Origin: a virus
Strand: one strand, 5' to 3'
Length of the DNA stretch: 64,000 bases
IMG/VR virus record: IMGVR_UViG_3300046003_007892
Span: 176,364 to 240,363 of that record
Shown: piece after piece, positions 1 to 64,000 of the stretch
Numbering within the stretch: the stretch's first letter is position 1
Layout: each line of letters opens with the position of its first letter
Notes under the pieces: generated by a model
What the model was told of the DNA's origin: nothing
What the model saw: the letters and a program-made list of their open reading frames with translations, nothing else
The model's database searches: none
Position numbers and translations under genes: made by a program

Positions 1-1185
1 CGCGCGACTTACTGCGCCTTCATGCCCCTCTCGCAGGAGGGGCGTCTGCTCCAGACCGGAACCCGTCTATCGCAAAACCATCGCGGCTTGCTCCTCTACG
101 ATGACCGGTTCGGCTGCCAGACCGGCAACGTGGTCACGGATGGCAACGCCAAGCTTCAATGGAAGGTCGATTGGGCCATGCGTTGGGCTGCGCTCGGCAC
201 CGACTACGAAATGTCGGGAAAGGACTTGATCGAGTCGGTCAAGATCGGCAACCAGATCGTGCGCGTTCTGGGCAGCCAACCGCCCGTGCAGATGACCTAC
301 GAGATGTTCCTCGACGAGAATGGCGAGAAGATCAGCAAGTCGCGGGGCAACGGCCTCTCGGTTGAGCAATGGCTCCGCTATGGCTCGCGCGAGGGTCTGT
401 CCTACTTCATGTTCGGCAACCCCACGGCGGCGAAGAAGCTCCACGTTGGCGTCATCCCACGCGCCGAGGACGACTATCTCGAAGACCTGGAAGCAGTCAC
501 GCCGGATTCGCCGTCGTGGCATATCCACCGAGCCGCCCCGCCCGCGCCGCTCACCACCGAAACCTCCTACGCGATGTTGGTCAACATGGCGTCGGTTTCG
601 CGCGCCCCGGACCCCGGCATCCTCCTCCAGTATCTGAGCCAGAATCGTCCCATCGCCGAGGAAGAGATCGCCCGCGTCCATGCCCTGGCGCAGACGGTGG
701 TCAACTACTGTGCTGGTGAGGTCTATCCGCACATGAAGCCCCGCGTGGCGACCAAGATGGAGAAGGTTGCCCTCTACGAATTCGCCTATGAACTCGAACA
801 GATGGCCGATGGCCTCACGGCTGAGGAATACCAGACGGTCGTCTACGAGGTAGGCAAGACGCGGGGCTATGCGGACGACCTCCGTGCATGGTTCCGGGTC
901 ATCTATGAGACCGTCTTCGGTTCCGAAGAGGGCCCGCGCATCGGAGCGTTCATCTGTGCCATCGGCCGCCTGAACGCCATCTCGCTTTTCAACGGCGTGC
1001 CGATGGCTCGCGACCCCTTCATTGGTCGCAACCCCACCGAGGTGCGCGCGTGGGAGATCGCCCGCGAGGCGCACGGCCCAGATATCCCGAGCCCGCACGA
1101 AGGCATGCCGCCCTCGGTGTGGTGCGCATTCGTGGCTGCCGCCGAGAAGGAACTCGGGCTGAGCAAGGAAATCGGAAATGCTTGA
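1..1185 (+). CDS. lysK: Lysyl-tRNA synthetase, class I (3' part)
   Basis: The reading frame is open at the left window edge; 394 residues and the stop are visible. A KISKSRGN motif near residue 110 is the KMSKS loop of class I lysyl-tRNA synthetase (the archaeal/alphaproteobacterial type, not LysS). The preceding WKVDWAMRW stretch and the long helical C-terminal half also fit that family. The enzyme charges tRNA-Lys in the cytoplasm. The N-terminal HIGH region lies outside the window. The next gene overlaps its end by 8 bp. With ArgRS (48768-50390) and a CCA-adding enzyme (55865-57100) this phage carries a sizeable translation set. Confidence 0.9.
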   Translation, partial: RATYCAFMPLSQEGRLLQTGTRLSQNHRGLLLYDDRFGCQTGNVVTDGNAKLQWKVDWAMRWAALGTDYEMSGKDLIESVKIGNQIVRVLGSQPPVQMTYEMFLDENGEKISKSRGNGLSVEQWLRYGSREGLSYFMFGNPTAAKKLHVGVIPRAEDDYLEDLEAVTPDSPSWHIHRAAPPAPLTTETSYAMLVNMASVSRAPDPGILLQYLSQNRPIAEEEIARVHALAQTVVNYCAGEVYPHMKPRVATKMEKVALYEFAYELEQMADGLTAEEYQTVVYEVGKTRGYADDLRAWFRVIYETVFGSEEGPRIGAFICAIGRLNAISLFNGVPMARDPFIGRNPTEVRAWEIAREAHGPDIPSPHEGMPPSVWCAFVAAAEKELGLSKEIGNA

Positions 1186-1492
1186 GTCGTCTGGAAGAAT
1201 CACCCGCGATGCCCTGCGGTCCATGTGCGAGAACTTCATCCATCGGGCAGAAGCCGAGGCCGACGAGACGCGTGAACGTCTCCTGGCCCGCGAGGGCGAG
1301 CGACGCCATGGCTGGTTCACGTCAACCGAAAAGCTCCTGACTGCGCGCAAGCACGAAATCGACGACGCGGTGGCGACGGTCCATGGTCCCCGGTTGGACC
1401 GCGCCCGCACGCTCCTCAATTTGGCCAACCACGACGAACTCACTGATCTCCGCATCAGTGCAAACGATCTCGCATTCCTCGAAGGTGCCTAG
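1178..1492 (+). CDS. Hypothetical protein
   Basis: 104 residues, rich in Arg and Glu, predicted mostly helical. It overlaps the end of the lysyl-tRNA synthetase gene by 8 bp, as is usual for co-transcribed phage genes, and the next gene starts 2 bp later. I do not recognise a family. Confidence 0.7.
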   Translation: MLESSGRITRDALRSMCENFIHRAEAEADETRERLLAREGERRHGWFTSTEKLLTARKHEIDDAVATVHGPRLDRARTLLNLANHDELTDLRISANDLAFLEGA

Positions 1493-1494
1493 GG

Positions 1495-1719
1495 ATGTTC
1501 GCGTTCACTGGTCGCATCGAAACCCATCTCGACGATGGTGGCCAAGCCCGCATCGCGGAAGACCTGTCCTGCGTGAGCATCGATCATCCAGAAATCTTTG
1601 TCCGATTGCAAAGCTGGCATGACGCGGACGACTGGGGCGACAAGGGCCCCCGCCACCCGGCCATGGACGAACTCGAAGGCCGTAAGGTGATGATCACCAT
1701 TGAGATTTTGCCCGAATGA
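1495..1719 (+). CDS. Hypothetical small protein
   Basis: 74 acidic residues ending in a beta-like segment (KVMITIEILPE). It overlaps the following gene by 4 bp (ATGA), so the two are probably translationally coupled. No family recognised. Confidence 0.65.
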   Translation: MFAFTGRIETHLDDGGQARIAEDLSCVSIDHPEIFVRLQSWHDADDWGDKGPRHPAMDELEGRKVMITIEILPE

Positions 1720-1982
1720 AAAAGATCACGCTCGAACTCGACCTCGATATCCCGGACGAGCTTATGGCTCTGACGAGTGACGCCCTCCTTCTTGCTGCCG
1801 CCTCCAACGTAGTTGGCTTCGCCATAAAGGGTCACCTCCTCACGGTCATATCCAACCTCGGAATCAAAGGACTGCCCGCAGAATCCCAAGCCATTCTGGA
1901 TAGGAGCAACCTGTCCCACAATGGCTGGGCGGAAGTCCTCTCTGCCTGCACGGAAGACGCCATTCGAGTGAGGCCGAGATGA
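1716..1982 (+). CDS. Hypothetical small protein
   Basis: 88 residues starting MKKITLELDLDIPDE. It has ATGA overlaps with both neighbours. It contains a hydrophobic central stretch (LLLAAASNVVGFAI), too polar at its flanks for a clear membrane helix. No family recognised. Confidence 0.65.
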   Translation: MKKITLELDLDIPDELMALTSDALLLAAASNVVGFAIKGHLLTVISNLGIKGLPAESQAILDRSNLSHNGWAEVLSACTEDAIRVRPR

Positions 1983-2194
1983 AAAAAGTTCGCCTGAAAT
2001 CTTTTCCGAAAAAGAACTCTCGCCGAGAGCAAAACCGGATTGCCCGGCTGATGGCGAGTGAGATTTTCGATGATGGTGGTTCGCCCGCTCGGCCGGTCGC
2101 TCCCGGTCAGACGCGCCAGGACTACGTGGAGAAGAACTGGCGCGTCCACGAAGATCGCGCCCGCTCCGCCGTGACGCTGAACAAGAGATACTGA
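1979..2194 (+). CDS. Hypothetical small basic protein
   Basis: 71 residues, strongly basic at the N-terminus (MKKVRLKSFPKKNSRREQ), so a nucleic-acid contact is possible. It overlaps the previous gene by 4 bp and the next by 1 bp. No family recognised. Confidence 0.6.
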   Translation: MKKVRLKSFPKKNSRREQNRIARLMASEIFDDGGSPARPVAPGQTRQDYVEKNWRVHEDRARSAVTLNKRY

Positions 2195-2670
2195 TGAAGA
2201 CGCTGGAATGCTCTTTCAATCAGGAAGGCATCGGCAAGACGCTGTCGAACTTGACCTTCCATCCATTCACCTTCCGAGACATCCGTTTCGGGAGCATTGA
2301 AGGTTTCCTGCAATCGTTGAAGGTCCGCGACGCCGACCGTGCCGCCGACGTTCGCGTGCTGGCCGGATACCGGGCGTGGAAGCTCGGTCAAGAGGGCAAC
2401 TCCTGGCAGGATAGCCAGACCCTGTGGTTCGATGGCGCCGCCTACCCCCGCGCCTCGCGCGAGTATCGCGAACTCATCACCGCAGCCTATGATGCCTGCT
2501 TCGAGCAGAACGACGGCTTCGTCATCGCCCTGATCGAGAGCGGCGACAGTTGCCTCGTCCACACCATCGGGAATCACGACCAGACCCGCACGACCCTCAC
2601 GGAGTGCGAATACATCTATCAACTCTATCGGCTCCGCGCCCGCGCTCAGCAAATCCTGCGGGAGGACTGA
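2194..2670 (+). CDS. NADAR/YbiA-like phage protein
   Basis: 158 residues. The pattern PFTFRDIRFGSIEGFLQSLK near residues 24-43, then AWKLG, a W...LWFDG segment, YDACFEQND and a C-terminal HTIGNHDQTRTTLTE resembles the NADAR (YbiA-like) fold, whose members handle ADP-ribose or riboflavin-pathway intermediates; many large phages carry a relative. Assignment is from remembered motif shape, not a search. It sits in a run of overlapping small genes, and the next gene starts inside its stop (TGATG). Confidence 0.5.
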   Translation: MKTLECSFNQEGIGKTLSNLTFHPFTFRDIRFGSIEGFLQSLKVRDADRAADVRVLAGYRAWKLGQEGNSWQDSQTLWFDGAAYPRASREYRELITAAYDACFEQNDGFVIALIESGDSCLVHTIGNHDQTRTTLTECEYIYQLYRLRARAQQILRED

Positions 2671-3089
2671 TGTGGTATGATGAAGAGCGCATTTGCCAGT
2701 TCACGATGGTGGACCAGCCGCGCCCCGCCGACCTCAACTACTTCAACCTGGGCCGTTTCTGCGGCCCCTATGGTTCCCTGCGCACTCACCTCAAGCTTCG
2801 TGACGTCAGCGACGCGACCATAATCGGCCGCCCTGACCACAAGCTCCACATTCACGTCTACTATGAGGGCAGAGAGGTGTTGCAGGATTTGCGGCGGGTC
2901 GGCTCAGAGCTTGCGAAGATGGACGTAACTTTGCGCCCGTGGTCGGCAGTGCAGATCGCTCAGCATGGTCGGGGTGACGCTAACAAACACCTGATCGTTC
3001 TTATGTTCTCGTCCGAAATCGACGCCATTATTGTTTGCGGAATGGTACTCCCGTCTCCAACCAAGAAGGTCACCCATGCCGTTCGCTAA
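2670..3089 (+). CDS. Hypothetical protein
   Basis: 139 residues. The ATG lies in the TGATG overlap with the previous stop, which decides this start over an upstream in-frame codon. The C-terminal half (LRPWSAVQ..., then a strand ending FSSEIDAIIVCGMVL) loosely resembles the end of the next protein (LSPWLALC... FSNDKDQIVMRMMI), so the two may be distant paralogues. Function unknown. Confidence 0.65.
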   Translation: MWYDEERICQFTMVDQPRPADLNYFNLGRFCGPYGSLRTHLKLRDVSDATIIGRPDHKLHIHVYYEGREVLQDLRRVGSELAKMDVTLRPWSAVQIAQHGRGDANKHLIVLMFSSEIDAIIVCGMVLPSPTKKVTHAVR

Positions 3090-3507
3090 TCTGCAAGACC
3101 TCTTCAAGGGTGACATCGAACCCTACGAGTGCACCCGCGTCGGCATGGTGCCGAGACACGAAGTCAACCGTCCCGCCGAAGTGACGTCGTGGGACTGGCC
3201 CTATGATTTGATTCTACCGCACATCGGTGGTTTCTCCGGCCCTGGTTTCTCTGGTTTCACCAGCTATCTCATCTATCGGGATACCATCGACAATCATTTC
3301 GCCATCGCCAGTGCTTGCGCTGATCTGATCAGTGCTGGAACGGTTCTATCGCCCTGGTTGGCCTTGTGCGCTGATATGGACCGTGTCCAAATTTTGTTAT
3401 TTTCCAATGACAAAGATCAGATTGTAATGCGCATGATGATCGATGCAGAAATCATAGTGGTCGAACCAAAAAAACCCTATGCAAGTAATACCCGCCATGC
3501 TAGATAG
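3076..3507 (+). CDS. Hypothetical protein
   Basis: 143 residues. The ATG at 3076 follows a good Shine-Dalgarno (AAGAAGG) and overlaps the upstream gene by 14 bp; longer in-frame starts lack one. Gly-rich middle (GGFSGPGFSGF). Possible distant paralogue of the preceding protein. Confidence 0.65.
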   Translation: MPFANLQDLFKGDIEPYECTRVGMVPRHEVNRPAEVTSWDWPYDLILPHIGGFSGPGFSGFTSYLIYRDTIDNHFAIASACADLISAGTVLSPWLALCADMDRVQILLFSNDKDQIVMRMMIDAEIIVVEPKKPYASNTRHAR

Positions 3508-3537
3508 CCCATCTGATCTAAGAAAGGTCCCTTGAAC

Positions 3538-4701
3538 ATGTCCGAACCCAAGCCCGTCAAAATCACTCCGACGCCGTCACGCAAGAAAGCCGAAACGCCC
3601 TCCGTGCAGCAGGCCACCATCCTGGCTGAAATCCCGGTCGCGGCCCCGCCCGCTCCGCCCATCCTGTCAGTGGCGCCGACCCGCTCAGCGGTCGCGGTCC
3701 AGCAGGCCCCGCTGTCCATCACGGAAATCTCCCAGATGGGCGGAACCACGCTGGTCAAGACGGCGGCCATCTCGGGCAAGATCACGTCCGTCGCCAAGGC
3801 TGGCGACATGGACGAACTCGGCAAGCTGGTCGGCCAACTCCTCATCAAGGCGAAGGAATACGACCCGAGCAAGCTCGGCAAGGGCGGCATTCTGGGCTGG
3901 TTCCGCAAGTCCAAGCAGCAACTGCTGAACCACTATCAGACCGTGGACCAACAGGTCGGCGGCCTCGTCATCGAAGTCGATAAGCGTGTCGGCTTCTTCC
4001 GTGGTCGCGTCGCCGATCTGGAAGAGATGTTCAACGCCAACGAAGAATATCACGAGGAACTCGGTCAGACCATCGCGGCCATGCAGGAGCGCGTCGAGTG
4101 GATGCGCAGCAACCAGCCGGTCGTGGACGAGGCCGACGCCTTCTCGGCGCAGAAGGCCGCCGACTGGCAGCAGGTGATCACCTTCGCCGAGAAGCGCATC
4201 GACGACCTGAGGCGCGGGCAGATGCTGTCCGAGCAAACCGGGCCGCAGATCAAGCTGATGGCGATGAACTCCATCGCGCTGTCGCAGACGTTCGACGACA
4301 TCAAGGTCACCACCATCCCGACCCTGCAACGGACGTTCGCCCTCTACATCATTAACAAGGAACAGCAGCAAGGCGCGGACATGGCGGAGGCGGTGCGCAA
4401 CACCACCAACGCGGCCATCATCCAGAACGCCGACCTGTTGAAGTCCAACACGTCCAAGGTCCACACTCAGCTTTCCAGGTCGAACATCGACATGAAGACG
4501 CTGGAGCACAACCAGCAGGCCGTGTTCGATTCCTTGAAGGAAGTCGAACGCATCCGCGCCGAAATGAAGTCCCGGCTGCAATCGGAGGCACCGAAGATCG
4601 AACGCCTGTCGGCCGATCTTCACACCCGCATGGCCGAGTATGGCCGCGCTCTGCCGGGCGGCAACTCCGCCAAGCAGATCGAACAAACCGCGACCTTCTA
4701 A
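3538..4701 (+). CDS. telA: TelA-family toxic-anion (tellurite) resistance protein
   Basis: 387 residues: a Pro/Ala-rich, probably disordered first ~60 residues, then a long coiled-coil alpha-helical body. The stretch near residue 240 (GPQIKLMAMNSIALSQTFDD followed by TTIPTLQRTFALYI) matches the TelA/KlaA/YaaN family. TelA proteins are linked to resistance to tellurite and other toxic anions; mechanism unclear. ATG 3538 follows AGAAAGG. It starts a co-directional cassette with a vWA protein, a DUF475 membrane protein and TerD, so I infer one envelope-stress or tellurite-type module. Confidence 0.8.
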   Translation: MSEPKPVKITPTPSRKKAETPSVQQATILAEIPVAAPPAPPILSVAPTRSAVAVQQAPLSITEISQMGGTTLVKTAAISGKITSVAKAGDMDELGKLVGQLLIKAKEYDPSKLGKGGILGWFRKSKQQLLNHYQTVDQQVGGLVIEVDKRVGFFRGRVADLEEMFNANEEYHEELGQTIAAMQERVEWMRSNQPVVDEADAFSAQKAADWQQVITFAEKRIDDLRRGQMLSEQTGPQIKLMAMNSIALSQTFDDIKVTTIPTLQRTFALYIINKEQQQGADMAEAVRNTTNAAIIQNADLLKSNTSKVHTQLSRSNIDMKTLEHNQQAVFDSLKEVERIRAEMKSRLQSEAPKIERLSADLHTRMAEYGRALPGGNSAKQIEQTATF

Positions 4702-4713
4702 GGGAAACCCAGA

Positions 4714-5466
4714 ATGCCCATCGAACTCGACAAGAAAGCCGAAACCGTTCAGCGCGTGCTGCTCGACAAGGGCTTGGCCACGGCGCCGACCATGCGTGTC
4801 GCCGTCGCCATCGACATCTCCTACTCGATGAAGGATGAATTCGAGGACGGCAGCGTCCAGAAAGTTCTCGACCAGCTTCTCGGCGTCGCCAAGACGTTCG
4901 ATGATGACGGCGCCTTCGACATGTGGCAGTTCGACGACCGCACCGATTACATCGGTCAGGCGTCGGAAGCCGACTACGGCACCTACGTGCGGTCCAAGCG
5001 TCTGGGCGTCCGGGGCGGCACCCTCTACTCGCCGTGCCTGCGCGATATCACGTCGCGGATGTTCGGCGCGGCGCAGACCCAGACGACCACCCAGAAGAAG
5101 GGCGGCTTCCTCGGCTTCGGCGCCAAAACCGTGCAGCAGACGGCGAACATCGGCGGCTCCGACGAGCCCGTCATGGTCCTGTTCATCACGGACGGGGCCC
5201 CGCAGGAAACCATCTCGGCTGTCCGGGCCGTGCTGAAGGACGCGCAGAAGCACAACATCTACTTCCAGATGATCGGCATCAACAACCAGGGAGAAGAGTT
5301 CGAGTTGCTCTCGACCCTGGCCGACGAGCTTCCCAACGTCGGCTTCGTCAAGATGAACGGCTTCCGCAACACCGACGAGCAACTCTATCGCGCCATGATC
5401 ACCGACGAACTCGTCGCGTGGGTGTCGAAGTTCGCCACGTCGGCTGCGAAACCCGCCGTCGCCTGA
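4714..5466 (+). CDS. vWA-domain protein of the tellurite-resistance cassette (TerF/TerY-like)
   Basis: 250 residues. A von Willebrand factor A fold is indicated by the MIDAS motif DISYSM near residue 34, the GGTLYSP segment and FITDG near residue 155. Such proteins in Ter systems bind divalent metal and are thought to scaffold TerD/TerC complexes. It lies 12 bp after telA and is followed by a GC-rich hairpin (5476-5499), then the TerC-like membrane protein. Confidence 0.85.
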   Translation: MPIELDKKAETVQRVLLDKGLATAPTMRVAVAIDISYSMKDEFEDGSVQKVLDQLLGVAKTFDDDGAFDMWQFDDRTDYIGQASEADYGTYVRSKRLGVRGGTLYSPCLRDITSRMFGAAQTQTTTQKKGGFLGFGAKTVQQTANIGGSDEPVMVLFITDGAPQETISAVRAVLKDAQKHNIYFQMIGINNQGEEFELLSTLADELPNVGFVKMNGFRNTDEQLYRAMITDELVAWVSKFATSAAKPAVA

Positions 5467-5475
5467 TTCACCCTG

Positions 5476-5499
5476 CCGGGGGCGGGCAGCCGCCCCCGG
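5476..5499 (+). terminator. GC-rich hairpin, weak terminator or attenuator
   Basis: A 10-bp perfect stem (CCGGGGGCGG / CCGCCCCCGG) with a GCAG loop lies 9 bp after the vWA gene. The downstream tract TTCCTTCTC is only partly U-rich, so partial termination or mRNA stabilisation is more likely than full termination. Confidence 0.5.
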
Positions 5500-5543
5500 T
5501 TCCTTCTCTGCTCAAAGAGTGCATTTCTAGAAAAGGGGCCCAA

Positions 5544-6626
5544 GTGCCGCAACGATCTTTCATGAGCTACTTCCGTGGCTCGTTCATTTTCGCCGTCATC
5601 GCCATCATCGCGGGCGGCGTCTATGGATACTATACGGGCGGCACCATCGCCGCCACGCTCACCATGGCGTGGGTCGTCGCCGTGCTGGCCGTCCTTGAGA
5701 CGAGCCTGTCGTTCGACAACGCCGTCGTCAACGCCACCATTCTGGAGAACTGGGATGACAAGTGGCGCCGCATCTTCCTGACCTGGGGTATCTGGATTGC
5801 CGTGTTCGGTATGCGGATTGTCTTCCCCATCGCGGTCGTCGCCATCGCGGCGAACATGAACCCCGTGGACGTCATCAACATCGCCCTGTTCGACCCGGCC
5901 ACCTATGAGGCCAGGATGCACGAGGTCCATCACGAGGTCGCTTTCTTCGGCGGCGCCTTCCTCGCCATGGTCGGTCTGGCCTTTTTCTTTGAAGAGCGTC
6001 AGGTCTACTGGTGGGAAGCCCTTGAGAGCAAGCTCGGCAAGGCCGGTGAGATCGAAAGCCTGTCCGCCATTCTGGTCATTCTGGTCGCCGTCTTCGCGTC
6101 CGCTGGCCTCGGCGAAGAGCGCATCTCGGCCCTTCTGGCAGCCATCTTCGGCGTCGGCGCCTTCATCGCCGCCCACGCCATGGGGACCCTGCTCGGCGGT
6201 GGTGAGGACGACGGCACCGGCAAGAAGGTCATTCGTGCTGGCGTCGGTGGCTTCCTCTACATCGAACTGCTCGACGCATCCTTCTCCTTCGACGGCGTGA
6301 TCGGCGCGTTCGCCCTGACGAACCTGCTGGTCATCATCGCCCTCGGCTTGGGTGTCGGCGCCTTCTTCGTCCGCTCGATGACCATCTATCTGGTTGACAA
6401 GGGGACGCTGGCCGAGTTTCGTTACCTCGAACACGGGGCCTTCTACGCGATCATCGCACTGGCCGCGATCATGTTCCTGAGCGGCGTCGGCATCGAACTG
6501 CCCGAATGGATTACGGGTCTCATCGGCGCGGCGTTGATCGGCGCAGCCCTCGGACACTCCATCCTGGCCAATCGCAAGGACAAGAAACTCGAACAAGCCC
6601 ACGTGATCAATCAACCGGGCACCTGA
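5544..6626 (+). CDS. DUF475/TerC-superfamily integral membrane protein
   Basis: 360 residues with about nine hydrophobic helices. Conserved DUF475 motifs are present: SLSFDNAVVNA near residue 55 and SFSFDGVIGAFALTN near residue 252, the acidic intramembrane sites of the TerC superfamily of metal or anion transporters. I choose GTG 5544 because AAAGGGG sits 7 nt upstream; ATG 5562 is the alternative. TerC-like proteins partner TerD in the membrane, which agrees with TerD following next. Confidence 0.85.
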   Translation: MPQRSFMSYFRGSFIFAVIAIIAGGVYGYYTGGTIAATLTMAWVVAVLAVLETSLSFDNAVVNATILENWDDKWRRIFLTWGIWIAVFGMRIVFPIAVVAIAANMNPVDVINIALFDPATYEARMHEVHHEVAFFGGAFLAMVGLAFFFEERQVYWWEALESKLGKAGEIESLSAILVILVAVFASAGLGEERISALLAAIFGVGAFIAAHAMGTLLGGGEDDGTGKKVIRAGVGGFLYIELLDASFSFDGVIGAFALTNLLVIIALGLGVGAFFVRSMTIYLVDKGTLAEFRYLEHGAFYAIIALAAIMFLSGVGIELPEWITGLIGAALIGAALGHSILANRKDKKLEQAHVINQPGT

Positions 6627-6636
6627 CAACCTCCGG

Positions 6637-6658
6637 GAGCCCGCCCTTTCTTGGGCTC
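6637..6658 (+). terminator. Weak intercistronic hairpin
   Basis: 6-bp stem GAGCCC/GGGCTC with a 10-nt loop between the DUF475 gene and terD. No U-tract follows, so it may only attenuate transcription. Confidence 0.3.
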
Positions 6659-6698
6659 TCACTCATCCTCTGTTCAACTCTCGAAGGACCATAAGACC

Positions 6699-7298
6699 AT
6701 GGGTATCAATCTCGACAAAGGCGGTCGCGTCGCTCTCGGCAAGGACGACGGCCACACCAAGTTCATCGTCGGCCTCGGCTGGAACGCCAATCCCGGCACC
6801 GGCGCCACCTATGACCTCGACGCCTCGGCCTTCGGCTGTGCGCCGGACGCTGGCGGCGACCCCCATCTGATCGGTGACGACTACTTCATCTACTACCGCA
6901 ACCTCAACTCGCCGTGCGGCGGCATCACCCACTCGGGCGACAACCTGACCGGCGACGGCGATGGCGACGACGAGCAGATCGTTCTGGACCTGTCGAAGGT
7001 CCCGGCGCATCTCCAGGAAATCGCCTGCATGGTGACCATCTACGACGCCGCCTCCAAGGGTCAGAACTTCGGCCAAGTCCGCGCCGCCTACATCCGCATC
7101 GTGGACGCCGAGACGAATGTCGAGGTCGCCCGCTACGACCTGACCGAGGACTACCACGACTCGACCGCCATCCAGTTCGGCTCGGTCTACAAGAAGTCGG
7201 ACGGCTCGTGGGCCTTCAAGGCCATCGGCCAGGGCTTCAACACCGATCTGCGCGGCCTGCTGGGCGTTTACGCCCCCAACGCGCAGGTGGTCGGCTAA
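6699..7298 (+). CDS. terD: TerD-family tellurium resistance protein
   Basis: 199 residues, the usual TerD length. It shows the N-terminal INLDKGGRV, the calcium-binding-type acidic segments (YDLDASAF, GDGDGDDEQIVLDLSKVP) and the C-terminal GSVYKKSDGSWAFKAIGQGF typical of TerD. Family members bind calcium and act with TerC-like membrane proteins in tellurite, phage and stress resistance. ATG 6699 is preceded by AAGGA. A strong terminator follows, closing the cassette. Confidence 0.92.
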   Translation: MGINLDKGGRVALGKDDGHTKFIVGLGWNANPGTGATYDLDASAFGCAPDAGGDPHLIGDDYFIYYRNLNSPCGGITHSGDNLTGDGDGDDEQIVLDLSKVPAHLQEIACMVTIYDAASKGQNFGQVRAAYIRIVDAETNVEVARYDLTEDYHDSTAIQFGSVYKKSDGSWAFKAIGQGFNTDLRGLLGVYAPNAQVVG

Positions 7299-7329
7299 CC
7301 CGCCCTCCCCGGCTGTTAGACGACGGAAA

Positions 7330-7355
7330 GGCGGGTCCTCGGGCCCGCCTTTTTT
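7330..7355 (+). terminator. Rho-independent terminator after terD
   Basis: Stem GGCGGG/CCCGCC with an 8-nt loop, followed directly by six T residues. Confidence 0.9.
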
Positions 7356-7381
7356 CGTCCACCGAAATGTAAAATAAAGTC

Positions 7382-7410
7382 TGGACTTTTAACCTAGTTC
7401 CCCTTACGGT
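7382..7410 (+). promoter_or_regulatory. Putative sigma70-like promoter
   Basis: TGGACT, 17-bp spacer, TACGGT, located between the terD terminator and the next gene. Both boxes deviate from consensus; position is the main support. Confidence 0.4.
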
Positions 7411-7437
7411 GGCAGAGGTGAGAATGGGAGTTCAAGA

Positions 7438-8460
7438 GTGGCGCGCGATAAGGGTTCAACGAAGAAGCTGAAAGCACAGGCGACGGATGTTGCCGGTGAA
7501 CCCAAGCCTATCGCGCCAGCCTCCCAAGTTGTTGTTCCGTTCGTTCGGAACGGCGTCAATACCGAGCCGAAAGCTCTGGACCCGACCCGTTTCGAGCCCC
7601 GCGCCATCCGCCTCCCGGAGACCCACTTGACCCCGAAGCCGCCGAAGCCAATCGCGCCAGCAGCAGCCCTGCCGGAACCGGCCGCTCCGCGCTCGCTGAT
7701 GGACCGGCTGCGCAACAACCCGCCGCCCGCTCCGAAGCCCCAGCCGGTGGCGCCGCCGCGCGCGTTGGCACCTCCCCGTCCTTCCCCTCCTCGTGTGGAG
7801 CCCGTCAAGCCCGTGCCAAATCCGTACAACGTCACGATTGACGACAAGATCGACCGCCTGATGGAGCGCGCCTTCGAGATCGACCCCCAGACGACGTCGA
7901 ACATTCGCTTCCGTCCCCGACTGGACAAAGCGGTCAGCCAGACCGCCCGCGAGTGGATGGACTGGGGCCAGCGCGGTCTTGAAACCCTCCGCACCGTGAC
8001 GGTCAAGAACGCCGAGTTCGTCAACAAATACACGACCCTGAACGCCGCGCAGTGGATTCAGGAGACCCAGAACGCCGCGAACAAGCCGCCGTCCTTCATG
8101 GACCGCTTCAACCGCAAGCCCGTCTCCTTCTATGAAGGCCAGATGGACCGCATTCGCGCCGACCTCGCCGACCTCCTGGTTCCGCTGGAAGCCGAGATCG
8201 CCGATCTCCGCCCCCGCTTCGACACCCTGCGCTTGGATGTCCTGACCTTCTCGGTCCTCTACGAGACCCTGTCGGACCCGCACGACATCCAGGTCGTGCA
8301 GACCCGTCAGCGCACGCTCGTGAATGGCCAGACGTCGGTCGCCCAACTCCTCCAGATGATGGAGAACACGCGGGCGTCGATCACCCAGAATATCCAAACC
8401 ATCGACGACCTTCTGCTGACCCTGATTCCGCAGTGGAAGATGGCTGAGAGCCAGCGGTGA
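7438..8460 (+). CDS. Pro-rich, TelA-like protein (uncertain)
   Basis: 340 residues. GTG start preceded 7 nt by GGGAG. The first ~130 residues are Pro/Ala-rich and probably disordered, like the TelA N-terminus. The helical remainder has an FMDRFNRKPVSFYEGQMDRI segment whose layout recalls the WFRKSKQQLLNHYQTVDQQV region of the TelA protein at 3538-4701. I infer a diverged TelA-like partner of the Ter cassette. Confidence 0.5.
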   Translation: MARDKGSTKKLKAQATDVAGEPKPIAPASQVVVPFVRNGVNTEPKALDPTRFEPRAIRLPETHLTPKPPKPIAPAAALPEPAAPRSLMDRLRNNPPPAPKPQPVAPPRALAPPRPSPPRVEPVKPVPNPYNVTIDDKIDRLMERAFEIDPQTTSNIRFRPRLDKAVSQTAREWMDWGQRGLETLRTVTVKNAEFVNKYTTLNAAQWIQETQNAANKPPSFMDRFNRKPVSFYEGQMDRIRADLADLLVPLEAEIADLRPRFDTLRLDVLTFSVLYETLSDPHDIQVVQTRQRTLVNGQTSVAQLLQMMENTRASITQNIQTIDDLLLTLIPQWKMAESQR

Positions 8461-8915
8461 AACGGCGGCAGTTCACGCCCCACGCGTCGATCAAGCCCCT
8501 TCCGACCGTGCACCTCTGGGAGAATCGCAACTCGCTCACGGGGCAGAACCCGCACGAGGTCAACTTCATCTACACGATCAAGGGTGCGCTTCGAAACGCC
8601 CGCACGCTGAAGCAATGGGGGAGCTACAAGCCCGCCAAGCCGCTCGCCCACAAAGTCGTGCTGGTGTTCAAAGAACCGCTGACTTCCCGCTGGCTGATGG
8701 ATTCCCCGTTGCTCTCGCTGGTGGCGTGGTTGACCGAACACAGCCGTTCGACATGGGAAATCTCGCCACCGTTTCGTGCGCCGATTGATTATACGGAGTT
8801 TCCGAGAAGAGAGAATCCGCCCCAGGTCACCGTGGGTCTGGCCGATCACACCGACTTCGTAGCTCTCATGTTGCTCGGTGAACAGGCCTTCTCCTATCTG
8901 GAGACCCGGCCATGA
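8457..8915 (+). CDS. Hypothetical protein
   Basis: 152 residues. GTG start overlapping the upstream stop (GTGA), pointing to translational coupling. Basic N-terminus. No family recognised. Confidence 0.65.
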   Translation: MKRRQFTPHASIKPLPTVHLWENRNSLTGQNPHEVNFIYTIKGALRNARTLKQWGSYKPAKPLAHKVVLVFKEPLTSRWLMDSPLLSLVAWLTEHSRSTWEISPPFRAPIDYTEFPRRENPPQVTVGLADHTDFVALMLLGEQAFSYLETRP

Positions 8916-9340
8916 TTCCCTGCTGGGAGGCGTTGAATAATCGACCGGGCGTTGGGGTGTCTTCGAGAGACCATCTGGAACCCCGGACGGAAAATCAGAA
9001 ACGTTTTGTGGAAGAACTCCACCCGACGCAGAACCCCTGCATGGGTCGCGTCCGCAACGGAGTAGACTTCCGTGGTGGCTACGATGAGACCCAGTATATC
9101 GAGGTCCAAATCGTCCCGCCCCAATATCCAGACGAGCCCGACTTGTCTGTGACTCCTCGTTGGGTCATGCTCAACATTCTGGGATGGCTCCACTACGAAT
9201 CTCGGGGCCGGTGGCGTATTGAGGGCTGGGACAAGTTCAAGATCGGCATCTCCTTCTGGCACCCCAGTGATGCGGCCGAGTTCGCCATGAACCCGCAGGG
9301 TCTGGCGATGTATCTGGAGGACCGCATATGGAACTCCTGA
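8912..9340 (+). CDS. Hypothetical protein
   Basis: 142 residues, ATGA overlap with the upstream gene and 13-bp overlap with the next. Contains W-rich segments (WVMLNILGWLHY, then SFWHPSDAAEFAM) resembling the short strand-helix proteins elsewhere in this window (for example 44060-44473). Unknown function. Confidence 0.65.
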   Translation: MIPCWEALNNRPGVGVSSRDHLEPRTENQKRFVEELHPTQNPCMGRVRNGVDFRGGYDETQYIEVQIVPPQYPDEPDLSVTPRWVMLNILGWLHYESRGRWRIEGWDKFKIGISFWHPSDAAEFAMNPQGLAMYLEDRIWNS

Positions 9341-9645
9341 CCGAACACCTGACCGCCTATCTGGGTCAGCACCCCCTCCCTATCCCCGACTTTGGCGAGT
9401 TCTTCGAGTTCGCCATGCCGGGCGATTACGCCATGCTGGTTCTTCCGTGCGGACTCCACTGCCTTATGTGCGATAGCGGTGGCGGCCACGCCTTGCTCGT
9501 TCATGCCATGGAGCGCGACGGGCAAGCTTGGAAAGATGTCGATTTCGACGAGGCAGACCCCGAGGCCAACATGCGCTGGGCCGACGACGAAGATCGCGCG
9601 GCCTTCGTCCTGACCTTGCTCGCCGCCACAAGGGGAACCGCATGA
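9328..9645 (+). CDS. Hypothetical acidic protein
   Basis: 105 residues, acidic C-terminal half. ATG lies inside the end of the upstream gene; ends in an ATGA overlap with the next. No family recognised. Confidence 0.65.
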   Translation: MELLTEHLTAYLGQHPLPIPDFGEFFEFAMPGDYAMLVLPCGLHCLMCDSGGGHALLVHAMERDGQAWKDVDFDEADPEANMRWADDEDRAAFVLTLLAATRGTA

Positions 9646-10043
9646 CCGAGGCGTCAATCGAATGCCCGACGTGTGGGCGTCGGTCCTGGCACCCCAAGGA
9701 CGTAGAGCACCAGTGGTGCGCCGCGTGTGAACGGTTCCACTGCCTAATGTTTTACCGGACGATGTTCCACATCGTCACCGTCAAGCCCCTGACGTTCATT
9801 TGCCGAATGATCGGAGATGGCCTCATTGACGGCGATCTTGAGGAAGATCGCATCTATACGCCCGCCAGTCATGGAATCCTTCCCCCGGATTCCAGACCCG
9901 GCGACATCTGCACCGCCTATATGAACATCAATGCCGTGCACCGCCACAAACGGTATGATGGGCTCATCCTCCACACCATTGAGCGACAATTCCGCGAGGG
10001 TGAACTACCGACGTGGGAAGACCTCATGGAGTCTGAAACATAA
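9642..10043 (+). CDS. Zinc-ribbon protein
   Basis: 133 residues. An N-terminal zinc ribbon is indicated by CPTCGRRSWH and WCAACERFHC (CxxC...CxxC spaced about 16 residues), near residues 9-31. The rest has no recognised domain. Last gene before a promoter at 10048. Confidence 0.65.
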   Translation: MTEASIECPTCGRRSWHPKDVEHQWCAACERFHCLMFYRTMFHIVTVKPLTFICRMIGDGLIDGDLEEDRIYTPASHGILPPDSRPGDICTAYMNINAVHRHKRYDGLILHTIERQFREGELPTWEDLMESET

Positions 10044-10047
10044 TTAC

Positions 10048-10075
10048 TTGACAAGTCATCGCGCTCGGCTATTGT
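10048..10075 (+). promoter_or_regulatory. Sigma70-like promoter
   Basis: TTGACA, 16-bp spacer, TATTGT, inside the motif CTTGACAAGT that recurs before several genes here. A Shine-Dalgarno (GGAGG) and ATG 10096 follow. Confidence 0.75.
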
Positions 10076-10095
10076 GCCGCTGAACGGAGGACACA

Positions 10096-10734
10096 ATGGT
10101 TCGCAAGATCACCTATCGGGGTTTCAACATTTCGTTCTGGGACGCGGCTTTTGACGTCTTGGACGAAAATGGCGTCAACGCCATTCCGGGGAATCTGTCC
10201 TTCGAAACCGTCAAGGCGGCCAAGCTCGCCATTGACATTCTTTCTGAGGTTTCCTGCCGCCATGGCGCCGGAACCCCCGAGGCCGTGAAAGAGTTCGACC
10301 GTCGTCACCGCCTGTCCCTGGCCCGCGCCGCGAACGCTGACCGGCTCGCCGAAGCGGCTGAGATCATGCTGCGTTCGGTCTCTGCTGACTTCCACAACGA
10401 CCAGGAGGGCCTCGCCCTGCGGATGGTCTTGCAGGATATCGCCAAGGCCGCCGACCCGCGAGCCACCAGCACGGTGCCGGGCCAGCCGGACAAGATCGCC
10501 TTCTACATCAACGACGATGGCAGCCGGGTTGCGGCCGACGTCGCCTATCCGGTGATCGAGAATGGCTACAAGGACCCCGTCGAGGTCGAGTTCGACGGTC
10601 GCGTCTACATCGTCCGCTTCCGCAACGGTTGCTCGGCCTATTCGATTTCGGCCAAGGATAAATGCGACGTGCCGGTAGATTCGGATGTCACCGGAGCCAT
10701 CGCCGACTTGGCCCGCCCGCTCGCGTGCTGCTGA
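10096..10734 (+). CDS. Hypothetical protein
   Basis: 212 residues with its own promoter and a strong Shine-Dalgarno (CGGAGG). Helical Ala-rich middle and a C-terminal strand-rich part (VEVEFDGRVYIVRFRNG). No family recognised. A consensus-type promoter suggests early expression. Confidence 0.7.
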   Translation: MVRKITYRGFNISFWDAAFDVLDENGVNAIPGNLSFETVKAAKLAIDILSEVSCRHGAGTPEAVKEFDRRHRLSLARAANADRLAEAAEIMLRSVSADFHNDQEGLALRMVLQDIAKAADPRATSTVPGQPDKIAFYINDDGSRVAADVAYPVIENGYKDPVEVEFDGRVYIVRFRNGCSAYSISAKDKCDVPVDSDVTGAIADLARPLACC

Positions 10735-10743
10735 ACTATTTTC

Positions 10744-10771
10744 TTGACAAGTAATGCAGATCGACTAGATT
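10744..10771 (+). promoter_or_regulatory. Sigma70-like promoter giving a leaderless mRNA
   Basis: TTGACA, 16-bp spacer, TAGATT, then exactly 6 nt to the ATG at 10778. The predicted transcription start therefore falls on the start codon. Confidence 0.75.
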
Positions 10772-10777
10772 GACGTC

Positions 10778-11356
10778 ATGGCCCTGATTGACCCCCGCCC
10801 CGCACACACTCTTACGGCTCGCGACCGCAGCTATGCTGAAAAGCATGCCGCCTCTGGCGCCAAGATGCCGGTGCCGTGGTTCACCGGGTCCACGATGGCC
10901 CGCCCCCTCACTTTCCTGATCGATCAGATCGAGGAGAACCGCCTGCGTCCCCTTCAGGAGGGCGAACGCTACTGTGGGCCCTTCATTCTGCCGCCCTTCC
11001 AGCGTCCGGCCACGTGGTCGCTCGAACAGAAGGTTGCCCTGATCGAATCCATCTGGGCCGGGCTCCCCATTGGCTCGCTGGTCGTCAACGTCGCTGAGAC
11101 CTATGCCTCGCGCTTCTCGTCCTGGCTGATCGACGGGCAGCAGCGTGCGACCGCCATCACCGAATACGCCGCCGACGCCTTCCCGGTGAACGGATGCCTG
11201 TGGTCCGAACTCGCCGAGGTGGACCGCCGCGTGTTCCGCATGGCGAAGATCATTTCCGTCTATGAGACCAAGTTCGAGGACGAGGACGTCCTCCGCGAGG
11301 TCTACAACCGCCTCGCCTACGGGGGCACCGCCCACACCGAAGAGCAACGGGCGTGA
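10778..11356 (+). CDS. DUF262-domain (ParB/GmrSD N-terminal-like) protein
   Basis: 192 residues. The LPPFQRPATWS segment followed by WLIDGQQRATAI near residues 118-130 is the DUF262 signature (DGQQR motif), the nucleotide-binding half found in GmrSD-type enzymes. It lacks the HNH half, so the length fits a stand-alone DUF262 domain. Possible roles are nucleotide hydrolysis or interference with host defence; this is inference. Predicted leaderless. Confidence 0.8.
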   Translation: MALIDPRPAHTLTARDRSYAEKHAASGAKMPVPWFTGSTMARPLTFLIDQIEENRLRPLQEGERYCGPFILPPFQRPATWSLEQKVALIESIWAGLPIGSLVVNVAETYASRFSSWLIDGQQRATAITEYAADAFPVNGCLWSELAEVDRRVFRMAKIISVYETKFEDEDVLREVYNRLAYGGTAHTEEQRA

Positions 11357-12147
11357 TGGATAGTCGAGATTATCTCAACGGACTGCTGGATGAGTTCCTG
11401 GCCACTCGTGTATACCCCGAAGCGTCACCGAACTCGGGCGCGTGGCCGGAAGTCAGCAATGCTGATCTGGCTGCCCTGCGAAACATCATCTCATGTATCG
11501 TGGCCCAAAAGTTCGTCTCGGACTCGGCTGGCGACCCCGTAATCCAGTTCGCATTGTGCGACCGCAACAAGGGTCGGCTATTCTCGATTTTGGACCCGAG
11601 GTTTGACGAGAACACCACCACGCCGGTAGAGGTTGCAACGGACCTGTTGCGCCGCGCTGACGATCTCGACCACACCGCCAACAAGATGCGCGAGCGGGCG
11701 CAGCTTGCCATGGAAAACGTCCGCGACCAGTTGGAAGCGCAAGCCGCCGCACGCGAGCCCATCGACACCGTCTACGCGATGATCGAGGCCAAGGCACCAC
11801 TGGACGAAGTTCGTCCCCGCATGGCCGCCATGATGAAGAATGGAGACGTTCGCCGCCAGCTTCCGGCCGACTACGCCATGCTGTCTCGCACGGTCGCCCA
11901 GCATTACGGCAGGGCCTTCGCCGACGACATCAAGGCCATCCAGCGGCTTCTTCTCGACCCCGACCCTGTGCGCCTCATGGCGGCACGGGAACGCATCCTC
12001 CAGCTTCAAATCGATGCCGGGACCGACGTCGCGAAAGAACTCGTCTTCGCCTACAACGACATCCTGCACCCGGCCCGGACAGCGGCCAGGAAAGCGGGGC
12101 TGCCCGTCACCGACGACATCGAATCCATCCACCCGTTTTTTGACTGA
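11356..12147 (+). CDS. Hypothetical helical protein
   Basis: 263 residues. I use ATG 11356 in the TGATG overlap; GTG 11353 is one codon earlier. Long helical segments with Ala/Arg/Glu repeats in the middle. No family recognised. Confidence 0.65.
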   Translation: MDSRDYLNGLLDEFLATRVYPEASPNSGAWPEVSNADLAALRNIISCIVAQKFVSDSAGDPVIQFALCDRNKGRLFSILDPRFDENTTTPVEVATDLLRRADDLDHTANKMRERAQLAMENVRDQLEAQAAAREPIDTVYAMIEAKAPLDEVRPRMAAMMKNGDVRRQLPADYAMLSRTVAQHYGRAFADDIKAIQRLLLDPDPVRLMAARERILQLQIDAGTDVAKELVFAYNDILHPARTAARKAGLPVTDDIESIHPFFD

Positions 12148-12161
12148 AACAAGGAACCAAA

Positions 12162-12395
12162 ATGGCTGAGCCGAAACCGGAACAACTTCTCCATGTCGTC
12201 ATCGGCGGCGAACTCGAAACTCTGACGGCGCCGGTCTTCCGCGACCTGTCCAAGATCGAGTTCGTCGGGGCCTTCCCCAACTACGAGGAAGCCAAGAAGG
12301 CGTGGAAGGCCCGCGCGCAGGCCACGGTGGACAACGCCCACATGCGGTTCTTCATCCTGCACGCTCACCGCCTGATCGACCCGCGCGCGGAATAG
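12162..12395 (+). CDS. DUF4170-like alphaproteobacterial small protein
   Basis: 77 residues. The layout LLHVVIGGELETL, FRDLSKIEFVGAFPNY, WKARAQATVDNAHMRFFILH and a final HRLIDP matches what I remember of DUF4170, a small family known almost only from Alphaproteobacteria. Function unknown. It is probably a host-derived gene and one of the few taxonomic pointers in the window. Confidence 0.7.
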   Translation: MAEPKPEQLLHVVIGGELETLTAPVFRDLSKIEFVGAFPNYEEAKKAWKARAQATVDNAHMRFFILHAHRLIDPRAE

Positions 12396-12427
12396 TCGTC
12401 ACGATACGATAACGGGGTTCCCTATGG

Positions 12428-12433
12428 TAAATA
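12428..12433 (+). promoter_or_regulatory. T4-like late promoter (TAAATA)
   Basis: GTAAATA lies exactly 4 nt before ATG 12438. The -10-only architecture matches T4 late promoters (TATAAATA), and the spacing implies a leaderless mRNA. Confidence 0.75.
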
Positions 12434-12437
12434 GGGT

Positions 12438-12938
12438 ATGCGGTATATCGATCTCATCTTGGAGAACCATCTCGACGAGTCTCCGCTCGACGATGACGTC
12501 ATCATCCACAATCCGTCTATCGCGGACATCAACAACCTCCGCACTCTAAGTGTGATGAGCCGGGAAGGCGTCCGCGCCATCCTGACGCCGACCGACATGT
12601 ATGTCTGGAACGGTCACTGGATGAGCACCCGTGAGGCCTGCCGGGTGCTCGGCCTCTCACCAGATTACGTTTGTGCTCTGCGGCTTCTCCGCAATGGCAT
12701 CGAATGGGACGTTGACCGCTTCAACAACGGGCGAACGCCCGACGCGAGGTTTGACCTTCGGGAAGAACACGGCATCATCTATCGGAACGTGACCCTGAAC
12801 CGCCTATACGGTCACGACTTCCCCATCCTGGGTGATGACGGTGGTCGGCTATTCGACATCTACGACGAAGAGGAGGGCGGCTTCGGAGTAGATTTCTTCT
12901 TCGATGACGATGACGTCCTGCGCACCGACGACGAGTAG
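12438..12938 (+). CDS. Candidate internal head protein with NP/RG/YVWN domain
   Basis: 166 residues. The N-terminus MRYIDLILE fits a capsid-targeting peptide with an (L/I)xE prohead-protease site. Residues ~26-65 (HNPSIADINNL, then GVRAILTPTDMYVWNGHWM) form a domain shared with 13262-13777, 53236-50945 and both ends of 60026-61531. The C-terminus is highly acidic. Paralogue of the gene at 13262. Function unknown; late control and packaging in the head are inferred. Confidence 0.7.
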   Translation: MRYIDLILENHLDESPLDDDVIIHNPSIADINNLRTLSVMSREGVRAILTPTDMYVWNGHWMSTREACRVLGLSPDYVCALRLLRNGIEWDVDRFNNGRTPDARFDLREEHGIIYRNVTLNRLYGHDFPILGDDGGRLFDIYDEEEGGFGVDFFFDDDDVLRTDDE

Positions 12939-12939
12939 G

Positions 12940-13236
12940 TCATTCCGATCTTAGCTTGAACTCCGCGAGGTCTCTCCGTACCCAGTCCGCTTCCCCGTGT
13001 TCGAGCCTGATGGTGACGTCATCTGCCGATACGTCCAACTTCAAATGCCATCCCCGCTTACTAGATAGCCACCACAGGCGTCCAATCACGCCCATGTCGT
13101 GAAGAAGACGAACTTGGTGGGCGTCGCAGCGATGATCTCGGTAACCATTTCCGGGATATTCGAATTCAAGTGCCCACATGACCAGCAAGGCTTGTTCGGC
13201 ATGAGTGAACTCGTTGTTCGTGAACGTCGTCGCCAT
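12940..13236 (-). CDS. Hypothetical protein
   Basis: 98 residues, lying opposite to and between two paralogous late genes. ATG 13236 is chosen over an upstream in-frame start because it clears the late promoter region of the next gene. Ends 2 bp from the stop of 12438-12938. No family recognised. Confidence 0.5.
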   Translation of the reverse strand: MATTFTNNEFTHAEQALLVMWALEFEYPGNGYRDHRCDAHQVRLLHDMGVIGRLWWLSSKRGWHLKLDVSADDVTIRLEHGEADWVRRDLAEFKLRSE

Positions 13237-13251
13237 CCGAATCCTATAGGG

Positions 13252-13257
13252 TAAATA
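13252..13257 (+). promoter_or_regulatory. T4-like late promoter (TAAATA)
   Basis: GTAAATA exactly 4 nt before ATG 13262; same geometry as at 12428. Confidence 0.75.
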
Positions 13258-13261
13258 TGGG

Positions 13262-13777
13262 ATGCGCCGCAATATCGATCTCGCTGCAAGTCTCCTCGAA
13301 GGTATTGCCTACCAGGACCACAACTTCGTCATTCTGCAAAACCCGACCGTGGCCGAGATCAAAAGCCTGCGGGGCAAAACCATGGCACCAAACAGCAAGG
13401 ACGGCCTTCGTGCGATTTTGACTGCGACTGACCTGTTCGTCTGGAACGGATACTGGATGACCCACCACGATGCCGCCCAGGTTCTCGGCGTTGCCGAACA
13501 CGCCGACTTGCACCTCAGGGGTAAGCGGATTGACTGGGACGTGGACGCTTTCGAGGGCAACTGGGACACCGAGGGACCGATGGCGGATAGGATGCGGACC
13601 CAGCATGCCATGATCGTCACGCATCCGACGCTGCTCCGCCTATACGGCGGGTCCATCTCCGTAATGGGCACCGACTATACTGAGGGCCCGGACGCCCCGT
13701 TCGACATTTACGATTCGCATGGTGGCGGTCGCGGGTACGAGTTCTTCTACGACGAGAACGACAACCTCAAACGCTGA
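13262..13777 (+). CDS. Candidate internal head protein, paralogue of 12438-12938
   Basis: 171 residues. N-terminus MRRNIDLAASLLE ends in an LxE site. The shared domain is clear: QNPTVAEIKSL, then GLRAILTATDLFVWNGYWMT, then IDWDVDAF matching IEWDVDRF in the paralogue; both end in acidic, aromatic tails (FFYDEND versus FFFDDDD). A structured intergenic region follows directly. Confidence 0.7.
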   Translation: MRRNIDLAASLLEGIAYQDHNFVILQNPTVAEIKSLRGKTMAPNSKDGLRAILTATDLFVWNGYWMTHHDAAQVLGVAEHADLHLRGKRIDWDVDAFEGNWDTEGPMADRMRTQHAMIVTHPTLLRLYGGSISVMGTDYTEGPDAPFDIYDSHGGGRGYEFFYDENDNLKR

Positions 13778-13779
13778 TT

Positions 13780-14045
13780 GCGACCCGGTGGGGCGCCGTC
13801 CATCTCTGCCCCGCACGCTCTGTGCCGAAGGCGAAACTTTCGGGATACGCATCCCCATCACGAGCATCACGGTTGGTTGAGCCGCCTACTGACTTGCTGG
13901 GCCGACGTCCGAGTATCCCCTCGACCGGGCGGCCACATCGCCAGCTTTCTCCACCGGGTCGCCACTTCCGTATAGGGAAAAGATCGTTTTCGGTCAACGA
14001 GAAATTAGGCTCCCACTACCCCGTTGAGCTAAAATGAGGCTTCAT
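13780..14045 (-). ncRNA. Candidate structured RNA, second member of a tRNA-like family
   Basis: The gap between two plus-strand genes is not coding and is highly structured. A perfect 12-bp inverted repeat (13780-13791 with 13951-13962) encloses ~160 nt that include the hairpin GGGAT-ACGC-ATCCC at 13842-13855. Read on the minus strand, it contains TAGCTCAAC, GTGGGAGCC, GCGACCCG and AAGCTGGCGA in the same order as the RNA at 32523-32790. The first of these resembles a tRNA D-arm, but no full tRNA can be folded. No promoter was found, so strand rests on the similarity alone. Confidence 0.45.
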
Positions 14046-14061
14046 TTTTGGAATCCTCATT
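14033..14061 (+). promoter_or_regulatory. Hairpin abutting a start codon
   Basis: AATGAGG (14033-14039) pairs with CCTCATT (14055-14061) around a 15-nt loop, ending 2 nt before ATG 14064. No Shine-Dalgarno is visible, so the stem could control translation. Confidence 0.35.
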
Positions 14062-14063
14062 GA

Positions 14064-14393
14064 ATGCTTATTGCGAAGAAACCCGCCGCGAACGACGTCG
14101 TGGCCTTCAAGCTCTCCACCAACCAGGAAGTCGTCGGCAAGATGGTCTCGCTGACCGCCGACGAGATCGTCATCGCTAAGCCGGTCGTGGTCGAACTCCA
14201 TGGTCTTCAGGGCGGTCAGGCCGGTATCGGTTTCGCTCCCTACAGCCTCGCGGCCGATGACGCCGGGCAGTTCACCTACAACCGCAACCACGTCATCTCG
14301 GAGCCGGTCCCGGCCCGTTCGGATATTGCTGCCGCATATCTGAAGGCCACTACCGGTCTTGAAATCGCCAGCGGGTCTTCCCTCCAGGTATGA
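14064..14393 (+). CDS. Sm-like fold phage protein (tentative)
   Basis: 109 residues. The strand pattern DVVAFKLSTNQEVVGKMVSL, DEIVIAKPVVVEL and GIGFAPYSLAADD resembles the small LSm-like proteins conserved in T4-type phages (fold-level impression only). The C-terminus has a helix, SDIAAAYLKATTGLEIA. It overlaps the spike gene by 4 bp, which hints at a structural role. Confidence 0.5.
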   Translation: MLIAKKPAANDVVAFKLSTNQEVVGKMVSLTADEIVIAKPVVVELHGLQGGQAGIGFAPYSLAADDAGQFTYNRNHVISEPVPARSDIAAAYLKATTGLEIASGSSLQV

Positions 14394-15244
14394 CCGAACC
14401 CGTCTGGTATAATTTTGCCCGAGGAAAGTTGGGCGTAAAAGAAACACCGGGCGAAGCAAGCAACTCGCAGATTTTGGGATGGGCTAGGCACGTCGGGGTG
14501 TCGGGATATTACAGGAAAGACAGCATCCCATGGTGCGGTCTCTTCGTCGGCTATTGCATGAAGAGCAGTGGATTTGATGTCCACTCCACACTGCTGAGTG
14601 CAAGAAGCTGGGCCAACTTCGGCCGAGCCCTCGACCGCCCGACTGTCGGTGCCATCATGGTATTCACCCGAACGGGTGGTGGCCACGTCGCCTTCTACGT
14701 TTCCGAAACCGCCACGCACTATCACGTCCTCGGTGGTAACCAGCGAGATCAGGTATGTGTGACCTCGTATCCCAAGTCTCGTCTTCTGGCTATCCGCTGG
14801 CCTACGGGCACCGCCGCGCCGGTCAACTCCAATGTTGAACGCGAAGTAGAAGACGAGGACCAGGGCGACGATTTCGGGTCCGTGATCTCACGTCGAAACG
14901 GCACCATCGGCGGAACAGTCACGTCGGTGAACGCCACCGCCCCCGTAGTCGAAGGCGACGATGGTGGCGGGGGAGGCGGCGGCTCCGGCAATCCTGTCGC
15001 CCGTGTGGGCGATAGATGCACCCATAACGCCGTCATCATCCAGGGTTCTCCGACGATGATGGTAGACGGCAAAGCGGTCGCTCGCGTGGGCGACCAAGTC
15101 AACTGCCCCCAACACGGTATGACCACCATCGTGAGTCCGGCCAGCATCCACAAGGTCGATGGCCAGTCCATCGCCCACGTGGGATCGCTGACCGGATGCG
15201 GAGCCCAGGTCACCGAGGGCTCCCCAACTATGAAAGTACCCTGA
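14390..15244 (+). CDS. NlpC/P60- or CHAP-like hydrolase fused to a PAAR domain (tail spike tip)
   Basis: 284 residues in two parts. Residues 1-~145 look like a TIGR02594/CHAP-type peptidoglycan hydrolase: PWCGLFVGYCM carries the candidate nucleophile Cys and GGHVAFYV the His. After an acidic and Gly-rich linker (a run of Gly near residue 192), residues ~197-284 form PAAR repeats: ARVGDRCTH, GSPTMMVDGKAVARVGD, and again GSPTMKV at the end. PAAR proteins cap the spike of contractile tails. I infer a spike tip that carries its own cell-wall enzyme, comparable in role to T4 gp5 with gp5.4. Confidence 0.8.
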   Translation: MTEPVWYNFARGKLGVKETPGEASNSQILGWARHVGVSGYYRKDSIPWCGLFVGYCMKSSGFDVHSTLLSARSWANFGRALDRPTVGAIMVFTRTGGGHVAFYVSETATHYHVLGGNQRDQVCVTSYPKSRLLAIRWPTGTAAPVNSNVEREVEDEDQGDDFGSVISRRNGTIGGTVTSVNATAPVVEGDDGGGGGGGSGNPVARVGDRCTHNAVIIQGSPTMMVDGKAVARVGDQVNCPQHGMTTIVSPASIHKVDGQSIAHVGSLTGCGAQVTEGSPTMKVP

Positions 15245-15540
15245 TGAGTTCATTGATCATAGATCGCGCCAACCCCGACAAGCTGATGATTCAGACGCAA
15301 GCCGAGATCATCAATCGCATGCACAAAGAGAATGCAGACATGCGTCGTGCATATCGAGAGGAGATCGCGGAACTACACGTCCGCATCGCCAATACGGCCG
15401 ATGCAGCGCGATACTACCAACAGATTCAAAACCTCGTGCATCAAGACGACAACGTCCGCTCGGAATGGGAACGCTTCGTCGCCTGCATCAAACTCTTCAT
15501 GGATGACCCCGAGAAGCAATGCCAGCAGGAGGCGTCATGA
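15244..15540 (+). CDS. Small coiled-coil protein, family member 1
   Basis: 98 residues starting at the TGATG overlap with the spike gene. Heptad-like helix in the middle; the C-terminal VHQDDNVRSEWERFVACIKL recurs in 15537-15935 and 46046-46363. Function unknown. Confidence 0.65.
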   Translation: MSSLIIDRANPDKLMIQTQAEIINRMHKENADMRRAYREEIAELHVRIANTADAARYYQQIQNLVHQDDNVRSEWERFVACIKLFMDDPEKQCQQEAS

Positions 15541-15935
15541 GCTTTCTAAGTGGCTCGCCTCCATACAAATATAGCGAAAGACGAGAACGCCCGGAGACCA
15601 GCGAGGTTGAAGACCTTCAGCGCGTCGTCCGAGACATGCAGCGTTTGATCGACAGCCAGGAAATCTTGCTCGTCAAGTATCGAGAAACCGAAACCGAACG
15701 GGCTAGTTTGATTCTTCAGTATTCCGAAGCACACGAAAACTACATGCTCATCCAGCATGCCGTCGAGCAAGACGAGAACGTAAAGGATGCTTGGTTGAAG
15801 TTCATCTCGGCCGTGAAACTCGTCACCGACGACGGAGCAATAGGGGTCACTCATGGCGCCGCAAAACCGTTTTGGACTTTCGGTGCCCCAAAGAAAATCT
15901 ACGACCCCCAGACCGCGATTGGAAAACTGAAGTGA
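15537..15935 (+). CDS. Small coiled-coil protein, family member 2
   Basis: 132 residues, ATGA overlap with its paralogue. Coiled coil over residues ~20-80, then [20 protein letters not shown], matching the neighbouring protein. Tail of ~40 residues unique. Confidence 0.65.
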
Positions 15936-15937
15936 GA

Positions 15938-16930
15938 ATGCGTCAACACGTCCTGAAGGGCGAAGAAGCTTACCTGAGCCTGATGGAAGACGTCATCCAT
16001 GATGGCGTTGACCGCGACGACCGCACCGGCACGGGCACCCGTGGTCTGTTCGGCCGCCAAATTCGCTTCGATCTCAACGAGGGATTCCCTCTCCTGACCA
16101 CCAAGAAGGTCTTCCTGCGCGGCATCATCGAAGAACTGCTGTGGTTCCTTCGAGGGTCAACGAACGCCAAGGAACTCGAAGACCTGAACGTCAACATCTG
16201 GAAGTCGTGGGGAGACCCCGAGACCCGAGACCTGGGCCCCGTTTACGGCAAGCAGTGGAGGAGTTGGCAGTCCCCCATATTTCGAGACAAGAAATGGTCT
16301 GGCTTCCCTGAGCCGGTAGCGGGTCAGCCACGAGAAGAAACCGGCGAATCCTATTCGGTGTTGGATACTTTCAAAGAGGTTGACCAGATCACCGATCTCG
16401 TCACTCGCCTGAAGGCAGACCCGAACTCGCGCCGTCACATGGTCGTTGCCTGGAACCCCGGCGAGATCGATCAGATGGCCCTGCCGCCATGTCATTGCCT
16501 GTTCCAGTTCTACGTCGTGCCCCTGACCGAGGCCGAGAAGGGCGCGTGGATGTGCGCCAACGAAGCCGCCATGATCGCCGGAACAGCCGGTCCCGTTCCG
16601 ACTGGTCGCCTGTCCTGCCAACTCTATCAGAGGAGCGCGGACATCTTCCTCGGCGTTCCCTTCAACATCGCCTCCTACGCGCTTCTGACCCAGATGCTCG
16701 CTCAGCAGTGCAACTTCCTCCTCGGAGAGTTCGTCCACACCTTCGGGGACGTCCACCTCTATCACAATCACTTCGATCAAGCTCGTGAGCAACTCGCCCG
16801 CGAGATCGTCTCGAAGAAACCCCAGATGACCATTCGGAAAGCTGACGACATCTTCTCCTACCACGTCGATGACTTCGTTCTCTCCGACTACGAACCCCAC
16901 CCCACGATCAAGGCACCCGTCGCAGTATGA
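15938..16930 (+). CDS. thyA: Thymidylate synthase
   Basis: 330 residues. Classic ThyA motifs: [39 protein letters not shown], the catalytic [11 protein letters not shown], then [20 protein letters not shown] and the final [11 protein letters not shown]. It converts dUMP to dTMP with methylene-tetrahydrofolate. ATG 15938 gives the normal N-terminus; GTG 15932 is two codons earlier. It is longer than E. coli ThyA (264) because of an insertion around residues 110-135 and another before LSCQ. First of a TS-DHFR pair. Confidence 0.95.
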
Positions 16931-17448
16931 GAATGACCATCATTGCCGCCATGGACGACAATCGTCTCATCGGCACCAACAACGATCTCCCGTGGCGCAT
17001 CCCCGCCGACCTCAAGCACTTCAAGGCGACCACCACGGGCGGCGTCATGGTCATGGGTGCCAACACCTGGAGGAGCTTCGGAGGCCGGGCTCTACCGAAG
17101 CGCATCTCGATTGTGGTCACCCGCCATCCCGAAGCCATTGAGGTCCGGGAAGAAGATCGCTGCAACGTCCTGGTCCTGTCCTGCATGGAACTCGCCCTCA
17201 CGGTGGCGAAGGCGTATGCGGCCGATCAGGGACACGAGGAATATTTCGTAATCGGTGGCGCGAACATCTATGAACAACTCATAGACCGTGCTGACCGAAT
17301 GGTCCTGACGCGCGTCCATGGCACCCACGCGGGCGACAAATACTTCCCGGAGATCGGGGACAACTGGGTCGCCGAAATCTACAACGGCCTCGAACTCGTC
17401 GAGGACAACGGCTTCACCTTTACGGTGCTTGATTACCGGAGACCCTGA
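16927..17448 (+). CDS. folA: Dihydrofolate reductase
   Basis: 173 residues. N-terminal [39 protein letters not shown] and [11 protein letters not shown] are the DHFR motifs. It regenerates tetrahydrofolate used by thymidylate synthase, whose gene it overlaps by 4 bp (ATGA). Confidence 0.93.
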
Positions 17449-18026
17449 TGCCCATCTATGAACGACATGCTTTCGACCCAACGGCTTTCATGTCGGGCCA
17501 GATGCTCTCCAAGGTATGGCTCTGCGAGGAGCTAGAGGAAGTCGCGGCACCTGACGTTCCGTTTACTATATGGATTTTGGGCGGCTGGTACGCGACGACC
17601 AACTTCCTCTTGCGGTCGCGCGGTAAGCTGCCGATCAAGAACGTGCTGTCGTTCGACCTCGACCCAGAGGCAACGCAGGGAGCGAAAATCCTCAACGAGA
17701 CGTCGATCTTCCTCGGGGGCTTCAACGCCATCACGAAGGACGTCAACACGCTCCGCTATCCCAGCCATGGCGGCTCGCCCGATATTGTGATCAACACTTC
17801 TTGTGAGCACATGGAAGATCGGGCGTGGTTCGACAATATACCTGACGGGACGTTGGTGGCTTTGCAGTCCAACAACATGAATCACGGCGATCATACCTCG
17901 GACACCACCTCTCTTGAAGAGTTCGTGGCCGCCTATCCTCTGTCCGTTTACGACATGAGGGGTGCGAAGCATTTCGAATATGCGGATTGGTCGTTCGACC
18001 GCTACATGGTCATTGGTGAAAAATGA
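17448..18026 (+). CDS. SAM-dependent methyltransferase-like protein
   Basis: 192 residues. The Rossmann-like layout FTIWILGGWYATT near residue 40, VLSFDLDPEA near 66 and DIVINTSCEHM near 112 suggests a class I methyltransferase fold. Substrate unknown; its position in the dTMP operon might mean nucleotide or DNA modification, but that is inference. The start codon shares one base with the DHFR stop (TGATG). Confidence 0.6.
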   Translation: MPIYERHAFDPTAFMSGQMLSKVWLCEELEEVAAPDVPFTIWILGGWYATTNFLLRSRGKLPIKNVLSFDLDPEATQGAKILNETSIFLGGFNAITKDVNTLRYPSHGGSPDIVINTSCEHMEDRAWFDNIPDGTLVALQSNNMNHGDHTSDTTSLEEFVAAYPLSVYDMRGAKHFEYADWSFDRYMVIGEK

Positions 18027-18376
18027 GCAATTTTGTTGATGCGCTCGACGATTTCGCCATGCACGCAAAGCTGCATGGGGTTGAATGGGTAGATGCTTTC
18101 GAAGGACTCAGATCGTCGGCCAAGATAGTTAAGTTGCAGCCGGGCACCATGGAGAAAGGTTTCGTTCACGGCCGAGCCGTTAAGGCCACCATGGAAATAT
18201 TCGGACATCGGGAATACAGTGAACAGTATACCAACGACTTGGGTAAAATATTGCTCGCTGGTCAACTTGGTTTTGACGCCAGTAAGGGTGCTGTTCACTC
18301 GGAAGAAATTGTCAGCCGATGGAAAAAAGTGATTGAGTTGGAACCGTCTCTGTCTAGCGTGTGGGACCCATCGTGA
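18023..18376 (+). CDS. Hypothetical protein
   Basis: 117 residues, ATGA overlap with the methyltransferase-like gene and GTGA overlap with the deaminase gene. Its codon use is more AT-rich than its neighbours. No family recognised. Confidence 0.65.
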   Translation: MSNFVDALDDFAMHAKLHGVEWVDAFEGLRSSAKIVKLQPGTMEKGFVHGRAVKATMEIFGHREYSEQYTNDLGKILLAGQLGFDASKGAVHSEEIVSRWKKVIELEPSLSSVWDPS

Positions 18377-18783
18377 TCTCCGATAAGGACCGGACCTTCT
18401 ACCTCGACGTTGCTCACCGGGCGGCGCAGAGATCAGTCGCAGAGCGGCTCCAGGTCGGTGCCGTCATCGTCTCGGTCGATCACGTTAACGCTGTGGGGTA
18501 CAACGGTACGCCTGCCGGATGGGACAACGACTGCGAGGACGCAGACGGCCTGACCAAGCCTGAGGTCATCCACGCCGAGATGAACGCGCTGGCGAAGTTC
18601 CAGAACAGTGGCCTATCGCCGAAGGGGAGCACGATGTTCATCACCCACGCGCCCTGCATCGAATGCTCGAAGGCGATGTTCCTGGCGGGCGTCAGGGCTG
18701 TCTACTATGCTAAGGATTATCGGAGCATGACCGGCCCCGAGTTCCTCCGTAAGGCCAAGATCGACGTCATCAAGCAAGAATAA
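18373..18783 (+). CDS. dCMP deaminase
   Basis: 136 residues. Zinc-site motifs HAEMNAL (near residue 61) and HAPCIECSKAM (near 85), with the N-terminal GAVIVSVDHVNAVGYNGTPAG, identify the cytidine/deoxycytidylate deaminase family. It makes dUMP for the thymidylate synthase in the same operon. GTG 18373 gives the usual 4-bp overlap; GTG 18361 is an alternative. Confidence 0.9.
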   Translation: MISDKDRTFYLDVAHRAAQRSVAERLQVGAVIVSVDHVNAVGYNGTPAGWDNDCEDADGLTKPEVIHAEMNALAKFQNSGLSPKGSTMFITHAPCIECSKAMFLAGVRAVYYAKDYRSMTGPEFLRKAKIDVIKQE

Positions 18784-18784
18784 C

Positions 18785-18812
18785 TGGACAACATTTAAGT
18801 CCGGGCTACCAT
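18785..18812 (+). promoter_or_regulatory. Sigma70-like promoter giving a leaderless mRNA
   Basis: TGGACA, 16-bp spacer, TACCAT, then exactly 6 nt to ATG 18819. No Shine-Dalgarno is present. Confidence 0.6.
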
Positions 18813-18818
18813 GCTGGG

Positions 18819-19445
18819 ATGATTTTCTCCCGCATCCACATGAACAAACGGGTCCTGCGTCGTGCACTCGACGAGATCATTCCCGGAAAATGGTTTGTGC
18901 CCTCATATGCGCTCGTCCCGGCGCCGCGAGGAACGCGAGGTGGTGGTGCGTTCGCTGTCTTCCAGGATGCCGCGACGGCGATGAAGGCCTATTTGGTCGT
19001 GAACGTCACGAGCAGTGTCGAGATCGACGATGAACAACATCGCAAACGCGCCCTCTATGGCCGCATGAATGAGTTCTATCCGTGGGAAGATGCACCGAAT
19101 CGGGAGCTACCCCATGACGGATATCTGATCGTCAAGGTCGATGACACCATCGAAACAGCGACCTTCGTTCCATTGGGGCGCCAACTAACCTTCAAAGAGA
19201 TTTGTGAGATTCTGGGAAGCCGCGCTCGTGCGCTCGGAAACGTCCGACTACAGGGGCATCGCGGTGAACTCTACTCCGGGGACAAGTCGATCAGCACGGC
19301 GGTCGAAGATTCGCGCTGGCCCGAAAACCAACTCGGCTCCCGTTTGGGAAGGTTCGGGCGATTCGCTGACCGAAGAATCTATTCCTATCTCAACGTTCCT
19401 CGTCTTCACGGCACCATTTTGATTACCATCGGTCGGGCCCGCTAA
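18819..19445 (+). CDS. Hypothetical protein
   Basis: 208 residues, predicted leaderless. N-terminal half strand-rich (AYLVVNVTSSVEI, GYLIVKVDD); C-terminus Arg-rich. No family recognised. The C-terminal third is less certain to be natural protein. Confidence 0.6.
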   Translation: MIFSRIHMNKRVLRRALDEIIPGKWFVPSYALVPAPRGTRGGGAFAVFQDAATAMKAYLVVNVTSSVEIDDEQHRKRALYGRMNEFYPWEDAPNRELPHDGYLIVKVDDTIETATFVPLGRQLTFKEICEILGSRARALGNVRLQGHRGELYSGDKSISTAVEDSRWPENQLGSRLGRFGRFADRRIYSYLNVPRLHGTILITIGRAR

Positions 19446-19454
19446 ACTATTTAC

Positions 19455-19482
19455 TTGACAAGTTATCGGCATGCCTTAAGTT
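19455..19482 (+). promoter_or_regulatory. Sigma70-like promoter
   Basis: TTGACA, 16-bp spacer, TAAGTT, again within CTTGACAAGT. Followed by GAGGA and ATG 19508. Confidence 0.75.
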
Positions 19483-19507
19483 GGGGTCATCAACCGCGAG
19501 GAACGAC

Positions 19508-19675
19508 ATGCCTGACTTTGACGCCGCCGAACTCGAAATCATCGCCCGTCTGGTTCTGAAAGAGCACGCCCGCCTCGAAAGCATGCTGGACGGCCTGTCG
19601 CCGGACGCCAGCGACCGCGCCCGCCTTGAGCCCGAGATGGCCCGCCTGTCGGCCCTCTACAACAAAGCCTCGTAA
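19508..19675 (+). CDS. Small helical protein
   Basis: 55 residues with its own promoter and Shine-Dalgarno (GAGGA). Helical, Leu/Ala/Glu-rich. Small size and a consensus-type promoter suggest an early host-takeover protein (inference). Confidence 0.65.
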   Translation: MPDFDAAELEIIARLVLKEHARLESMLDGLSPDASDRARLEPEMARLSALYNKAS

Positions 19676-19685
19676 GGAGATCGAG

Positions 19686-19826
19686 ATGCCCGATTGGCCC
19701 GAACAAGAACTCGCCGCCCATGCCGCTTGGCTCGACGCCGAGAAAGCTGAGGAGAACTTCCTCGCCACCGGCATTCCCTCGCAGGAAGAAATCGAAGCTC
19801 AACTGGAGCGTCTGGCTTTCGCCTAA
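19686..19826 (+). CDS. Small acidic helical protein
   Basis: 46 residues, preceded by AAGGAGA. Starts MPDWPEQELAAHAAWLDAEK; same operon as the 55-residue gene. Ends overlapping the converging gene on the other strand. Confidence 0.6.
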   Translation: MPDWPEQELAAHAAWLDAEKAEENFLATGIPSQEEIEAQLERLAFA

Positions 19827-20137
19827 CCCCACGCGAGTTTGAACTTAAGGCAGTCCAGGTCGTCCTCGAAAGAGTAGGCGAACCTGGACTTTCCTTTTGT
19901 GAAAAATTGATAGGTCACTCGAAGCATACGACCGCCGTGCACGATAGCTTCGAGGCCACGGCACCAGATTACGCCACTTCGATAGTGTTGCACGATCTCT
20001 CCGGTGACGTTCTCCAACATCCAGTTCATCATCGCTTCGTGATCGTCCACGTAGATCGCACGGGACACGGCGATGAATGGCAAGCTGGTTTCGTGCAGGA
20101 TAGCGCGTTCGATTTCTTCGGGGGTATCGGCCATCAT
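19823..20137 (-). CDS. Hypothetical protein
   Basis: 104 residues. ATG 20137 forms an ATGA overlap with the acetyltransferase stop, which decides the start. Contains paired W/C residues (VIWCRGLEAIV) and a basic strand (FFTKGKSRFAYSF). Converges on, and overlaps by 4 bp, the gene at 19686. Confidence 0.6.
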   Translation of the reverse strand: MMADTPEEIERAILHETSLPFIAVSRAIYVDDHEAMMNWMLENVTGEIVQHYRSGVIWCRGLEAIVHGGRMLRVTYQFFTKGKSRFAYSFEDDLDCLKFKLAWG

Positions 20138-20790
20138 GGGAAGTTGAGGTCCACACCCAGCGGCTCGTAAGCGGTCTCTTCGGGCCCGGCGAAATCCTCC
20201 CAATCGTCATCGGTCCAGCTTCGATTGAGGTTGTTCGTCCCTCCGAAGCCAAACTCCTCGACGTTCCGAGCCAGGAAATCCTGGTTCATCATCACTTCAG
20301 CGGCGTTCGGCGCGCAGCGATGATCGCGGTAGAGCATCTTCATCCGCACGCCGGAGAAGGCCGACCATAGCCAGTTCCTCTCCGGGATAATCGTCATGCC
20401 GCTGTGCTGGATGAACCGCTCGTAGGAGGATTCTCGCCAGAACCCGACCGTTCGATGGAACGACCTCGGGAACAGCTTGGTAGCCTGCTGCCACATCTCG
20501 TGGCCATAGCCTCGACCCTGGTGCTCTGGCAGAACGTAGATGCCGCGAATGCGGGTCAGGCGGTCGCTGATGTTGTAGATCGACGTGTAGCCGATCACGT
20601 CCCCCGCCGCGTTGACGGCTTCGCAGGGGAAGAAGCAGATACGGTCGCGCCATTCCCCAAACGGATATTCGATGATCTGATAGGGGTTGTTGACGATGGG
20701 AATAGAGCGGGGGTCCGCTTCAGCTTTCCAGAGCGGCGCAATACCGTCTTGAAAGGCTTCCCAGGTGATGACGCGTATACGGCAATCCAA
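20134..20790 (-). CDS. GNAT-family acetyltransferase
   Basis: 218 residues. The acetyl-CoA loop is visible as RIRGIYVLPEHQGRGYGHEM (near residues 80-99), preceded by AVNAAGDVIGYTSIYNI. Substrate unknown. No ATG or GTG lies upstream of the fold, so TTG 20790 is the likely start, with some doubt. C-terminal ~70 residues are extra to the GNAT core. Confidence 0.75.
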   Translation of the reverse strand: MDCRIRVITWEAFQDGIAPLWKAEADPRSIPIVNNPYQIIEYPFGEWRDRICFFPCEAVNAAGDVIGYTSIYNISDRLTRIRGIYVLPEHQGRGYGHEMWQQATKLFPRSFHRTVGFWRESSYERFIQHSGMTIIPERNWLWSAFSGVRMKMLYRDHRCAPNAAEVMMNQDFLARNVEEFGFGGTNNLNRSWTDDDWEDFAGPEETAYEPLGVDLNFP

Positions 20791-20888
20791 AATAAGACCT
20801 CGCTAGTATGGGGCCATCATAGCAAGGTGGATTTCGGGATACGAAAAAATAATAGACAGAATGTGAAATTTGGTTCATAGACATTTCA

Positions 20889-20907
20889 ACGCGACATCTG
20901 GTCGCGT
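20889..20907 (+). promoter_or_regulatory. Inverted repeat, possible operator
   Basis: ACGCGAC and GTCGCGT around a 5-nt spacer, 18 bp before the start of the secreted-protein gene. It could be a protein-binding site or an mRNA hairpin. Confidence 0.35.
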
Positions 20908-20924
20908 CAACCAGGAGGGAATCC

Positions 20925-21761
20925 ATGAGACTGTCTCGTCTCGCGGTGCTCGCAGGCCTCGCCCTGTTCGCATCCGCCACCACCGCCGTCGAATACGCCG
21001 AAGCCCAGTCGCGAAGCAGCGGCTCGCGATCATCTTCATATTCGTCCTCGTCGCGATCTTCGTCGTCGTCCTATCGTTCCACGCCGTCGCCGAGCCGCAG
21101 CTATTCGGCGCCGCCGCCTGCTCGCGCCGCCGAGCCGCGCCCCATTCGGGCCGTCGCGCCGCCGACCGCCCGGCCCGTGACCCGTGACGCCTCCGCCGCC
21201 GCTCCGCGCCCCATTCGGGCCGTCGCGCCGCCGTCCAAGGCCAGCCCCGATGTAGCCCTGCGCTCGCAGGCCTCCGTGGCTCCGAAGGCCATCAACCCGC
21301 GCCCGACCACCACGGCCCGGCCCGCCATCGTCCGCGCCAGCCGCCCGCCCGCATACGTGGGCTCGAACGGCCAGAGCCGGTCCTTCTCGCCCCCGCCGCG
21401 ACATTCCCGCTACGGCAACACCTATTACGGTTCGCGTCCCTACCGCAGCGGCGGCTCGGATTACTACCCCGTCTACGGCAGCGGCCCCGGTATGGGCGAC
21501 GTGCTGCTCTGGATGGTCGTCGCCGACGCCCTGTCCGATAACGGCGAACGTCGCATCAACTGCGAATATCCGGCCAACGCCAGCGATACCCGCATCTGCG
21601 CCGACGCCCGTCGCGACGCCGCCCGCCAAGTTGGCGCCGTCTCCGCTGCCGCCCCCACCCCCGCGCCGAAACCCTCGAACTCGTGGGGCTGGATTCTCGG
21701 CTCCCTGGCCCTGCTCGGCCTGCTCGGCGGCGGCATCATCTGGTTCAACCGCCGCCGCTAA
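20925..21761 (+). CDS. Secreted Ser/Pro-rich protein with C-terminal membrane anchor
   Basis: 278 residues. Signal peptide MRLSRLAVLAGLALFASATT, then a Ser-rich and Arg/Pro/Ala-rich low-complexity region (residues ~28-130) with a repeated PRPIRAVAPP motif, a Tyr/Gly segment, and finally a transmembrane helix (WILGSLALLGLLGGGIIWF) followed by RRR. This is the layout of a cell-envelope protein. Strong Shine-Dalgarno (AGGAGGGA). Role unknown; superinfection exclusion or envelope change is possible. Confidence 0.7.
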   Translation: MRLSRLAVLAGLALFASATTAVEYAEAQSRSSGSRSSSYSSSSRSSSSSYRSTPSPSRSYSAPPPARAAEPRPIRAVAPPTARPVTRDASAAAPRPIRAVAPPSKASPDVALRSQASVAPKAINPRPTTTARPAIVRASRPPAYVGSNGQSRSFSPPPRHSRYGNTYYGSRPYRSGGSDYYPVYGSGPGMGDVLLWMVVADALSDNGERRINCEYPANASDTRICADARRDAARQVGAVSAAAPTPAPKPSNSWGWILGSLALLGLLGGGIIWFNRRR

Positions 21762-21785
21762 TATCTGAGCGGCACTTATCGGAGA

Positions 21786-21816
21786 GGCCCTCTCGGGAAA
21801 CCGAGGGGGCCTTTTT
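21786..21816 (+). terminator. Rho-independent terminator
   Basis: 11-bp stem (one G-U pair) with a GAAA loop followed by five T. The next promoter begins 2 bp later. Confidence 0.92.
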
Positions 21817-21818
21817 GC

Positions 21819-21846
21819 TTGACAAGATAGAACCATGCCCTAATCT
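21819..21846 (+). promoter_or_regulatory. Sigma70-like promoter
   Basis: TTGACA, 16-bp spacer, TAATCT. ATG 21857 lies 10 nt after the -10 box, so the leader is only a few bases. Confidence 0.75.
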
Positions 21847-21856
21847 GAGTTCTATT

Positions 21857-22444
21857 ATGTCGAACAACAAGCTGACCCCCATCGAGAAGCTGACCGCTCC
21901 GGTCGTCTACATCCCGAACTTCCTGGAACGCCCGGAAGCCGACGAGATGCTGGCCGATCTGTGGGCCAACCTGCCGTGGATGGACATTCGTCAGGCCAGA
22001 CGTGAGTCGTGGATGAACGACTTCGACGCCGAATACACCTACAGCGAAGGCAGAGGCGAGCAGACCTATCCGGCCCAACCCTGGTATCCGTCGCTGAAGG
22101 CCTTGCAGGGCCGCGTAGAGGCCGTTCAGGGTCGCTACTCGGCGTGCTTCGTCAACGGCTACGCCAACGAGAGGAATGCTTTGGGCTTCCACTCGGACGA
22201 TTCGCCGACGATCAATCAGGCCGAACCCATCGCGGTCATCAGCCTCGGCGCCGAGAGGAGGATTTCCTTCCGTCCCATCGCCGACCCTGACCCCGAACTG
22301 ATCGAGACCATCATCCTCGGTCACGGGTCCCTGGCCCTGTTCCAGCCGGGAATGCAGTCCACGCACAGGCACGGCATTCCCAAGCACGACAGGCCCTGCG
22401 GCCCGCGTGTCAGCCTGACCTACAGGGACTTGAAGCCCGTATGA
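21857..22444 (+). CDS. alkB: AlkB-like 2-oxoglutarate/Fe(II) dioxygenase
   Basis: 195 residues. The iron ligands appear as HSDD (HxD, near residue 112) and HRHGIPK; the 2-oxoglutarate Arg is in GPRVSLTYR near the C-terminus, and FVNGYANERNALGFHSD is typical of AlkB homologues. These enzymes remove alkyl groups from DNA or RNA bases. Near-leaderless behind a strong promoter, so probably early. Confidence 0.88.
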   Translation: MSNNKLTPIEKLTAPVVYIPNFLERPEADEMLADLWANLPWMDIRQARRESWMNDFDAEYTYSEGRGEQTYPAQPWYPSLKALQGRVEAVQGRYSACFVNGYANERNALGFHSDDSPTINQAEPIAVISLGAERRISFRPIADPDPELIETIILGHGSLALFQPGMQSTHRHGIPKHDRPCGPRVSLTYRDLKPV

Positions 22445-22857
22445 AGTCGATGGAAGCCCGCATAGACTGGCGGGCCTCAGACATCGCTCTCGACGTGACG
22501 TGTACGTGCGGACAAGAGCATCGGGTGGCCGGGATGGCAATCTCGGCCATTCGGTGTTCCTGCGGCCTCGTCTTCGAGCTTCCCAAGGTTCTCGTGCTCG
22601 AAACCAAGACCGTCGTGAGCGGGGCGGCGATCTACGATGTTGAGTCTCCTGCTCGCGACGTCACCCAGTCCATCGGCTACAAGGAACGTCGTCTGCGTGA
22701 TCTCCTCACAGACATCTACGTCGCCGTCATGCCCTACGTTCGGGGCGTCTCGGACCAGGATTGGGATAATCTCGCCACAACCATCGACGACGCCGTCAAC
22801 CATGACGCCTACAAACGGCTCAAGAAGCCCTGGCCCCGGTTCCCGGACGAAGAATGA
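22441..22857 (+). CDS. Zinc-ribbon-like protein
   Basis: 138 residues. CTCGQEH near residue 21 and CSCGLVF near residue 39 form a CxC...CxC knuckle. The remainder is helical. ATGA overlaps on both sides; co-transcribed with the AlkB-like gene. Confidence 0.6.
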   Translation: MKSMEARIDWRASDIALDVTCTCGQEHRVAGMAISAIRCSCGLVFELPKVLVLETKTVVSGAAIYDVESPARDVTQSIGYKERRLRDLLTDIYVAVMPYVRGVSDQDWDNLATTIDDAVNHDAYKRLKKPWPRFPDEE

Positions 22858-23123
22858 GCAAGATCGTCGCCAGAGTGACGACCGGAAGCGGAAACGTTTT
22901 CGATATCAAGGTCGAGCCCCTTTATGTGGTCGGCTGGCTGAGTCGCATCTTCGGTCACGACGAGCACCGCTATCTCTCTGTCGAGCTACGGAAGGGAGAT
23001 CGGGTTGCCATCGTGCGGCAAGACTACCACGAAAATCTCAGCTATATGTTCCCTCCGGGTGTATTCGTGCTCTTCAAGGGCCCTATCACCGAAGAGCTTG
23101 TCCGGGCCTACTGGGAAATCTAA
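22854..23123 (+). CDS. Hypothetical protein
   Basis: 89 residues, strand-rich N-terminus (KIVARVTTGSGNVFDIKVE). ATGA overlap with the upstream gene. No family recognised. Confidence 0.6.
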   Translation: MSKIVARVTTGSGNVFDIKVEPLYVVGWLSRIFGHDEHRYLSVELRKGDRVAIVRQDYHENLSYMFPPGVFVLFKGPITEELVRAYWEI

Positions 23124-23133
23124 GGAGAACTGC

Positions 23134-23526
23134 ATGCCCCCCATCATCGTCTGGAAGCCCATCCTGCGCCTTGAGGACTTCACCCACGGACGACCGGCTG
23201 GCCCGCATGATGTTGTCTGGCAGGGCGACGATTCCCAACTGGACCCCGGTTGGTTGGCGGCCAACGTTCCTGAGACGTCGGCGTTTCACGCCTCCGCCAC
23301 AGCATGGGTGAACGATCTTGAAATCGGCCACATCGGCGTCAGGTGGACCCCGGCAGTGCGGGGAAAACCTTACCGATTTTCCATCAACGCCTACTCGGTG
23401 TTTGACCCAAAGAAACGCGGGGGCGGGTACGGGAGAGATTTCTCGACTCCGGCCGCCGCCAAGGGCTACGTGGGCCTTCTGTTTTTCAACATCGTGGATA
23501 AGGCCGGTCTTATCGCCAAACCGTAG
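23134..23526 (+). CDS. Hypothetical protein
   Basis: 130 residues, start preceded by AAGGAG. Trp- and Pro-rich N-terminal half; Gly-rich KKRGGGYGRDF near residue 92. Last gene of the AlkB operon. No family recognised. Confidence 0.6.
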   Translation: MPPIIVWKPILRLEDFTHGRPAGPHDVVWQGDDSQLDPGWLAANVPETSAFHASATAWVNDLEIGHIGVRWTPAVRGKPYRFSINAYSVFDPKKRGGGYGRDFSTPAAAKGYVGLLFFNIVDKAGLIAKP

Positions 23527-23538
23527 GCCGACGCGAGA

Positions 23539-23544
23539 TAAATA
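23539..23544 (+). promoter_or_regulatory. T4-like late promoter (ATAAATA)
   Basis: GATAAATA 7 nt before ATG 23552. Confidence 0.7.
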
Positions 23545-23551
23545 GGTGGTT

Positions 23552-23845
23552 ATGAACCATCCTATGAGAACGTTCCTCCACATCATGGAGGCCACTCGCC
23601 TTGAAGAGTGGGGACAGGTCGTACCGGGAGTGAATACCTCGGTTGACGTTGGCCCCGGCGAGATCGCAACACAGGCTGCAAAGTTCGGAAACGACGTCAG
23701 TGAGAAGGGTGTCCCCCCGCTACTGATGACCCAAGATGAAGACCAGCCTACCGAAGAAAAACTTGACGAAGATGGCGACGATGGTATCCCCGATCTGGAA
23801 GTCGCCTACCAGTCTATCTTGACCAAAGGAACATCAGGACTATGA
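23552..23845 (+). CDS. Candidate internal head protein
   Basis: 97 residues. MNHPMRTFLHIMEA contains the MR...IxE capsid-targeting pattern; the second ATG (23564) may be the true start. The rest is acidic and probably disordered (DEDGDDGIPD). Function unknown; head packaging inferred from the N-terminus and late promoter. Confidence 0.6.
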   Translation: MNHPMRTFLHIMEATRLEEWGQVVPGVNTSVDVGPGEIATQAAKFGNDVSEKGVPPLLMTQDEDQPTEEKLDEDGDDGIPDLEVAYQSILTKGTSGL

Positions 23846-24447
23846 GCGGAATGCGCGGCATCATCGACGCGGCCACGGCTGTGAAACCAGGACTCTACCC
23901 GACTTTCGAACTGTGGAGCGTGGCCGCCAATGCCGCCCTGCTGCAAGGCTACGGCATCGACTATCCCGACGCTGGTGCCGACGAGGACGACCTTCATCGC
24001 TGGTATCAGGACCATCTCGAACGCGGCGAAAGCGTTCAGGACTGCGCCCGAGCCTTCGCTGAGGATTACGATCTCTACGAGCCCGACGCCATTACGGCCC
24101 AAGACCTCAAACGCACGCATCCCATCCCGCCCCCGCCCACGAGCGCGCTGGAAGAGGATGAGTCCGCTCCGGGACCCGGTCCCCATGCCAATCCCGATTT
24201 CCTCCTGAAGGCGGCGTATGATGCCTTGAACGCGGTTCCTCGCACGCGCCTCTACGGTCTGTACGCGGATTCTTACAAACTCGCGGCGGCGGTGGGTGCC
24301 TATCAGCAGGGAGACAAGACCGTTCCGCTGCCTGACCTCCTGAAGTCCTGCAAGGACTTCCTCAATGCGGCACGCAACACCCGCCTCAACGGGCCCTTTA
24401 CAGACACCTACGCGCTGGCGCACGCCTTCGATCTCGCGAAAATCTGA
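23842..24447 (+). CDS. Hypothetical protein
   Basis: 201 residues. Two helical parts joined by a Pro-rich linker (HPIPPPPTS). Two internal segments resemble each other: LKAAYDALNAVPRTRLYGLY... and LKSCKDFLNAARNTRLNGPF..., an internal duplication of ~55 residues. ATGA overlap with the upstream late gene. Confidence 0.65.
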   Translation: MSGMRGIIDAATAVKPGLYPTFELWSVAANAALLQGYGIDYPDAGADEDDLHRWYQDHLERGESVQDCARAFAEDYDLYEPDAITAQDLKRTHPIPPPPTSALEEDESAPGPGPHANPDFLLKAAYDALNAVPRTRLYGLYADSYKLAAAVGAYQQGDKTVPLPDLLKSCKDFLNAARNTRLNGPFTDTYALAHAFDLAKI

Positions 24448-24449
24448 CG

Positions 24450-24776
24450 ATGATCGGAGACGAAGACGTCGCCTTCATCGTCGCCCGTCGCAAAGACAGC
24501 ATCAATCCATTTTCGGTAACGGAAGGGGTGGTGCTCGACTGGCGGAAGAACCCCGATCTCAGATGGTCGTGCATCAAGCACAAGCGAAATACGTTTGGAA
24601 CTGACCTGGGGTGGGTCGTGGATGTTCACTACCGCCATATCAGCAACGTTCCCGGTTTCTCATACTGGGTCGAAATCGACGACTGGAATGTCTACGGGAA
24701 CAAGAAACAGTTCATCAAAGACATCGTCGAGGCCAAACTGCACGGCGAATTCTTCGATCTGAGACGTCCACAATAA
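24450..24776 (+). CDS. Hypothetical protein
   Basis: 108 residues, 2 bp after the previous stop. Trp/aromatic rich (GYS-like WVEIDDWNVYG). Followed by a bidirectional terminator. No family recognised. Confidence 0.6.
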   Translation: MIGDEDVAFIVARRKDSINPFSVTEGVVLDWRKNPDLRWSCIKHKRNTFGTDLGWVVDVHYRHISNVPGFSYWVEIDDWNVYGNKKQFIKDIVEAKLHGEFFDLRRPQ

Positions 24777-24800
24777 AAAAGGCGGGGATTGCTCCCCGCC
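24774..24800. terminator. Bidirectional terminator
   Basis: GGCGGGG/CCCCGCC stem with a 6-nt loop (24781-24800). A run of A on the left provides a strong U-tract for the minus strand (groEL); TTCTT serves the plus strand less well. Confidence 0.88.
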
Positions 24801-24824
24801 TTCTTCGTTCTGAGCAGAGGATGC

Positions 24825-26504
<1,680 letters not shown>

Positions 26505-26957
26505 TCAAGTGGGCTGGTTCTGCTCCATTTCGAGCAGGAAGTCGAATATCTTCCTCGTGAGCCGCACGTCGCGCTCGCAGTATACGAGCATGGCCGGGGT
26601 CAGCTTCGAGAAATCGCTGTGGTCGCCCTTGGGGAAGTCGAAGATTTCGCCCCACTCCCGCAAGCCGTGCTTCTGCATCTCCTTGACGAGCTTCCGTGAC
26701 ATCTCGCAGGTGTCATAGATTTTGTCCAGTGGGATATCGACGAGCCCGTCAGTGAGACGCTTGATCTGCGGGGCATCGAACGTCTTGAAGGCGTGTCCGA
26801 CCACAAGGTCAGCCTCCATGAGGAGCATCAAGCCTTCGGCAACGTTCTCGCCAGTGTAGTTGACATATTCGTCAGTTTCCCAGTCGAGCACACCCAGAAC
26901 AAAGATTTCGGTTGGGGAGAAGCCGTCGCACTCCACATCAGCCACTAGAATAGTCAT
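26505..26957 (-). CDS. DEDD-type 3'-5' exonuclease
   Basis: 150 residues. Exo I motif VADVECDGF (DxE) near residue 5, Exo II-like VGHAFKTFDAPQI near residue 59, and Exo III YCERDVRLTRKIF (YxxxD) near residue 130. A stand-alone proofreading-type exonuclease domain, probably acting on DNA or RNA ends. Starts 4 bp inside the end of the HNH gene. Confidence 0.75.
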   Translation of the reverse strand: MTILVADVECDGFSPTEIFVLGVLDWETDEYVNYTGENVAEGLMLLMEADLVVGHAFKTFDAPQIKRLTDGLVDIPLDKIYDTCEMSRKLVKEMQKHGLREWGEIFDFPKGDHSDFSKLTPAMLVYCERDVRLTRKIFDFLLEMEQNQPT

Positions 26958-27430
26958 ACAAGCTTTCTGAGGTCTTCGAGAACAGCTTCCAGTTCCCATA
27001 CCTCTGCATTATTCTTGAGTAGATTAGCACGAGCGGATATCACTCGTATATTTTCTTTTACATATCCTTTTCTGTGGTCAATCCGATCTATTGATACACT
27101 ATCAGGGCAGTATCCTTTGGAAGTTCGTTTTCCTTGGTAGCTTACTAGCTTGATACCCAAAACGGGGCACCGATCTGGAATGACGATGTCTTCAGGAGTT
27201 AGGTCGTAATCTAGTCCTAGTTTTTTGGCGCGATATTTGAGGCGGTAGCATATTCTGCTAGGAGCATTGCTGTTCGCCGCCGCCCGAGCCGAGATAATTT
27301 TGTCTGGGTGCTTTGAAGCGAAGGTCTTGTTTCTATAGCGGTTGCCGCAGATGTCTTCGCAATAGCGGGCTTGTCGTCCGCGATGGGGTCCGATTACTTC
27401 ACTACAGTTTCTACACGTTCTAGTTTCCAT
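26954..27430 (-). CDS. HNH homing-type endonuclease
   Basis: 158 residues. N-terminal zinc finger (CRNCSEVIG...CEDICGNRY) and a C-terminal HNH core CPVLGIKL ... VSIDRIDHRKGYVKENIRVIS. Base composition is clearly more AT-rich than its neighbours, indicating recent transfer. The second of two adjacent ATGs (27430) is exactly 4 nt after TAAATA, so I prefer it to 27433. It sits directly in front of the exonuclease gene. Confidence 0.85.
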   Translation of the reverse strand: METRTCRNCSEVIGPHRGRQARYCEDICGNRYRNKTFASKHPDKIISARAAANSNAPSRICYRLKYRAKKLGLDYDLTPEDIVIPDRCPVLGIKLVSYQGKRTSKGYCPDSVSIDRIDHRKGYVKENIRVISARANLLKNNAEVWELEAVLEDLRKLV

Positions 27431-27434
27431 CATC

Positions 27435-27440
27435 TATTTA
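27435..27440 (-). promoter_or_regulatory. T4-like late promoter (TAAATA)
   Basis: CTAAATA on the minus strand, 4 nt before ATG 27430. Confidence 0.65.
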
Positions 27441-27537
27441 GCAAAAAAACTGATGGATACAGTAGAAGAACTCATACTGTGCAATATTCGTGCGCGCGAA
27501 TACAGAATCAAAGTTCCGCTATACAATAACACTCTCC

Positions 27538-27565
27538 TGGACACTTTCCGCAAGTGTGGTATTAT
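27538..27565 (+). promoter_or_regulatory. Sigma70-like promoter
   Basis: TGGACA, 16-bp spacer, TATTAT. Leader of about 50 nt before ATG 27623. The surrounding 27441-27622 is AT-rich and shows no other convincing feature. Confidence 0.65.
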
Positions 27566-27622
27566 TGTATATGGCTCGGGGGAACCCGCGCTGGTCTTTG
27601 AAACCGTCTATAGGAGACTACA

Positions 27623-28384
27623 ATGCTGCACGATATCGTGGGCTCGCCGTCGAACCGTAAACACTGGTGTGGTCCGTCCGCACTGGCAGCGATCACGGGC
27701 CTCAACTACATGGCGGCCCTAGGCGTGTTCCAGAACATCCGGGGCCCCAACCGGGTTGGCCGCACGGCGGCGATCATGGGGGTCCACAATCCCGAGATGA
27801 TGCGGGCCCTGACCAGAGCCGGATACCGCACCCAGGAGATCGGGTTCGCGCGCGGGGCGACTCTTGCTCGCTTCCTACGCGAAAGAACGGACGAGCAACG
27901 TTCTTCGACCATACTGGTTAACGCCGGTCATCACTACGTCGTGGTGAAGGGCAACAAGGGCATCGACAACAAGACGAAGACCCCGGTCTTCATCTCCAAG
28001 ATGCCGGGTCGCCGCATGCGGATGGCCCGTGCTTGGATTGTCACCAAGGTGGCTCCGGCCGCCAAGCCCATGGCGCCGGTCATCGTCGCTCAACAGGCCG
28101 AAGCCGCCAAGGCGGCCAAAGCCAAGCTGGCTGAACAGGGACGCATCTACCGCGAGGTTCGCGCCCTCTGCACCCAGCATGGTTTCAAGATCGTCAAGCA
28201 CTCGGCTGGCGATTACGAGATCATGGCCGAGCGGGACGACTACTGGATTTCCGACGAACTGTCCGGCCGTTTCTCGGATGGCTACCCGGACATCCTCGAA
28301 TACCTCCAGTGGGCGGTCAAGAACAACGTCCTGCCCCAACCCCAACCCGAAGAAGAAGACGAAAAAGAACTCGTCTACGCGTAA
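27623..28384 (+). CDS. C39/papain-like cysteine peptidase-like protein
   Basis: 253 residues. HWCGPSALAAITG near residue 15 (candidate catalytic Cys) and VNAGHHYVVVKGN near residue 98 (candidate His) are in the order and spacing of C39-like or papain-fold peptidases. The C-terminal half is a helical Ala/Lys-rich region plus an acidic tail. Substrate unknown. Own promoter and terminator. Confidence 0.6.
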   Translation: MLHDIVGSPSNRKHWCGPSALAAITGLNYMAALGVFQNIRGPNRVGRTAAIMGVHNPEMMRALTRAGYRTQEIGFARGATLARFLRERTDEQRSSTILVNAGHHYVVVKGNKGIDNKTKTPVFISKMPGRRMRMARAWIVTKVAPAAKPMAPVIVAQQAEAAKAAKAKLAEQGRIYREVRALCTQHGFKIVKHSAGDYEIMAERDDYWISDELSGRFSDGYPDILEYLQWAVKNNVLPQPQPEEEDEKELVYA

Positions 28385-28390
28385 AGGAAG

Positions 28391-28417
28391 AACCCCGGTC
28401 GAAAGGCCGGGGTTTTT
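28391..28417 (+). terminator. Rho-independent terminator
   Basis: Stem AACCCCGG/CCGGGGTT, 8-nt loop, ending in a five-T run. Confidence 0.9.
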
Positions 28418-28431
28418 CTGTGCCCGTCGCA

Positions 28432-28437
28432 TAAATA
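28432..28437 (+). promoter_or_regulatory. T4-like late promoter (ATAAATA)
   Basis: CATAAATA 20 nt before ATG 28458, with an AGGAG Shine-Dalgarno between; a leadered late promoter. Confidence 0.75.
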
Positions 28438-28457
28438 CTCCACACTAGGAGTTCAAC

Positions 28458-29228
28458 ATGCGCGACTTTCTCAAGATCATCATGGAAGCACAGGCCCCGA
28501 AGCCCGGCTTCGCGACTACCCACCGCTACCCGGACGGTGAAGTCTATCACACTGAATACGACGCCCCCGAAGAGGGAACTCGGGTTCGTGATCGCAACAC
28601 CGGTCGAGAAGGTGTCATGCAAGGCTGTGAGCCGAGCCACCACGGTGAAGAGTATTCGCCCGATTGCTTCGTCGCGTGGGACGATGATCAGGACCCCAAA
28701 ACTCCCGAGACCCCCTATGTCGCGCGCACGACCCTGGCTGAGATCGAGCCCCTCGAACCGGCCGCCACGTCTGCCGCCCCGATGGCCGAAGGCCGCGCAG
28801 GAGCGTTCGCCCGCCTCCTCATGCTGGAACGCCTGAACAAGCCCGCCGAGACTCCAGTCTTCAAGGGCAAATATCACGACGTCGTTCCCAACAGCGGTAA
28901 GTTCGACGTCATCGTCCGTAACACGGGCAAGGTTGTCGGCACTGGTTATGGCTCCACTGCGGAGGCCATTGGTAGCGCGAAGCTCAAGGACTCGCGTTCG
29001 GATGGTGAAGACGTCGGCGCGAATTTGAGAAACCTGGAAGTCGCAGAAAGCGAACACCATGAAGTCGTTCCCAAGGGGACGAAGTTCGACATCCGTGACC
29101 GGTCTTCTGGGCGCACGGTCGGTATGGGATATGACAGCGAGGAAGCGGCGGAAGAAAGCGCGGTCCTTAAAGATCGCCGCAAAAACGGCGAAGACGTCGG
29201 CAACGGGATGCGAAACTTCGACGACTAA
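28458..29228 (+). CDS. Candidate internal head protein with tandem repeats
   Basis: 256 residues. MRDFLKIIMEA matches the MR...IxE capsid-targeting pattern. Two C-terminal copies of ~55 residues (HDVVPNSGKFDVIVRNTGKV ... DGEDVGANLRN, and HHEVVPKGTKFDIRDRSSGR ... NGEDVGNGMRN) follow a middle region with a possible second LxE site. Repeat fold unknown. Confidence 0.7.
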   Translation: MRDFLKIIMEAQAPKPGFATTHRYPDGEVYHTEYDAPEEGTRVRDRNTGREGVMQGCEPSHHGEEYSPDCFVAWDDDQDPKTPETPYVARTTLAEIEPLEPAATSAAPMAEGRAGAFARLLMLERLNKPAETPVFKGKYHDVVPNSGKFDVIVRNTGKVVGTGYGSTAEAIGSAKLKDSRSDGEDVGANLRNLEVAESEHHEVVPKGTKFDIRDRSSGRTVGMGYDSEEAAEESAVLKDRRKNGEDVGNGMRNFDD

Positions 29229-29560
29229 CTGATCGTCGCGGTTTCCAGGCCGGGCTTAATCTCCATCTCGATCACCGCTGCATCTCTGTACGATGCCGAT
29301 GCGCGAACGCGGATGTTGTCCGCAATATCGGCGAACGCCTGTATTTGCTGGAGGGATACCGCCTCATAGAAGGTGATCTCGGCTTCGCGGCTGCCGTGGT
29401 CGTAATGGACCGGGTGGGCTGTTTCGATGAGGTCGATCTGCATCTTGGCGCAAACTCCCTTCAGCATGGAGATGATCTTCATCTCAGCCTCCGCGCTGGC
29501 ATCCTCTGCCGAGAAGTCGAGTTCAGATTCAGCGAGCAGGAAAGAGATGTAATCGGTCAT
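29225..29560 (-). CDS. Candidate internal head protein
   Basis: 111 residues. MTDYISFLLAES closely resembles the T4 internal-protein leader in shape, with an LAE cleavage site. ATG 29560 is fixed by a TAAATA 4 nt upstream; a longer in-frame ORF would run through the promoter. Convergent with 28458-29228, sharing 4 bp. Function unknown. Confidence 0.65.
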   Translation of the reverse strand: MTDYISFLLAESELDFSAEDASAEAEMKIISMLKGVCAKMQIDLIETAHPVHYDHGSREAEITFYEAVSLQQIQAFADIADNIRVRASASYRDAAVIEMEIKPGLETATIS

Positions 29561-29564
29561 CCGG

Positions 29565-29570
29565 TATTTA
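29565..29570 (-). promoter_or_regulatory. T4-like late promoter (ATAAATA)
   Basis: GATAAATA on the minus strand exactly 4 nt before ATG 29560. Confidence 0.75.
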
Positions 29571-29605
29571 TCGACACTGCCTCTGGGTCCAGATATCCTT
29601 TCCGG

Positions 29606-30265
29606 GTGTATGATGTCTTCTTCCTCTCCTACGATGAATCCTATGCGACCGCGCACTGGAACAACCTGAAGGGCAAGCACCTACTGGCCCGGCACGTCTC
29701 GGGCATCTGTGGCATCCATGCTGCTCACCGACATTGCGCTGACATTTCGCGCACGAGCCATTTCTTCGTCGTCGATTCCGACAACGAGGTCACTGACCCC
29801 TCAGTGTTCCGCATCAAGCTCCCGGTCTGGGACCGCGACTACGTTCATCTCTGGAACGCCCGCAACCCCGTCAACGGACTCGTCTATGGGTGGGGTGGCA
29901 TCAAGCTTTTCCCCAAGGCCGTATTCGACGACATGACCGACCGGCTGGACATGACAACTTCCTTCCCCCTCAAGCTCATGGACCACACCGCGTCCATCAC
30001 GCACTTCAACGCCACTCCCGAAGCGACGTGGCGGTCGGCCTTCAGGGAATGCGTCAAGCTCAGCCAGAGCCAAGAGTCCGACGCTCAGGTCCGCATGGAG
30101 GTCTGGTGCACCACCGCCAAGGGGGTCTTTGCTGAACACTGCCTGCGAGGCGCACAGGAGGGCCGTGACTACGGTCTAGCCAATATGGGGGACCAGGATG
30201 CCCTGATGCGAATAAACGACTACAGGTGGCTTACAGAGCGTTTTGTGGATAGCCGGTTCATATAG
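29606..30265 (+). CDS. Glycosyltransferase-like protein
   Basis: 219 residues from GTG 29606 (start uncertain; no ATG fits). YDVFFLSYDE at the N-terminus, GIHAAHRHCAD, a DxD-type FFVVDSDNEV near residue 55 and VYGWGGIKLFPK near residue 95 recall phage proteins of GT-A type that glycosylate DNA or virion parts. Donor and acceptor unknown. Confidence 0.55.
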   Translation: MYDVFFLSYDESYATAHWNNLKGKHLLARHVSGICGIHAAHRHCADISRTSHFFVVDSDNEVTDPSVFRIKLPVWDRDYVHLWNARNPVNGLVYGWGGIKLFPKAVFDDMTDRLDMTTSFPLKLMDHTASITHFNATPEATWRSAFRECVKLSQSQESDAQVRMEVWCTTAKGVFAEHCLRGAQEGRDYGLANMGDQDALMRINDYRWLTERFVDSRFI

Positions 30266-30818
30266 CCATCCGGCGCCGCTCGACGAGTTCGCGCATGATC
30301 TGCTTCAGGATGGGTTCGTCGGGTGCCTCTTCCTCGTGCCGCATGACGTGGTCGAACATCTGCGACATCTGTTCATAGGAGGCCCGGTGCTGTTTCAACT
30401 CCGAATCTACCCACGCCCACTCTTCGGTCGAGACCGGCTCCGTGAGACAATGCAGGTAGATGAGAGCGTCCAGATAGGCGGCGATCAGGGCTCGGGCTGG
30501 TTGGTCCTTCGGTGCCGACCCGGTGGTCTTGCTGGCCCACGACGCCGGGTCCGTGATCGCATTCTTGGGCGGTTCCGAGGGGAGCATGATCGCTGCCGAA
30601 CATGACCCTTCGCCGGGGGTATGCGAGGTGCTGAAACCCCAGTCGGGATGGCGGGTGCCGATCATCGTCATGGCGGCGTTGAGGTCAGTGATGAGGTTCT
30701 TCCCGTCGAACCAGTCATCGACCAAGACTCCGGCTTCCTCGACCGTCAACGAGTCCGCTTTCCGCCGCCCACCCAAGACTTGTGCGACGACACCAATGCT
30801 CTGAATATCAGGAGCCAT
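30258..30818 (-). CDS. Hypothetical protein
   Basis: 186 residues from ATG 30818; a longer ORF exists but its N-terminal part is an out-of-frame reading of the upstream gene. Helical C-terminus with a charged ELVERRRM end. Convergent 8-bp overlap with the glycosyltransferase-like gene. Confidence 0.6.
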   Translation of the reverse strand: MAPDIQSIGVVAQVLGGRRKADSLTVEEAGVLVDDWFDGKNLITDLNAAMTMIGTRHPDWGFSTSHTPGEGSCSAAIMLPSEPPKNAITDPASWASKTTGSAPKDQPARALIAAYLDALIYLHCLTEPVSTEEWAWVDSELKQHRASYEQMSQMFDHVMRHEEEAPDEPILKQIMRELVERRRMAI

Positions 30819-31116
30819 GTTCGTACTCTGCGATTGCGGCCAGGGCCTGCTCCATGACATCGCGAAGGGCGGCAGCCAGACTGGAAGGTTGCGGGAGGTC
30901 TGCGTGGAAACCACTGTCGAATGGGTCTCGCGGATTCTCGATGTAGTGAATGTGTGGGCTCTCGACAGTGGGTGCGCACGAGGCGTCGCATGACACCTGA
31001 CATTCGCAAACTGAATACCACCAACCCGGAAGTTTGGACTTGAACTCCGCGATAGTGGCTTCGAGGTCAGTCGGCGGTGCCGTCTTCCACTGGAACGAGT
31101 TTTTCTGGGTGACCAT
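30808..31116 (-). CDS. Cys-containing hypothetical protein
   Basis: 102 residues with CECQVSCDASC near residue 37, a possible metal knuckle, followed by an acidic helical end. Overlaps both neighbours. Confidence 0.55.
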   Translation of the reverse strand: MVTQKNSFQWKTAPPTDLEATIAEFKSKLPGWWYSVCECQVSCDASCAPTVESPHIHYIENPRDPFDSGFHADLPQPSSLAAALRDVMEQALAAIAEYEHGS

Positions 31117-31615
31117 GTGGAAGAAAATACCTGAGATTGAGTTTCTTGGAAAGGCCCTTCATGGCCTCGATGGCATCGCCCACATCTTCGTAGATTTCTG
31201 GCAGACAGGTCCCCCATGTGAACTCATCCTCGTGAGCATACCAGGGAACACGGCACAGGCTCAGAGTATCGAGGTCGGGAGCGTGAGTTTTCTTTTTCTT
31301 GTTCTTGCTAACGAACCGTTTAATCCGATTGATGCGATAGCCGGTTGGTGCACAGCGGGCTTGGTCGCGAAGGTGGAAACTACAGGTGAACCATGAGCGG
31401 TGTTTGTCGATATCGTTGGCGTTGTCGAAAACAGTGACGCGTCCTTCACTGAACTGCCAGACATGGTTGGCATAGTTGGACAGGAAGGAGTGCGAGGAAT
31501 ACAACTCCCGCAGGACGGTTTCGATGTAGTGCTCGCCCGGCATGATCTCGACCGGGCGCCAACCTGCGTGGTTGCGCCAGATCACGTGCGTGGGGTTCGG
31601 GTGGCTCATCCGCAT
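31067..31615 (-). CDS. Hypothetical protein
   Basis: 182 residues. Basic Lys-run (NKKKKTH) in the middle, Trp-rich N-terminus. Overlaps the next gene by 50 bp, more than is usual here, so its end or the next start could be misjudged. Confidence 0.55.
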   Translation of the reverse strand: MRMSHPNPTHVIWRNHAGWRPVEIMPGEHYIETVLRELYSSHSFLSNYANHVWQFSEGRVTVFDNANDIDKHRSWFTCSFHLRDQARCAPTGYRINRIKRFVSKNKKKKTHAPDLDTLSLCRVPWYAHEDEFTWGTCLPEIYEDVGDAIEAMKGLSKKLNLRYFLPHGHPEKLVPVEDGTAD

Positions 31616-31616
31616 C

Positions 31617-32438
31617 TTATTGCGCAGAAGGGGTGCTGCTGTCTACCGCTCGGAGCTTATCGGACATCGCCAAGAGGCTACTCTTGAGGTCGCCTTCAAA
31701 TATATGAGACCCATGATGGGACAGCTTGGATTCGACATCGACGAACACCTTGCCACCTATGTTCTGCCAGCGACGGCAGAAAGCATAGTCCTCGCTGAGA
31801 TAGCGGCCACTCTCCTCGGTCATGACGTCAAAGAATCGATAATGGTAGTCGGCCGTTTCGCGGTCTTTCTCGGCCACGCCCAGCATGGCATCCGGGACGT
31901 ATCGGAGGCCGGGGTAGTTGCGCGCCATCCGCTCCAAGGCTTCTCGCTTGATGCACATCAGGCCCGTGGGGGCATCGTGAACTTCCATGAAGCCATACTC
32001 GGTGATTGTGCTGTCGCCACCCGCAACGGGGTTGAAAGGGTAGCGGGTCTGGTGGGCACGGAACTCATCTTCGGTCATTCCCTGCGGTAGACCTTCCTCG
32101 GGCCAGACGATTTTCTTGAGCGGGTAGACGCCCGCGACGACGTCGATATCGATCATGAGCAGACGATAGATGGACATCGGGGAGAAACCGATATCCGCGT
32201 CAATCCACAGCAAGTGCGTGAATTCTTTGCTGGCTAGAAACTCGGCCACAATGGAGTTTCGGGTCCTGGGGATAAGGCTGTCCCCACCCCTCACGATGAA
32301 CGAAATGTTGAGCCCGCGCTTGTTCGCGTCTCCCAGCAGGGTGATCACGCTCAAGAGATAGTTCTGGAACACCTGACCACCGTAACAAGGGGTGGCAATA
32401 CAAACGTGGATGTTCTTGAAGTCTTCAGTCGTAAGCAT
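31617..32438 (-). CDS. GT-A-type glycosyltransferase-like protein
   Basis: 273 residues. HVCIATPCYGG at the N-terminus, SLIPRTRNSIVAEFL, the metal-binding WIDADIGFSP near residue 81 and a C-terminal LSEDYAFCRRW are the layout of phage glycosyltransferases of the GT-A fold. It probably modifies DNA or a virion protein. ATG 32438 is the first ATG; upstream codons are unlikely. Confidence 0.75.
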   Translation of the reverse strand: MLTTEDFKNIHVCIATPCYGGQVFQNYLLSVITLLGDANKRGLNISFIVRGGDSLIPRTRNSIVAEFLASKEFTHLLWIDADIGFSPMSIYRLLMIDIDVVAGVYPLKKIVWPEEGLPQGMTEDEFRAHQTRYPFNPVAGGDSTITEYGFMEVHDAPTGLMCIKREALERMARNYPGLRYVPDAMLGVAEKDRETADYHYRFFDVMTEESGRYLSEDYAFCRRWQNIGGKVFVDVESKLSHHGSHIFEGDLKSSLLAMSDKLRAVDSSTPSAQ

Positions 32439-32488
32439 GACTGATGATAGACCGACCGCCACTGAAATGCGAAAATAAAACTATTTGC

Positions 32489-32516
32489 TTGACAAACTCC
32501 ACGGACCCGTTATCTA
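32489..32516 (+). promoter_or_regulatory. Promoter of the structured RNA
   Basis: TTGACA, 16-bp spacer, TATCTA in the GCTTGACAA context shared with protein-gene promoters. No ORF follows on this strand; the start is expected near 32523. Confidence 0.8.
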
Positions 32517-32522
32517 GGTCGA

Positions 32523-32790
32523 TGGGAGTGTAGCTCAACTCGTAGAGCACCTGTCCCCGACGTCTAGTGTGGGAGCCGTGAAAATCGGCGGCTAGCGACC
32601 CGACAATAACCAGCGAAGGCCAAGCTGGCGACGATAGGCGAGGAGGGCAGGAGGATTCTGGTTTAACGCCCAGACGCACCCAGGAATTTCATCCGAAAGG
32701 ATTGTCCCCGAGCCGATCAAAGGGTGCACCTAATCGTGCTCGGGGGAAGCCGGTGAGAGCTTCGGCGGGCGAACCCGTACCCCTATATAG
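32523..32790 (+). ncRNA. Structured non-coding RNA with tRNA-like 5' end
   Basis: The 5' end looks like half a tRNA: GGGAGTG, TA, then a D-arm GCTC-AACTCGTA-GAGC (32533-32548), but no matching T-arm or acceptor 3' strand is found. Further stems: CCAGC/GCTGG (32610-32628), a GAAA tetraloop ATCC/GGAT (32691-32702), an 8-bp CCCCGAGC/GCTCGGGG (32706-32713 with 32738-32745) extended by CGAT/ATCG, and GGG-CGAA-CCC near 32770. It lies antisense-oriented between minus-strand genes and has a consensus promoter. Shares ordered sequence blocks with 13780-14045. No known family recognised. Confidence 0.7.
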
Positions 32791-33843
32791 CTAGAGGACG
32801 ACGAACTGTCCAATAGTATGATCGACCATATACTTGAAGATCGAGTTGATGTTTTCCTCGGCGCGTTCAAGTTCGATTTCCATCTTGTGGGTCTGGTTCT
32901 CAGGGCCGGAATATTGAAGCTCTGCATTCCACGCCTTATACATCTTCATCGCCTTCTCTGAGGTCTTCGGAGCCCCCGGAAGACCGCGTGCAGCGCGGAC
33001 CATGTTCAGGGCCTCGTCTTTGAGCCAGTTGTCCGGTATGGGGTGGTGATAGCCCTGAATGGGTCTCCGCATAGCCTTGAAGAGGGCAAGTTCGTCGCCT
33101 TCAAGCTTTCGTCTCGTGACGGTGCCGTCGATCTCGAAGCGGTTGAACCACACCCGCCCGGCGACCAGATACTGGGCAAAGAGTTCGACGCAATACTCGC
33201 CCGTGTCGCGAATATTCCCCGTGCGGGCAGTGCGGAACGGGGAAATCAATTTGGCTACGGCATTTAGGCGTTCGGTTGCAGACGGGAACGAGCGGGGTTC
33301 GCGCTTGATGAGACCGGCCTGTTCGAAGACGCGCTCCATCGTGTTGATCAAGCTCTGCATGATCTGGGAGGCGGCGTTGCCCTGGCCGATCAGGATACGG
33401 TTCTCCGTTCGCTCGTTGGTTTCCAGAAAGCAGTGACCGATGCGGTGAGCAACAATCCAGGGCGTCAGGCCGACGCGGTCGGTTCCTTCATTCTGCATCA
33501 GGATGACGTTCAAGCGGCCCTGGTAGCCCTCTGGTAGACCTCCGAGAACCTTGTCCGCCCAACCCGGCGCATGCAAGCCCACGTAATCGCGAGCGCGGTC
33601 GAGCTTGATCTCGCTCTTGTGCCCGCCCGGCAGGTTGAAATCTACGCGGCGTTCGGCCGGGCCGTTGACAAAGTAGAGACCAATTTCGTGTTCGGTTTTG
33701 GAGAAAATTTTCTTCACCCGTTCATTCCAGACAGGGTGACGCATCTTCTTCAGGTCTTCGTCACGGAAGCTACCCGCCGTTTCGAGATCGCCCCGATAGC
33801 CCATATCGGCTATCGGAGCTTCCTTGAGGTCTCTGAATCGCAT
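32791..33843 (-). CDS. Candidate internal head protein with HxxxH motif
   Basis: 350 residues. MRFRDLKEA gives an LKE cleavage pattern. Near residue 130, LTPWIVAHRIGHCFLE contains HRIGH, reminiscent of a zinc-peptidase helix but without the catalytic Glu of HExxH. Start preceded by GGAG and coupled to the fibre gene stop. It could be a structural or ejected protein; no activity can be claimed. Confidence 0.6.
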   Translation of the reverse strand: MRFRDLKEAPIADMGYRGDLETAGSFRDEDLKKMRHPVWNERVKKIFSKTEHEIGLYFVNGPAERRVDFNLPGGHKSEIKLDRARDYVGLHAPGWADKVLGGLPEGYQGRLNVILMQNEGTDRVGLTPWIVAHRIGHCFLETNERTENRILIGQGNAASQIMQSLINTMERVFEQAGLIKREPRSFPSATERLNAVAKLISPFRTARTGNIRDTGEYCVELFAQYLVAGRVWFNRFEIDGTVTRRKLEGDELALFKAMRRPIQGYHHPIPDNWLKDEALNMVRAARGLPGAPKTSEKAMKMYKAWNAELQYSGPENQTHKMEIELERAEENINSIFKYMVDHTIGQFVVL

Positions 33844-33844
33844 C

Positions 33845-36800
33845 TTAGCTCCTCTGGACCGAGATTTCGATCACGCCGGTTTCGCCGTCGAAGTTCTCCA
33901 GAGCCTTGCCGATGATCGTGCCCAGCATGGGGTGCAGGGACGTTTCGGCGTGACCCGCGAGGTCCGAGGTGGTGAGGAGGTCGCCCTTGCGGACGGGTCC
34001 CTTGACCTTGCAGGGAACTCGGCCGACGAGAGCCACGTAGGGGTGAGTTTCATCACTGCCCGCGTCCGAGTTCATCATGTAGGCCGGAGCCGTTGAGATG
34101 ACGCCAGCCGAGCGGGTATCGTCGAGACGAAGGCACTGCGTGATTTCTTTGTTGCCGCCGAAGACCATGACGGTGCCGGGCTCATAGATGGCGTCGGCCT
34201 CGTAGCGTTCCGCGACGTCGGCGTATCGTGCCGAGGTGGCCGTACCGGTGAAAACACCAGCGGTGAGGTTGCCAGAGGAATCCCGCTGAGCAATCGTCGA
34301 GGCCGTCGCCGCAGTCGAAGGCGCGGCACCACGGAGAACGTCAGCATCAAGACCAGAACCCGAGCCATCGTTGCCACTGTGCCACAGAATCGAGGTTGAA
34401 CCGTTGGCACAGGCCAGAAGATCAAGTTGGATTCCCTTATTGTTGGTGCCATCATTGTGGTAGATGATGAGCGAGTTCTGACTTGTGGCGAACTGGATGT
34501 TGTGCGTCAGCGAAGTTCCCGATGAGGGCTTCTGCATCTGGAACGAACCAGAACTGAATAGGCCATTGTTGTTACTGACGGGAGTATATCCGAGACGGCT
34601 GGTGATGTCGGTGTAGTAGGTGGAATTGAAACCGTCGAGAAGGTCAGCGTCCAGACCAGACCCGGCGCCATCGGAAACTCCGAAGTTGAGGACGCCCGCG
34701 CCGACGCCACCATCCGTGTAGGTGGCGGTCATCTTCGTCTTGGTTCCGTTGGTCACCATGGTGCCGACGATGTCCTGGATGATTTCCTGGAGGCCTGTGT
34801 TGGTCGAGTCTAGACCGATGGTGATGGCTGCGGATTCCGTGCCGGAACCCGAGACCGTGACGCCGTTGGTGCCGGTTGCCGTGGCGAGGTAGTTGCCCGT
34901 GGTGTGGGTGCCGAGCGTGACCGCGTCTGCGGCCAGTGTGGTCGCGATGGAGCCGTTAGCCAGATTGGTGATCGTGGTCGTGCCGGTGACGGCACCCGTG
35001 AGGGTGACCGAGAAATCATTGACGTCCAGCGTGATCTTGGCCAGAGCGTCGTCATAGACGGCGGTGATGCCAGAATGGGTCGCTCGCGAGAACAAACCAG
35101 CCACGAGGTCTTCCACGCCTTCAACGAAAGTCGAAGCCGTCATGTCGAGACGAACAGTTGCCGCAGCACTTTCACCGGCACCGGTAACCACGATGCCGTT
35201 GGGGGTTGCGCCCGCAACGATGGTTGCCACGTAGTCACCTGCGGTATGGGTGCCGAGCGTGAGGGCGTTTGCGGCAGGAACCGTCGTGATCGTGATCGCC
35301 CCACCGTTGACGATGGTGGCAGTACCGGTGACCGCGCCAGCGAGAGTGACGGCTGTGTCGGGCGTTTGGAAGTTGAGCTTGCCGACGCCGACCGTGGCGT
35401 CATCAAAATACGTGACCGTGACGCCATTGGCAGTGTTGCCGGTGACCATGGTTCCGACGATGTCTTGAATGATCTCGCGGAACGCCGTGTTGGTGCTGTC
35501 GATGGTAATCGACGCGTCTGCGGATTCTACGCCCGCTCCGGTTACAACGAGACCGTTCGAACCCGTAAGGTTCATCAGATAGTTGCCCGTGGTGTGCGTG
35601 CCCAGAGTGACGCCGTTAGCTGCTAGGTTCGTGGCTATCACCGCGCTCGTGAGATTATTAACCCACGCAGTTCCGGTAACGGCTCCAATAAGAGTGATTT
35701 CGAACTCGTTAGCGTCCAGCGTGATCTTGGCCAGAGTGTCATCATAGACGGCGGTGATGCCGGAGTGGGTAGCGCGCGAGAACAGACCGGCGACGATGTC
35801 TTCGACGCCTTCGACAAAAGTAGCTGCGGCGAGGTCGAGGGCGACGGTCGGTGTCGAACCTTCGGCGGCCGACCCGACGACGACAATACCGTTCGCAACG
35901 GTCGCCGCCGTGACGGATGCGACGTAGTTGCCGATGGTGTTCGCGCCGAGCGTGATTGAGTTCGCCACGGTGGTGATCGAAATCGACGCACCGTTTGCGA
36001 TAGTGGCCGAGCCCGATACCGCACCAACGAGAGTGACGGTGGTGTTCGGAGTCTGGAAGTTGAGCTTACCGCCACCCAAACCGACATCATCGAAATAAGA
36101 AACCGTGATGCCGTTCTGCGTGTTACCGGTCACCATCGTGCCGACGATATCCTGGATGGCTTCCCTAAACGCCGTGTTGGTGTCGTCGAGGGAGACGGTG
36201 ATGGCCGCACTCTCGGAGCCCGAGCCAGTGACCGAGATAGCTCCCGACCCAGCGATAGTGGCGACGTAGTTACCCGCCGTGTGTGTGCCGAGAGTAACCG
36301 CGTTGGCGGCCAGCGTGGTCGCAATGGAAGTGTTTCCAAGATTGGTTACTGTGGCAGTACCGGTGATGGGACCGGTCAGGGTCATCGAGAAATCATTGAC
36401 GTCGAGCGTCATCTTTCCGAGCGTGTCGTCGTAGACCGCCGTGAGGCCGGAGTGGGTCGTCGTGAACAACGTCGCGGCGATATCCTGAATACCTTCGACG
36501 AAGGTTGCTGCACCCAAGTTGAGGCTGACGATGGCGTCGGCTCCAGTCGCGGTGCCTCCGGTGACCACGATACCGTTGGCGGTCGAGTCTGTGGCGACCG
36601 TGCGGACGTAGTTGCCGGTGACGGTTGAGTTGCCGAAGTCGATATTCGAGGTCGTGGTGATAGTCAGAGTCGAGCCCAGCGTCAGCACGCCATTACCGGA
36701 GACGGCTCCGTTCAATACGAGGTTCGTGGTCGGCACTGCGAAGTTTAGCTTACCCAGCCCACCCGCGACATCATCGAAATAAGAAACCGTGATGCCGGTC

Positions 36801-38017
36801 TCGGTGTTGCCGGTGACCATTCCGCCGACGATGTCCTGAATGGCTTCGACGAACGAGGTGTCAGTGGTGTTGAGGCCGACCGTGATGTCCGCGCTCTCCG
36901 AGGTGCCACCCGACACCGTGATGCCGTTCGAGCTTCCCGCGACCGTGCGCACGTATGCACCCGATGTATCTGTGCCGAGCACGATTGCGTTGGGAGTCAC
37001 GGTCGTGTTGATCGTGACGTTGCTTAGGCCGACTACGCTAGCCGTGCCCTGGACCGCGCCCGCCAAAGTGACGGAGAAATCGTTGGTAGTGAAGTTGAGC
37101 TTACCGGTGCCCTCGGTGGCGTCGTTATAGACGACAGAAATACCAGTCTCGGTGTTGCCGGTGACCATTCCGCCGACGATGTCCTGGATTTCTTCAGCCG
37201 TGTAGGCTTTCTCGACGGTGACCTTCAGATTTGAGGTAGAGCCATCGGTTTCGACAAGAACACCAGAACCAACGAAGTTGATCTGCGTAATTGAGTTGGC
37301 GAGGCCGACCGTGATGCCTTCGTCCTTGACTGTCATGCGACCGAACGCGCTCGACGGGAAGTTTTCGAACTGCGACGTGGCCGAGTTGTAGATGAGAACG
37401 TCGCCATTCAGAAGTGTGCTGGTGGTGACGTCTGTCAGGTCTGCTAGGCCCGCGCTCAGCGTAAGGGTGACGTTGCTAGACAGTGCACCACCGCCGCTGA
37501 GACCAGCACCAGCAATTACGGTACGCGAGGTCGGCACGGCTCCGATTGCAGTTGTGGTCGGAAGAGCGTGGACGTGATCAGCGCGCGAAACCGAGTTAGA
37601 AACACCGATTGCGGCTGCGCCGAGATTTGCAGGAGCGGAGCCGCCGTATACGACGCCCACCGTTAGCGCGCCACCCGCTCCACCATCGCTGAGGACGACG
37701 CCTGCGGCGGCCTGTAGACGACGTTCGTTCGGGAGGGCGGCTTCTGCCGAGACGACCAAGTAGGTGGCGTTGGGGTCCGCACCAGAAACAGTGCCGCCGC
37801 CTCCGCCGCTGATGCCTGCCGACGTTGCTTTTGCAGCGAAGGTTTCGTTGGTGATGTTGCCTAGGTCAACACGGGCTGCCTCGAATCCGTTCGCAGTGAT
37901 ACCGTCGTGGATATGAAGAGACTTGTTGGTCGTATTGACAGTAATTTCAGCCTGCGCACCGACGAAGGTCGAGTGTTGTGACGCTGTGCCTTTACGAAGT
38001 TTTAGCTCTTTAGCCAT
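33845..38017 (-). CDS. Giant tail-fibre protein with Mtd-like N-terminus and chaperone-type C-terminus
   Basis: 1390 residues. The N-terminus (ELKLRKGTASQHSTF ... NTTNKSLHIHDG) resembles the virion-binding N-domain of phage tropism determinants. The body has eight ~110-residue beta repeats, each starting near IQDIVGGMVTGNT or VEDIVAGLFSRATHS and containing a GAVTGTATV strand. The C-terminus (YADVAERYEADAIYEPGTVM ... GDLLTTSDLAGHA) is like the self-cleaving or chaperone domains ending many fibres. Shine-Dalgarno AAGGA; downstream of the second fibre gene. Binds the host surface (inferred). Confidence 0.88.
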   Translation of the reverse strand: MAKELKLRKGTASQHSTFVGAQAEITVNTTNKSLHIHDGITANGFEAARVDLGNITNETFAAKATSAGISGGGGGTVSGADPNATYLVVSAEAALPNERRLQAAAGVVLSDGGAGGALTVGVVYGGSAPANLGAAAIGVSNSVSRADHVHALPTTTAIGAVPTSRTVIAGAGLSGGGALSSNVTLTLSAGLADLTDVTTSTLLNGDVLIYNSATSQFENFPSSAFGRMTVKDEGITVGLANSITQINFVGSGVLVETDGSTSNLKVTVEKAYTAEEIQDIVGGMVTGNTETGISVVYNDATEGTGKLNFTTNDFSVTLAGAVQGTASVVGLSNVTINTTVTPNAIVLGTDTSGAYVRTVAGSSNGITVSGGTSESADITVGLNTTDTSFVEAIQDIVGGMVTGNTETGITVSYFDDVAGGLGKLNFAVPTTNLVLNGAVSGNGVLTLGSTLTITTTSNIDFGNSTVTGNYVRTVATDSTANGIVVTGGTATGADAIVSLNLGAATFVEGIQDIAATLFTTTHSGLTAVYDDTLGKMTLDVNDFSMTLTGPITGTATVTNLGNTSIATTLAANAVTLGTHTAGNYVATIAGSGAISVTGSGSESAAITVSLDDTNTAFREAIQDIVGTMVTGNTQNGITVSYFDDVGLGGGKLNFQTPNTTVTLVGAVSGSATIANGASISITTVANSITLGANTIGNYVASVTAATVANGIVVVGSAAEGSTPTVALDLAAATFVEGVEDIVAGLFSRATHSGITAVYDDTLAKITLDANEFEITLIGAVTGTAWVNNLTSAVIATNLAANGVTLGTHTTGNYLMNLTGSNGLVVTGAGVESADASITIDSTNTAFREIIQDIVGTMVTGNTANGVTVTYFDDATVGVGKLNFQTPDTAVTLAGAVTGTATIVNGGAITITTVPAANALTLGTHTAGDYVATIVAGATPNGIVVTGAGESAAATVRLDMTASTFVEGVEDLVAGLFSRATHSGITAVYDDALAKITLDVNDFSVTLTGAVTGTTTITNLANGSIATTLAADAVTLGTHTTGNYLATATGTNGVTVSGSGTESAAITIGLDSTNTGLQEIIQDIVGTMVTNGTKTKMTATYTDGGVGAGVLNFGVSDGAGSGLDADLLDGFNSTYYTDITSRLGYTPVSNNNGLFSSGSFQMQKPSSGTSLTHNIQFATSQNSLIIYHNDGTNNKGIQLDLLACANGSTSILWHSGNDGSGSGLDADVLRGAAPSTAATASTIAQRDSSGNLTAGVFTGTATSARYADVAERYEADAIYEPGTVMVFGGNKEITQCLRLDDTRSAGVISTAPAYMMNSDAGSDETHPYVALVGRVPCKVKGPVRKGDLLTTSDLAGHAETSLHPMLGTIIGKALENFDGETGVIEISVQRS

Positions 38018-38031
38018 TTACAAAAGTATCC

Positions 38032-41000
38032 TTAAATAATGGAGCCGAGGTTGATATCAGCCTCGATAATCCCGCCCTCCATGGTGCCCATGTCGAGACT
38101 TGCTCCGTATTTATCCGTGATAGAACCGAAGTCGATTTTGTCTTGACGATGCCAACCATCGTTGAGGCTGTAGAATTTCAGGACAACTTTTCCGTTCGCC
38201 GCGTCATCCACGAATTCGGGGAAGATTTCGTCAGTGGCCTGGACGTCGATGGAGGGTCGCTCACCAATCAGGACTCCGTTGAGGAGGAACTGGGTGTTGC
38301 CAAGGATTTCGTCGCTCTGCGCAGAGATCGTGACGTTGCCGCCAGGGCCGCCGTCGTTGATCGTGATGCCGACGCCAGCCGTGAGCTTGCGGGCGTTGGG
38401 AACGTTCGCAGAGCCGTTGTCAATGAGGAGGAATTTCTCGTTCGCGGGCGAGTTGGGGATGTAGACGGTTGCGATTTCTCCATCCACGGATACCGCTGAC
38501 GTAACGCCGCCGCCGACGAAGTTAATCGAGGTAACCGCCGTGCCTGCTGTGGTGCCTTCGTCGCGAACCTCAACTCCTCGGTCAGCGAATGATTCAGTGA
38601 CGATGGTGACCTTGCCGGTGTCCGCGCTGCCATCGAACAGCATGGTGCCGTTGCCGGTAACCGCGCCCGCCAGAGTGATCTGGAGAGGCTTGATCGCCAT
38701 CTTGATGAACTCGTTGGACGAATCGTAGGTGACCTGAATACCACCACGGTCTCCGATCATGAGATCGCGAACCAGGGTCTTGACCTGGGCAGGGGATGAG
38801 CCGCTCGCCACACTGATGGTCGCCACGCCGTTCGCCACGGTAGCCGTGCCGCCGACGACGTTGAGTTCTTTGACCTTCGTGCCTTGCAAGACGCCGCCTT
38901 GCTTAACCGTCATGCCTTCGATGAAGTTCGATGAGGTAGCTATCTGGACACTGTTCAGGCGAACCACGCGCGCCGTGCCGGTGACTGCGCCCGTCAAGGT
39001 GATGTCGAACTCTCGCGCACCGAGTTCCAGTACGTTGTTCTCGTCGTCGTAGTTGACCGTGATGCCCGTCTCGGTAGGCAAATTGGTATTTGGGTCACGA
39101 GACGTGCCACGGATGAAACCACCAACCTCATCACGAACGTCGGTGTTGGTGAGCAAGATGGGCGCGTCAACGGTCAGGATATCACCAGACTGCGTGGCAG
39201 TGATCGCGCCACCCGTGAACACTACCTGCTTAACCGAATGCGCGAGACCGAGTTGGTTCGAACCATCAAACGCGGTCAGGCCTGTGATATAGTTGGACGA
39301 AGTAGTAATCGTGATGTCGTTGAGGCTGGTGACAGTCGCGTTGCCGGTTACCGCCCCAGCAAGGGTGACCTTGAACGCGCGCGGAGCGAGCGAGATCGTG
39401 TTGTTGGATTGGTCGTAGTAGACGAAGATACCGGTCTCGCTTTCCTGAAGGGTCTGCGGGTCACGGATGGTTCCTCTGATCAGGCTGCCGACTTGGTCTT
39501 GAACGTCCTGTTGGCTTAGTGCGGAGACCGACACCGTGGTGGTATTTCCGACCTGGGTCGTAGTGACGTTCGGCCCGGTGAAATTGATGTTGCGAACGGA
39601 TTCGGCCGCACCCGTTGCGGTTCCCGACGAGCGAGTCGTCAAACCTTCGATGAAGTTCGTCGAAGTGTTGATCGTCGTGTTGCCCAGATAGTGGACCGTC
39701 GCGGTTCCGGTAACGTCTCCAGTCAGGGTGATGGTGAAATCGCGCGGCGCCAGCGACAGGGTGTTGTTGGATTGGTCGTAGAAGACCAGGATGCCGGTTT
39801 CGCTTTCCTGAAGGGTCTGCGGGTCACGGATGCTGCCGCGAACGAACGTGCCAACTTCATCTCGAATGTCAGAAGCCGCTAGAGGAGTTGGGATATTGAC
39901 TCGTAGGGTGGAGCCGGACTGGATAGCATCCACGCCGCCCCCCACGAAGTTGATCGCTTGAATGGTCTGAGTTCCACCCGTCAGAAGGTCTTCGTTGTAG
40001 CCGGTCAGACCAGTGATGTAGTTAGATGACGTAGCTATGGAGACGTTGTTGAGGCGCGAAACAGTTCCGGTGCCGGTGACAGCACCCGTGAGTGTGATTG
40101 AGAACGTCCGGGGCGCAACAGAAATCGTGTTGTTTGCCGCATCGTAGAAGACAGCGATGCCGGATTCGGTTTCGGCCAGTGTCTGGGGGTCACGGATGGT
40201 GCCCCTGATCAGGTTGCCGACTTGGTTCTGGATATCCAGCGTGCTCAGAGAGTTGATCGAGATGCTGGCGGTATTGCCGACCTGAACGGCGGTTACGCCG
40301 GTTCCGATGAAGTTGAGCGTGCTGATCTGGTTCGCCGCACCAGTTGGAGTACCCTCGTTCTGGACGTTGAGACCCAGGAGATAGTCGGCCTCGGTCGTGA
40401 TAGTTGTGTTGCCCAGATAATGGACGACCGCATTGCCTCGAACGGCACCGGCCAACGTGATTTTGAAATCACGTGGAGCAATGGACAGCGTGTTGTTTGA
40501 CGCATCATAGTAGGTGAGGATGCCGGTTTCGGTATCGATGAGAGTTTGGGGGTCGCGGATGCTGCCCCGGATGAAACCACCGACCTCGTCGCGAACATCG
40601 CCCAGTGTCAAAGCTTGCGGAATAGTGACGTTGAGGCGAGAACCAACTTGCGTGGTCGAGACGCCGTTACCGATGAAGTTGATCTCTTGAACGGTCTGCG
40701 GTGTTCCGACGAGGGGATTTCCTTCATCGAAAGCAGTCAGGCCTTTGAGGAAATCAGCCGAGGTCACCATCGTGACGCTGTTGAGGCGCGTGATCGTGGC
40801 CGTGCCGGTTACGGCTCCGCTGAGAGTGATTGAGAAGGTGCGCGGCGACAGTGACAGGGTATTGTTGACCGCATCATAGTAGACCGAGATGCCAGATTCG
40901 GTTTCTTGTTCGGTGTTGGGGTCGCGGACGGTTCCTCGAATGAAGGAGCCGACTTCGTCGCGAACATCGCCCAAGCTCAGCCCGGTAACCGTCACGGTCG

Positions 41001-42144
41001 CGGTGTCTCCGGTCTGTGTTGCCGTTACCCCGTTGCCACGGAAGTCCAAGACTTTCGCGGTATTTGGCGTGCCAACCGGCGTGCCTTCGTCGCGTATAGA
41101 CAAACCCTTGAGGAAGTTTGCGGTCGTCGTGATGGTCGTGTTGCCCAAGTAGTGGACCAGACCAGAGCCGGTGACGTCCCCAGCCAGCGTGATGGTGAAG
41201 TCGCGCGGGACAAGCGAAAGAGTGGCGTTGTTCTGGTCGTAGTAGACCTGAATACCGGTCTCGGATTCTTCGAGCGTATCAGGGTCGCGAATGCTGCCCT
41301 GGACCACGGCGCCGATCTCGTCGCGGACGTCCTGGATACTGACGCCGAGATCGGGGTTGAGGACAGTTTCGATCTCAATGTCCTGGAGGTTGCTGACCAT
41401 CATAGAGCCAGTGACTGCACCATGAAGGTTGACATTAAAGGTGCGGGGTACGAACGCCGCGTGGATGTCTCCGGGACCATAGATGACCGAAATACCGTTA
41501 GCGTGCGGGCCACCCAGAAGGGCCGTCGCATAGGTGCGAAGACCAAAAAGGTTGACCGCGTCCGTATCGTCAGTCGGTGCCTGATCGACCGTCAGCGTCC
41601 CCGTCACCCGCAGGGTAGCGAATGTGCCATCTCCGGTTTGACCGGCCGAGTTGACGAGCTTCCAACCACCAACGGTGTAAACTTCGACCCCACCCAGCGT
41701 GGTGTTGAAACGCAGCATGCCTTCTTCGCCGGACAAGGGCCGGGTCTCGGACGCGCCGGTTGGGAGCTTCAAGTAAGCCGTGGACGGAATTTCTACCCCG
41801 CCCTCGGAATCAGTGGTGACGACCGTTCGCCACCCAGTTCCATCGTGGAACTGCGGAACACCCGCGTAGCGGAGCATGCCCGCCGAAGGAGTTACTGATG
41901 GGCTGCCACTCGGAACGATGAAGGCGTTGTTGAGGAAAGACAGAGTGGTGAAGACTTGGCCTTCTGCGCTCAAGCTATGGTTGACCGCAAGAACGCTCGA
42001 AGTCGTGTTGGTGGCTGTCTGAAGATTTTCGATGGCGCGTTTGATCACCGTGAAGTTATCACGGAAACCTTGCGATGGCTGATCTACGCCTCTTACAGGG
42101 AAGTTCTCATTGTAAGTGGCGCCCACGCCTGTATCAATCGCCAT
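38032..42144 (-). CDS. Giant tail-fibre protein with ~115-residue repeats
   Basis: 1370 residues from ATG 42144, which has a GGGGA upstream; an in-frame TTG further upstream is rejected. The N-terminus (MAIDTGVGATYNENFPVRG) is probably the attachment part. The body carries seven repeats, each opening with RDEVG-F-IRG-S/T-IRDPQT and holding an ETGI-V-YYD and an FxITLxGxVxG strand; two flavours alternate. Built from the same repeat class as the adjacent fibre, so the two genes arose by duplication and probably form one long fibre. Confidence 0.87.
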   Translation of the reverse strand: MAIDTGVGATYNENFPVRGVDQPSQGFRDNFTVIKRAIENLQTATNTTSSVLAVNHSLSAEGQVFTTLSFLNNAFIVPSGSPSVTPSAGMLRYAGVPQFHDGTGWRTVVTTDSEGGVEIPSTAYLKLPTGASETRPLSGEEGMLRFNTTLGGVEVYTVGGWKLVNSAGQTGDGTFATLRVTGTLTVDQAPTDDTDAVNLFGLRTYATALLGGPHANGISVIYGPGDIHAAFVPRTFNVNLHGAVTGSMMVSNLQDIEIETVLNPDLGVSIQDVRDEIGAVVQGSIRDPDTLEESETGIQVYYDQNNATLSLVPRDFTITLAGDVTGSGLVHYLGNTTITTTANFLKGLSIRDEGTPVGTPNTAKVLDFRGNGVTATQTGDTATVTVTGLSLGDVRDEVGSFIRGTVRDPNTEQETESGISVYYDAVNNTLSLSPRTFSITLSGAVTGTATITRLNSVTMVTSADFLKGLTAFDEGNPLVGTPQTVQEINFIGNGVSTTQVGSRLNVTIPQALTLGDVRDEVGGFIRGSIRDPQTLIDTETGILTYYDASNNTLSIAPRDFKITLAGAVRGNAVVHYLGNTTITTEADYLLGLNVQNEGTPTGAANQISTLNFIGTGVTAVQVGNTASISINSLSTLDIQNQVGNLIRGTIRDPQTLAETESGIAVFYDAANNTISVAPRTFSITLTGAVTGTGTVSRLNNVSIATSSNYITGLTGYNEDLLTGGTQTIQAINFVGGGVDAIQSGSTLRVNIPTPLAASDIRDEVGTFVRGSIRDPQTLQESETGILVFYDQSNNTLSLAPRDFTITLTGDVTGTATVHYLGNTTINTSTNFIEGLTTRSSGTATGAAESVRNINFTGPNVTTTQVGNTTTVSVSALSQQDVQDQVGSLIRGTIRDPQTLQESETGIFVYYDQSNNTISLAPRAFKVTLAGAVTGNATVTSLNDITITTSSNYITGLTAFDGSNQLGLAHSVKQVVFTGGAITATQSGDILTVDAPILLTNTDVRDEVGGFIRGTSRDPNTNLPTETGITVNYDDENNVLELGAREFDITLTGAVTGTARVVRLNSVQIATSSNFIEGMTVKQGGVLQGTKVKELNVVGGTATVANGVATISVASGSSPAQVKTLVRDLMIGDRGGIQVTYDSSNEFIKMAIKPLQITLAGAVTGNGTMLFDGSADTGKVTIVTESFADRGVEVRDEGTTAGTAVTSINFVGGGVTSAVSVDGEIATVYIPNSPANEKFLLIDNGSANVPNARKLTAGVGITINDGGPGGNVTISAQSDEILGNTQFLLNGVLIGERPSIDVQATDEIFPEFVDDAANGKVVLKFYSLNDGWHRQDKIDFGSITDKYGASLDMGTMEGGIIEADINLGSII

Positions 42145-42174
42145 TTTTCCCCAACCCAATCAAGTAGTGTGGGG

Positions 42175-42180
42175 TATTTA
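42175..42180 (-). promoter_or_regulatory. T4-like late promoter of the fibre operon
   Basis: CTAAATA on the minus strand about 30 nt before ATG 42144; leadered type. Probably drives both fibre genes and 33843-32791. Confidence 0.75.
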
Positions 42181-42227
42181 GCGGGATTTGCCTTGTGGCT
42201 AGGTCGGCCTAAATCTCCATTTTGGTG

Positions 42228-42256
42228 TTGCGAAAAACTCGACCGTAGTCTATTCT
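42228..42256 (+). promoter_or_regulatory. Putative sigma70-like promoter
   Basis: TTGCGA, 17-bp spacer, TATTCT; leader of about 20 nt to ATG 42284. Confidence 0.5.
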
Positions 42257-42283
42257 GCAACCACACGTTTGAAAGGGACCGCG

Positions 42284-42532
42284 ATGCCGAAGGAAGTATG
42301 GTTTGCGCTAGGCGCACTGCTGCTGCTCTGCCTCGCCGCTACAAGCGTGCGCGAACGCGGCCTCTGGGAGGGTCGCATGATGGAGCGGGAGGTTGACCTC
42401 CAGGTTCTCGTCAAGGGCTTCGAAGACTGCCGCACGGCCAAGCCCGGCTATGTGCCGGGTGATTGCTCGGGTTGGCAGGACGCCTACTTCGCCCTCCGCA
42501 AGGACCAGCAACTCCGTGACTTCCGCCGATGA
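42284..42532 (+). CDS. Small membrane-anchored protein
   Basis: 82 residues. One N-terminal membrane helix (VWFALGALLLLCLAATS), then a soluble part with two Cys. Shine-Dalgarno GAAAGGGA. Overlaps the next membrane-protein gene by 4 bp; the pair might serve lysis or envelope, but the spanin pattern is not convincing. Confidence 0.65.
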   Translation: MPKEVWFALGALLLLCLAATSVRERGLWEGRMMEREVDLQVLVKGFEDCRTAKPGYVPGDCSGWQDAYFALRKDQQLRDFRR

Positions 42533-43011
42533 TTAAACTCATCGCCTATTGGCAGATGATCGGTGGTCTGTGGTGGCTGTCTGCGCCGATGTTTGGCGCA
42601 GCATCCCTGATCGCGCATGACAAAGGGTTCGATGTGGCCCCGGCGTTGGCTGTCGCATCCATCATGTCGTTCATCTCCCTATTTGTGAGCTACATCACCC
42701 ACAGCGAGGCCCGAGACGAGTTCGAGGATGAGAAGCGTTTCTATAAGCGCGCCATTGAAGAAAAAATCGAAAAGGTCAAGCGGGCGCATGAGCACATGAT
42801 TCGCCAGCAACAGGACATCATCAACGCTGATGAAAAGAAGAAGAAGAAAAACAAGAACAAGAACTTGATCGCCGAAGCGGCGAAAGGCGAAATGATCTAC
42901 GACCCCGATACTGGGGAGGAACTCGGCCGTCTCGACATCGCCGCTCTCGAACGGGATTTCTTCGCGGAGCCGGGCTCCCATTTCTATGGACCGTGGCGTC
43001 TGGACAAGTAA
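42529..43011 (+). CDS. Membrane protein with cytoplasmic coiled coil
   Basis: 160 residues. Two hydrophobic helices (residues ~5-30 and ~37-58) followed by a charged coiled coil (EARDEFEDEKRFYKRAIEEK) and a Lys-rich stretch. Partner of the preceding small membrane protein. Confidence 0.65.
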   Translation: MIKLIAYWQMIGGLWWLSAPMFGAASLIAHDKGFDVAPALAVASIMSFISLFVSYITHSEARDEFEDEKRFYKRAIEEKIEKVKRAHEHMIRQQQDIINADEKKKKKNKNKNLIAEAAKGEMIYDPDTGEELGRLDIAALERDFFAEPGSHFYGPWRLDK

Positions 43012-43014
43012 ATA
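43009..43014 (+). promoter_or_regulatory. T4-like late promoter (TAAATA)
   Basis: GTAAATA overlapping the upstream stop codon, 4 nt before ATG 43019. Confidence 0.7.
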
Positions 43015-43018
43015 CGTG

Positions 43019-43678
43019 ATGGAATACGCACACGTTCTCGAACTCGACCCCCAGACCCAGAAGGTAGCACTCGACCAGTTCGCCAAGCTGGCCGATGCCC
43101 AGCGCGGCGTTCCCGAAAACATGGGCGGAGGTGGGCCGTCTTCGATCAACCCCGCCAAGACGCATGCCTCCGGCCTTTGGCATCACGCTACTGAGCATAT
43201 CGGCGATCTCACCCACCGTATGGCCCAGCGCAACTGTGAACGGTGGGCCTTCGGCTATGAGTGGGTGGACCAGAAGGTGGTGGTTCAACTCCGGTCTCTG
43301 CGCTCCCGCTACGGCTACGAGAAAGAGGTCATGGAGAACCTCCGCAACAATCACCGATACTACAAGTCCCCCATGCCCTTCGAGCAGTGGGTCAAAGAAT
43401 GGGAAGAGGCTGGGGATAATTTCGCGCGCGCCCACAGGGCCCTCACGGTCTGGAACATCGCGCAGTACCATGCCCGCGAGGCCGCCATCGCCATCGGTGA
43501 GCGCAAATACGAGAAGACCATCAAGCACCTGTCGGAGCTTGAACAGCGTCTCGACACCGAGGAGAACTGGATTCGATACGCGGGTGGGTGCTGTCTGACC
43601 CCGGACGGTCTCGTCACCATGTACTCTCGCGGCATCCAGGAGTCCGCCTACGTGGACCGTCTGCTCAAGTCTCTCTAG
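43019..43678 (+). CDS. Late protein, homologue of the middle of 60026-61531
   Basis: 219 residues. Starts MEYAHVLELDP (a VLE site, weaker fit to the capsid-targeting pattern). Its body (DQFAKLADAQR, EHIGDLTHRMA, VMENLRNNHRYY, ALTVWNIAQYHAREAAIAIG) aligns with residues ~215-385 of the 501-residue protein at 60026. ATG 43019 chosen by promoter spacing. Function unknown; helical. Confidence 0.7.
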   Translation: MEYAHVLELDPQTQKVALDQFAKLADAQRGVPENMGGGGPSSINPAKTHASGLWHHATEHIGDLTHRMAQRNCERWAFGYEWVDQKVVVQLRSLRSRYGYEKEVMENLRNNHRYYKSPMPFEQWVKEWEEAGDNFARAHRALTVWNIAQYHAREAAIAIGERKYEKTIKHLSELEQRLDTEENWIRYAGGCCLTPDGLVTMYSRGIQESAYVDRLLKSL

Positions 43679-43679
43679 A

Positions 43680-44063
43680 TCAAGTCGCCTTGGCCAGCCC
43701 GCCGCGCTCGTCGAGTAAATCGACGGCCAGAAAGTTGGTCGAGTTCGTCATATAGAAAGCCAGGGCGTCGTGGTGGTTCTCGAACGTCAGACAGGCGGCG
43801 ACGACGCTCGGCCAGTGAAGGCTTTCGTCGTATGCGGGGTTCATGATCGTTCTTCCGTCCGGGTTGCGACTGTAACGGTCGAAGCGGTTGTCCTTGATCT
43901 GACGGTAGACCCTTCCCGCCATTCCGTCCCATTCCGGGATGCCGGTGTATCGAGGGTTGAACCAGACCACGACCGCGCTCAGGTGACGGGCCTGCTGGGC
44001 TCGTCCCTTGGTGAGGCGGCCGAGTTGGGACCGAGTCACGCTCGCATCGCAGTAGTCGATCAT
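43680..44063 (-). CDS. Hypothetical protein, W/TF-type family
   Basis: 127 residues. ATG 44063 overlaps the upstream stop (ATGA). VYRQIKDNRF, then a Trp, then LTFENHHDALAFYM resembles its neighbour (FYRQVNHPELY ... LTFADRNAALAYYI), so the pair are paralogues. Confidence 0.6.
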   Translation of the reverse strand: MIDYCDASVTRSQLGRLTKGRAQQARHLSAVVVWFNPRYTGIPEWDGMAGRVYRQIKDNRFDRYSRNPDGRTIMNPAYDESLHWPSVVAACLTFENHHDALAFYMTNSTNFLAVDLLDERGGLAKAT

Positions 44064-44473
44064 TCCCATCCCTCTGTGTGGTAAAAGAGATAGCTGAAGC
44101 CAATATAGTAGGCCAGCGCGGCGTTCCGGTCTGCGAAAGTCAGTCGCCAGGACCCAGTGATCTGCGGTCTCGCGGACGGTGGTGGATTGAATCCGTACTC
44201 GGCATAGAGTTCGGGATGGTTGACCTGACGATAGAAGGTCGCCCCCACGAGACCGGAGTGGTCCAAATAGGGAGTGCGGTTCAGCCCGCCATCCGGTGCC
44301 CGTACCCGGAAGTCCATCCATACGTCCCGTTGGAGCGGGGCTCGGCATTCATGAAACCGGGTGTAGATTTCGTAGAGATTGGTGTGCGGGGGCCGCTTGG
44401 CGATTTCACAACGGGACGGAAGGGGATACCCACCGAACCGGGTCTCGTCTGAGTTTTTGACCACACAATCCAT
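44060..44473 (-). CDS. Hypothetical protein, W/TF-type family
   Basis: 137 residues, predicted leaderless from ATG 44473. SWRLTFADRNAALAYYIGFS near the C-terminus matches 43680-44063 and loosely 61941-62378. Function unknown. Confidence 0.6.
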   Translation of the reverse strand: MDCVVKNSDETRFGGYPLPSRCEIAKRPPHTNLYEIYTRFHECRAPLQRDVWMDFRVRAPDGGLNRTPYLDHSGLVGATFYRQVNHPELYAEYGFNPPPSARPQITGSWRLTFADRNAALAYYIGFSYLFYHTEGWE

Positions 44474-44479
44474 CACACG

Positions 44480-44508
44480 TCTATACTGGACAGGTGGCGA
44501 TCTGGCAA
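44480..44508 (-). promoter_or_regulatory. Sigma70-like promoter giving a leaderless mRNA
   Basis: TTGCCA, 17-bp spacer, TATAGA, then 6 nt to ATG 44473 on the minus strand. Confidence 0.65.
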
Positions 44509-44512
44509 GCAA

Positions 44513-44785
44513 TCAAGTACAGGAGCCCAACGCCCAATGGCACCTAGCTAGTTGTCGCTCGAAGTATGGAATGAATACTTCCTCATTTTCGCGAGGATTT
44601 TCCAGACGGTCGGAGTAGAACTCAATACACCACTCCACATATCCACGTTGACCGTTGTAGATTTCGCAGGCAGTGAAAGCTTCTCCGTGTTCGAGGTTCT
44701 CCTCTACGAGAACGCAATCTTCCCGTAGAGGAGACGTCATGGCCGCTTTGAAGTGGCGACCACTTGATTGACGATGAATTCTCAT
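44513..44785 (-). CDS. Hypothetical protein
   Basis: 90 residues from ATG 44785, preceded by GAGGTGG; GTG 44803 is an alternative without ribosome site. Contains CEIYNGQRGYVEWCIEFY, a compact strand pair with two Cys. Confidence 0.55.
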   Translation of the reverse strand: MRIHRQSSGRHFKAAMTSPLREDCVLVEENLEHGEAFTACEIYNGQRGYVEWCIEFYSDRLENPRENEEVFIPYFERQLARCHWALGSCT

Positions 44786-44806
44786 CCACCTCAGGTCTTC
44801 CACTGC

Positions 44807-45214
44807 TTAGAAGGCCTTGCCGTTTTCGCCCAGCCGGTTCTCGACCTTGTGGTCGGGGCGAACCTTGTTGAACTCCAGCTTCTCCAGGACGGCGCCGGAA
44901 AGGTCCAGCTTGTGGGCCCCAGCGATGTCGAAGATGCGGATGAAGACGTCGGCGAGTTCGACCTCAAACATGCTCCGGTGCGGGAGCTTGTCATCCGGGA
45001 GGTTTTTGCGGACGCCTTCCATGGCCTCGGAGACCTCACTCACGACGAGCATGAGGAGTTCTGGGACGTTGCGGCGCGGGCGGCCATGTTCGTCATTGCC
45101 GAGCAGGGTCTGGCCGGTCTTGATATCAGTCCACCATCCGGCTTCGACGTTGCGGTTGTGAATGATGGAAGAGAGTTCGTTCAGTGCAGGCGTGAGAGTA
45201 TTGAGTTCAGTCAT
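44807..45214 (-). CDS. MazG-like nucleotide pyrophosphohydrolase
   Basis: 135 residues. The all-alpha NTP-PPase metal sites are visible as VVSEVSEAMEGVRK near residue 57 and EVELADVFIRIFD near residue 84. Such enzymes hydrolyse non-canonical dNTPs or (p)ppGpp-like signals; in phages they support DNA synthesis in starved hosts. Own promoter upstream. Confidence 0.8.
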   Translation of the reverse strand: MTELNTLTPALNELSSIIHNRNVEAGWWTDIKTGQTLLGNDEHGRPRRNVPELLMLVVSEVSEAMEGVRKNLPDDKLPHRSMFEVELADVFIRIFDIAGAHKLDLSGAVLEKLEFNKVRPDHKVENRLGENGKAF

Positions 45215-45242
45215 AATATCCGTAGCTAAAAGGGTATGATGT

Positions 45243-45271
45243 AAAATAGATCACCCACTACGAATAGTCAA
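45243..45271 (-). promoter_or_regulatory. Sigma70-like promoter
   Basis: TTGACT, 17-bp spacer, TATTTT on the minus strand, in the gap after the GT32-like gene; leader of about 28 nt to ATG 45214. Confidence 0.6.
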
Positions 45272-45273
45272 AA

Positions 45274-46002
45274 TCAGTCTTCGGGTTCTTCCCACCAATA
45301 GTATTTGACAGTCACAGAATCATTGAACCACGTCTGGCACTGAAGCTCGTTCAATGGGCCATCTTCGTGAACGCGGTCGAGGATGAAGTGACGGTGGATG
45401 CGGTCGCTGTCGTCGAGCGGAAGGAAAAGCCGATGGGGCTTGACGTCTATTTCGGTCTTGTCCCTGCTGGCCATATGGGCGTCGTCGAGCAGCGACCGCA
45501 CCTTGCCGATCACCATCTGGACGTTGTCGTCCCGATATTCTTCTCGGTATTGCTTGATCGCCAGCGTGAGGGCTCCGGCTGCGGTCTGGCGCATCATCAG
45601 GCCAATGACGAACAGCCAGAACTCCTGGCGGGGTGCCGAAAGGATTACGGCCGAGGAGACCCCTTGCGCGGTCTGGCCGATCTGGATGCCTCCTTGCGGC
45701 AACAGGACGTCGAGAGGACTTAGGGCCTGCACGTCCATGTCGAGCGAGCAGCCACCATACAGATAGAGGAAGAGATAGCGGGTTGCGAGGAGGCGTTCGT
45801 CATCGGTTTCGAGACCGTCGAAGGTCTCGACGAACCATGGAAATTCCGCCGCGACGAACGCGCGATTGTTGTGTGGCGCCCATAGACGGTAGGTGTATTT
45901 GGGGTGCAGGGCCTGCACGGTCTGGGACCAATAAGCGAGGCTTGCGGGTAGCTCGGTTTTGGTCTTCCAGGTCTGAAAGATGATTGAAGGAATGTTGCTC
46001 AC
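45274..46002 (-). CDS. GT32-type glycosyltransferase (DXD sugar-binding)
   Basis: 242 residues from GTG 46002. IIFQTWKTKTELP at the N-terminus and YLFLYLYGGCSLDMDV near residue 80 are the signature of the Gly_transf_sug/GT32 family, with the DxD metal site. Acceptor unknown. A TAGTAT box lies 6 nt upstream of GTG, suggesting a leaderless start, but the -35 is poor. Confidence 0.82.
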   Translation of the reverse strand: MSNIPSIIFQTWKTKTELPASLAYWSQTVQALHPKYTYRLWAPHNNRAFVAAEFPWFVETFDGLETDDERLLATRYLFLYLYGGCSLDMDVQALSPLDVLLPQGGIQIGQTAQGVSSAVILSAPRQEFWLFVIGLMMRQTAAGALTLAIKQYREEYRDDNVQMVIGKVRSLLDDAHMASRDKTEIDVKPHRLFLPLDDSDRIHRHFILDRVHEDGPLNELQCQTWFNDSVTVKYYWWEEPED

Positions 46003-46045
46003 TCCATCATACTATCTTAGACCGCAGCACGAATCCAAATAAATG

Positions 46046-46363
46046 CTACGCTTCGTCGTTGCCCTCAGAGAGCTTGAGCATCATGCAGAACCGTTCCCAG
46101 TCGGACTGCAAGGCGTGGTCGCGTTTGATCGCATCCATGAGGGTGTCGAAATCTTTCCCCATCTTGATGTATTTGCCCACCAGAGCCACGGCACCCGGAC
46201 CTCCATCGCTCGGCAGTTGAAGGCCTTTCGCCCGCAGAGCAATAATTGCGGCGCGGCCGATGTCAGCCAGCCCATCTAGGGCTTCGGCGCGGGCCCGATA
46301 GCCCTGTGCCTGAATGAGTTGAGCTTTGAGATCGGCGATGATTTGGTCGGCGGTATCAGCCAT
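46046..46363 (-). CDS. Small coiled-coil protein, family member 3
   Basis: 105 residues. The end KRDHALQSDWERFCMMLKL matches the C-terminal motif of the proteins at 15244 and 15537. Overlaps the upstream gene by 8 bp. Confidence 0.6.
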   Translation of the reverse strand: MADTADQIIADLKAQLIQAQGYRARAEALDGLADIGRAAIIALRAKGLQLPSDGGPGAVALVGKYIKMGKDFDTLMDAIKRDHALQSDWERFCMMLKLSEGNDEA

Positions 46364-46868
46364 TTGGTCCTTGGTTGGCTAGCATTCCGGCGAGGCTCTT
46401 CTCTGCATCCTGCTGTCGCTGGCGCATGAGGTCTTCGTGGGAATGGTAGCTCTGTTGGTTTTGAAGTTTCAGAGCCCGGCAGACGGGCTTGTAGCGGGTG
46501 ATCATGTCCATTTTGACGCCCGTATCGGTATTGAACAGGACGTCCATCCCCTGCCCGTGCAGGACCGTCTCGTCGCTTTTCTCCCAGTAGTCGAACGAAG
46601 AGAAATCAGAGCCGGTGTCGGCAATCAGGCATTTCGCGGCAGTCTCGGCGAACGCCGGACCAACCTCACCCATCTCAATCAAGTCGTCGAGGACGAAATC
46701 ATGCTGCTGGCTCGCATTGCCGGACCAGACGATGAGCTTCGACGGTCCAGCCCAGCCGCGAAGGTCGTGCTTCTTGACCAACTCGGTGAGTTCCCAATGC
46801 GAGGGGTTGACCCACAGCTTGGCGTCGGGGAGTTGGATGACCTGAACTTCGCGGATGATTTCTTTCAT
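46356..46868 (-). CDS. Late hypothetical protein
   Basis: 170 residues. Starts MKEIIREVQVIQ, with an IRE that could be a cleavage site but lacks MR. Trp-rich middle, Gln/Asp-rich C-terminus. No family recognised. Confidence 0.6.
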   Translation of the reverse strand: MKEIIREVQVIQLPDAKLWVNPSHWELTELVKKHDLRGWAGPSKLIVWSGNASQQHDFVLDDLIEMGEVGPAFAETAAKCLIADTGSDFSSFDYWEKSDETVLHGQGMDVLFNTDTGVKMDMITRYKPVCRALKLQNQQSYHSHEDLMRQRQQDAEKSLAGMLANQGPNG

Positions 46869-46872
46869 GGAA

Positions 46873-47343
46873 TTATTTAGCCACCGTGGTGATGATGGTC
46901 TCGGCCAGGGCTTCGATGCTGGACACCAGCGGGATGTCGAAACGGCGGCAAATGATCTGCACGTTCCCCCGACGATAGAAGCCCCTCGGGCAACAGACCA
47001 CGACCTTGCCCGAACGGGCGGTCAAACCCAGTTCAGCCATGGTGACCGGGGCCTGACTGCCGGGAGCGAAATAGAAGACGATGTAGGTCGCCGCATCCAA
47101 GGCGTCGAGTTCCCACTCGACCTGAGCCCGGAACACCGAGTCCGAGATGTCGTTGTCGAGGTCCGCGTTCCAGTTGTCGCGGCGCGGATTCAGGACCGTG
47201 ATGTCGTGCCCGGCGAACCGGCCCGTGATGTCGGCTTGCCAGTCCACGGCCCGCCCGTTGTCGATGCTGCCCGCGAGGAACACGCTCGCCTGTCCCTCGG
47301 GAAGGACGAGGGCGTGGGGTGGTTTGATGACGGTGAAGGGCAT
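46873..47343 (-). CDS. Nucleoside 2-deoxyribosyltransferase-like protein
   Basis: 156 residues. VFLAGSIDNGRAVDWQ near residue 21, VLNPRRDNWN near residue 49, VEWELDALDAATYIVFYFA and APVTMAELGL (candidate catalytic Glu) match the Nuc_deoxyrib_tr2 family. It may process nucleosides or NAD-like molecules. Confidence 0.8.
   Translation of the reverse strand: MPFTVIKPPHALVLPEGQASVFLAGSIDNGRAVDWQADITGRFAGHDITVLNPRRDNWNADLDNDISDSVFRAQVEWELDALDAATYIVFYFAPGSQAPVTMAELGLTARSGKVVVCCPRGFYRRGNVQIICRRFDIPLVSSIEALAETIITTVAK
46874..46879 (-). promoter_or_regulatory. T4-like late promoter (TAAATA)
   Basis: CTAAATA on the minus strand, 5 nt before ATG 46868; overlaps the stop codon of the upstream gene. Confidence 0.65.
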
Positions 47344-47882
47344 TAGTCGTCCTTGAGGGTCAGGCGGGCGGCAGTGAAAATGGAGCGGAACGCAGCCGGG
47401 TTTTCGAGGACGGGGCTGTGGAAATCATTGATATATTCTTTTTCGACAGTTCCCGTCTCGATTCCGTAGAGGGCCATCCAATAATGGAGGATTCGGGGGT
47501 CATGTTGGGTCAGTCGGATACCGGAGTGTTTCTCCAGTTCGGCCATGGCTTCGAAATAGAGCGGCAGTGTTGTGGGACCGAATGCAGCATGCTCGACCAC
47601 GTCCACGCCGCCATCAAAACGAGTCAACTGCGTGAATGGTTTCGGCACCGCCCCTTCGGGCGCACGAGCGTTTAGCCACGCCTCGAAACCCGCCTCGGCG
47701 CAACCGACATAGAACCGGACGAACATGGTGGTGTCGGGGTCCAGGGTGTCGGGTGTGCACCTGACTATCTTGCCGCCGATTTCGAGCTTGTGGTGACCAA
47801 AGCGGCGTTTGCCATGACGGAGCAAAGCAACGATCAGCCAGCGGAGATCGCGCACATCCTGGGGGTCTGCGGGGCTCATCAT
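47343..47882 (-). CDS. Hypothetical protein, paralogue of 47879-48373
   Basis: 179 residues; ATG in an ATGA overlap. The start (DLRWLIVALLRHGKRRFGHH) and the end (HYWMALYGIETG) match the neighbouring protein, showing tandem duplication. Function unknown. Confidence 0.6.
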   Translation of the reverse strand: MMSPADPQDVRDLRWLIVALLRHGKRRFGHHKLEIGGKIVRCTPDTLDPDTTMFVRFYVGCAEAGFEAWLNARAPEGAVPKPFTQLTRFDGGVDVVEHAAFGPTTLPLYFEAMAELEKHSGIRLTQHDPRILHYWMALYGIETGTVEKEYINDFHSPVLENPAAFRSIFTAARLTLKDD

Positions 47883-48373
47883 TTGTCTCCGAAGAGGAGT
47901 TTGGCCATCACGAGCGTCCTGATCAGTTCGTCCTCGCCCCACCGGACAGGCGGCCCGGCGACACCATAGAGGAGCAGCCAGTGCCCGAGGTAGCGGTCAT
48001 CATAATCGGTGATTTTCTGCTTTCGATATTCGGCGAAATCCTTCGCGGCCTCGCGAAACTGTGGAAGTTCGCTGTATTGCATGATGCGCGAGGGAATGCG
48101 GGGCGCGACCCTTACACCGTCGAAACGAACCAGGATTTGATCGCGATCTACGCGGCAATGTGCGGGGACCTCGTAGGCGACGCTGACCGACCAGATCGTT
48201 AGGCGATCTTTTTCACCAGAGAGCACCATCGTGGTTTCGCCCTTTCGGCCCGAAGGAGCCACGAGGATTTGCAGGCGAACCACGACGCCGGATATCCGTA
48301 GATGAAAGGTGTCGAGGCGGCGCCTCCCATTAAGGATGACGGCCAACATAAGGCTGCGGAGGTCGGCTCGCAT
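47879..48373 (-). CDS. Hypothetical protein, paralogue of 47343-47882
   Basis: 164 residues from ATG 48373 (GTG one codon earlier). DLRSLMLAVILNGRRRLDTF and GHWLLLYGVAG match the adjacent gene. Confidence 0.6.
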   Translation of the reverse strand: MRADLRSLMLAVILNGRRRLDTFHLRISGVVVRLQILVAPSGRKGETTMVLSGEKDRLTIWSVSVAYEVPAHCRVDRDQILVRFDGVRVAPRIPSRIMQYSELPQFREAAKDFAEYRKQKITDYDDRYLGHWLLLYGVAGPPVRWGEDELIRTLVMAKLLFGDK

Positions 48374-48771
48374 CACGCGGCCTCGTAGAGGTCGTCGGCC
48401 ACGATGGGGTGGCCAGACAGTTCGAGCAGACGGAGGAACCAGTCCATGAACACCGGCCCATGGTCGAGACTGTGTCCATCACGGCCAGATAGGTAGTGGG
48501 CGAGTTCGTGCAGGACCACGGCCTTGTTCGACCACTCGCGGATGTAAATCCGCAGCGTGTCGTGGGTGACCAGCCCGAGGACGTTGGCCGCCTCCGGGGA
48601 GGTCCGCAGGCAGCGAACCTTCGGCTGCTCATAGCCGAGGCGGTCGCACAGTTCGCGAATGACCACGCGCGCCGCGCCGATGTGGAGCGGCGACGGGAAG
48701 CGTCTGAACAAGACCGCTTCCTGCCATGCATACACGCGCTGGGACTCGGGGCACTCGACCGCGTAAGTCAC
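48373..48771 (-). CDS. SprT-like zinc metallopeptidase
   Basis: 132 residues from GTG 48771, overlapping the argS stop. HELAHYLSG near residue 88 is a full HExxH zinc site, and the following HSLDHGPVFMDWF offers the third ligand, as in SprT-like domains. Such domains cut DNA-protein crosslinks; its role here is unknown. Confidence 0.75.
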   Translation of the reverse strand: MTYAVECPESQRVYAWQEAVLFRRFPSPLHIGAARVVIRELCDRLGYEQPKVRCLRTSPEAANVLGLVTHDTLRIYIREWSNKAVVLHELAHYLSGRDGHSLDHGPVFMDWFLRLLELSGHPIVADDLYEAA

Positions 48772-50390
48772 ATCGCCTCCGGGACCTGGATGGTCAGGAG
48801 CCGCAGCGCGTAGTCGAGTTGGTGCTTAACCACCATGGTGAGATAGACCCGCGACGGGTCACCCAGCACGGTGGTGTGCGCGTAATAGGACGAGAACATC
48901 TGCGCGAGGTTGTAGGCATGATCGGCGATCATGTTCGGAGCCATCTTGTCACCGGCCGCCGCGATGATCTCGCGGAACCGATACAGGACCAGGGCGATGG
49001 CCTTTTCCTCCACCGTCGTGAGCTTCACGTCGAAGAACCGGAACCCATCGGGCATAGGGTCGGCCTTGCGCAGGATGGCGGCCATCCGAACGCTTTGATA
49101 GCAGAGATAGGGACCGGTCTTTCCCTCGAACGACAGGAAGCGGTCGAGGTCGAAGACATAGTTGGTCGAACGATGCGTCGAGAGATCGGCGAACTTGATG
49201 GCCGCCATCGCGATCAGTTCTGCCGTGATCGGGTCGGGGTTGCGCTCCAGGGCTTTCTCATAGGCGGCGTTGAGGAGATCGCCCAACTTAGGCGTTCCGC
49301 CGTCACGGGTCTTGAGAGGTTTGCCGTCCGGGCCGTTCACGGTGCCGAAGCCGACGTGGGTGAGTTTGACCTTGTCGGGCACGGTCTGGGCCACCTGCGC
49401 GACCTCGAAGAGTTGCTTGAAGTGCAGGGCCTGCCGTTGATCGACCACGTAGACGATCTCATCGGGGTCCCGAACCTTCCGGTCCTTGATGGTGGCGAGG
49501 TCGGTCGCAGCATAGAGGGCGGCGCCTTCGGAGTTGCGAAGGATGAGGGGCGTGTCGCCCGTGACCTTGACGATGATCGCACCATCGGACTCGACGGCGA
49601 TGCCCTGGTCGAGGAGTTCGTCGATCATGGGCTCCACCATGCCACCGACGCTGCTCTCGCCGTGCAGGGCGTCGAACGACACATCCAGCCGATTGATCTC
49701 CGGCAGGATGGCGGACTTGGTGAGTTCGACCAGCCGTTCCCAGATCGCGGTCGCGGCGGGTTGTTTGGTCTGAAGGCACATGACGGCTTTCTGCGCCGCC
49801 TTGCGGAAAGTCTCGTCGGCCTTCGCCCGTGCGCTGCACGCCGGATAAAGGGTTTCGAGATCGGCGAACGTCAGAGCGTCGAGGTCGATGCCGTCGATCT
49901 CGATGGCGGTGATCAGCAGGCCCATCTGGAGACCCCAGTCACCCCAGTGGATGTCGGAGATGACGTAGTTGTTCCGGGCCCGAAGGATGCGCTTGAGGCT
50001 CTCACCGATCAGCAGGGAGCGGAGGTGACCGACGTGCATCGGCTTGGCGATGTTGGGGCCGCCGTAGTCGAGAATGTAGGTCTTTCCGAACGTGGTCAGG
50101 CTCGGATTGGCCATCGCACGAATGACGTCCTCGACTGGAACCATGATGTTGATGTAGCCCGGCGCCACGGCCGAGAAGACGTAGTCGGACGGTGGAATCC
50201 CGGCGATGATTTTCTCCGCCAGTTCCAGCGGTTTCATCTTCATCTGTTTGGCGGCCCGAAGAGCCGCGACCGAAGTCAGGTCGGCGATCTCGGCCCGCTC
50301 GCTCCACTGGACATTCGCGGGGACGTCAACGCCAGCGGCTTGAAGGCCGCTGGCGAGCAGTTCGTTTACTTTGCTGAACAAATCCGACAT
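48768..50390 (-). CDS. argS: Arginyl-tRNA synthetase
   Basis: 540 residues, full length. PNIAKPMHVGHLRS near residue 112 is the HIGH motif of ArgRS; WGDWGLQMGLL and the C-terminal anticodon domain (QSVRMAAILRKA ... YAHTTVLGDP) follow. A KMSKS motif is degenerate (LKTRDGG), as is common in ArgRS. Charges tRNA-Arg. ATG 50390 lies 6 nt from a -10 box, so it is probably leaderless. Confidence 0.95.
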   Translation of the reverse strand: MSDLFSKVNELLASGLQAAGVDVPANVQWSERAEIADLTSVAALRAAKQMKMKPLELAEKIIAGIPPSDYVFSAVAPGYINIMVPVEDVIRAMANPSLTTFGKTYILDYGGPNIAKPMHVGHLRSLLIGESLKRILRARNNYVISDIHWGDWGLQMGLLITAIEIDGIDLDALTFADLETLYPACSARAKADETFRKAAQKAVMCLQTKQPAATAIWERLVELTKSAILPEINRLDVSFDALHGESSVGGMVEPMIDELLDQGIAVESDGAIIVKVTGDTPLILRNSEGAALYAATDLATIKDRKVRDPDEIVYVVDQRQALHFKQLFEVAQVAQTVPDKVKLTHVGFGTVNGPDGKPLKTRDGGTPKLGDLLNAAYEKALERNPDPITAELIAMAAIKFADLSTHRSTNYVFDLDRFLSFEGKTGPYLCYQSVRMAAILRKADPMPDGFRFFDVKLTTVEEKAIALVLYRFREIIAAAGDKMAPNMIADHAYNLAQMFSSYYAHTTVLGDPSRVYLTMVVKHQLDYALRLLTIQVPEAM

Positions 50391-50396
50391 CACATC

Positions 50397-50424
50397 CCTA
50401 TACCACGGTCAGTGGTGTTGTCGA
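50397..50424 (-). promoter_or_regulatory. argS promoter giving a leaderless mRNA
   Basis: TCGACA, 16-bp spacer, TATAGG, 6 nt to ATG 50390 on the minus strand. Confidence 0.6.
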
Positions 50425-50437
50425 TGATTTTTTGGGT

Positions 50438-50893
50438 TTACGAAACCTTGTTGGTCTTCGCCAGACCGTAGAGGTAGCAGCCCCGCATCTGGTCGGCCAG
50501 TTCGGCGTAGGCGGCGAGGCGTTCCTGTTCGAGCAGGTTCGAGGTGACCGACGTCGAACGCTTCGGCGACTTGGCCATCTGGACGATGCGGTCCTGCATG
50601 TTCTTGCGGACGTATTCGAAATAGGCCGTCGAGTCGGCGATGCCGGACTCGACCGTCCCGCCAGCGGCGACCGCAGCGATATTGTCGCGGGTCATGATGG
50701 CCGACTTCAGGAAATCGTTGACGATGTCGAGCTTAGCGGCAGCTTCGAAGAGCTTGCCGCTCCATTCCAGCGTGCGCATCGGGGATTCGACGAGTTCCAT
50801 CGCGCCCAGCTTGATGGCCTGCTTGGAGGCGTCACGCATGGTTTCCAGGTGAGCGATGAAAAGGTCGAGATCGATTTGATCGGCTTCAAACAT
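50438..50893 (-). CDS. Helical hypothetical protein
   Basis: 151 residues, almost entirely helical, no Trp. Shine-Dalgarno GGAGAAA and an own promoter. No family recognised. Confidence 0.7.
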   Translation of the reverse strand: MFEADQIDLDLFIAHLETMRDASKQAIKLGAMELVESPMRTLEWSGKLFEAAAKLDIVNDFLKSAIMTRDNIAAVAAGGTVESGIADSTAYFEYVRKNMQDRIVQMAKSPKRSTSVTSNLLEQERLAAYAELADQMRGCYLYGLAKTNKVS

Positions 50894-50920
50894 GGTGTTT
50901 CTCCTCAGTTCCTAGAGCCG

Positions 50921-50948
50921 AAGATACACCACGTCAGTTTCTTGTCAA
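50921..50948 (-). promoter_or_regulatory. Sigma70-like promoter
   Basis: TTGACA, 16-bp spacer, TATCTT on the minus strand, in the recurring CTTGACAAG context. Confidence 0.75.
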
Positions 50949-53236
50949 GTAAATGATTGCTCTTTTTCGCGCTTCTTCGATTTCGCACGAGCGGAGGACT
51001 TGGCGAACGTCATTCCGTCCACGAACTTGATGCGGTATTTGGAATGCAGATCGTTTTCCTCAATGAGGCGGTCCACAATCGCCATGGCCTCGAAGCTATA
51101 CCGGTAGCGGCTCACCAGCATGGAATTCAAGGTTCCGTCTTTCCACGCCCCGTAGTGGGCTTCAACGTCTTTGTCCCGAAGGAGCAAGAGACTGGAGCCA
51201 CGCGGAATTTTCAGGGACGGGGAGTTGACCAGCCATTCGGATTCATCGTTGAAAACTTTCGAGAGTCTCGCGAGCGCGTCCACCAGAGCGACCTGAATGT
51301 CTTCGACGCGCAGTTCGGTCTCGAAGTCCTGCGTGGACCAGTTGTTCCACTCTTTTGCCGCCGCCAGGAGGCTCTGGTAGAGGGCCTGGGAGAACTCCTG
51401 CGGGCTGTTCGGGCGGAAGCCCAAACGGTCGAACTCGTCTCCGGCCTTCCAGCCCAGATTGTTGTATTCGATGGCGTGGGCGACGTTGGGGTTGATCGAT
51501 TTCATGGTCGGCGTCATGTAACCGACGATGTTGTTGATCATGCCCGTGCGACCAAGCTTGGTCTCGGGGTCCTTCGCCCAGATGCGATAGATGGCGCGGA
51601 GGTTGTCGGCGCAGAGATAGTTGGGGTCATCGTAGGCGACCTTCTCGATCTTGTTAGCAGCGAACACAGCCTTGGGGTCCATGACGAGGCAGCAGTTGCC
51701 CGACGTATGGAAGAAGTTGAGCATGATCTGACGGCTGTCCGAGATGCCCTTGACGCCGTGGAGTTCCATGTTGGCGATGTCTTGAAGAGCCCGCATGCTT
51801 TGCTCGTGTTCGCGGTCGCTGGTCGGCAGGCGAGTGACGAGCCAGAACTTGGTCGGGTCGGTATTTTCGACCAAAGTCTTCTGACTTTCTTCGACCTCTT
51901 CTCGTCCGCGAATCATGCGCAGGAAAGAGGTGGTCTTCATCATTCTCTCAAGGCCCTGGCCCGAGGCCGTGAGGGCGTATCCTTCGAAGTTGATCAGCGA
52001 GCCGCCGCGCCAGTCGGTCCCTGCAATGTGGGGCTCGTGTGAGACGGGGAGGAAGATGTGGAAGCGGGTCGGGTAGTGATCATACGAAATCCCCAGTGCC
52101 TTCATGACGTTGAGGTGGATGTCCGCAGACGCTTGCCACACATAGGTGTTCTCGCCATCCGATACGCCTCGGAGATCGTCGCCTCGGTCCATCATGGCCA
52201 GCACTTCCGCCTTGCGGGGGTTCACGGTCACCTTGACGCCTTCGGCCCATTCGATGCGGCCTTCTGAGAGGTAGCCAGGACGCTTGCCTCCCAGCATGCA
52301 GATTTGCTCGCTCGCGCCTTCCTGGCGGGCTAGAGCGGTATAGAAGGCCGGGTTGGCGATGAAGGTGCCTTCGCCGCCGTAGATGGCCTCGGGGAGCATT
52401 GAGAGGGTCTCGTCGAGGAGGGTCGGACCCAGGAGTTCGGGAACCACCATACCGGAGCATCGGGCGAGATCGGCCGTCTCCGGGGTGACGTAGCCCCAGA
52501 GGGGGAGTTGCTGACTGGCGGTCTCGAACCCACGGAGGACCATCTCGGGCTTACCAACGGCGGCCATAACCTTGAACATCCCGCTGCCCTGCATGCGGGT
52601 CGCGAGGTATCCGGTCTTGTCGCCGTAGAAAGTCCAGTTGCGGGCTCGGCTCTCGAACTTGGCAGCCGTCCAGTCACCGAACACCCGATGGGCTTCCTTG
52701 ACCCCGATGGCGTTCGGGCCCGACGACGCACCTTCGAGGATGGCGTTCGTGCGCAGCTTTTTCTCTTTGGTCTTGTGCTTGCCCGTGGAGGGTTCGGCGA
52801 AAATCTCTGGCCCGAGCAGGATTTTGCCCCGGTAGGGTTCGATGCTTTCGATGTCGAGCTTGGAGCCGTTGTAGGTGATCGTGACGTGCGAGTTGTAGTC
52901 ATCAAACTTCCACGCGGCGCCGTGATCGAGAAAATCCTGCCAACGGGAGTTGAGGTGATCGTTCTGGATGGTGAGCACAATCGCGCCGCCATCGAACTCA
53001 ACGATCTCGCGCTTGTCTGCGTTCTTGACGCTAACTTCTTCTTTGCCCTTGCCGCATTCAGACCAGACTACTGGGTCCGCCGAATGGCAAACAGTGACGT
53101 GGAGGTTGGACATGACAGTCCTCATACCCTGCTCTTCTGCCCACTCTTCAATATCGGCAATGTTCAACACTTTCCTCTTTACATAAAGGGGTCGTGCTTT
53201 TGCTAGTTTCGAGGAGGCAAGTTCATCTAGTCGCAT
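50945..53236 (-). CDS. Large candidate head-packaged protein with 2H phosphoesterase-like domain
   Basis: 763 residues from ATG 53236 (a longer in-frame ORF would cross the late promoter). The start MRLDELAS gives an LDE site. Residues ~40-125 contain two H-x-T motifs, LHVTVCHS and SHVTITYN, the signature of the 2H phosphoesterase superfamily (cyclic phosphate hydrolysis; includes anti-CBASS Acb1-type enzymes). Around residue 345, VNPRKAEVLAM ... LRGVSDGENTYVWQAS is the NP/RG/YVW domain of the other head candidates. The remaining ~400 residues are unassigned. Basic C-terminal tail. Confidence 0.7.
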   Translation of the reverse strand: MRLDELASSKLAKARPLYVKRKVLNIADIEEWAEEQGMRTVMSNLHVTVCHSADPVVWSECGKGKEEVSVKNADKREIVEFDGGAIVLTIQNDHLNSRWQDFLDHGAAWKFDDYNSHVTITYNGSKLDIESIEPYRGKILLGPEIFAEPSTGKHKTKEKKLRTNAILEGASSGPNAIGVKEAHRVFGDWTAAKFESRARNWTFYGDKTGYLATRMQGSGMFKVMAAVGKPEMVLRGFETASQQLPLWGYVTPETADLARCSGMVVPELLGPTLLDETLSMLPEAIYGGEGTFIANPAFYTALARQEGASEQICMLGGKRPGYLSEGRIEWAEGVKVTVNPRKAEVLAMMDRGDDLRGVSDGENTYVWQASADIHLNVMKALGISYDHYPTRFHIFLPVSHEPHIAGTDWRGGSLINFEGYALTASGQGLERMMKTTSFLRMIRGREEVEESQKTLVENTDPTKFWLVTRLPTSDREHEQSMRALQDIANMELHGVKGISDSRQIMLNFFHTSGNCCLVMDPKAVFAANKIEKVAYDDPNYLCADNLRAIYRIWAKDPETKLGRTGMINNIVGYMTPTMKSINPNVAHAIEYNNLGWKAGDEFDRLGFRPNSPQEFSQALYQSLLAAAKEWNNWSTQDFETELRVEDIQVALVDALARLSKVFNDESEWLVNSPSLKIPRGSSLLLLRDKDVEAHYGAWKDGTLNSMLVSRYRYSFEAMAIVDRLIEENDLHSKYRIKFVDGMTFAKSSARAKSKKREKEQSFT

Positions 53237-53261
53237 TGGTTCCACTATACAGGGGTCGGGG

Positions 53262-53267
53262 TATTTA
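53262..53267 (-). promoter_or_regulatory. T4-like late promoter (ATAAATA)
   Basis: CATAAATA on the minus strand, 25 nt before ATG 53236. Confidence 0.7.
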
Positions 53268-53330
53268 TGACCAATTACCTGTGGGATATTTTGGTTGACC
53301 AAAGCCCGCCATTGCTGCATATGCGGGCCA

Positions 53331-53648
53331 ATGCGCCCCATATTTCTCGACGACATCCGCGTGCCGCGATCATCTCCGCCATCGGGCTGGTGGGTGGTCC
53401 TCCGCGATGCTCAGATGACGAAGGACTACATCCTCGAACACGGATGCCCGGACCACATCTCGTTCGACCATGACCTCGGAGACCCTAAGGCCGAGACCGG
53501 CTATGACGTGGCGAAATGGCTCGTCGAGATGGACCTCGATAAGCCCGGCTTCCTCCCAGAGAATTTCACGTTCGCCGTCCACAGCGCGAACCCCGTGGGC
53601 GCCAAGAACATCCGCGAATATCTGACCGCCTACCTGGGTGTCCGATGA
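53331..53648 (+). CDS. Cyclic-phosphate processing receiver-domain protein
   Basis: 105 residues. FLDDIRVPRS at residues 5-14, SFDHDLGD near residue 44 and AVHSANPVGA near residue 82 match the stand-alone receiver-like cPPR domain predicted to act on cyclic phosphates in RNA or nucleotide repair. Divergent from the 2H phosphoesterase gene. Start ATG 53331 chosen because homologues open just before FLDD. Confidence 0.8.
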   Translation: MRPIFLDDIRVPRSSPPSGWWVVLRDAQMTKDYILEHGCPDHISFDHDLGDPKAETGYDVAKWLVEMDLDKPGFLPENFTFAVHSANPVGAKNIREYLTAYLGVR

Positions 53649-53959
53649 GCGATCAAATCCGAGATTTCAGAACCAACTCGGAAATGCCGTGGTATCTCTT
53701 CTCCGAGCATGAGCCGGAGATCGGGCAAATGATCTGGATACTCGTCGAGGAGGATACCTGCGACGACGAGTCCTATCCCGACATCCGCAAAGTGGTCGCG
53801 AAGATCATCTCCGACGAGAACGGCGATCACTGGGTCTTCGAACTCCTGGACTGGGACGTAGACATCGACGGTCCCGGCCACCGGGGCGCGGGCTATCTCA
53901 ATGGCAACTGGCACACCGTCAAGGCATGGCGGGCAATGACCATCACGGGTGACGTATGA
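53645..53959 (+). CDS. Hypothetical acidic protein
   Basis: 104 residues, ATGA overlaps on both sides; Trp/Asp-rich strand segments (HWVFELLDWDVDID). No family recognised. Confidence 0.65.
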   Translation: MSDQIRDFRTNSEMPWYLFSEHEPEIGQMIWILVEEDTCDDESYPDIRKVVAKIISDENGDHWVFELLDWDVDIDGPGHRGAGYLNGNWHTVKAWRAMTITGDV

Positions 53960-54339
53960 CGCAATATTCGGGACGAACCACCGCCTCTGTGCACAAGTTC
54001 GATGACTGGGCCGAAAAGGACGTCAGCGGCGTCGCACCGGCAATTCGCCAAATCTATCTGTTCGAAGTTCAGTGGAGCGATTGCCCGGTGGAAGTCGAAA
54101 CAGAAGTCAAGAAGCTCTGGCGATGGCAAGAACTCGGCAACGATTTCTATTATTTCTCGTGGGACCGCGACGCCGACGCCTACATTGGCGAAGACGAACT
54201 CCGCGACGGCGGGAGGACGGCGAACCCTATCGGGGGCGTGATCGGCGAAGACTCAAAACTTCACCTCGTCTTCCCGATGATCGACGAGTACCTGATGAGC
54301 AAGGGCGTCGAGAAATGCCTCATTCACTGGTGGTGGTAA
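53956..54339 (+). CDS. Hypothetical acidic protein
   Basis: 127 residues with a Trp-rich end (CLIHWWW). Co-transcribed with its neighbours. No family recognised. Confidence 0.6.
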   Translation: MTQYSGRTTASVHKFDDWAEKDVSGVAPAIRQIYLFEVQWSDCPVEVETEVKKLWRWQELGNDFYYFSWDRDADAYIGEDELRDGGRTANPIGGVIGEDSKLHLVFPMIDEYLMSKGVEKCLIHWWW

Positions 54340-54340
54340 G

Positions 54341-54679
54341 ATGTTCTGGAAAAAGAAAAAGGTCACCGAGATCACTGCACCGGTTCCCGATGAACCCCGC
54401 GTCCGCACCGTCGTGTTCGATGCCGACACGTTGGAGCGCGCCTATCGCGATGTGAAGCATGTCGGGTTCTCGCGCTCAGTGATGAACTCCGACAACGTCC
54501 TGGCTCTCCTCATGCTGGCCAGAATGGGGCTCGAAACAGTGCCGGGGAAAGTCTTCACGCTGTCGATCACGACCGGCGCGGCCAGTCTGGATTCTCTGGC
54601 CGACGTGGCTGGGGTGCCCCAGATGCGTCCGGCAACTCCTTCAGAGGTGTTCGAAGAATTGCACCCGCCGCTCAGTTAG
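54341..54679 (+). CDS. Hypothetical protein
   Basis: 112 residues; basic start (MFWKKKKVTE), then a helical domain. Converges with the next gene, sharing 4 bp. Confidence 0.6.
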   Translation: MFWKKKKVTEITAPVPDEPRVRTVVFDADTLERAYRDVKHVGFSRSVMNSDNVLALLMLARMGLETVPGKVFTLSITTGAASLDSLADVAGVPQMRPATPSEVFEELHPPLS

Positions 54680-55257
54680 GGGAACCGCTGCACCCAGCGT
54701 TCACCAGCCGCGATCACCGCCATCGTTTCGGCGTCGTTTGGAAGGGCTTCACGAACGCATTCGCAGTAGCGGGCGAAACCTGCTCGGTCGATCATCAGGC
54801 CCGTGATGTAGCGGTCCAGGTTGTTCACGTCGCCGAAGACGCATTCTTCGAGTTCGTCATCCCCGTCGCCAAAATCCACCATTTCGAGACCATCGCTGTG
54901 GAAGCATACGGAAAAGAACTCGTAGTCTCGGTGTAGGGCTTGTCGGTTGAACTCCATGACTACGCCTTGGCCACCAGCAATCATTTCTGCTTTGTGGGAT
55001 ACGAGTTCGTGATCTTCCTCGAACTTGGTGTAATCGAAATCGCTATACTGGGATAGCTGGCCCCGCCGAGCGAGATCAATTGCGCTCCCGCAGAAACGCT
55101 TCGCGACCTCGGGGTCGAGGGTGAAGCTAGCTTGGTCTTCGCCGCCGTAGGCGCCAATCATGTTGTGATGTGCAATGAAGCAGAACCCCGTCATGGACGT
55201 CCCGTGATAGAGATGCGCCGGACGCTGTGATTCCGTCAGATTCATCCACTCGCGCAT
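54676..55257 (-). CDS. ADP-ribosyltransferase-fold-like protein
   Basis: 193 residues. LYHGTSMTGF near residue 20, ASFTLDPEVAKRF near residue 46 and a late acidic LEECVFGDVNNL follow the order H/R-S/T-E of ADP-ribosyltransferase folds. T4 carries such enzymes to modify host proteins. The key residues are only inferred by eye; it may be an inactive relative. Confidence 0.5.
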   Translation of the reverse strand: MREWMNLTESQRPAHLYHGTSMTGFCFIAHHNMIGAYGGEDQASFTLDPEVAKRFCGSAIDLARRGQLSQYSDFDYTKFEEDHELVSHKAEMIAGGQGVVMEFNRQALHRDYEFFSVCFHSDGLEMVDFGDGDDELEECVFGDVNNLDRYITGLMIDRAGFARYCECVREALPNDAETMAVIAAGERWVQRFP

Positions 55258-55258
55258 G

Positions 55259-55582
55259 TTAGCCCACAGTCTTCCTGATCGCGCGGTTCTCAGCCATGGC
55301 GATGGCCTCGGCCTTGCGGAGCAACAGGAGATCGAGGCCAAGCGACTTGAACTCTTCCTTGATGTCGCCCTGGAGGGTCAACCAGTCGTCGCCAACGCGC
55401 TTCATGATGGCGGTTCCGGCCGGGCGCCGGTTGTAGAAGACCGTGTAGGCGATGTTGTCTCCAACGCGCTCTTCTTCGATATTCACGAGCTTCATATCCG
55501 CAGAGACGTCTTCGTCAATCTGCTGGACGGGGAGTTTGAGCGTGGGGTCGATGCGCTTGTAGTGTTCGAGGAAGCTGGGCAT
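55259..55582 (-). CDS. Late hypothetical protein
   Basis: 107 residues, MPSFLEHYKRIDP at the start (FLE, a weak cleavage fit). ATG 55582 is 4 nt after a TAAATA. Mixed strand-helix, no family recognised. Confidence 0.65.
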   Translation of the reverse strand: MPSFLEHYKRIDPTLKLPVQQIDEDVSADMKLVNIEEERVGDNIAYTVFYNRRPAGTAIMKRVGDDWLTLQGDIKEEFKSLGLDLLLLRKAEAIAMAENRAIRKTVG

Positions 55583-55586
55583 GGCT

Positions 55587-55592
55587 TATTTA
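55587..55592 (-). promoter_or_regulatory. T4-like late promoter (ATAAATA)
   Basis: CATAAATA on the minus strand, 4 nt before ATG 55582. Confidence 0.72.
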
Positions 55593-55868
55593 TGCCAGAC
55601 GAAGCTTCCATTCGAAAAAACACGCCTGTGCACGGACGAGATCGCTTGCTTGGGTGAAGTGCCAGGGTCGCCCTATTCCTCGCATGACTGACCAGCCGGG
55701 ACCGAATACGGCGTCGGACGTGGTGCCGTGGTGAACCCAAACTCCGATCTCGTCCATTACCGCTCGTCCATCAATGATATAGCGATGGATGGCACGGCTA
55801 GGCCGCGTGATCTTCACCCACTCACGCAGGATTTCGAGGTTCTCCGGCGTGAGTGGGTGTTCGGTCAC
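55590..55868 (-). CDS. Hypothetical protein
   Basis: 92 residues from GTG 55868, overlapping the CCA-enzyme stop (GTGA). Trp/His-rich; IGVWVHHGTT near residue 40 might be a small fold of its own. No family recognised. Confidence 0.6.
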   Translation of the reverse strand: MTEHPLTPENLEILREWVKITRPSRAIHRYIIDGRAVMDEIGVWVHHGTTSDAVFGPGWSVMRGIGRPWHFTQASDLVRAQACFFEWKLRLA

Positions 55869-57100
55869 AGGCCCTGTTTGGCCAGCAGGCCGTTCAGGAA
55901 GTCGTTGGTGCGGTTCATGTCGAACCAGACCTTGACCCATTCTTCTTCGGTCGCGCGCAGGATGTCGCCCATGGCCTTGCCGGGCTTCATGCCACGGTCG
56001 ATCAGCATCGCCCCCGAGATCGGGAACACGCGGGGAGCCAGACGGCCCACCTTGTTGATCTGATCGGCCAGCGTATCGAAATCGAACGGCAGGCCACAGG
56101 CCCAGGTCAGGGCCATGCGGTCACGAACGGCCACGACGCCATCGCGGTAGATGTGCTGCTCGATGCTGTCGAACCACGCGTCTCCGCCCATCTCGGTGAA
56201 CGGTCCCTGCTTGATCGCGTTGGTGACCCGCTGACGCGAGGCGTTCGAGAACCGCAGGCGAGCCATGACGTCCCCGCAGGCCTGCATATCCCAGTTGAAC
56301 AGGGAGGCGAAGCGGGGGGCCCAGTCGGTCGTGGCTTGACAGACGCGGGTGAACACACGGGCGTCAAACGCGACCGGGAAGATGGTCGAGTAGACCTCGG
56401 TGCGCTGCATGGCCTCCAGAGCGGGGACGGGGTTGCCCGCGCCCAGCAGCTTGGAGATTTCCTTCTCGATGCGTTCGCCGGACAGGCTCGCGATTCCGTC
56501 CCGTTGCGCCTTGCAGGCGGCCAGGGCTTCGGCGGAGATGTCCGCACCCAGAACCGCCATGAAGCGGAACAGGCGCAGGCTGCGCAGGTGATCTTCGCGC
56601 AGACGCTGCTCGGCGTCGCCGACGAACTGGATACGACGGGCCTTGGCGTCTTCAATGCCGCCGCGCGTCGGGTCATAGACGGTTCCGTCCGGGCCCAGAT
56701 ACAGGGCGTTGAAGCGGAAGTCGCGACGTTGCGCGTCTTCGGCCCAGTCCTTCGTAAAGGCGATCACGGCGCGGCGGCCATCGGTCTCGACGTCGCGGCG
56801 CAGCGTCGTGAACTCGTAGGCGGTCTTGTTGATGATGACCGAGACCGTGCCGTGCTCGATGCCCGTGGGGATGACATCGAAACCTTCCAAGCGGAAGATG
56901 TCCGAGATCAGCGTGGGTTCCAGAGTGGTGGCGATGTCGATGTCGCCGCACTGGCGGCCCATGATGGAGTCACGCACGCACCCGCCGACGAAGCGGTAGG
57001 AATCCGCAGGCGCATGCACATCCATGATCGCGATGATCGATTGGATGGCCGGGGTCGAGAACCAATCCGGGCGCAGGGTCAGGGTCTTCGGCGTGCTCAT
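55865..57100 (-). CDS. cca: CCA-adding enzyme / poly(A) polymerase-family nucleotidyltransferase
   Basis: 411 residues. FVGGCVRDSIMGRQCGDIDIATT near residues 37-59 holds the G-G-x-V-R-D and the metal-binding DxD; RRDFRFNALY and EDHLRSLRLFRFMA complete the class II tRNA nucleotidyltransferase pattern, in the long alphaproteobacterial form. It adds or repairs the CCA end of tRNAs. ATG 57100 lies 6 nt from a -10 box; probably leaderless. Confidence 0.92.
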   Translation of the reverse strand: MSTPKTLTLRPDWFSTPAIQSIIAIMDVHAPADSYRFVGGCVRDSIMGRQCGDIDIATTLEPTLISDIFRLEGFDVIPTGIEHGTVSVIINKTAYEFTTLRRDVETDGRRAVIAFTKDWAEDAQRRDFRFNALYLGPDGTVYDPTRGGIEDAKARRIQFVGDAEQRLREDHLRSLRLFRFMAVLGADISAEALAACKAQRDGIASLSGERIEKEISKLLGAGNPVPALEAMQRTEVYSTIFPVAFDARVFTRVCQATTDWAPRFASLFNWDMQACGDVMARLRFSNASRQRVTNAIKQGPFTEMGGDAWFDSIEQHIYRDGVVAVRDRMALTWACGLPFDFDTLADQINKVGRLAPRVFPISGAMLIDRGMKPGKAMGDILRATEEEWVKVWFDMNRTNDFLNGLLAKQGL

Positions 57101-57106
57101 CCCGTG

Positions 57107-57135
57107 TGTCTATTTGCCAGCACTGTTTTTGTCAA
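57107..57135 (-). promoter_or_regulatory. cca promoter giving a leaderless mRNA
   Basis: TTGACA, 17-bp spacer, TAGACA, 6 nt to ATG 57100 on the minus strand. Confidence 0.65.
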
Positions 57136-57140
57136 GGAAA

Positions 57141-57169
57141 TTGATCTCGATGAACTGCTGTGGTAGATG
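57141..57169 (+). promoter_or_regulatory. Putative divergent sigma70-like promoter
   Basis: TTGATC, 17-bp spacer, TAGATG, 6 nt to ATG 57176. Confidence 0.4.
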
Positions 57170-57175
57170 TATCTA

Positions 57176-57577
57176 ATGGCCAAATCAGAATACGTTCTCC
57201 GCATCGAAGAGCAATACGGCGCGACCCACATCGCCTATATGGAGGTGAACGGGCGCGACATGGACGTCTTCTATCAGCCCAACCCCAAGACCGAACTCGG
57301 TCACTCGAACTATTTCGGCATTCTCATGCAGGGTTCGAGCTTGATGATCACTCAAGCGCGTCGTGTCCAGGATGAAACATACCCGGCCATCATCATCGAC
57401 AACACGCTGATGACCACCCTTCGGAATCATGACTTTCAGATGCACGCCAGTGGTGCCATGCTTGATGGCGGCCCCGGCTATGGACGCATCAATCCCGATT
57501 TCGCCCCCGATGGCGTTCTCCGGGTCGTGGGCGACAAACTCGCCTTCGTCGGCCGGGTCAAGCCAGACCCTAAATGA
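57176..57577 (+). CDS. Hypothetical protein with duplicated 3' end
   Basis: 133 residues from ATG 57176 (ATG 57167 possible). The C-terminal VVGDKLAFVGRVKPDPK is repeated in the same frame after the stop as LVGNKLVFVGRIKPDPK, because of a 54-bp tandem duplication. No family recognised. Confidence 0.65.
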   Translation: MAKSEYVLRIEEQYGATHIAYMEVNGRDMDVFYQPNPKTELGHSNYFGILMQGSSLMITQARRVQDETYPAIIIDNTLMTTLRNHDFQMHASGAMLDGGPGYGRINPDFAPDGVLRVVGDKLAFVGRVKPDPK

Positions 57578-57632
57578 CTCGTGGGCAACAAGCTCGTCTT
57601 CGTTGGACGCATCAAACCAGACCCCAAATGAC
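57525..57632 (+). repeat. 54-bp tandem duplication across a stop/start junction
   Basis: Two copies, 57525-57578 and 57579-57632, starting TCGTGGGC and ending AAATGAC. Diverged at several positions, most of them synonymous or conservative in the reading frame of the upstream gene. Confidence 0.85.
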
Positions 57633-58008
57633 CGCAGCAGCAAATGACCCTCGTATCTGTGAAGGCCGCAGTCGGTACTGGTGGTCGGGCTATGATGATC
57701 GCATGCGGGCGAAGCCTTACTCCATCCAGACTACTGGCTCGGATTGGCGGGCTGGGTGGGCGACTGCCGACCACTCACACAACGACATCGGCATCATGGA
57801 AGGGGTTGACTGCTTCCTGGTCAACATCCCCGATCTCAAAGACGTGCATGTCCTAAACGAGGTCGTAGAATGGATGAAAGCGAGGGGCGTTGAAACGCCA
57901 CCTCGCTCGTATGAACTTTGCTTGACTCGTGGGCGGGCGGGTCAACTGACGGTTTTTGCTCTTCCGACCTACGAACTCGCCTTCGAGTTTTTCGCCACGT
58001 TCGGCTAA
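57574..58008 (+). CDS. Hypothetical protein with two candidate starts
   Basis: 144 residues from ATG 57574 (ATGA overlap), or 126 from ATG 57628, the duplicate of the same start. The first 18 residues are an out-of-frame reading of the repeat, so the shorter protein (MTAAANDPRICEG) is likely the ancestral form. Trp/Tyr-rich; LTVFALPTYELAFEFFATFG at the end recalls the W/TF-type small proteins of 43680-44473. Confidence 0.6.
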   Translation: MTRGQQARLRWTHQTRPQMTAAANDPRICEGRSRYWWSGYDDRMRAKPYSIQTTGSDWRAGWATADHSHNDIGIMEGVDCFLVNIPDLKDVHVLNEVVEWMKARGVETPPRSYELCLTRGRAGQLTVFALPTYELAFEFFATFG

Positions 58009-58392
58009 TTAGTTGTCGTAGGGGTCGATGCCGTTCCACAGGTGATTGCCATAGGAATCGCCTGCGTTGTCCTGACCGTCTTCGCGATGAGTGATCGGGA
58101 TGCCCATACGGTCGGTTCCAGAATAACCGGAATGCCCATCGTCGCTATAGGCGGAGCCGACTGCACCCAGGCCGGGGTTCGAGATACCGGCGTTTTCCAG
58201 AGCCGCAACGGCGACGTTGTAAAGACCCAGAGCGGCGGCGGCATAGAGGAACAGCTTGGCGAGTTTGTTTTTCCCGCCGCTTTCTGCGAGAATTTTGTCC
58301 ATCGCCTCTGCGAGGAGGTCTTTCGACTTCGACTTGGATTTTGACTCCACGAGAGGCGTTTTGGCCTCGATGATGTCGATCAAATTTCTCAT
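58009..58392 (-). CDS. Candidate internal head protein
   Basis: 127 residues. MRNLIDIIEA is a very good capsid-targeting match; LLAEAMDKILAE offers further LxE sites after a Lys/Ser-rich linker. One hydrophobic stretch (LFLYAAAALGLYNVAVAA) could insert into a membrane, so a role during DNA ejection is possible. Shine-Dalgarno AAAGGA. Confidence 0.7.
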   Translation of the reverse strand: MRNLIDIIEAKTPLVESKSKSKSKDLLAEAMDKILAESGGKNKLAKLFLYAAAALGLYNVAVAALENAGISNPGLGAVGSAYSDDGHSGYSGTDRMGIPITHREDGQDNAGDSYGNHLWNGIDPYDN

Positions 58393-58417
58393 AACAGTGA
58401 TCCTTTAGGTTTTGATT

Positions 58418-58423
58418 TATTTA
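58418..58423 (-). promoter_or_regulatory. T4-like late promoter (ATAAATA)
   Basis: GATAAATA on the minus strand, 25 nt before ATG 58392. Just beyond it, on the other strand, begins the structured RNA. Confidence 0.72.
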
Positions 58424-58431
58424 TCTTTTCG

Positions 58432-58923
58432 CCAACGAAACGACGACGACAATCTCGTCAACCAAAAGAAAAATCGAAATGACGCATTTTTCGTATTGCG
58501 TTCGTTGGGGCCGATGCGTAGAAAGAGATTGTTCCGGCGGCGGACGGCTTCGGCCCCCTCCCCAACGAGGTCATCGAAAGGCTTCCTCGTTGCACGCGAA
58601 CCTCGCTACTGACCGGCTTCGGCCGCCATCAGATCACGGTGAGGCCAGCACGGAGCGCGACCTACTGTGCTTCGGCATTACTGGTCGTATTCAGAACGGT
58701 CGCTCCGTTCTGGGTTCCGGTATACTCGCGCCGTAAGTGGTGAGTGGGCCAAGACAGGGCTCGACTGGTTTGAGACCAGCTTCTGGGGTTGAGAACACCC
58801 TGACCTGATGCGATAACCTCGCGAAGGTGAACAGACTCCGGCCTCTTTCTAGGGCCGCTGACATCGCCCAGCAAGGCATGCCCAGTTAAGGGCCGGAAGA
58901 CCTGAACCATCTTCCGGCCCTTA
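58432..58923 (+). ncRNA. Large structured RNA, copy 1
   Basis: About 490 nt without a credible ORF. 5' domain: CCAACGAA (58432-58439) pairs with TTCGTTGG (58501-58508), enclosing an ACGCA/TGCGT hairpin; then a block around 58518-58560 (key bases GTAGAAAGAGATTG, and a GGC-TTCG-GCC tetraloop) nearly identical to copy 2. Middle: 8-bp stems at 58563-58592 and 58692-58712. 3' domain: TGGGC (58745-58749) can pair with GCCCA (58880-58884) around CTGG-TTTGAGA-CCAG and a GGCC-9 nt-GGCC hairpin shared with copy 2; it ends in a 14-bp terminator stem. Promoter not identified. Confidence 0.8.
58887..58923 (+). terminator. Terminal hairpin of RNA copy 1
   Basis: Perfect 14-bp stem opening TAAGGGCC and closing GGCCCTTA, 9-nt loop, followed by GATTTATTTG; only moderately U-rich. 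Confidence 0.7.
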
Positions 58924-58966
58924 GATTTATTTGGGGTCTGGTTTTGCTGTCTGGTATAACGGCGGC

Positions 58967-59176
58967 ATGATCACCAAGACCCTAGACGGCACACCGCTCA
59001 GCGAAGAAGCCGCACAGAAACTCGCGATGTTCAAGGCCATGGCGCAGGCCCGTCAGGACGCCATGGAGGAAGCCGAGCAGAATCGCTCGCGGCTCGACCG
59101 GAAAGGCGTGCGGGTCTTCACTGAAGCCGAGAAAGCAGCCTTCCTGGCGTCGCGCCCGGACCTCAAAGCCTCATAG
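58967..59176 (+). CDS. Small helical protein between the RNA copies
   Basis: 69 residues from ATG 58967. A TATAAC box lies exactly 6 nt upstream, so leaderless; -35 weak. Helical, charged (ARQDAMEEAEQNRSRLDRK). It overlaps the converging gene by 14 bp. Longer in-frame starts would run into the promoter. Confidence 0.6.
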   Translation: MITKTLDGTPLSEEAAQKLAMFKAMAQARQDAMEEAEQNRSRLDRKGVRVFTEAEKAAFLASRPDLKAS

Positions 59177-59486
59177 TAAAATATTCCAAACAGCATTCCG
59201 TCCAACCATCGGCGTCCGGGATGTCTACCTGCATCACGCCGACGAGGTCGTAGATCGATATCGTGATATCAAACTTTGACTGGTCAGCGGGGAACGCCAC
59301 GCCTCGTAGAAATACGTTTGGATATGTTCGCCCACCAACGTGGTAAACGATTCGTGTCGGCTCGACTTTCCGATCTAGGGCGTAATCCATGGCAACCGCC
59401 CACAGGGGTCGGTCATCGACAGGGACTCGCAACGCCTCGACGCGGCAACTGGGGGCGTGGCGGAGTTCAGGCGTCATCGTTTTCAT
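59163..59486 (-). CDS. Hypothetical protein
   Basis: 107 residues from ATG 59486. A TATAAATG box (59496-59503 region, minus strand), close to the T4 late consensus, precedes it. Tail WTECCLEYFTM recalls the W/TF-type small proteins. Function unknown. Confidence 0.6.
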   Translation of the reverse strand: MKTMTPELRHAPSCRVEALRVPVDDRPLWAVAMDYALDRKVEPTRIVYHVGGRTYPNVFLRGVAFPADQSKFDITISIYDLVGVMQVDIPDADGWTECCLEYFTMRL

Positions 59487-59509
59487 CTCTAGGCTGGGCT
59501 GACATTTAT

Positions 59510-60002
59510 ACCCCAAATCGTCAACCCAAACAAAAATCGAAATCGCTGCATTTTCTTGTTGCGGCCCTCGGAGGAGATGGGTAGAAAGAGATTGTTCCGG
59601 CAGCGGACGGCTTCGGCCCCCGCCGCCACGGAGAAACCCGAAAGGGCCAACACGAAGAAGGAAGGGGTTCGCCCCAACCCGAAGGAACTAAAGGACAGCG
59701 GATAACACCCGATGGCCTCAAGGACTGGAATACCGAAGTGACGAGAACGGCCCTCGAAACCGTTCGCAAGACCCTGGTCTCAAGTCACGTAGGATACGGT
59801 CTAATCCGAGGGCTCACATCGTAAAGTGGGCAGGCTCAGCTAGGGCCGATATACCGGTTTGAACCCCGGCTAGCTAGGGCCAGAAGCCCCTACCGTCTCA
59901 CGACGGAAATCACCTTCTAGGCCTCTTGCTTAGGCCTTATGTGACGCGAACGCGTCGCCCACATATTAAGGGCCCGTGGACATGATTAGCCACGGGCCCT
60001 TA
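59510..60002 (+). ncRNA. Large structured RNA, copy 2
   Basis: About 490 nt, no credible ORF. It shares with copy 1 the 5' block (AAAAATCGAAAT; a CGC-GCA/TGT-GCG hairpin with compensating changes; then 59579-59620 with GTAGAAAGAGATTG, CGGACGG and the TTCG tetraloop), a GTGGGC (59826-59831) to GCCCAC (59957-59962) closing helix, a CCGG-TTTGAACC-CCGG hairpin, a GGCC-9 nt-GGCC hairpin, and a 13-bp terminal stem. The middle is unrelated. A D-arm-like GGCTCAGCTAGGGCC lies near 59833. Placed, like copy 1, back-to-back with a minus-strand late gene. Confidence 0.8.
59967..60002 (+). terminator. Terminal hairpin of RNA copy 2
   Basis: Perfect 13-bp stem opening TAAGGGCCC and closing GGGCCCTTA with a 10-nt loop; no clear U-tract after it. 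Confidence 0.65.
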
Positions 60003-60015
60003 GCTTGTCTGGGCC

Positions 60016-60021
60016 TAAATA
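60016..60021 (+). promoter_or_regulatory. T4-like late promoter (TAAATA)
   Basis: CTAAATA exactly 4 nt before ATG 60026. Confidence 0.75.
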
Positions 60022-60025
60022 TGAG

Positions 60026-61531
60026 ATGCGTCGGTTCATCGATCTCTCTGAGAAATTCCACCACGGCTTCGTCCCGACCTACAATCGCGGTAAGCCCTGC
60101 GAGGTGTTCAAGAACCCCGACCGGTCTGAGGTCCGCAAGCTGAAGGCCGATATGGATGAGGTTCGCGCCTATCTGGTTGGCGACGACATCTTTATGTGGA
60201 ACACCTATCAGTCCCTGCACCGCACGGTGCACGACGAACTCAAGCTTCCTGCTGACGCTCTCCCGATCATCATCTACGGCGACGTGGACGACGAGGCCTC
60301 GGTTGTGGTCACCGACGCGAGTAGGTCCACGGTCTGGCACCATAATGCCGAGACGCGTGGAGCCATCATGGCCCATCCCTACTTTGCCCGCTGCGAAGAC
60401 GTCGAAGTCTCTTACTATGACGAAGCCATCGTCGGACAATGGCATGACCCCAAAGGCGAGAACGAGGATTTCGTTGCTCATTTCATGGGTGATGAATACG
60501 GCGACGACAGTATCGACCATGGTGCCGAAGACCCCGACGACGATGGCTTCACCGACGAAGAGCGGGCCCTGCACGAGGGCATGGCCCTGAACCTCTTTGA
60601 ACTCTCGGGCCCGTCTCAAGAAGCAGCTAATCAGAAATTCGCCGCCTATGCGAAGAGCCAACGAAACGGCAAGCCCGAACTCTTCGGCACGTCACAGCGG
60701 GCCAACCCAGGCCTCTTTCACGGCACCGGCTATTTCACCTGGATGTGTGAGCACGTCGGTGATCTCTCCCACCGCATCGCCGACAACGCCGTCAACTCCA
60801 CCTGCGGGTTCGAGACCATGAACGAGAAAGTCGGGAAGGCTCTCGACAAGCTCCGCTCAGGCTCCTTCGGCCGCACGTTCGCGAGGACGGTAGTGGAAAA
60901 TGTTCGAAACAATTATCATTACGGAGTTGAGGTCGGTCGCACGACCGGCTCCTTCGAGGAGTTCGAGACCGAGTGGCGCGACGCCTCCAAGCTCTATGGC
61001 GCCGCACACGCTGCCCTCCAGCCCTTCAACGATGCCCAGATGCATTGTCGGGATGCGGCGGTCGCGCTCGGGAACCATGACTGGCTGAAATGCCTGAAGC
61101 ATCTCGAAGTCCTCGCGGCCCACCTCGTAGATCGCGAATCCTGGCAGGCCTACGCTGGGGCCTTGGCCTTCACTCAAAATGAGAGCTTTCGCGGACGTCT
61201 GCCATTCGACCCCGAAGACGCAGTGACGAACCCGAGCGCGAAACGTCTGATGGCCATGGTGAAGAATGCCACCCATCAGGATTTGCGCGGCCTCTACGAC
61301 GGAACCAACCTGTATTTCTGGGACGCCAGCCTTGGCGTTCACTCCCACGTCGCCCCGGCGATTGGTCTCGAATACGATTATCTCAAGAGGCTCAACGTCG
61401 ATATCGTTTACGGCGGCGTGGAGATCACATGGGACGAGGGTGTGCCCAAGGAGGCCATCGCGAAACGATACGGTGACCTGGGTCGATTCAAGACCGCCCA
61501 GACCTTCGAGTTCGAGGGTGCCCTGTCATGA
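60026..61531 (+). CDS. Candidate internal head protein, three-domain fusion
   Basis: 501 residues. MRRFIDLSE gives an LSE site. Domain A (~30-75): KNPDRSEVRKL ... VRAYLVGDDIFMWN. Middle (~215-385): FAAYAKSQRN, EHVGDLSHRIA, VVENVRNNYHYG, homologous to the separate late protein at 43019-43678. Domain C (~405-460): NPSAKRLMAMV ... LRGLYDGTNLYFWDAS, a second copy of domain A. So two NP/RG/YVW domains flank a helical module. ATG 60026 is set by promoter spacing, not the in-frame codon at 60005. Confidence 0.72.
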   Translation: MRRFIDLSEKFHHGFVPTYNRGKPCEVFKNPDRSEVRKLKADMDEVRAYLVGDDIFMWNTYQSLHRTVHDELKLPADALPIIIYGDVDDEASVVVTDASRSTVWHHNAETRGAIMAHPYFARCEDVEVSYYDEAIVGQWHDPKGENEDFVAHFMGDEYGDDSIDHGAEDPDDDGFTDEERALHEGMALNLFELSGPSQEAANQKFAAYAKSQRNGKPELFGTSQRANPGLFHGTGYFTWMCEHVGDLSHRIADNAVNSTCGFETMNEKVGKALDKLRSGSFGRTFARTVVENVRNNYHYGVEVGRTTGSFEEFETEWRDASKLYGAAHAALQPFNDAQMHCRDAAVALGNHDWLKCLKHLEVLAAHLVDRESWQAYAGALAFTQNESFRGRLPFDPEDAVTNPSAKRLMAMVKNATHQDLRGLYDGTNLYFWDASLGVHSHVAPAIGLEYDYLKRLNVDIVYGGVEITWDEGVPKEAIAKRYGDLGRFKTAQTFEFEGALS

Positions 61532-61944
61532 GGCTTGCAGAGATCATGGAGCGGGCTGGCCCTCAGACCTACATTCGTTTCGGGGATATCCCGGCTAGCG
61601 GCCGATCTGGCATCGGTGCCTCGACGAACCAGTTCACGCATGCCCGGAGACGCGGTGACGAAGAACTAGGGGTGTCCGTCTACCCGGCTCGCTTCGACCG
61701 AGAGCTTCAGAAATGGATTCTGGACTGCAACAACTACGCGACGCTGGGCGAACTCGTCTCCCGTGAGCGACCCGCCTTCGTCGTGACTGGCGATCACGTC
61801 ATCGACCCCGATTATGAAGCCCCCGCTTACGGACAGGACAGCGAGCCCCTGTTGACCAATGTCCGGGTTCTCCGACCGGTCACCTACCAGGAAATCATCG
61901 CACCCGGCTGGGGCGAGACCTCAACCATAGACGAAATGGTCTAG
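61528..61944 (+). CDS. Candidate internal head protein, YIRFG domain
   Basis: 138 residues, ATGA overlap with the previous gene. MRLAEIMERAG gives an IME site. YIRFGDIPASGRSGIG, LGVSVYPARFD, RPAFVVTGD and DSEPLLTNVRVLRPVT match the C-terminal half of 62654-63478. Domain of unknown function seen in other large phages, from memory. Confidence 0.68.
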   Translation: MRLAEIMERAGPQTYIRFGDIPASGRSGIGASTNQFTHARRRGDEELGVSVYPARFDRELQKWILDCNNYATLGELVSRERPAFVVTGDHVIDPDYEAPAYGQDSEPLLTNVRVLRPVTYQEIIAPGWGETSTIDEMV

Positions 61945-62378
61945 AGGTAAGCCGCTTGATCTTCGCGGTGGATGGCGAAGCGTTCTCCCCACGACAGCCG
62001 GAACAGCATCCGGTCGGCGGCAGTGCCGAACACCATGAAACCGATGCGGGACCGGAAGTTAAGCTCCCACGTGCCCGAGATATTCTCGCTCAACCATATT
62101 CTCAGTTCCTGCCGGGGGACCAGTTTCTTTTCCCAGTTGACCGCCCAATAGCGCGCAGGAACCCAGACCTCGTGTTCGGCCAGTTGGTCGATCTCGTCGG
62201 TATAGGGTCCGGCTGGCATGGGGGCTCCGAGGAAAATGTCGCTGCGACCGGGTCTGGAGTTTTCAAGGGCAAGGCCCTCCCTGTTGTGAACGGCCTCCTG
62301 GCAGAGGCGATCACCGAGACGCTTACGGCGTTCCAAACCAGGGCTTTGCCAGTCCCTCGTTCTTCCCGCCACGTCCAC
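61941..62378 (-). CDS. Hypothetical protein, W/TF-type family (start uncertain)
   Basis: 145 residues from GTG 62378; in-frame ATT 62387 lies exactly 6 nt after the -10 box, and ATG 62219 would give 92 residues. The C-terminal SGTWELNFRSR ... FRLSWGERF resembles 44060-44473. Converges on the gene at 61528, sharing 4 bp. Confidence 0.55.
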   Translation of the reverse strand: MDVAGRTRDWQSPGLERRKRLGDRLCQEAVHNREGLALENSRPGRSDIFLGAPMPAGPYTDEIDQLAEHEVWVPARYWAVNWEKKLVPRQELRIWLSENISGTWELNFRSRIGFMVFGTAADRMLFRLSWGERFAIHREDQAAYL

Positions 62379-62393
62379 CGCAGCAATGTCTTT

Positions 62394-62421
62394 CTTGTAA
62401 AGGAAATCGCGTGGCTGTCAA
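62394..62421 (-). promoter_or_regulatory. Sigma70-like promoter
   Basis: TTGACA, 16-bp spacer, TACAAG on the minus strand; same -10 and spacing as the promoter 217 bp upstream. Confidence 0.65.
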
Positions 62422-62425
62422 GCCT

Positions 62426-62587
62426 TTAGTGGATAGTCGCCGAGCAGGGCAGCATGATGAACTCGACGACGGACAGAGGACGACCAGGAACCACGGCGGG
62501 CGTCATGCCTGCGATGGAGGTCTCGATGTGAGCAGTGAGGACATCTCGCCAGTTGGCACCGAGGGGTTGGGGGCGTTCGTCTTTCAT
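62426..62587 (-). CDS. Small hypothetical protein
   Basis: 53 residues (MKDERPQPLGANWRDVLTAH...), with Shine-Dalgarno AGGAGA 6 nt before ATG 62587 and its own promoter. Its stop is followed within 5 bp by the next promoter, so it is a monocistronic unit. Confidence 0.65.
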   Translation of the reverse strand: MKDERPQPLGANWRDVLTAHIETSIAGMTPAVVPGRPLSVVEFIMLPCSATIH

Positions 62588-62610
62588 CGCAGTCTCCTGA
62601 ATTTCTCAAT

Positions 62611-62638
62611 ACTTGTAAAGCAAATGCAATAGCCGTCA
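62611..62638 (-). promoter_or_regulatory. Sigma70-like promoter
   Basis: TTGACG, 16-bp spacer, TACAAG on the minus strand, upstream of the 53-residue gene. Confidence 0.65.
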
Positions 62639-62643
62639 AGGGA

Positions 62644-62649
62644 TAAATA
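62644..62649 (+). promoter_or_regulatory. T4-like late promoter (ATAAATA)
   Basis: GATAAATA exactly 4 nt before ATG 62654. Confidence 0.75.
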
Positions 62650-62653
62650 TGCC

Positions 62654-63478
62654 ATGCGCGCCCACATCGATCTTGCAGCCAACATCCTGTTTGAAGACGC
62701 CGAAGACGATAAGCGTTCCTTCTGGCTCGAAATGCAGCCGCACTATCGCGGAACCGGAGATGCCCAATGGTCACCTTCGTTCACGTCCTGGCCACCTTCT
62801 CGCCAAGAACTCCTCTCCGCCGAGCGGCAGATCAACCAGCACCCAGAATGGATTGCCTACTGGGCTAAGTTCGGCTGGCGGTCATGGCAGGAAGCCGACA
62901 ACTACTACTACGACAAGCGAACACGCCGCGTCCGTTTCTACGATGTCCCCCACATCGCGAACATTCACGGAAAGTTTTCTCCAGATCGGGCATCCCTGGA
63001 GATCGACCTCGACGGAAACGTCCACGAGCGCGAATCCAAATACGCGCAGTTCTATATTCCGATGCCGTCCGCCATCCATGCCTGCATGGCAGTGGTGAAC
63101 AAGGTTCGGGCGAACCTCAAATATCTCGACGGGGAGTTCTACATTCGATTCGGCCGCTGGCGAGAGGGCGAGCAGTCTCGTAACGGCATCACGGGCGAAC
63201 TCGAAGCCGGAGTTTCGGCCTACCATGCCAACTACAATTTCGACGATGGTATGTGGGAGATCGACCCCACGGTCTCGGAAGAGTCGATCAACGGCACGAT
63301 GAACTCGTTCTTCTCCCGGCAGGACCAGAAAGTCTTCCTGGTTCAGGGACGGGAACTGGAGGAGTTGGGTTCGGATGATGAACCCCTCCTGAAGGACGTC
63401 CGTCTGATCAAGAAACTGACCATGCGCGACGTCTGCGTGCCGGGTATGTTCGACCCCGCTGATTTGTTTGACGTCTAA
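62654..63478 (+). CDS. Candidate internal head protein, YIRFG domain
   Basis: 274 residues. MRAHIDLAANILFE ends in an LFE site. The N-terminal half is Trp/Tyr-rich. Residues ~160-270 (YIRFGRWREGEQS, AGVSAYHANYN, KVFLVQGREL, DDEPLLKDVRLIKKLT) are homologous to the protein at 61528. Followed after 7 bp by another late gene. Confidence 0.7.
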   Translation: MRAHIDLAANILFEDAEDDKRSFWLEMQPHYRGTGDAQWSPSFTSWPPSRQELLSAERQINQHPEWIAYWAKFGWRSWQEADNYYYDKRTRRVRFYDVPHIANIHGKFSPDRASLEIDLDGNVHERESKYAQFYIPMPSAIHACMAVVNKVRANLKYLDGEFYIRFGRWREGEQSRNGITGELEAGVSAYHANYNFDDGMWEIDPTVSEESINGTMNSFFSRQDQKVFLVQGRELEELGSDDEPLLKDVRLIKKLTMRDVCVPGMFDPADLFDV

Positions 63479-63481
63479 ATA
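63476..63481 (+). promoter_or_regulatory. T4-like late promoter (TAAATA)
   Basis: CTAAATA spanning the stop of the upstream gene, 4 nt before ATG 63486. Confidence 0.75.
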
Positions 63482-63485
63482 AGAG

Positions 63486-64000
63486 ATGCGAACTATCGAA
63501 CTTTTCGAAGCTCCCCTTGGACGGGTCCGTATCACCCGGACTCTCTCCGAAGACACGGCAGCGGCGCCGCCGCAGAAATGGCCCGCGCGTCTGGACGATT
63601 CGCGCATGATCGCCCGCTACATGGACAGCATCAGCAGCGACTACGTCGATGTCGATATGGTGGAGGAATACCTCCAAGGCGCACACGCCGATCTCAAGCT
63701 CGTCCCCATCGACGAACTCTCCGAGGGAAACCAGGACGCCAACATCCGAGACCCTCGCAAGGAAGCAAAATATTCGAAGCTCGATATGGCTACCATGCCG
63801 CCCCTGGTCGTACAGGACGGCGTCATCCTCGACGGTAATCACCGCTACCGTATAGCCAAAGCGAAGGGCGTCACCGCGCTGTGGTGCTATGTCTGCGACG
63901 ACTCCCTCACTGAGGTCGAGATTGGCGGCTACATCGAGAAGGGTGACTTTCCCGACAACCTCGACGACGACGATCTCTCCAGCGATCAGCTAGACCTGTC
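63486..64000 (+). CDS. Candidate internal head protein with ParB-like domain (partial)
   Basis: 171 residues visible, open at the right edge. MRTIELFEA is a clean capsid-targeting match. From residue ~55 a ParB/sulfiredoxin-like domain appears: LKLVPIDELSEG, MPPLVVQDGVILDGNHRYRI AKAKG (the LDGNHR motif, near residue 118). ParB-like domains bind or hydrolyse nucleotides (CTPase or nuclease). A packaged ParB-like enzyme could act on host DNA or nucleotides at injection; that is inference. Confidence 0.7.
   Translation, partial: MRTIELFEAPLGRVRITRTLSEDTAAAPPQKWPARLDDSRMIARYMDSISSDYVDVDMVEEYLQGAHADLKLVPIDELSEGNQDANIRDPRKEAKYSKLDMATMPPLVVQDGVILDGNHRYRIAKAKGVTALWCYVCDDSLTEVEIGGYIEKGDFPDNLDDDDLSSDQLDL

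Follow-up and report, generated by a model that had tools for sequence, protein, structure and literature searches.

ROOL and GOLLD are ornate RNAs, sometimes abundant, for which to our knowledge no function has been established. They form a homo-octameric cage and a 14-mer, respectively, and in ROOL the pairing of a strand with a loop was proved to be intermolecular; GOLLD members are often longer than 800 nt and conserve their 3' region (PMC12286853). In the lytic Vibrio phage ICP1 an abundant orphan transcript of about 800 nt was proven by RNA-seq (PMC7567579). The initial annotation of the DNA analyzed here, the final 64 kb (the window) of a 240,363-bp virus record (G000; 58% GC), described twin structured RNAs of about 490 nt from an unrecognised family, and compared them with GOLLD and ROOL. 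Our analysis indicates that the family is probably real and new, and more modest than it had been drawn: the window would contain a pair of paralogs, each giving rise to a structured RNA of ~430-450 nt that is noncoding and stands alone.

For the baseplate wedge protein encoded in the record (1112 aa), the nearest relative is that of Sinorhizobium phage Phosso (43%), followed by Agrobacterium phage Atu_ph07 (40%), and RaK2-like phages are more remote relatives. Judged by protein similarity, the carrier phage belongs in the Atu_ph07/Phosso (Rak2-like) jumbo clade. The largest relatives of the record in IMG/VR have 290-610 kb, so the 240-kb record is probably about half a genome; both this record and the one with the third member described below are probably fragments. 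For the whole record 24 tRNA genes were predicted, and ARAGORN found neither a tRNA nor a tmRNA gene in the window. One tRNA (G000:139655-139730, plus strand) has a CUA anticodon; it is called Pyl by ARAGORN and is possibly an amber suppressor. A group I intron match at G000:40906-41155 (minus strand; L125:1906-2155) reached 50.1 bits, with an Rfam gathering score of 50, and adjoins a predicted tRNA-Asn of unusual length. No more than 10 kb from the RNAs lie the genes for an arginyl-tRNA synthetase (48768-50393, minus strand), a CCA-adding enzyme (55865-57100, minus strand) and an 803-aa protein (50945-53356, minus strand) in which Pfam detects an Acb1 (anti-CBASS) domain (residues 56-188, E 1e-29). 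The resemblance of the latter to small-phage genes with a portal protein annotation is confined to the Acb1 stretch. A GroEL gene is located at 24825-26453 (minus strand).

The codon-usage gene call leaves gaps at 58393-58930 and 59517-60004 which span both RNA stretches, and no protein gene fits into them, in agreement with the claim of two non-coding stretches. The reported gene setting, with diverging minus-strand genes and plus-strand ORFs behind the copies, was also recovered:

58009-58392, minus strand: flanking gene of 127 aa, diverging from copy 1 (ORF call)
58931-59176, plus strand: small ORF separating the two RNAs (codon-usage call)
59163-59489, minus strand: flanking gene of 108 aa, diverging from copy 2 (ORF call)
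60005-61531, plus strand: gene after copy 2, 508 aa from TTG or 502 aa from ATG at 60023 (codon-usage call)

Searches of PHROG and Pfam gave no match for either flanking gene and no family match for the small ORF, and Pfam gave none for the 502-aa protein (60023-61531). Partial or weak relatives of the 508-aa gene are present in three clade records (G007, G002 and G008). T4-late-promoter-like boxes, GATAAATA (about 58415-58425, minus strand) and TATAAATG (about 59502-59512, minus strand), are located upstream of the diverging minus-strand genes. In a pattern scan the N-terminus of the 127-aa gene product (MRNLIDIIEA) resembled the T4 capsid-targeting leader. About 35 predicted proteins of the record open with a leader of this type (M[RK]-x-[LIV]xE, as in T4 internal proteins), among them those encoded at 58009-58392 (minus strand), 60023-61531, 61528-61944 and 63486-63998 (all plus strand) of the window, which suggests that many proteins are packaged in the head and injected. 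In several of these leader-bearing proteins a (Y/F)HGT motif resembling that of ADP-ribosyltransferases was seen by eye, namely in the products of 60023-61531 and 54676-55341 of the window and of G000:163710-164294, 168267-168641 and 35321-35884; the same phage encodes NAMPT-like (G000:48916-50280) and NMN-adenylyltransferase-like (G000:47753-48904) proteins.

When one copy was searched by blastn in the entire 240-kb record, the sole match was the other copy (82.5% over 113 nt, E=1.4e-25), with a core in which 40/41 positions are identical (58519-58559 versus 59582-59622). The near-identical 5' block with a TTCG-capped stem noted at the outset is therefore present, and the similarity opens upstream of it, at TCGTCAACC (58455 and 59518). 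The shared part consists of TCGTCAACC, an AT-rich spacer, a T[AG]TTGCG box and GTAGAAAGAGATTGTTCCGGC[GA]GCGGACGGCTTCGGCCCCC. The features of the two copies are:

58455-58500, plus strand: copy 1 upstream element, TCGTCAACC, 30 nt AT-rich, TATTGCG, at conserved spacing
58494-58923, plus strand: copy 1 probable RNA body, ~430 nt, 5' end approximate, with 5' domain and terminal hairpin
58494-58610, plus strand: copy 1 conserved 5' domain, 111.2 bits with covariance model R1, which was trained on it
58839-58857, plus strand: copy 1 CGGCC-loop-GGCCG hairpin (GGCC-9 nt-GGCC at 58840-58856), from the sequence
58887-58923, plus strand: copy 1 terminal hairpin TAAGGGCCGGAAG...CTTCCGGCCCTTA, terminator-like, a 14-bp perfect stem, then GATTTATTT
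59518-59563, plus strand: copy 2 upstream element, TCGTCAACC, 30 nt, TGTTGCG, conserved in all three members
59557-60002, plus strand: copy 2 probable RNA body, ~446 nt, 5' end approximate, with 5' domain and terminal hairpin
59557-59689, plus strand: copy 2 conserved 5' domain, 112.8 bits with R1, which was trained on it
59919-59937, plus strand: copy 2 AGGCC-9 nt-GGCCU hairpin (GGCC-9 nt-GGCC at 59920-59936), from the sequence
59967-60002, plus strand: copy 2 terminal hairpin TAAGGGCCCGTGG...CCACGGGCCCTTA, 13-bp stem

Measured between the T[AG]TTGCG box and the hairpin, the RNA is large as described at first, but with ~430-450 nt shorter than the ~490 nt given. The 5' domain contains an invariant stretch of 12 nt, AGAAAGAGATTG (58520-58531 in copy 1, 59583-59594 in copy 2), which is identical in all three members in the midst of differing flanks. 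In copy 1 it is followed by a UUCG hairpin (inner stem 58546-58555) and a GNRA hairpin (ACGAGG...CGAAAG...CCTCGT, 58565-58590). In copy 2 GUUCC (59594-59598) pairs with GGAAC (59684-59688) and encloses the UUCG and GNRA hairpins; this domain has an additional GGGG-UUCG-CCCC hairpin, and its GNRA hairpin kept the inner CCC-GAAA-GGG with an outer stem of just 2 bp.

When 2.9 million viral contigs were scanned for the 16-mer AGAAAGAGATTGTTCC, 32 matched; 31 of these showed no extension of the match, and one was real. This third member resides in a related giant phage, IMG/VR 3300050120_000210 (contig L260, record G025; 149,124 bp, 55.6% GC), which has about 20 proteins in common with our record at 25-57% identity and whose SbcC-like protein is nearest to Phosso and Atu_ph07:

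L260 9384 to about 9860 (G025 from 105515): third member RNA

It is identical to the core at 35/41 positions, and its elements follow in the order found in the two copies: GTCAACC, 30 nt, TATTGCG, TAGAAAGAGATTGTTCCGG, a UUCG hairpin (the TTCG-capped stem is common to all three), a GNRA hairpin and a divergent middle, with a GGUC/GACC hairpin and then the TTAAGGGCC...GGCCCT stem in the 3' part, written TTAAGGGCCGGAAG...CTTCCGGCCCT at the end. Its GNRA hairpin reads GAAACC-GAAA-GGCCAA within a GCACA/UGUGU stem, and GUUCC/GGAAC closes the 5' domain as in copy 2. The motif GAAA-CC(C)-GNAA-GG(G)-CCAA occurs three times, in the 5' domain of copy 2 (about 59635-59653) and in both the 5' and the 3' domain of the third member (L260 about 9463-9478 and about 9750-9766), and resembles a reusable internal-loop module.

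In 3/3 copies exactly 30 nt separate GTCAACC from the T[AG]TTGCG box, and in the two carrier records the pattern GTCAACC-N26..34-TTGCG matched these sites, one chance site in a coding region and nothing else. The third RNA stands alone, with a plus-strand gene and, about 360 nt away, a tRNA-Val upstream and minus-strand genes downstream; the upstream element is therefore part of the RNA unit and not of the diverging minus-strand genes. It is a probable promoter region or 5' leader. Since a sigma-70 promoter was sought without success and the terminal hairpins have no clean U-tract, transcription is only putative. A plus-strand ORF begins close behind each copy (58931; 60005 or 60023), as expected if the RNA were a long cis-acting leader or attenuator of the downstream gene with the terminal hairpin as a regulated terminator. 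However, the next genes of the third member are on the minus strand, so that the RNA is no leader there, and the ORFs downstream of copy 1 and copy 2 show no mutual resemblance; we regard a leader as very improbable. In the explanation that we prefer, a stand-alone RNA, the upstream element would drive transcription and the hairpin would end it, and each RNA would thus be its own transcription unit.

The pairing of the 5' domain was analyzed with a model of 19 pairs. In the three 5' domains 92% of the cells were paired, compared with 20-54% when the partners were slid by 1-3 columns. Three pairs of the 5' GNRA hairpin are changed on both sides, with GC/AU/GC in copy 1 versus AU/CG/AU in the third member; the compensating changes claimed for this hairpin are thus clear between these two members, but copy 2 has an outer stem of just 2 bp. 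In the terminal stem 95% of the cells were paired, and 4/14 pairs differ on both sides between copy 1 and copy 2. In covariation statistics with the three members, 15-36 of 500 shuffles reached the observed score or paired fraction, and pair counts from three sequences are suggestive, not decisive. Fold z-scores ranged from -3.1 to -3.9 with the terminal hairpin and were -1.1, -1.7 and -1.7 without it, so the striking values are largely due to this hairpin. After its removal the sense strands of copy 2 and the third member (z -1.7) folded less well than their antisense strands (-2.9 and -3.3). The UUCG and GNRA loops together with the T-richer tail on the plus strand make this strand the likely RNA.

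The conserved block contains some unpaired sequence, which would also suit an element acting at the DNA level (an origin, a packaging site or a repeat); an undetected peptide gene belongs to the same alternative. Against it stand the strand-specific tetraloops, the double-changed pairs, the fixed upstream spacing and the terminator-like ends. No ORF is conserved across the three members, and in the third member a TAA stop at TTAGAAAG interrupts the antisense frame common to copies 1 and 2. We consider this alternative distinctly improbable. With a third member, double-changed pairs, no conserved ORF and no credible Rfam match, the assignment to an unrecognised family of structured RNA withstood the analysis.

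The middle and the 3' domain were compared by a purpose-written, LocARNA-like structural alignment scored against dinucleotide shuffles. For any pair of members the middle (z -0.7 to -0.2) and the 3' domain (z 0 to 1.2) did not exceed the shuffles. A common 3' plan drawn by hand, in which the GGCC hairpin and a CGCG-type hairpin come immediately after an outer stem with an inner hairpin, suits all three members by eye, but found no statistical support and was not retained. The 3' domain was misaligned by MAFFT, and the covariance model R1 covers the 5' domain only. The region between the 5' block and the terminal hairpin has diverged between the copies, as had been noticed. The TGGGC/GCCCA closure and the T-loop-like hairpin (GGTTTGA) are present in copies 1 and 2 as described, but absent from the third member. 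The GGCC-9 nt-GGCC hairpins occur in both copies, and at the homologous place the third member has GGUC-8 nt-GACC (CAGGUC...GACCUG), a compensatory change. The long terminal stems, TAAGGGCC...GGCCCTTA, were likewise borne out: they are the sole AAGGGCC...GGCCCTT hairpins in the whole record, where the 14-bp perfect stem of copy 1 is the longest and the 13 bp of copy 2 are equalled by one at record position 41249. Within these comparisons the 5' hairpins, the terminal stem and a single 3' hairpin would make up the fold that can be regarded as demonstrated.

A new RNA of the giant ornate type, with an ordered fold, self-assembly to a dimer or cage via loop-loop contacts and the middle as a disordered linker, would agree with a large, phage-borne RNA that has a divergent middle between conserved parts; a tRNA-Val lies near the third member, and the window has no tRNA. 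In copy 1, the invariant UAGAAAGAG of the 5' domain and CUCUUUCUA in the GGCC-hairpin loop are perfect complements (9 bp, -11.9 kcal/mol), a pairing of the ROOL type (PMC12286853); in a duplex scan 3/200 shuffled probes were equally good. But the same pairing is interrupted by an A.G mismatch in copy 2 and only partly possible in the third member; in neither of these does the best pairing beat shuffled probes, and a pseudoknot of AGAAAGAG with the GGCC-hairpin loop was persuasive for copy 1 alone. The missing match to ROOL or any Rfam family, the shared 3' folding that stays within chance and the conservation of the 5' end, in place of the 3' region as in GOLLD, also speak against an ornate RNA, which we judge unlikely. 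Quite improbable is the more specific version of a self-assembling or RNP scaffold, in which the purine strand of one molecule would pair with the CUCUUUCU hairpin loop of another, and in which copy 1 and copy 2 might form mixed assemblies, made in infection beside the genes for capsid-targeted proteins.

Comparison of both copies and the third member with 4227 Rfam families at permissive thresholds (E<=5-10) gave nothing credible, GOLLD, tmRNA and Y RNA included, and ARAGORN called no tmRNA. The ROOL covariance model (RF03087) had no match at E<=10 in our record and 13 relatives; no control genome was matched either. The lack of a match to ROOL or GOLLD thus held in these scans, and of the resemblance to them size and host remain, while the elaborate 3' domain is missing from the third member and did not exceed chance in the structural alignment. 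The search of Rfam and large phages that had been proposed gave no Rfam family and no homologues beyond the third member. Among 55 records (our own included) R1 gave 111-129 bits for the three members, which are its training set, and 18 bits for the next best; the matches in G008, G044, G054, G007 and others (<=18 bits) were judged to be chance. In seven named jumbo phages R1 yielded only chance matches in coding genes. Those in Phosso lie within coding genes, and an AT-rich one in Vibrio phage 2.275.O (26 bits, E 1.5e-4) is located inside the coding gene NVP2275O_028. A 14-mer scan of viral contigs gave at least 120 matches, and none of the matches listed was extended. Two gapped or longer viral patterns returned the third member and chance matches, and a pattern scan of bacterial genome contigs returned 11 matches, all by chance. 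No match was obtained by blastn against GenBank phages, no relatives were reached in viral contigs via the 508-aa and 803-aa neighbour proteins, and a NAMPT alignment scan found the two known carrier records only. Within the collections searched the family consists of three members in two phages.

Ro60/TROVE RNA-binding proteins are encoded by G006, G007, G009, G010, G011 and Phosso (PV764938.1:290343-291407). A review of jumbo phages links TROVE proteins with tRNA-like RNA partners (PMC7824862). The RNA might accordingly be a Y-RNA-like partner of such a protein, for which a TROVE domain scored above the cut-off in 6/15 clade records, including Atu_ph07 and Phosso. Yet no TROVE gene is found in the 240 kb of G000 or the 149 kb of G025, both probably fragments, the TROVE-bearing phages have no credible R1 match and no Y RNA of Rfam matched, which leaves this partnership extremely improbable. 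The Ro60-like proteins of relatives and the capsid-targeting-like leaders nearby are leads only with respect to function.

The constant ends and divergent middles of two copies in one genome are what a trans-acting base-pairing regulator would display, its constant 5' domain serving stability or protein binding and its variable middle pairing with copy-specific targets. However, our own record contains no convincing antisense match (best E 0.1, self-complementary hairpins aside) and few complements to the invariant strand, and we rate such a regulator as rather unlikely. Our leading explanation, held tentatively, is that the RNA belongs to a family absent from Rfam, occurring in few jumbo phages related to Atu_ph07 and Phosso, and acts in trans as a scaffold. 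By sequence, its constant unit consists of the upstream element at fixed spacing and the 5' domain, then a middle that has diverged, and at the end a strong hairpin. The 5' domain, with at least two hairpins beside the invariant purine-rich strand AGAAAGAGAUUG (12 nt), may be a recognition module in which the invariant single strand is offered to a phage or host protein or to a conserved RNA partner. The middle may tolerate change as a spacer or a member-specific arm, and the two diverged copies suggest dosage or specialisation.

Another large phage RNA family from another clade, with a compact constant domain, provides an independent system for asking about function. The domain of ~117 nt with its invariant strand is small, testable and usable as bait, and the finding indicates that the intergenic regions of jumbo phages contain RNA families which Rfam lacks. 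Among known RNAs, tmRNA is similar in size and is encoded by a relative, the 457-kb phage G002. That tmRNA (alpha-proteobacterial/permuted; L245:8176-8509, plus strand, 134-138 bits) lies beside the relative of the 508-aa gene. The ICP1 transcript is likewise an unclassified large phage RNA without an ORF, but it is larger and was proven by RNA-seq. With GOLLD the new RNA shares that it is a large phage ncRNA with one half conserved and the other divergent; GOLLD conserves the 3' region, whereas the new RNA of ~430-450 nt conserves the 5' domain and the terminal hairpin. ROOL, which is often near tRNAs, is also a large ncRNA of phages and prophages with a variable linker and a function that is not known (PMC12286853), but its model has 574 positions compared with ~430-450 nt, and no counterpart of the conserved 5' domain was detected in it. 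Not a member of either family by covariance-model test, the RNA is like ROOL and GOLLD in size class, phage setting and unassigned function.
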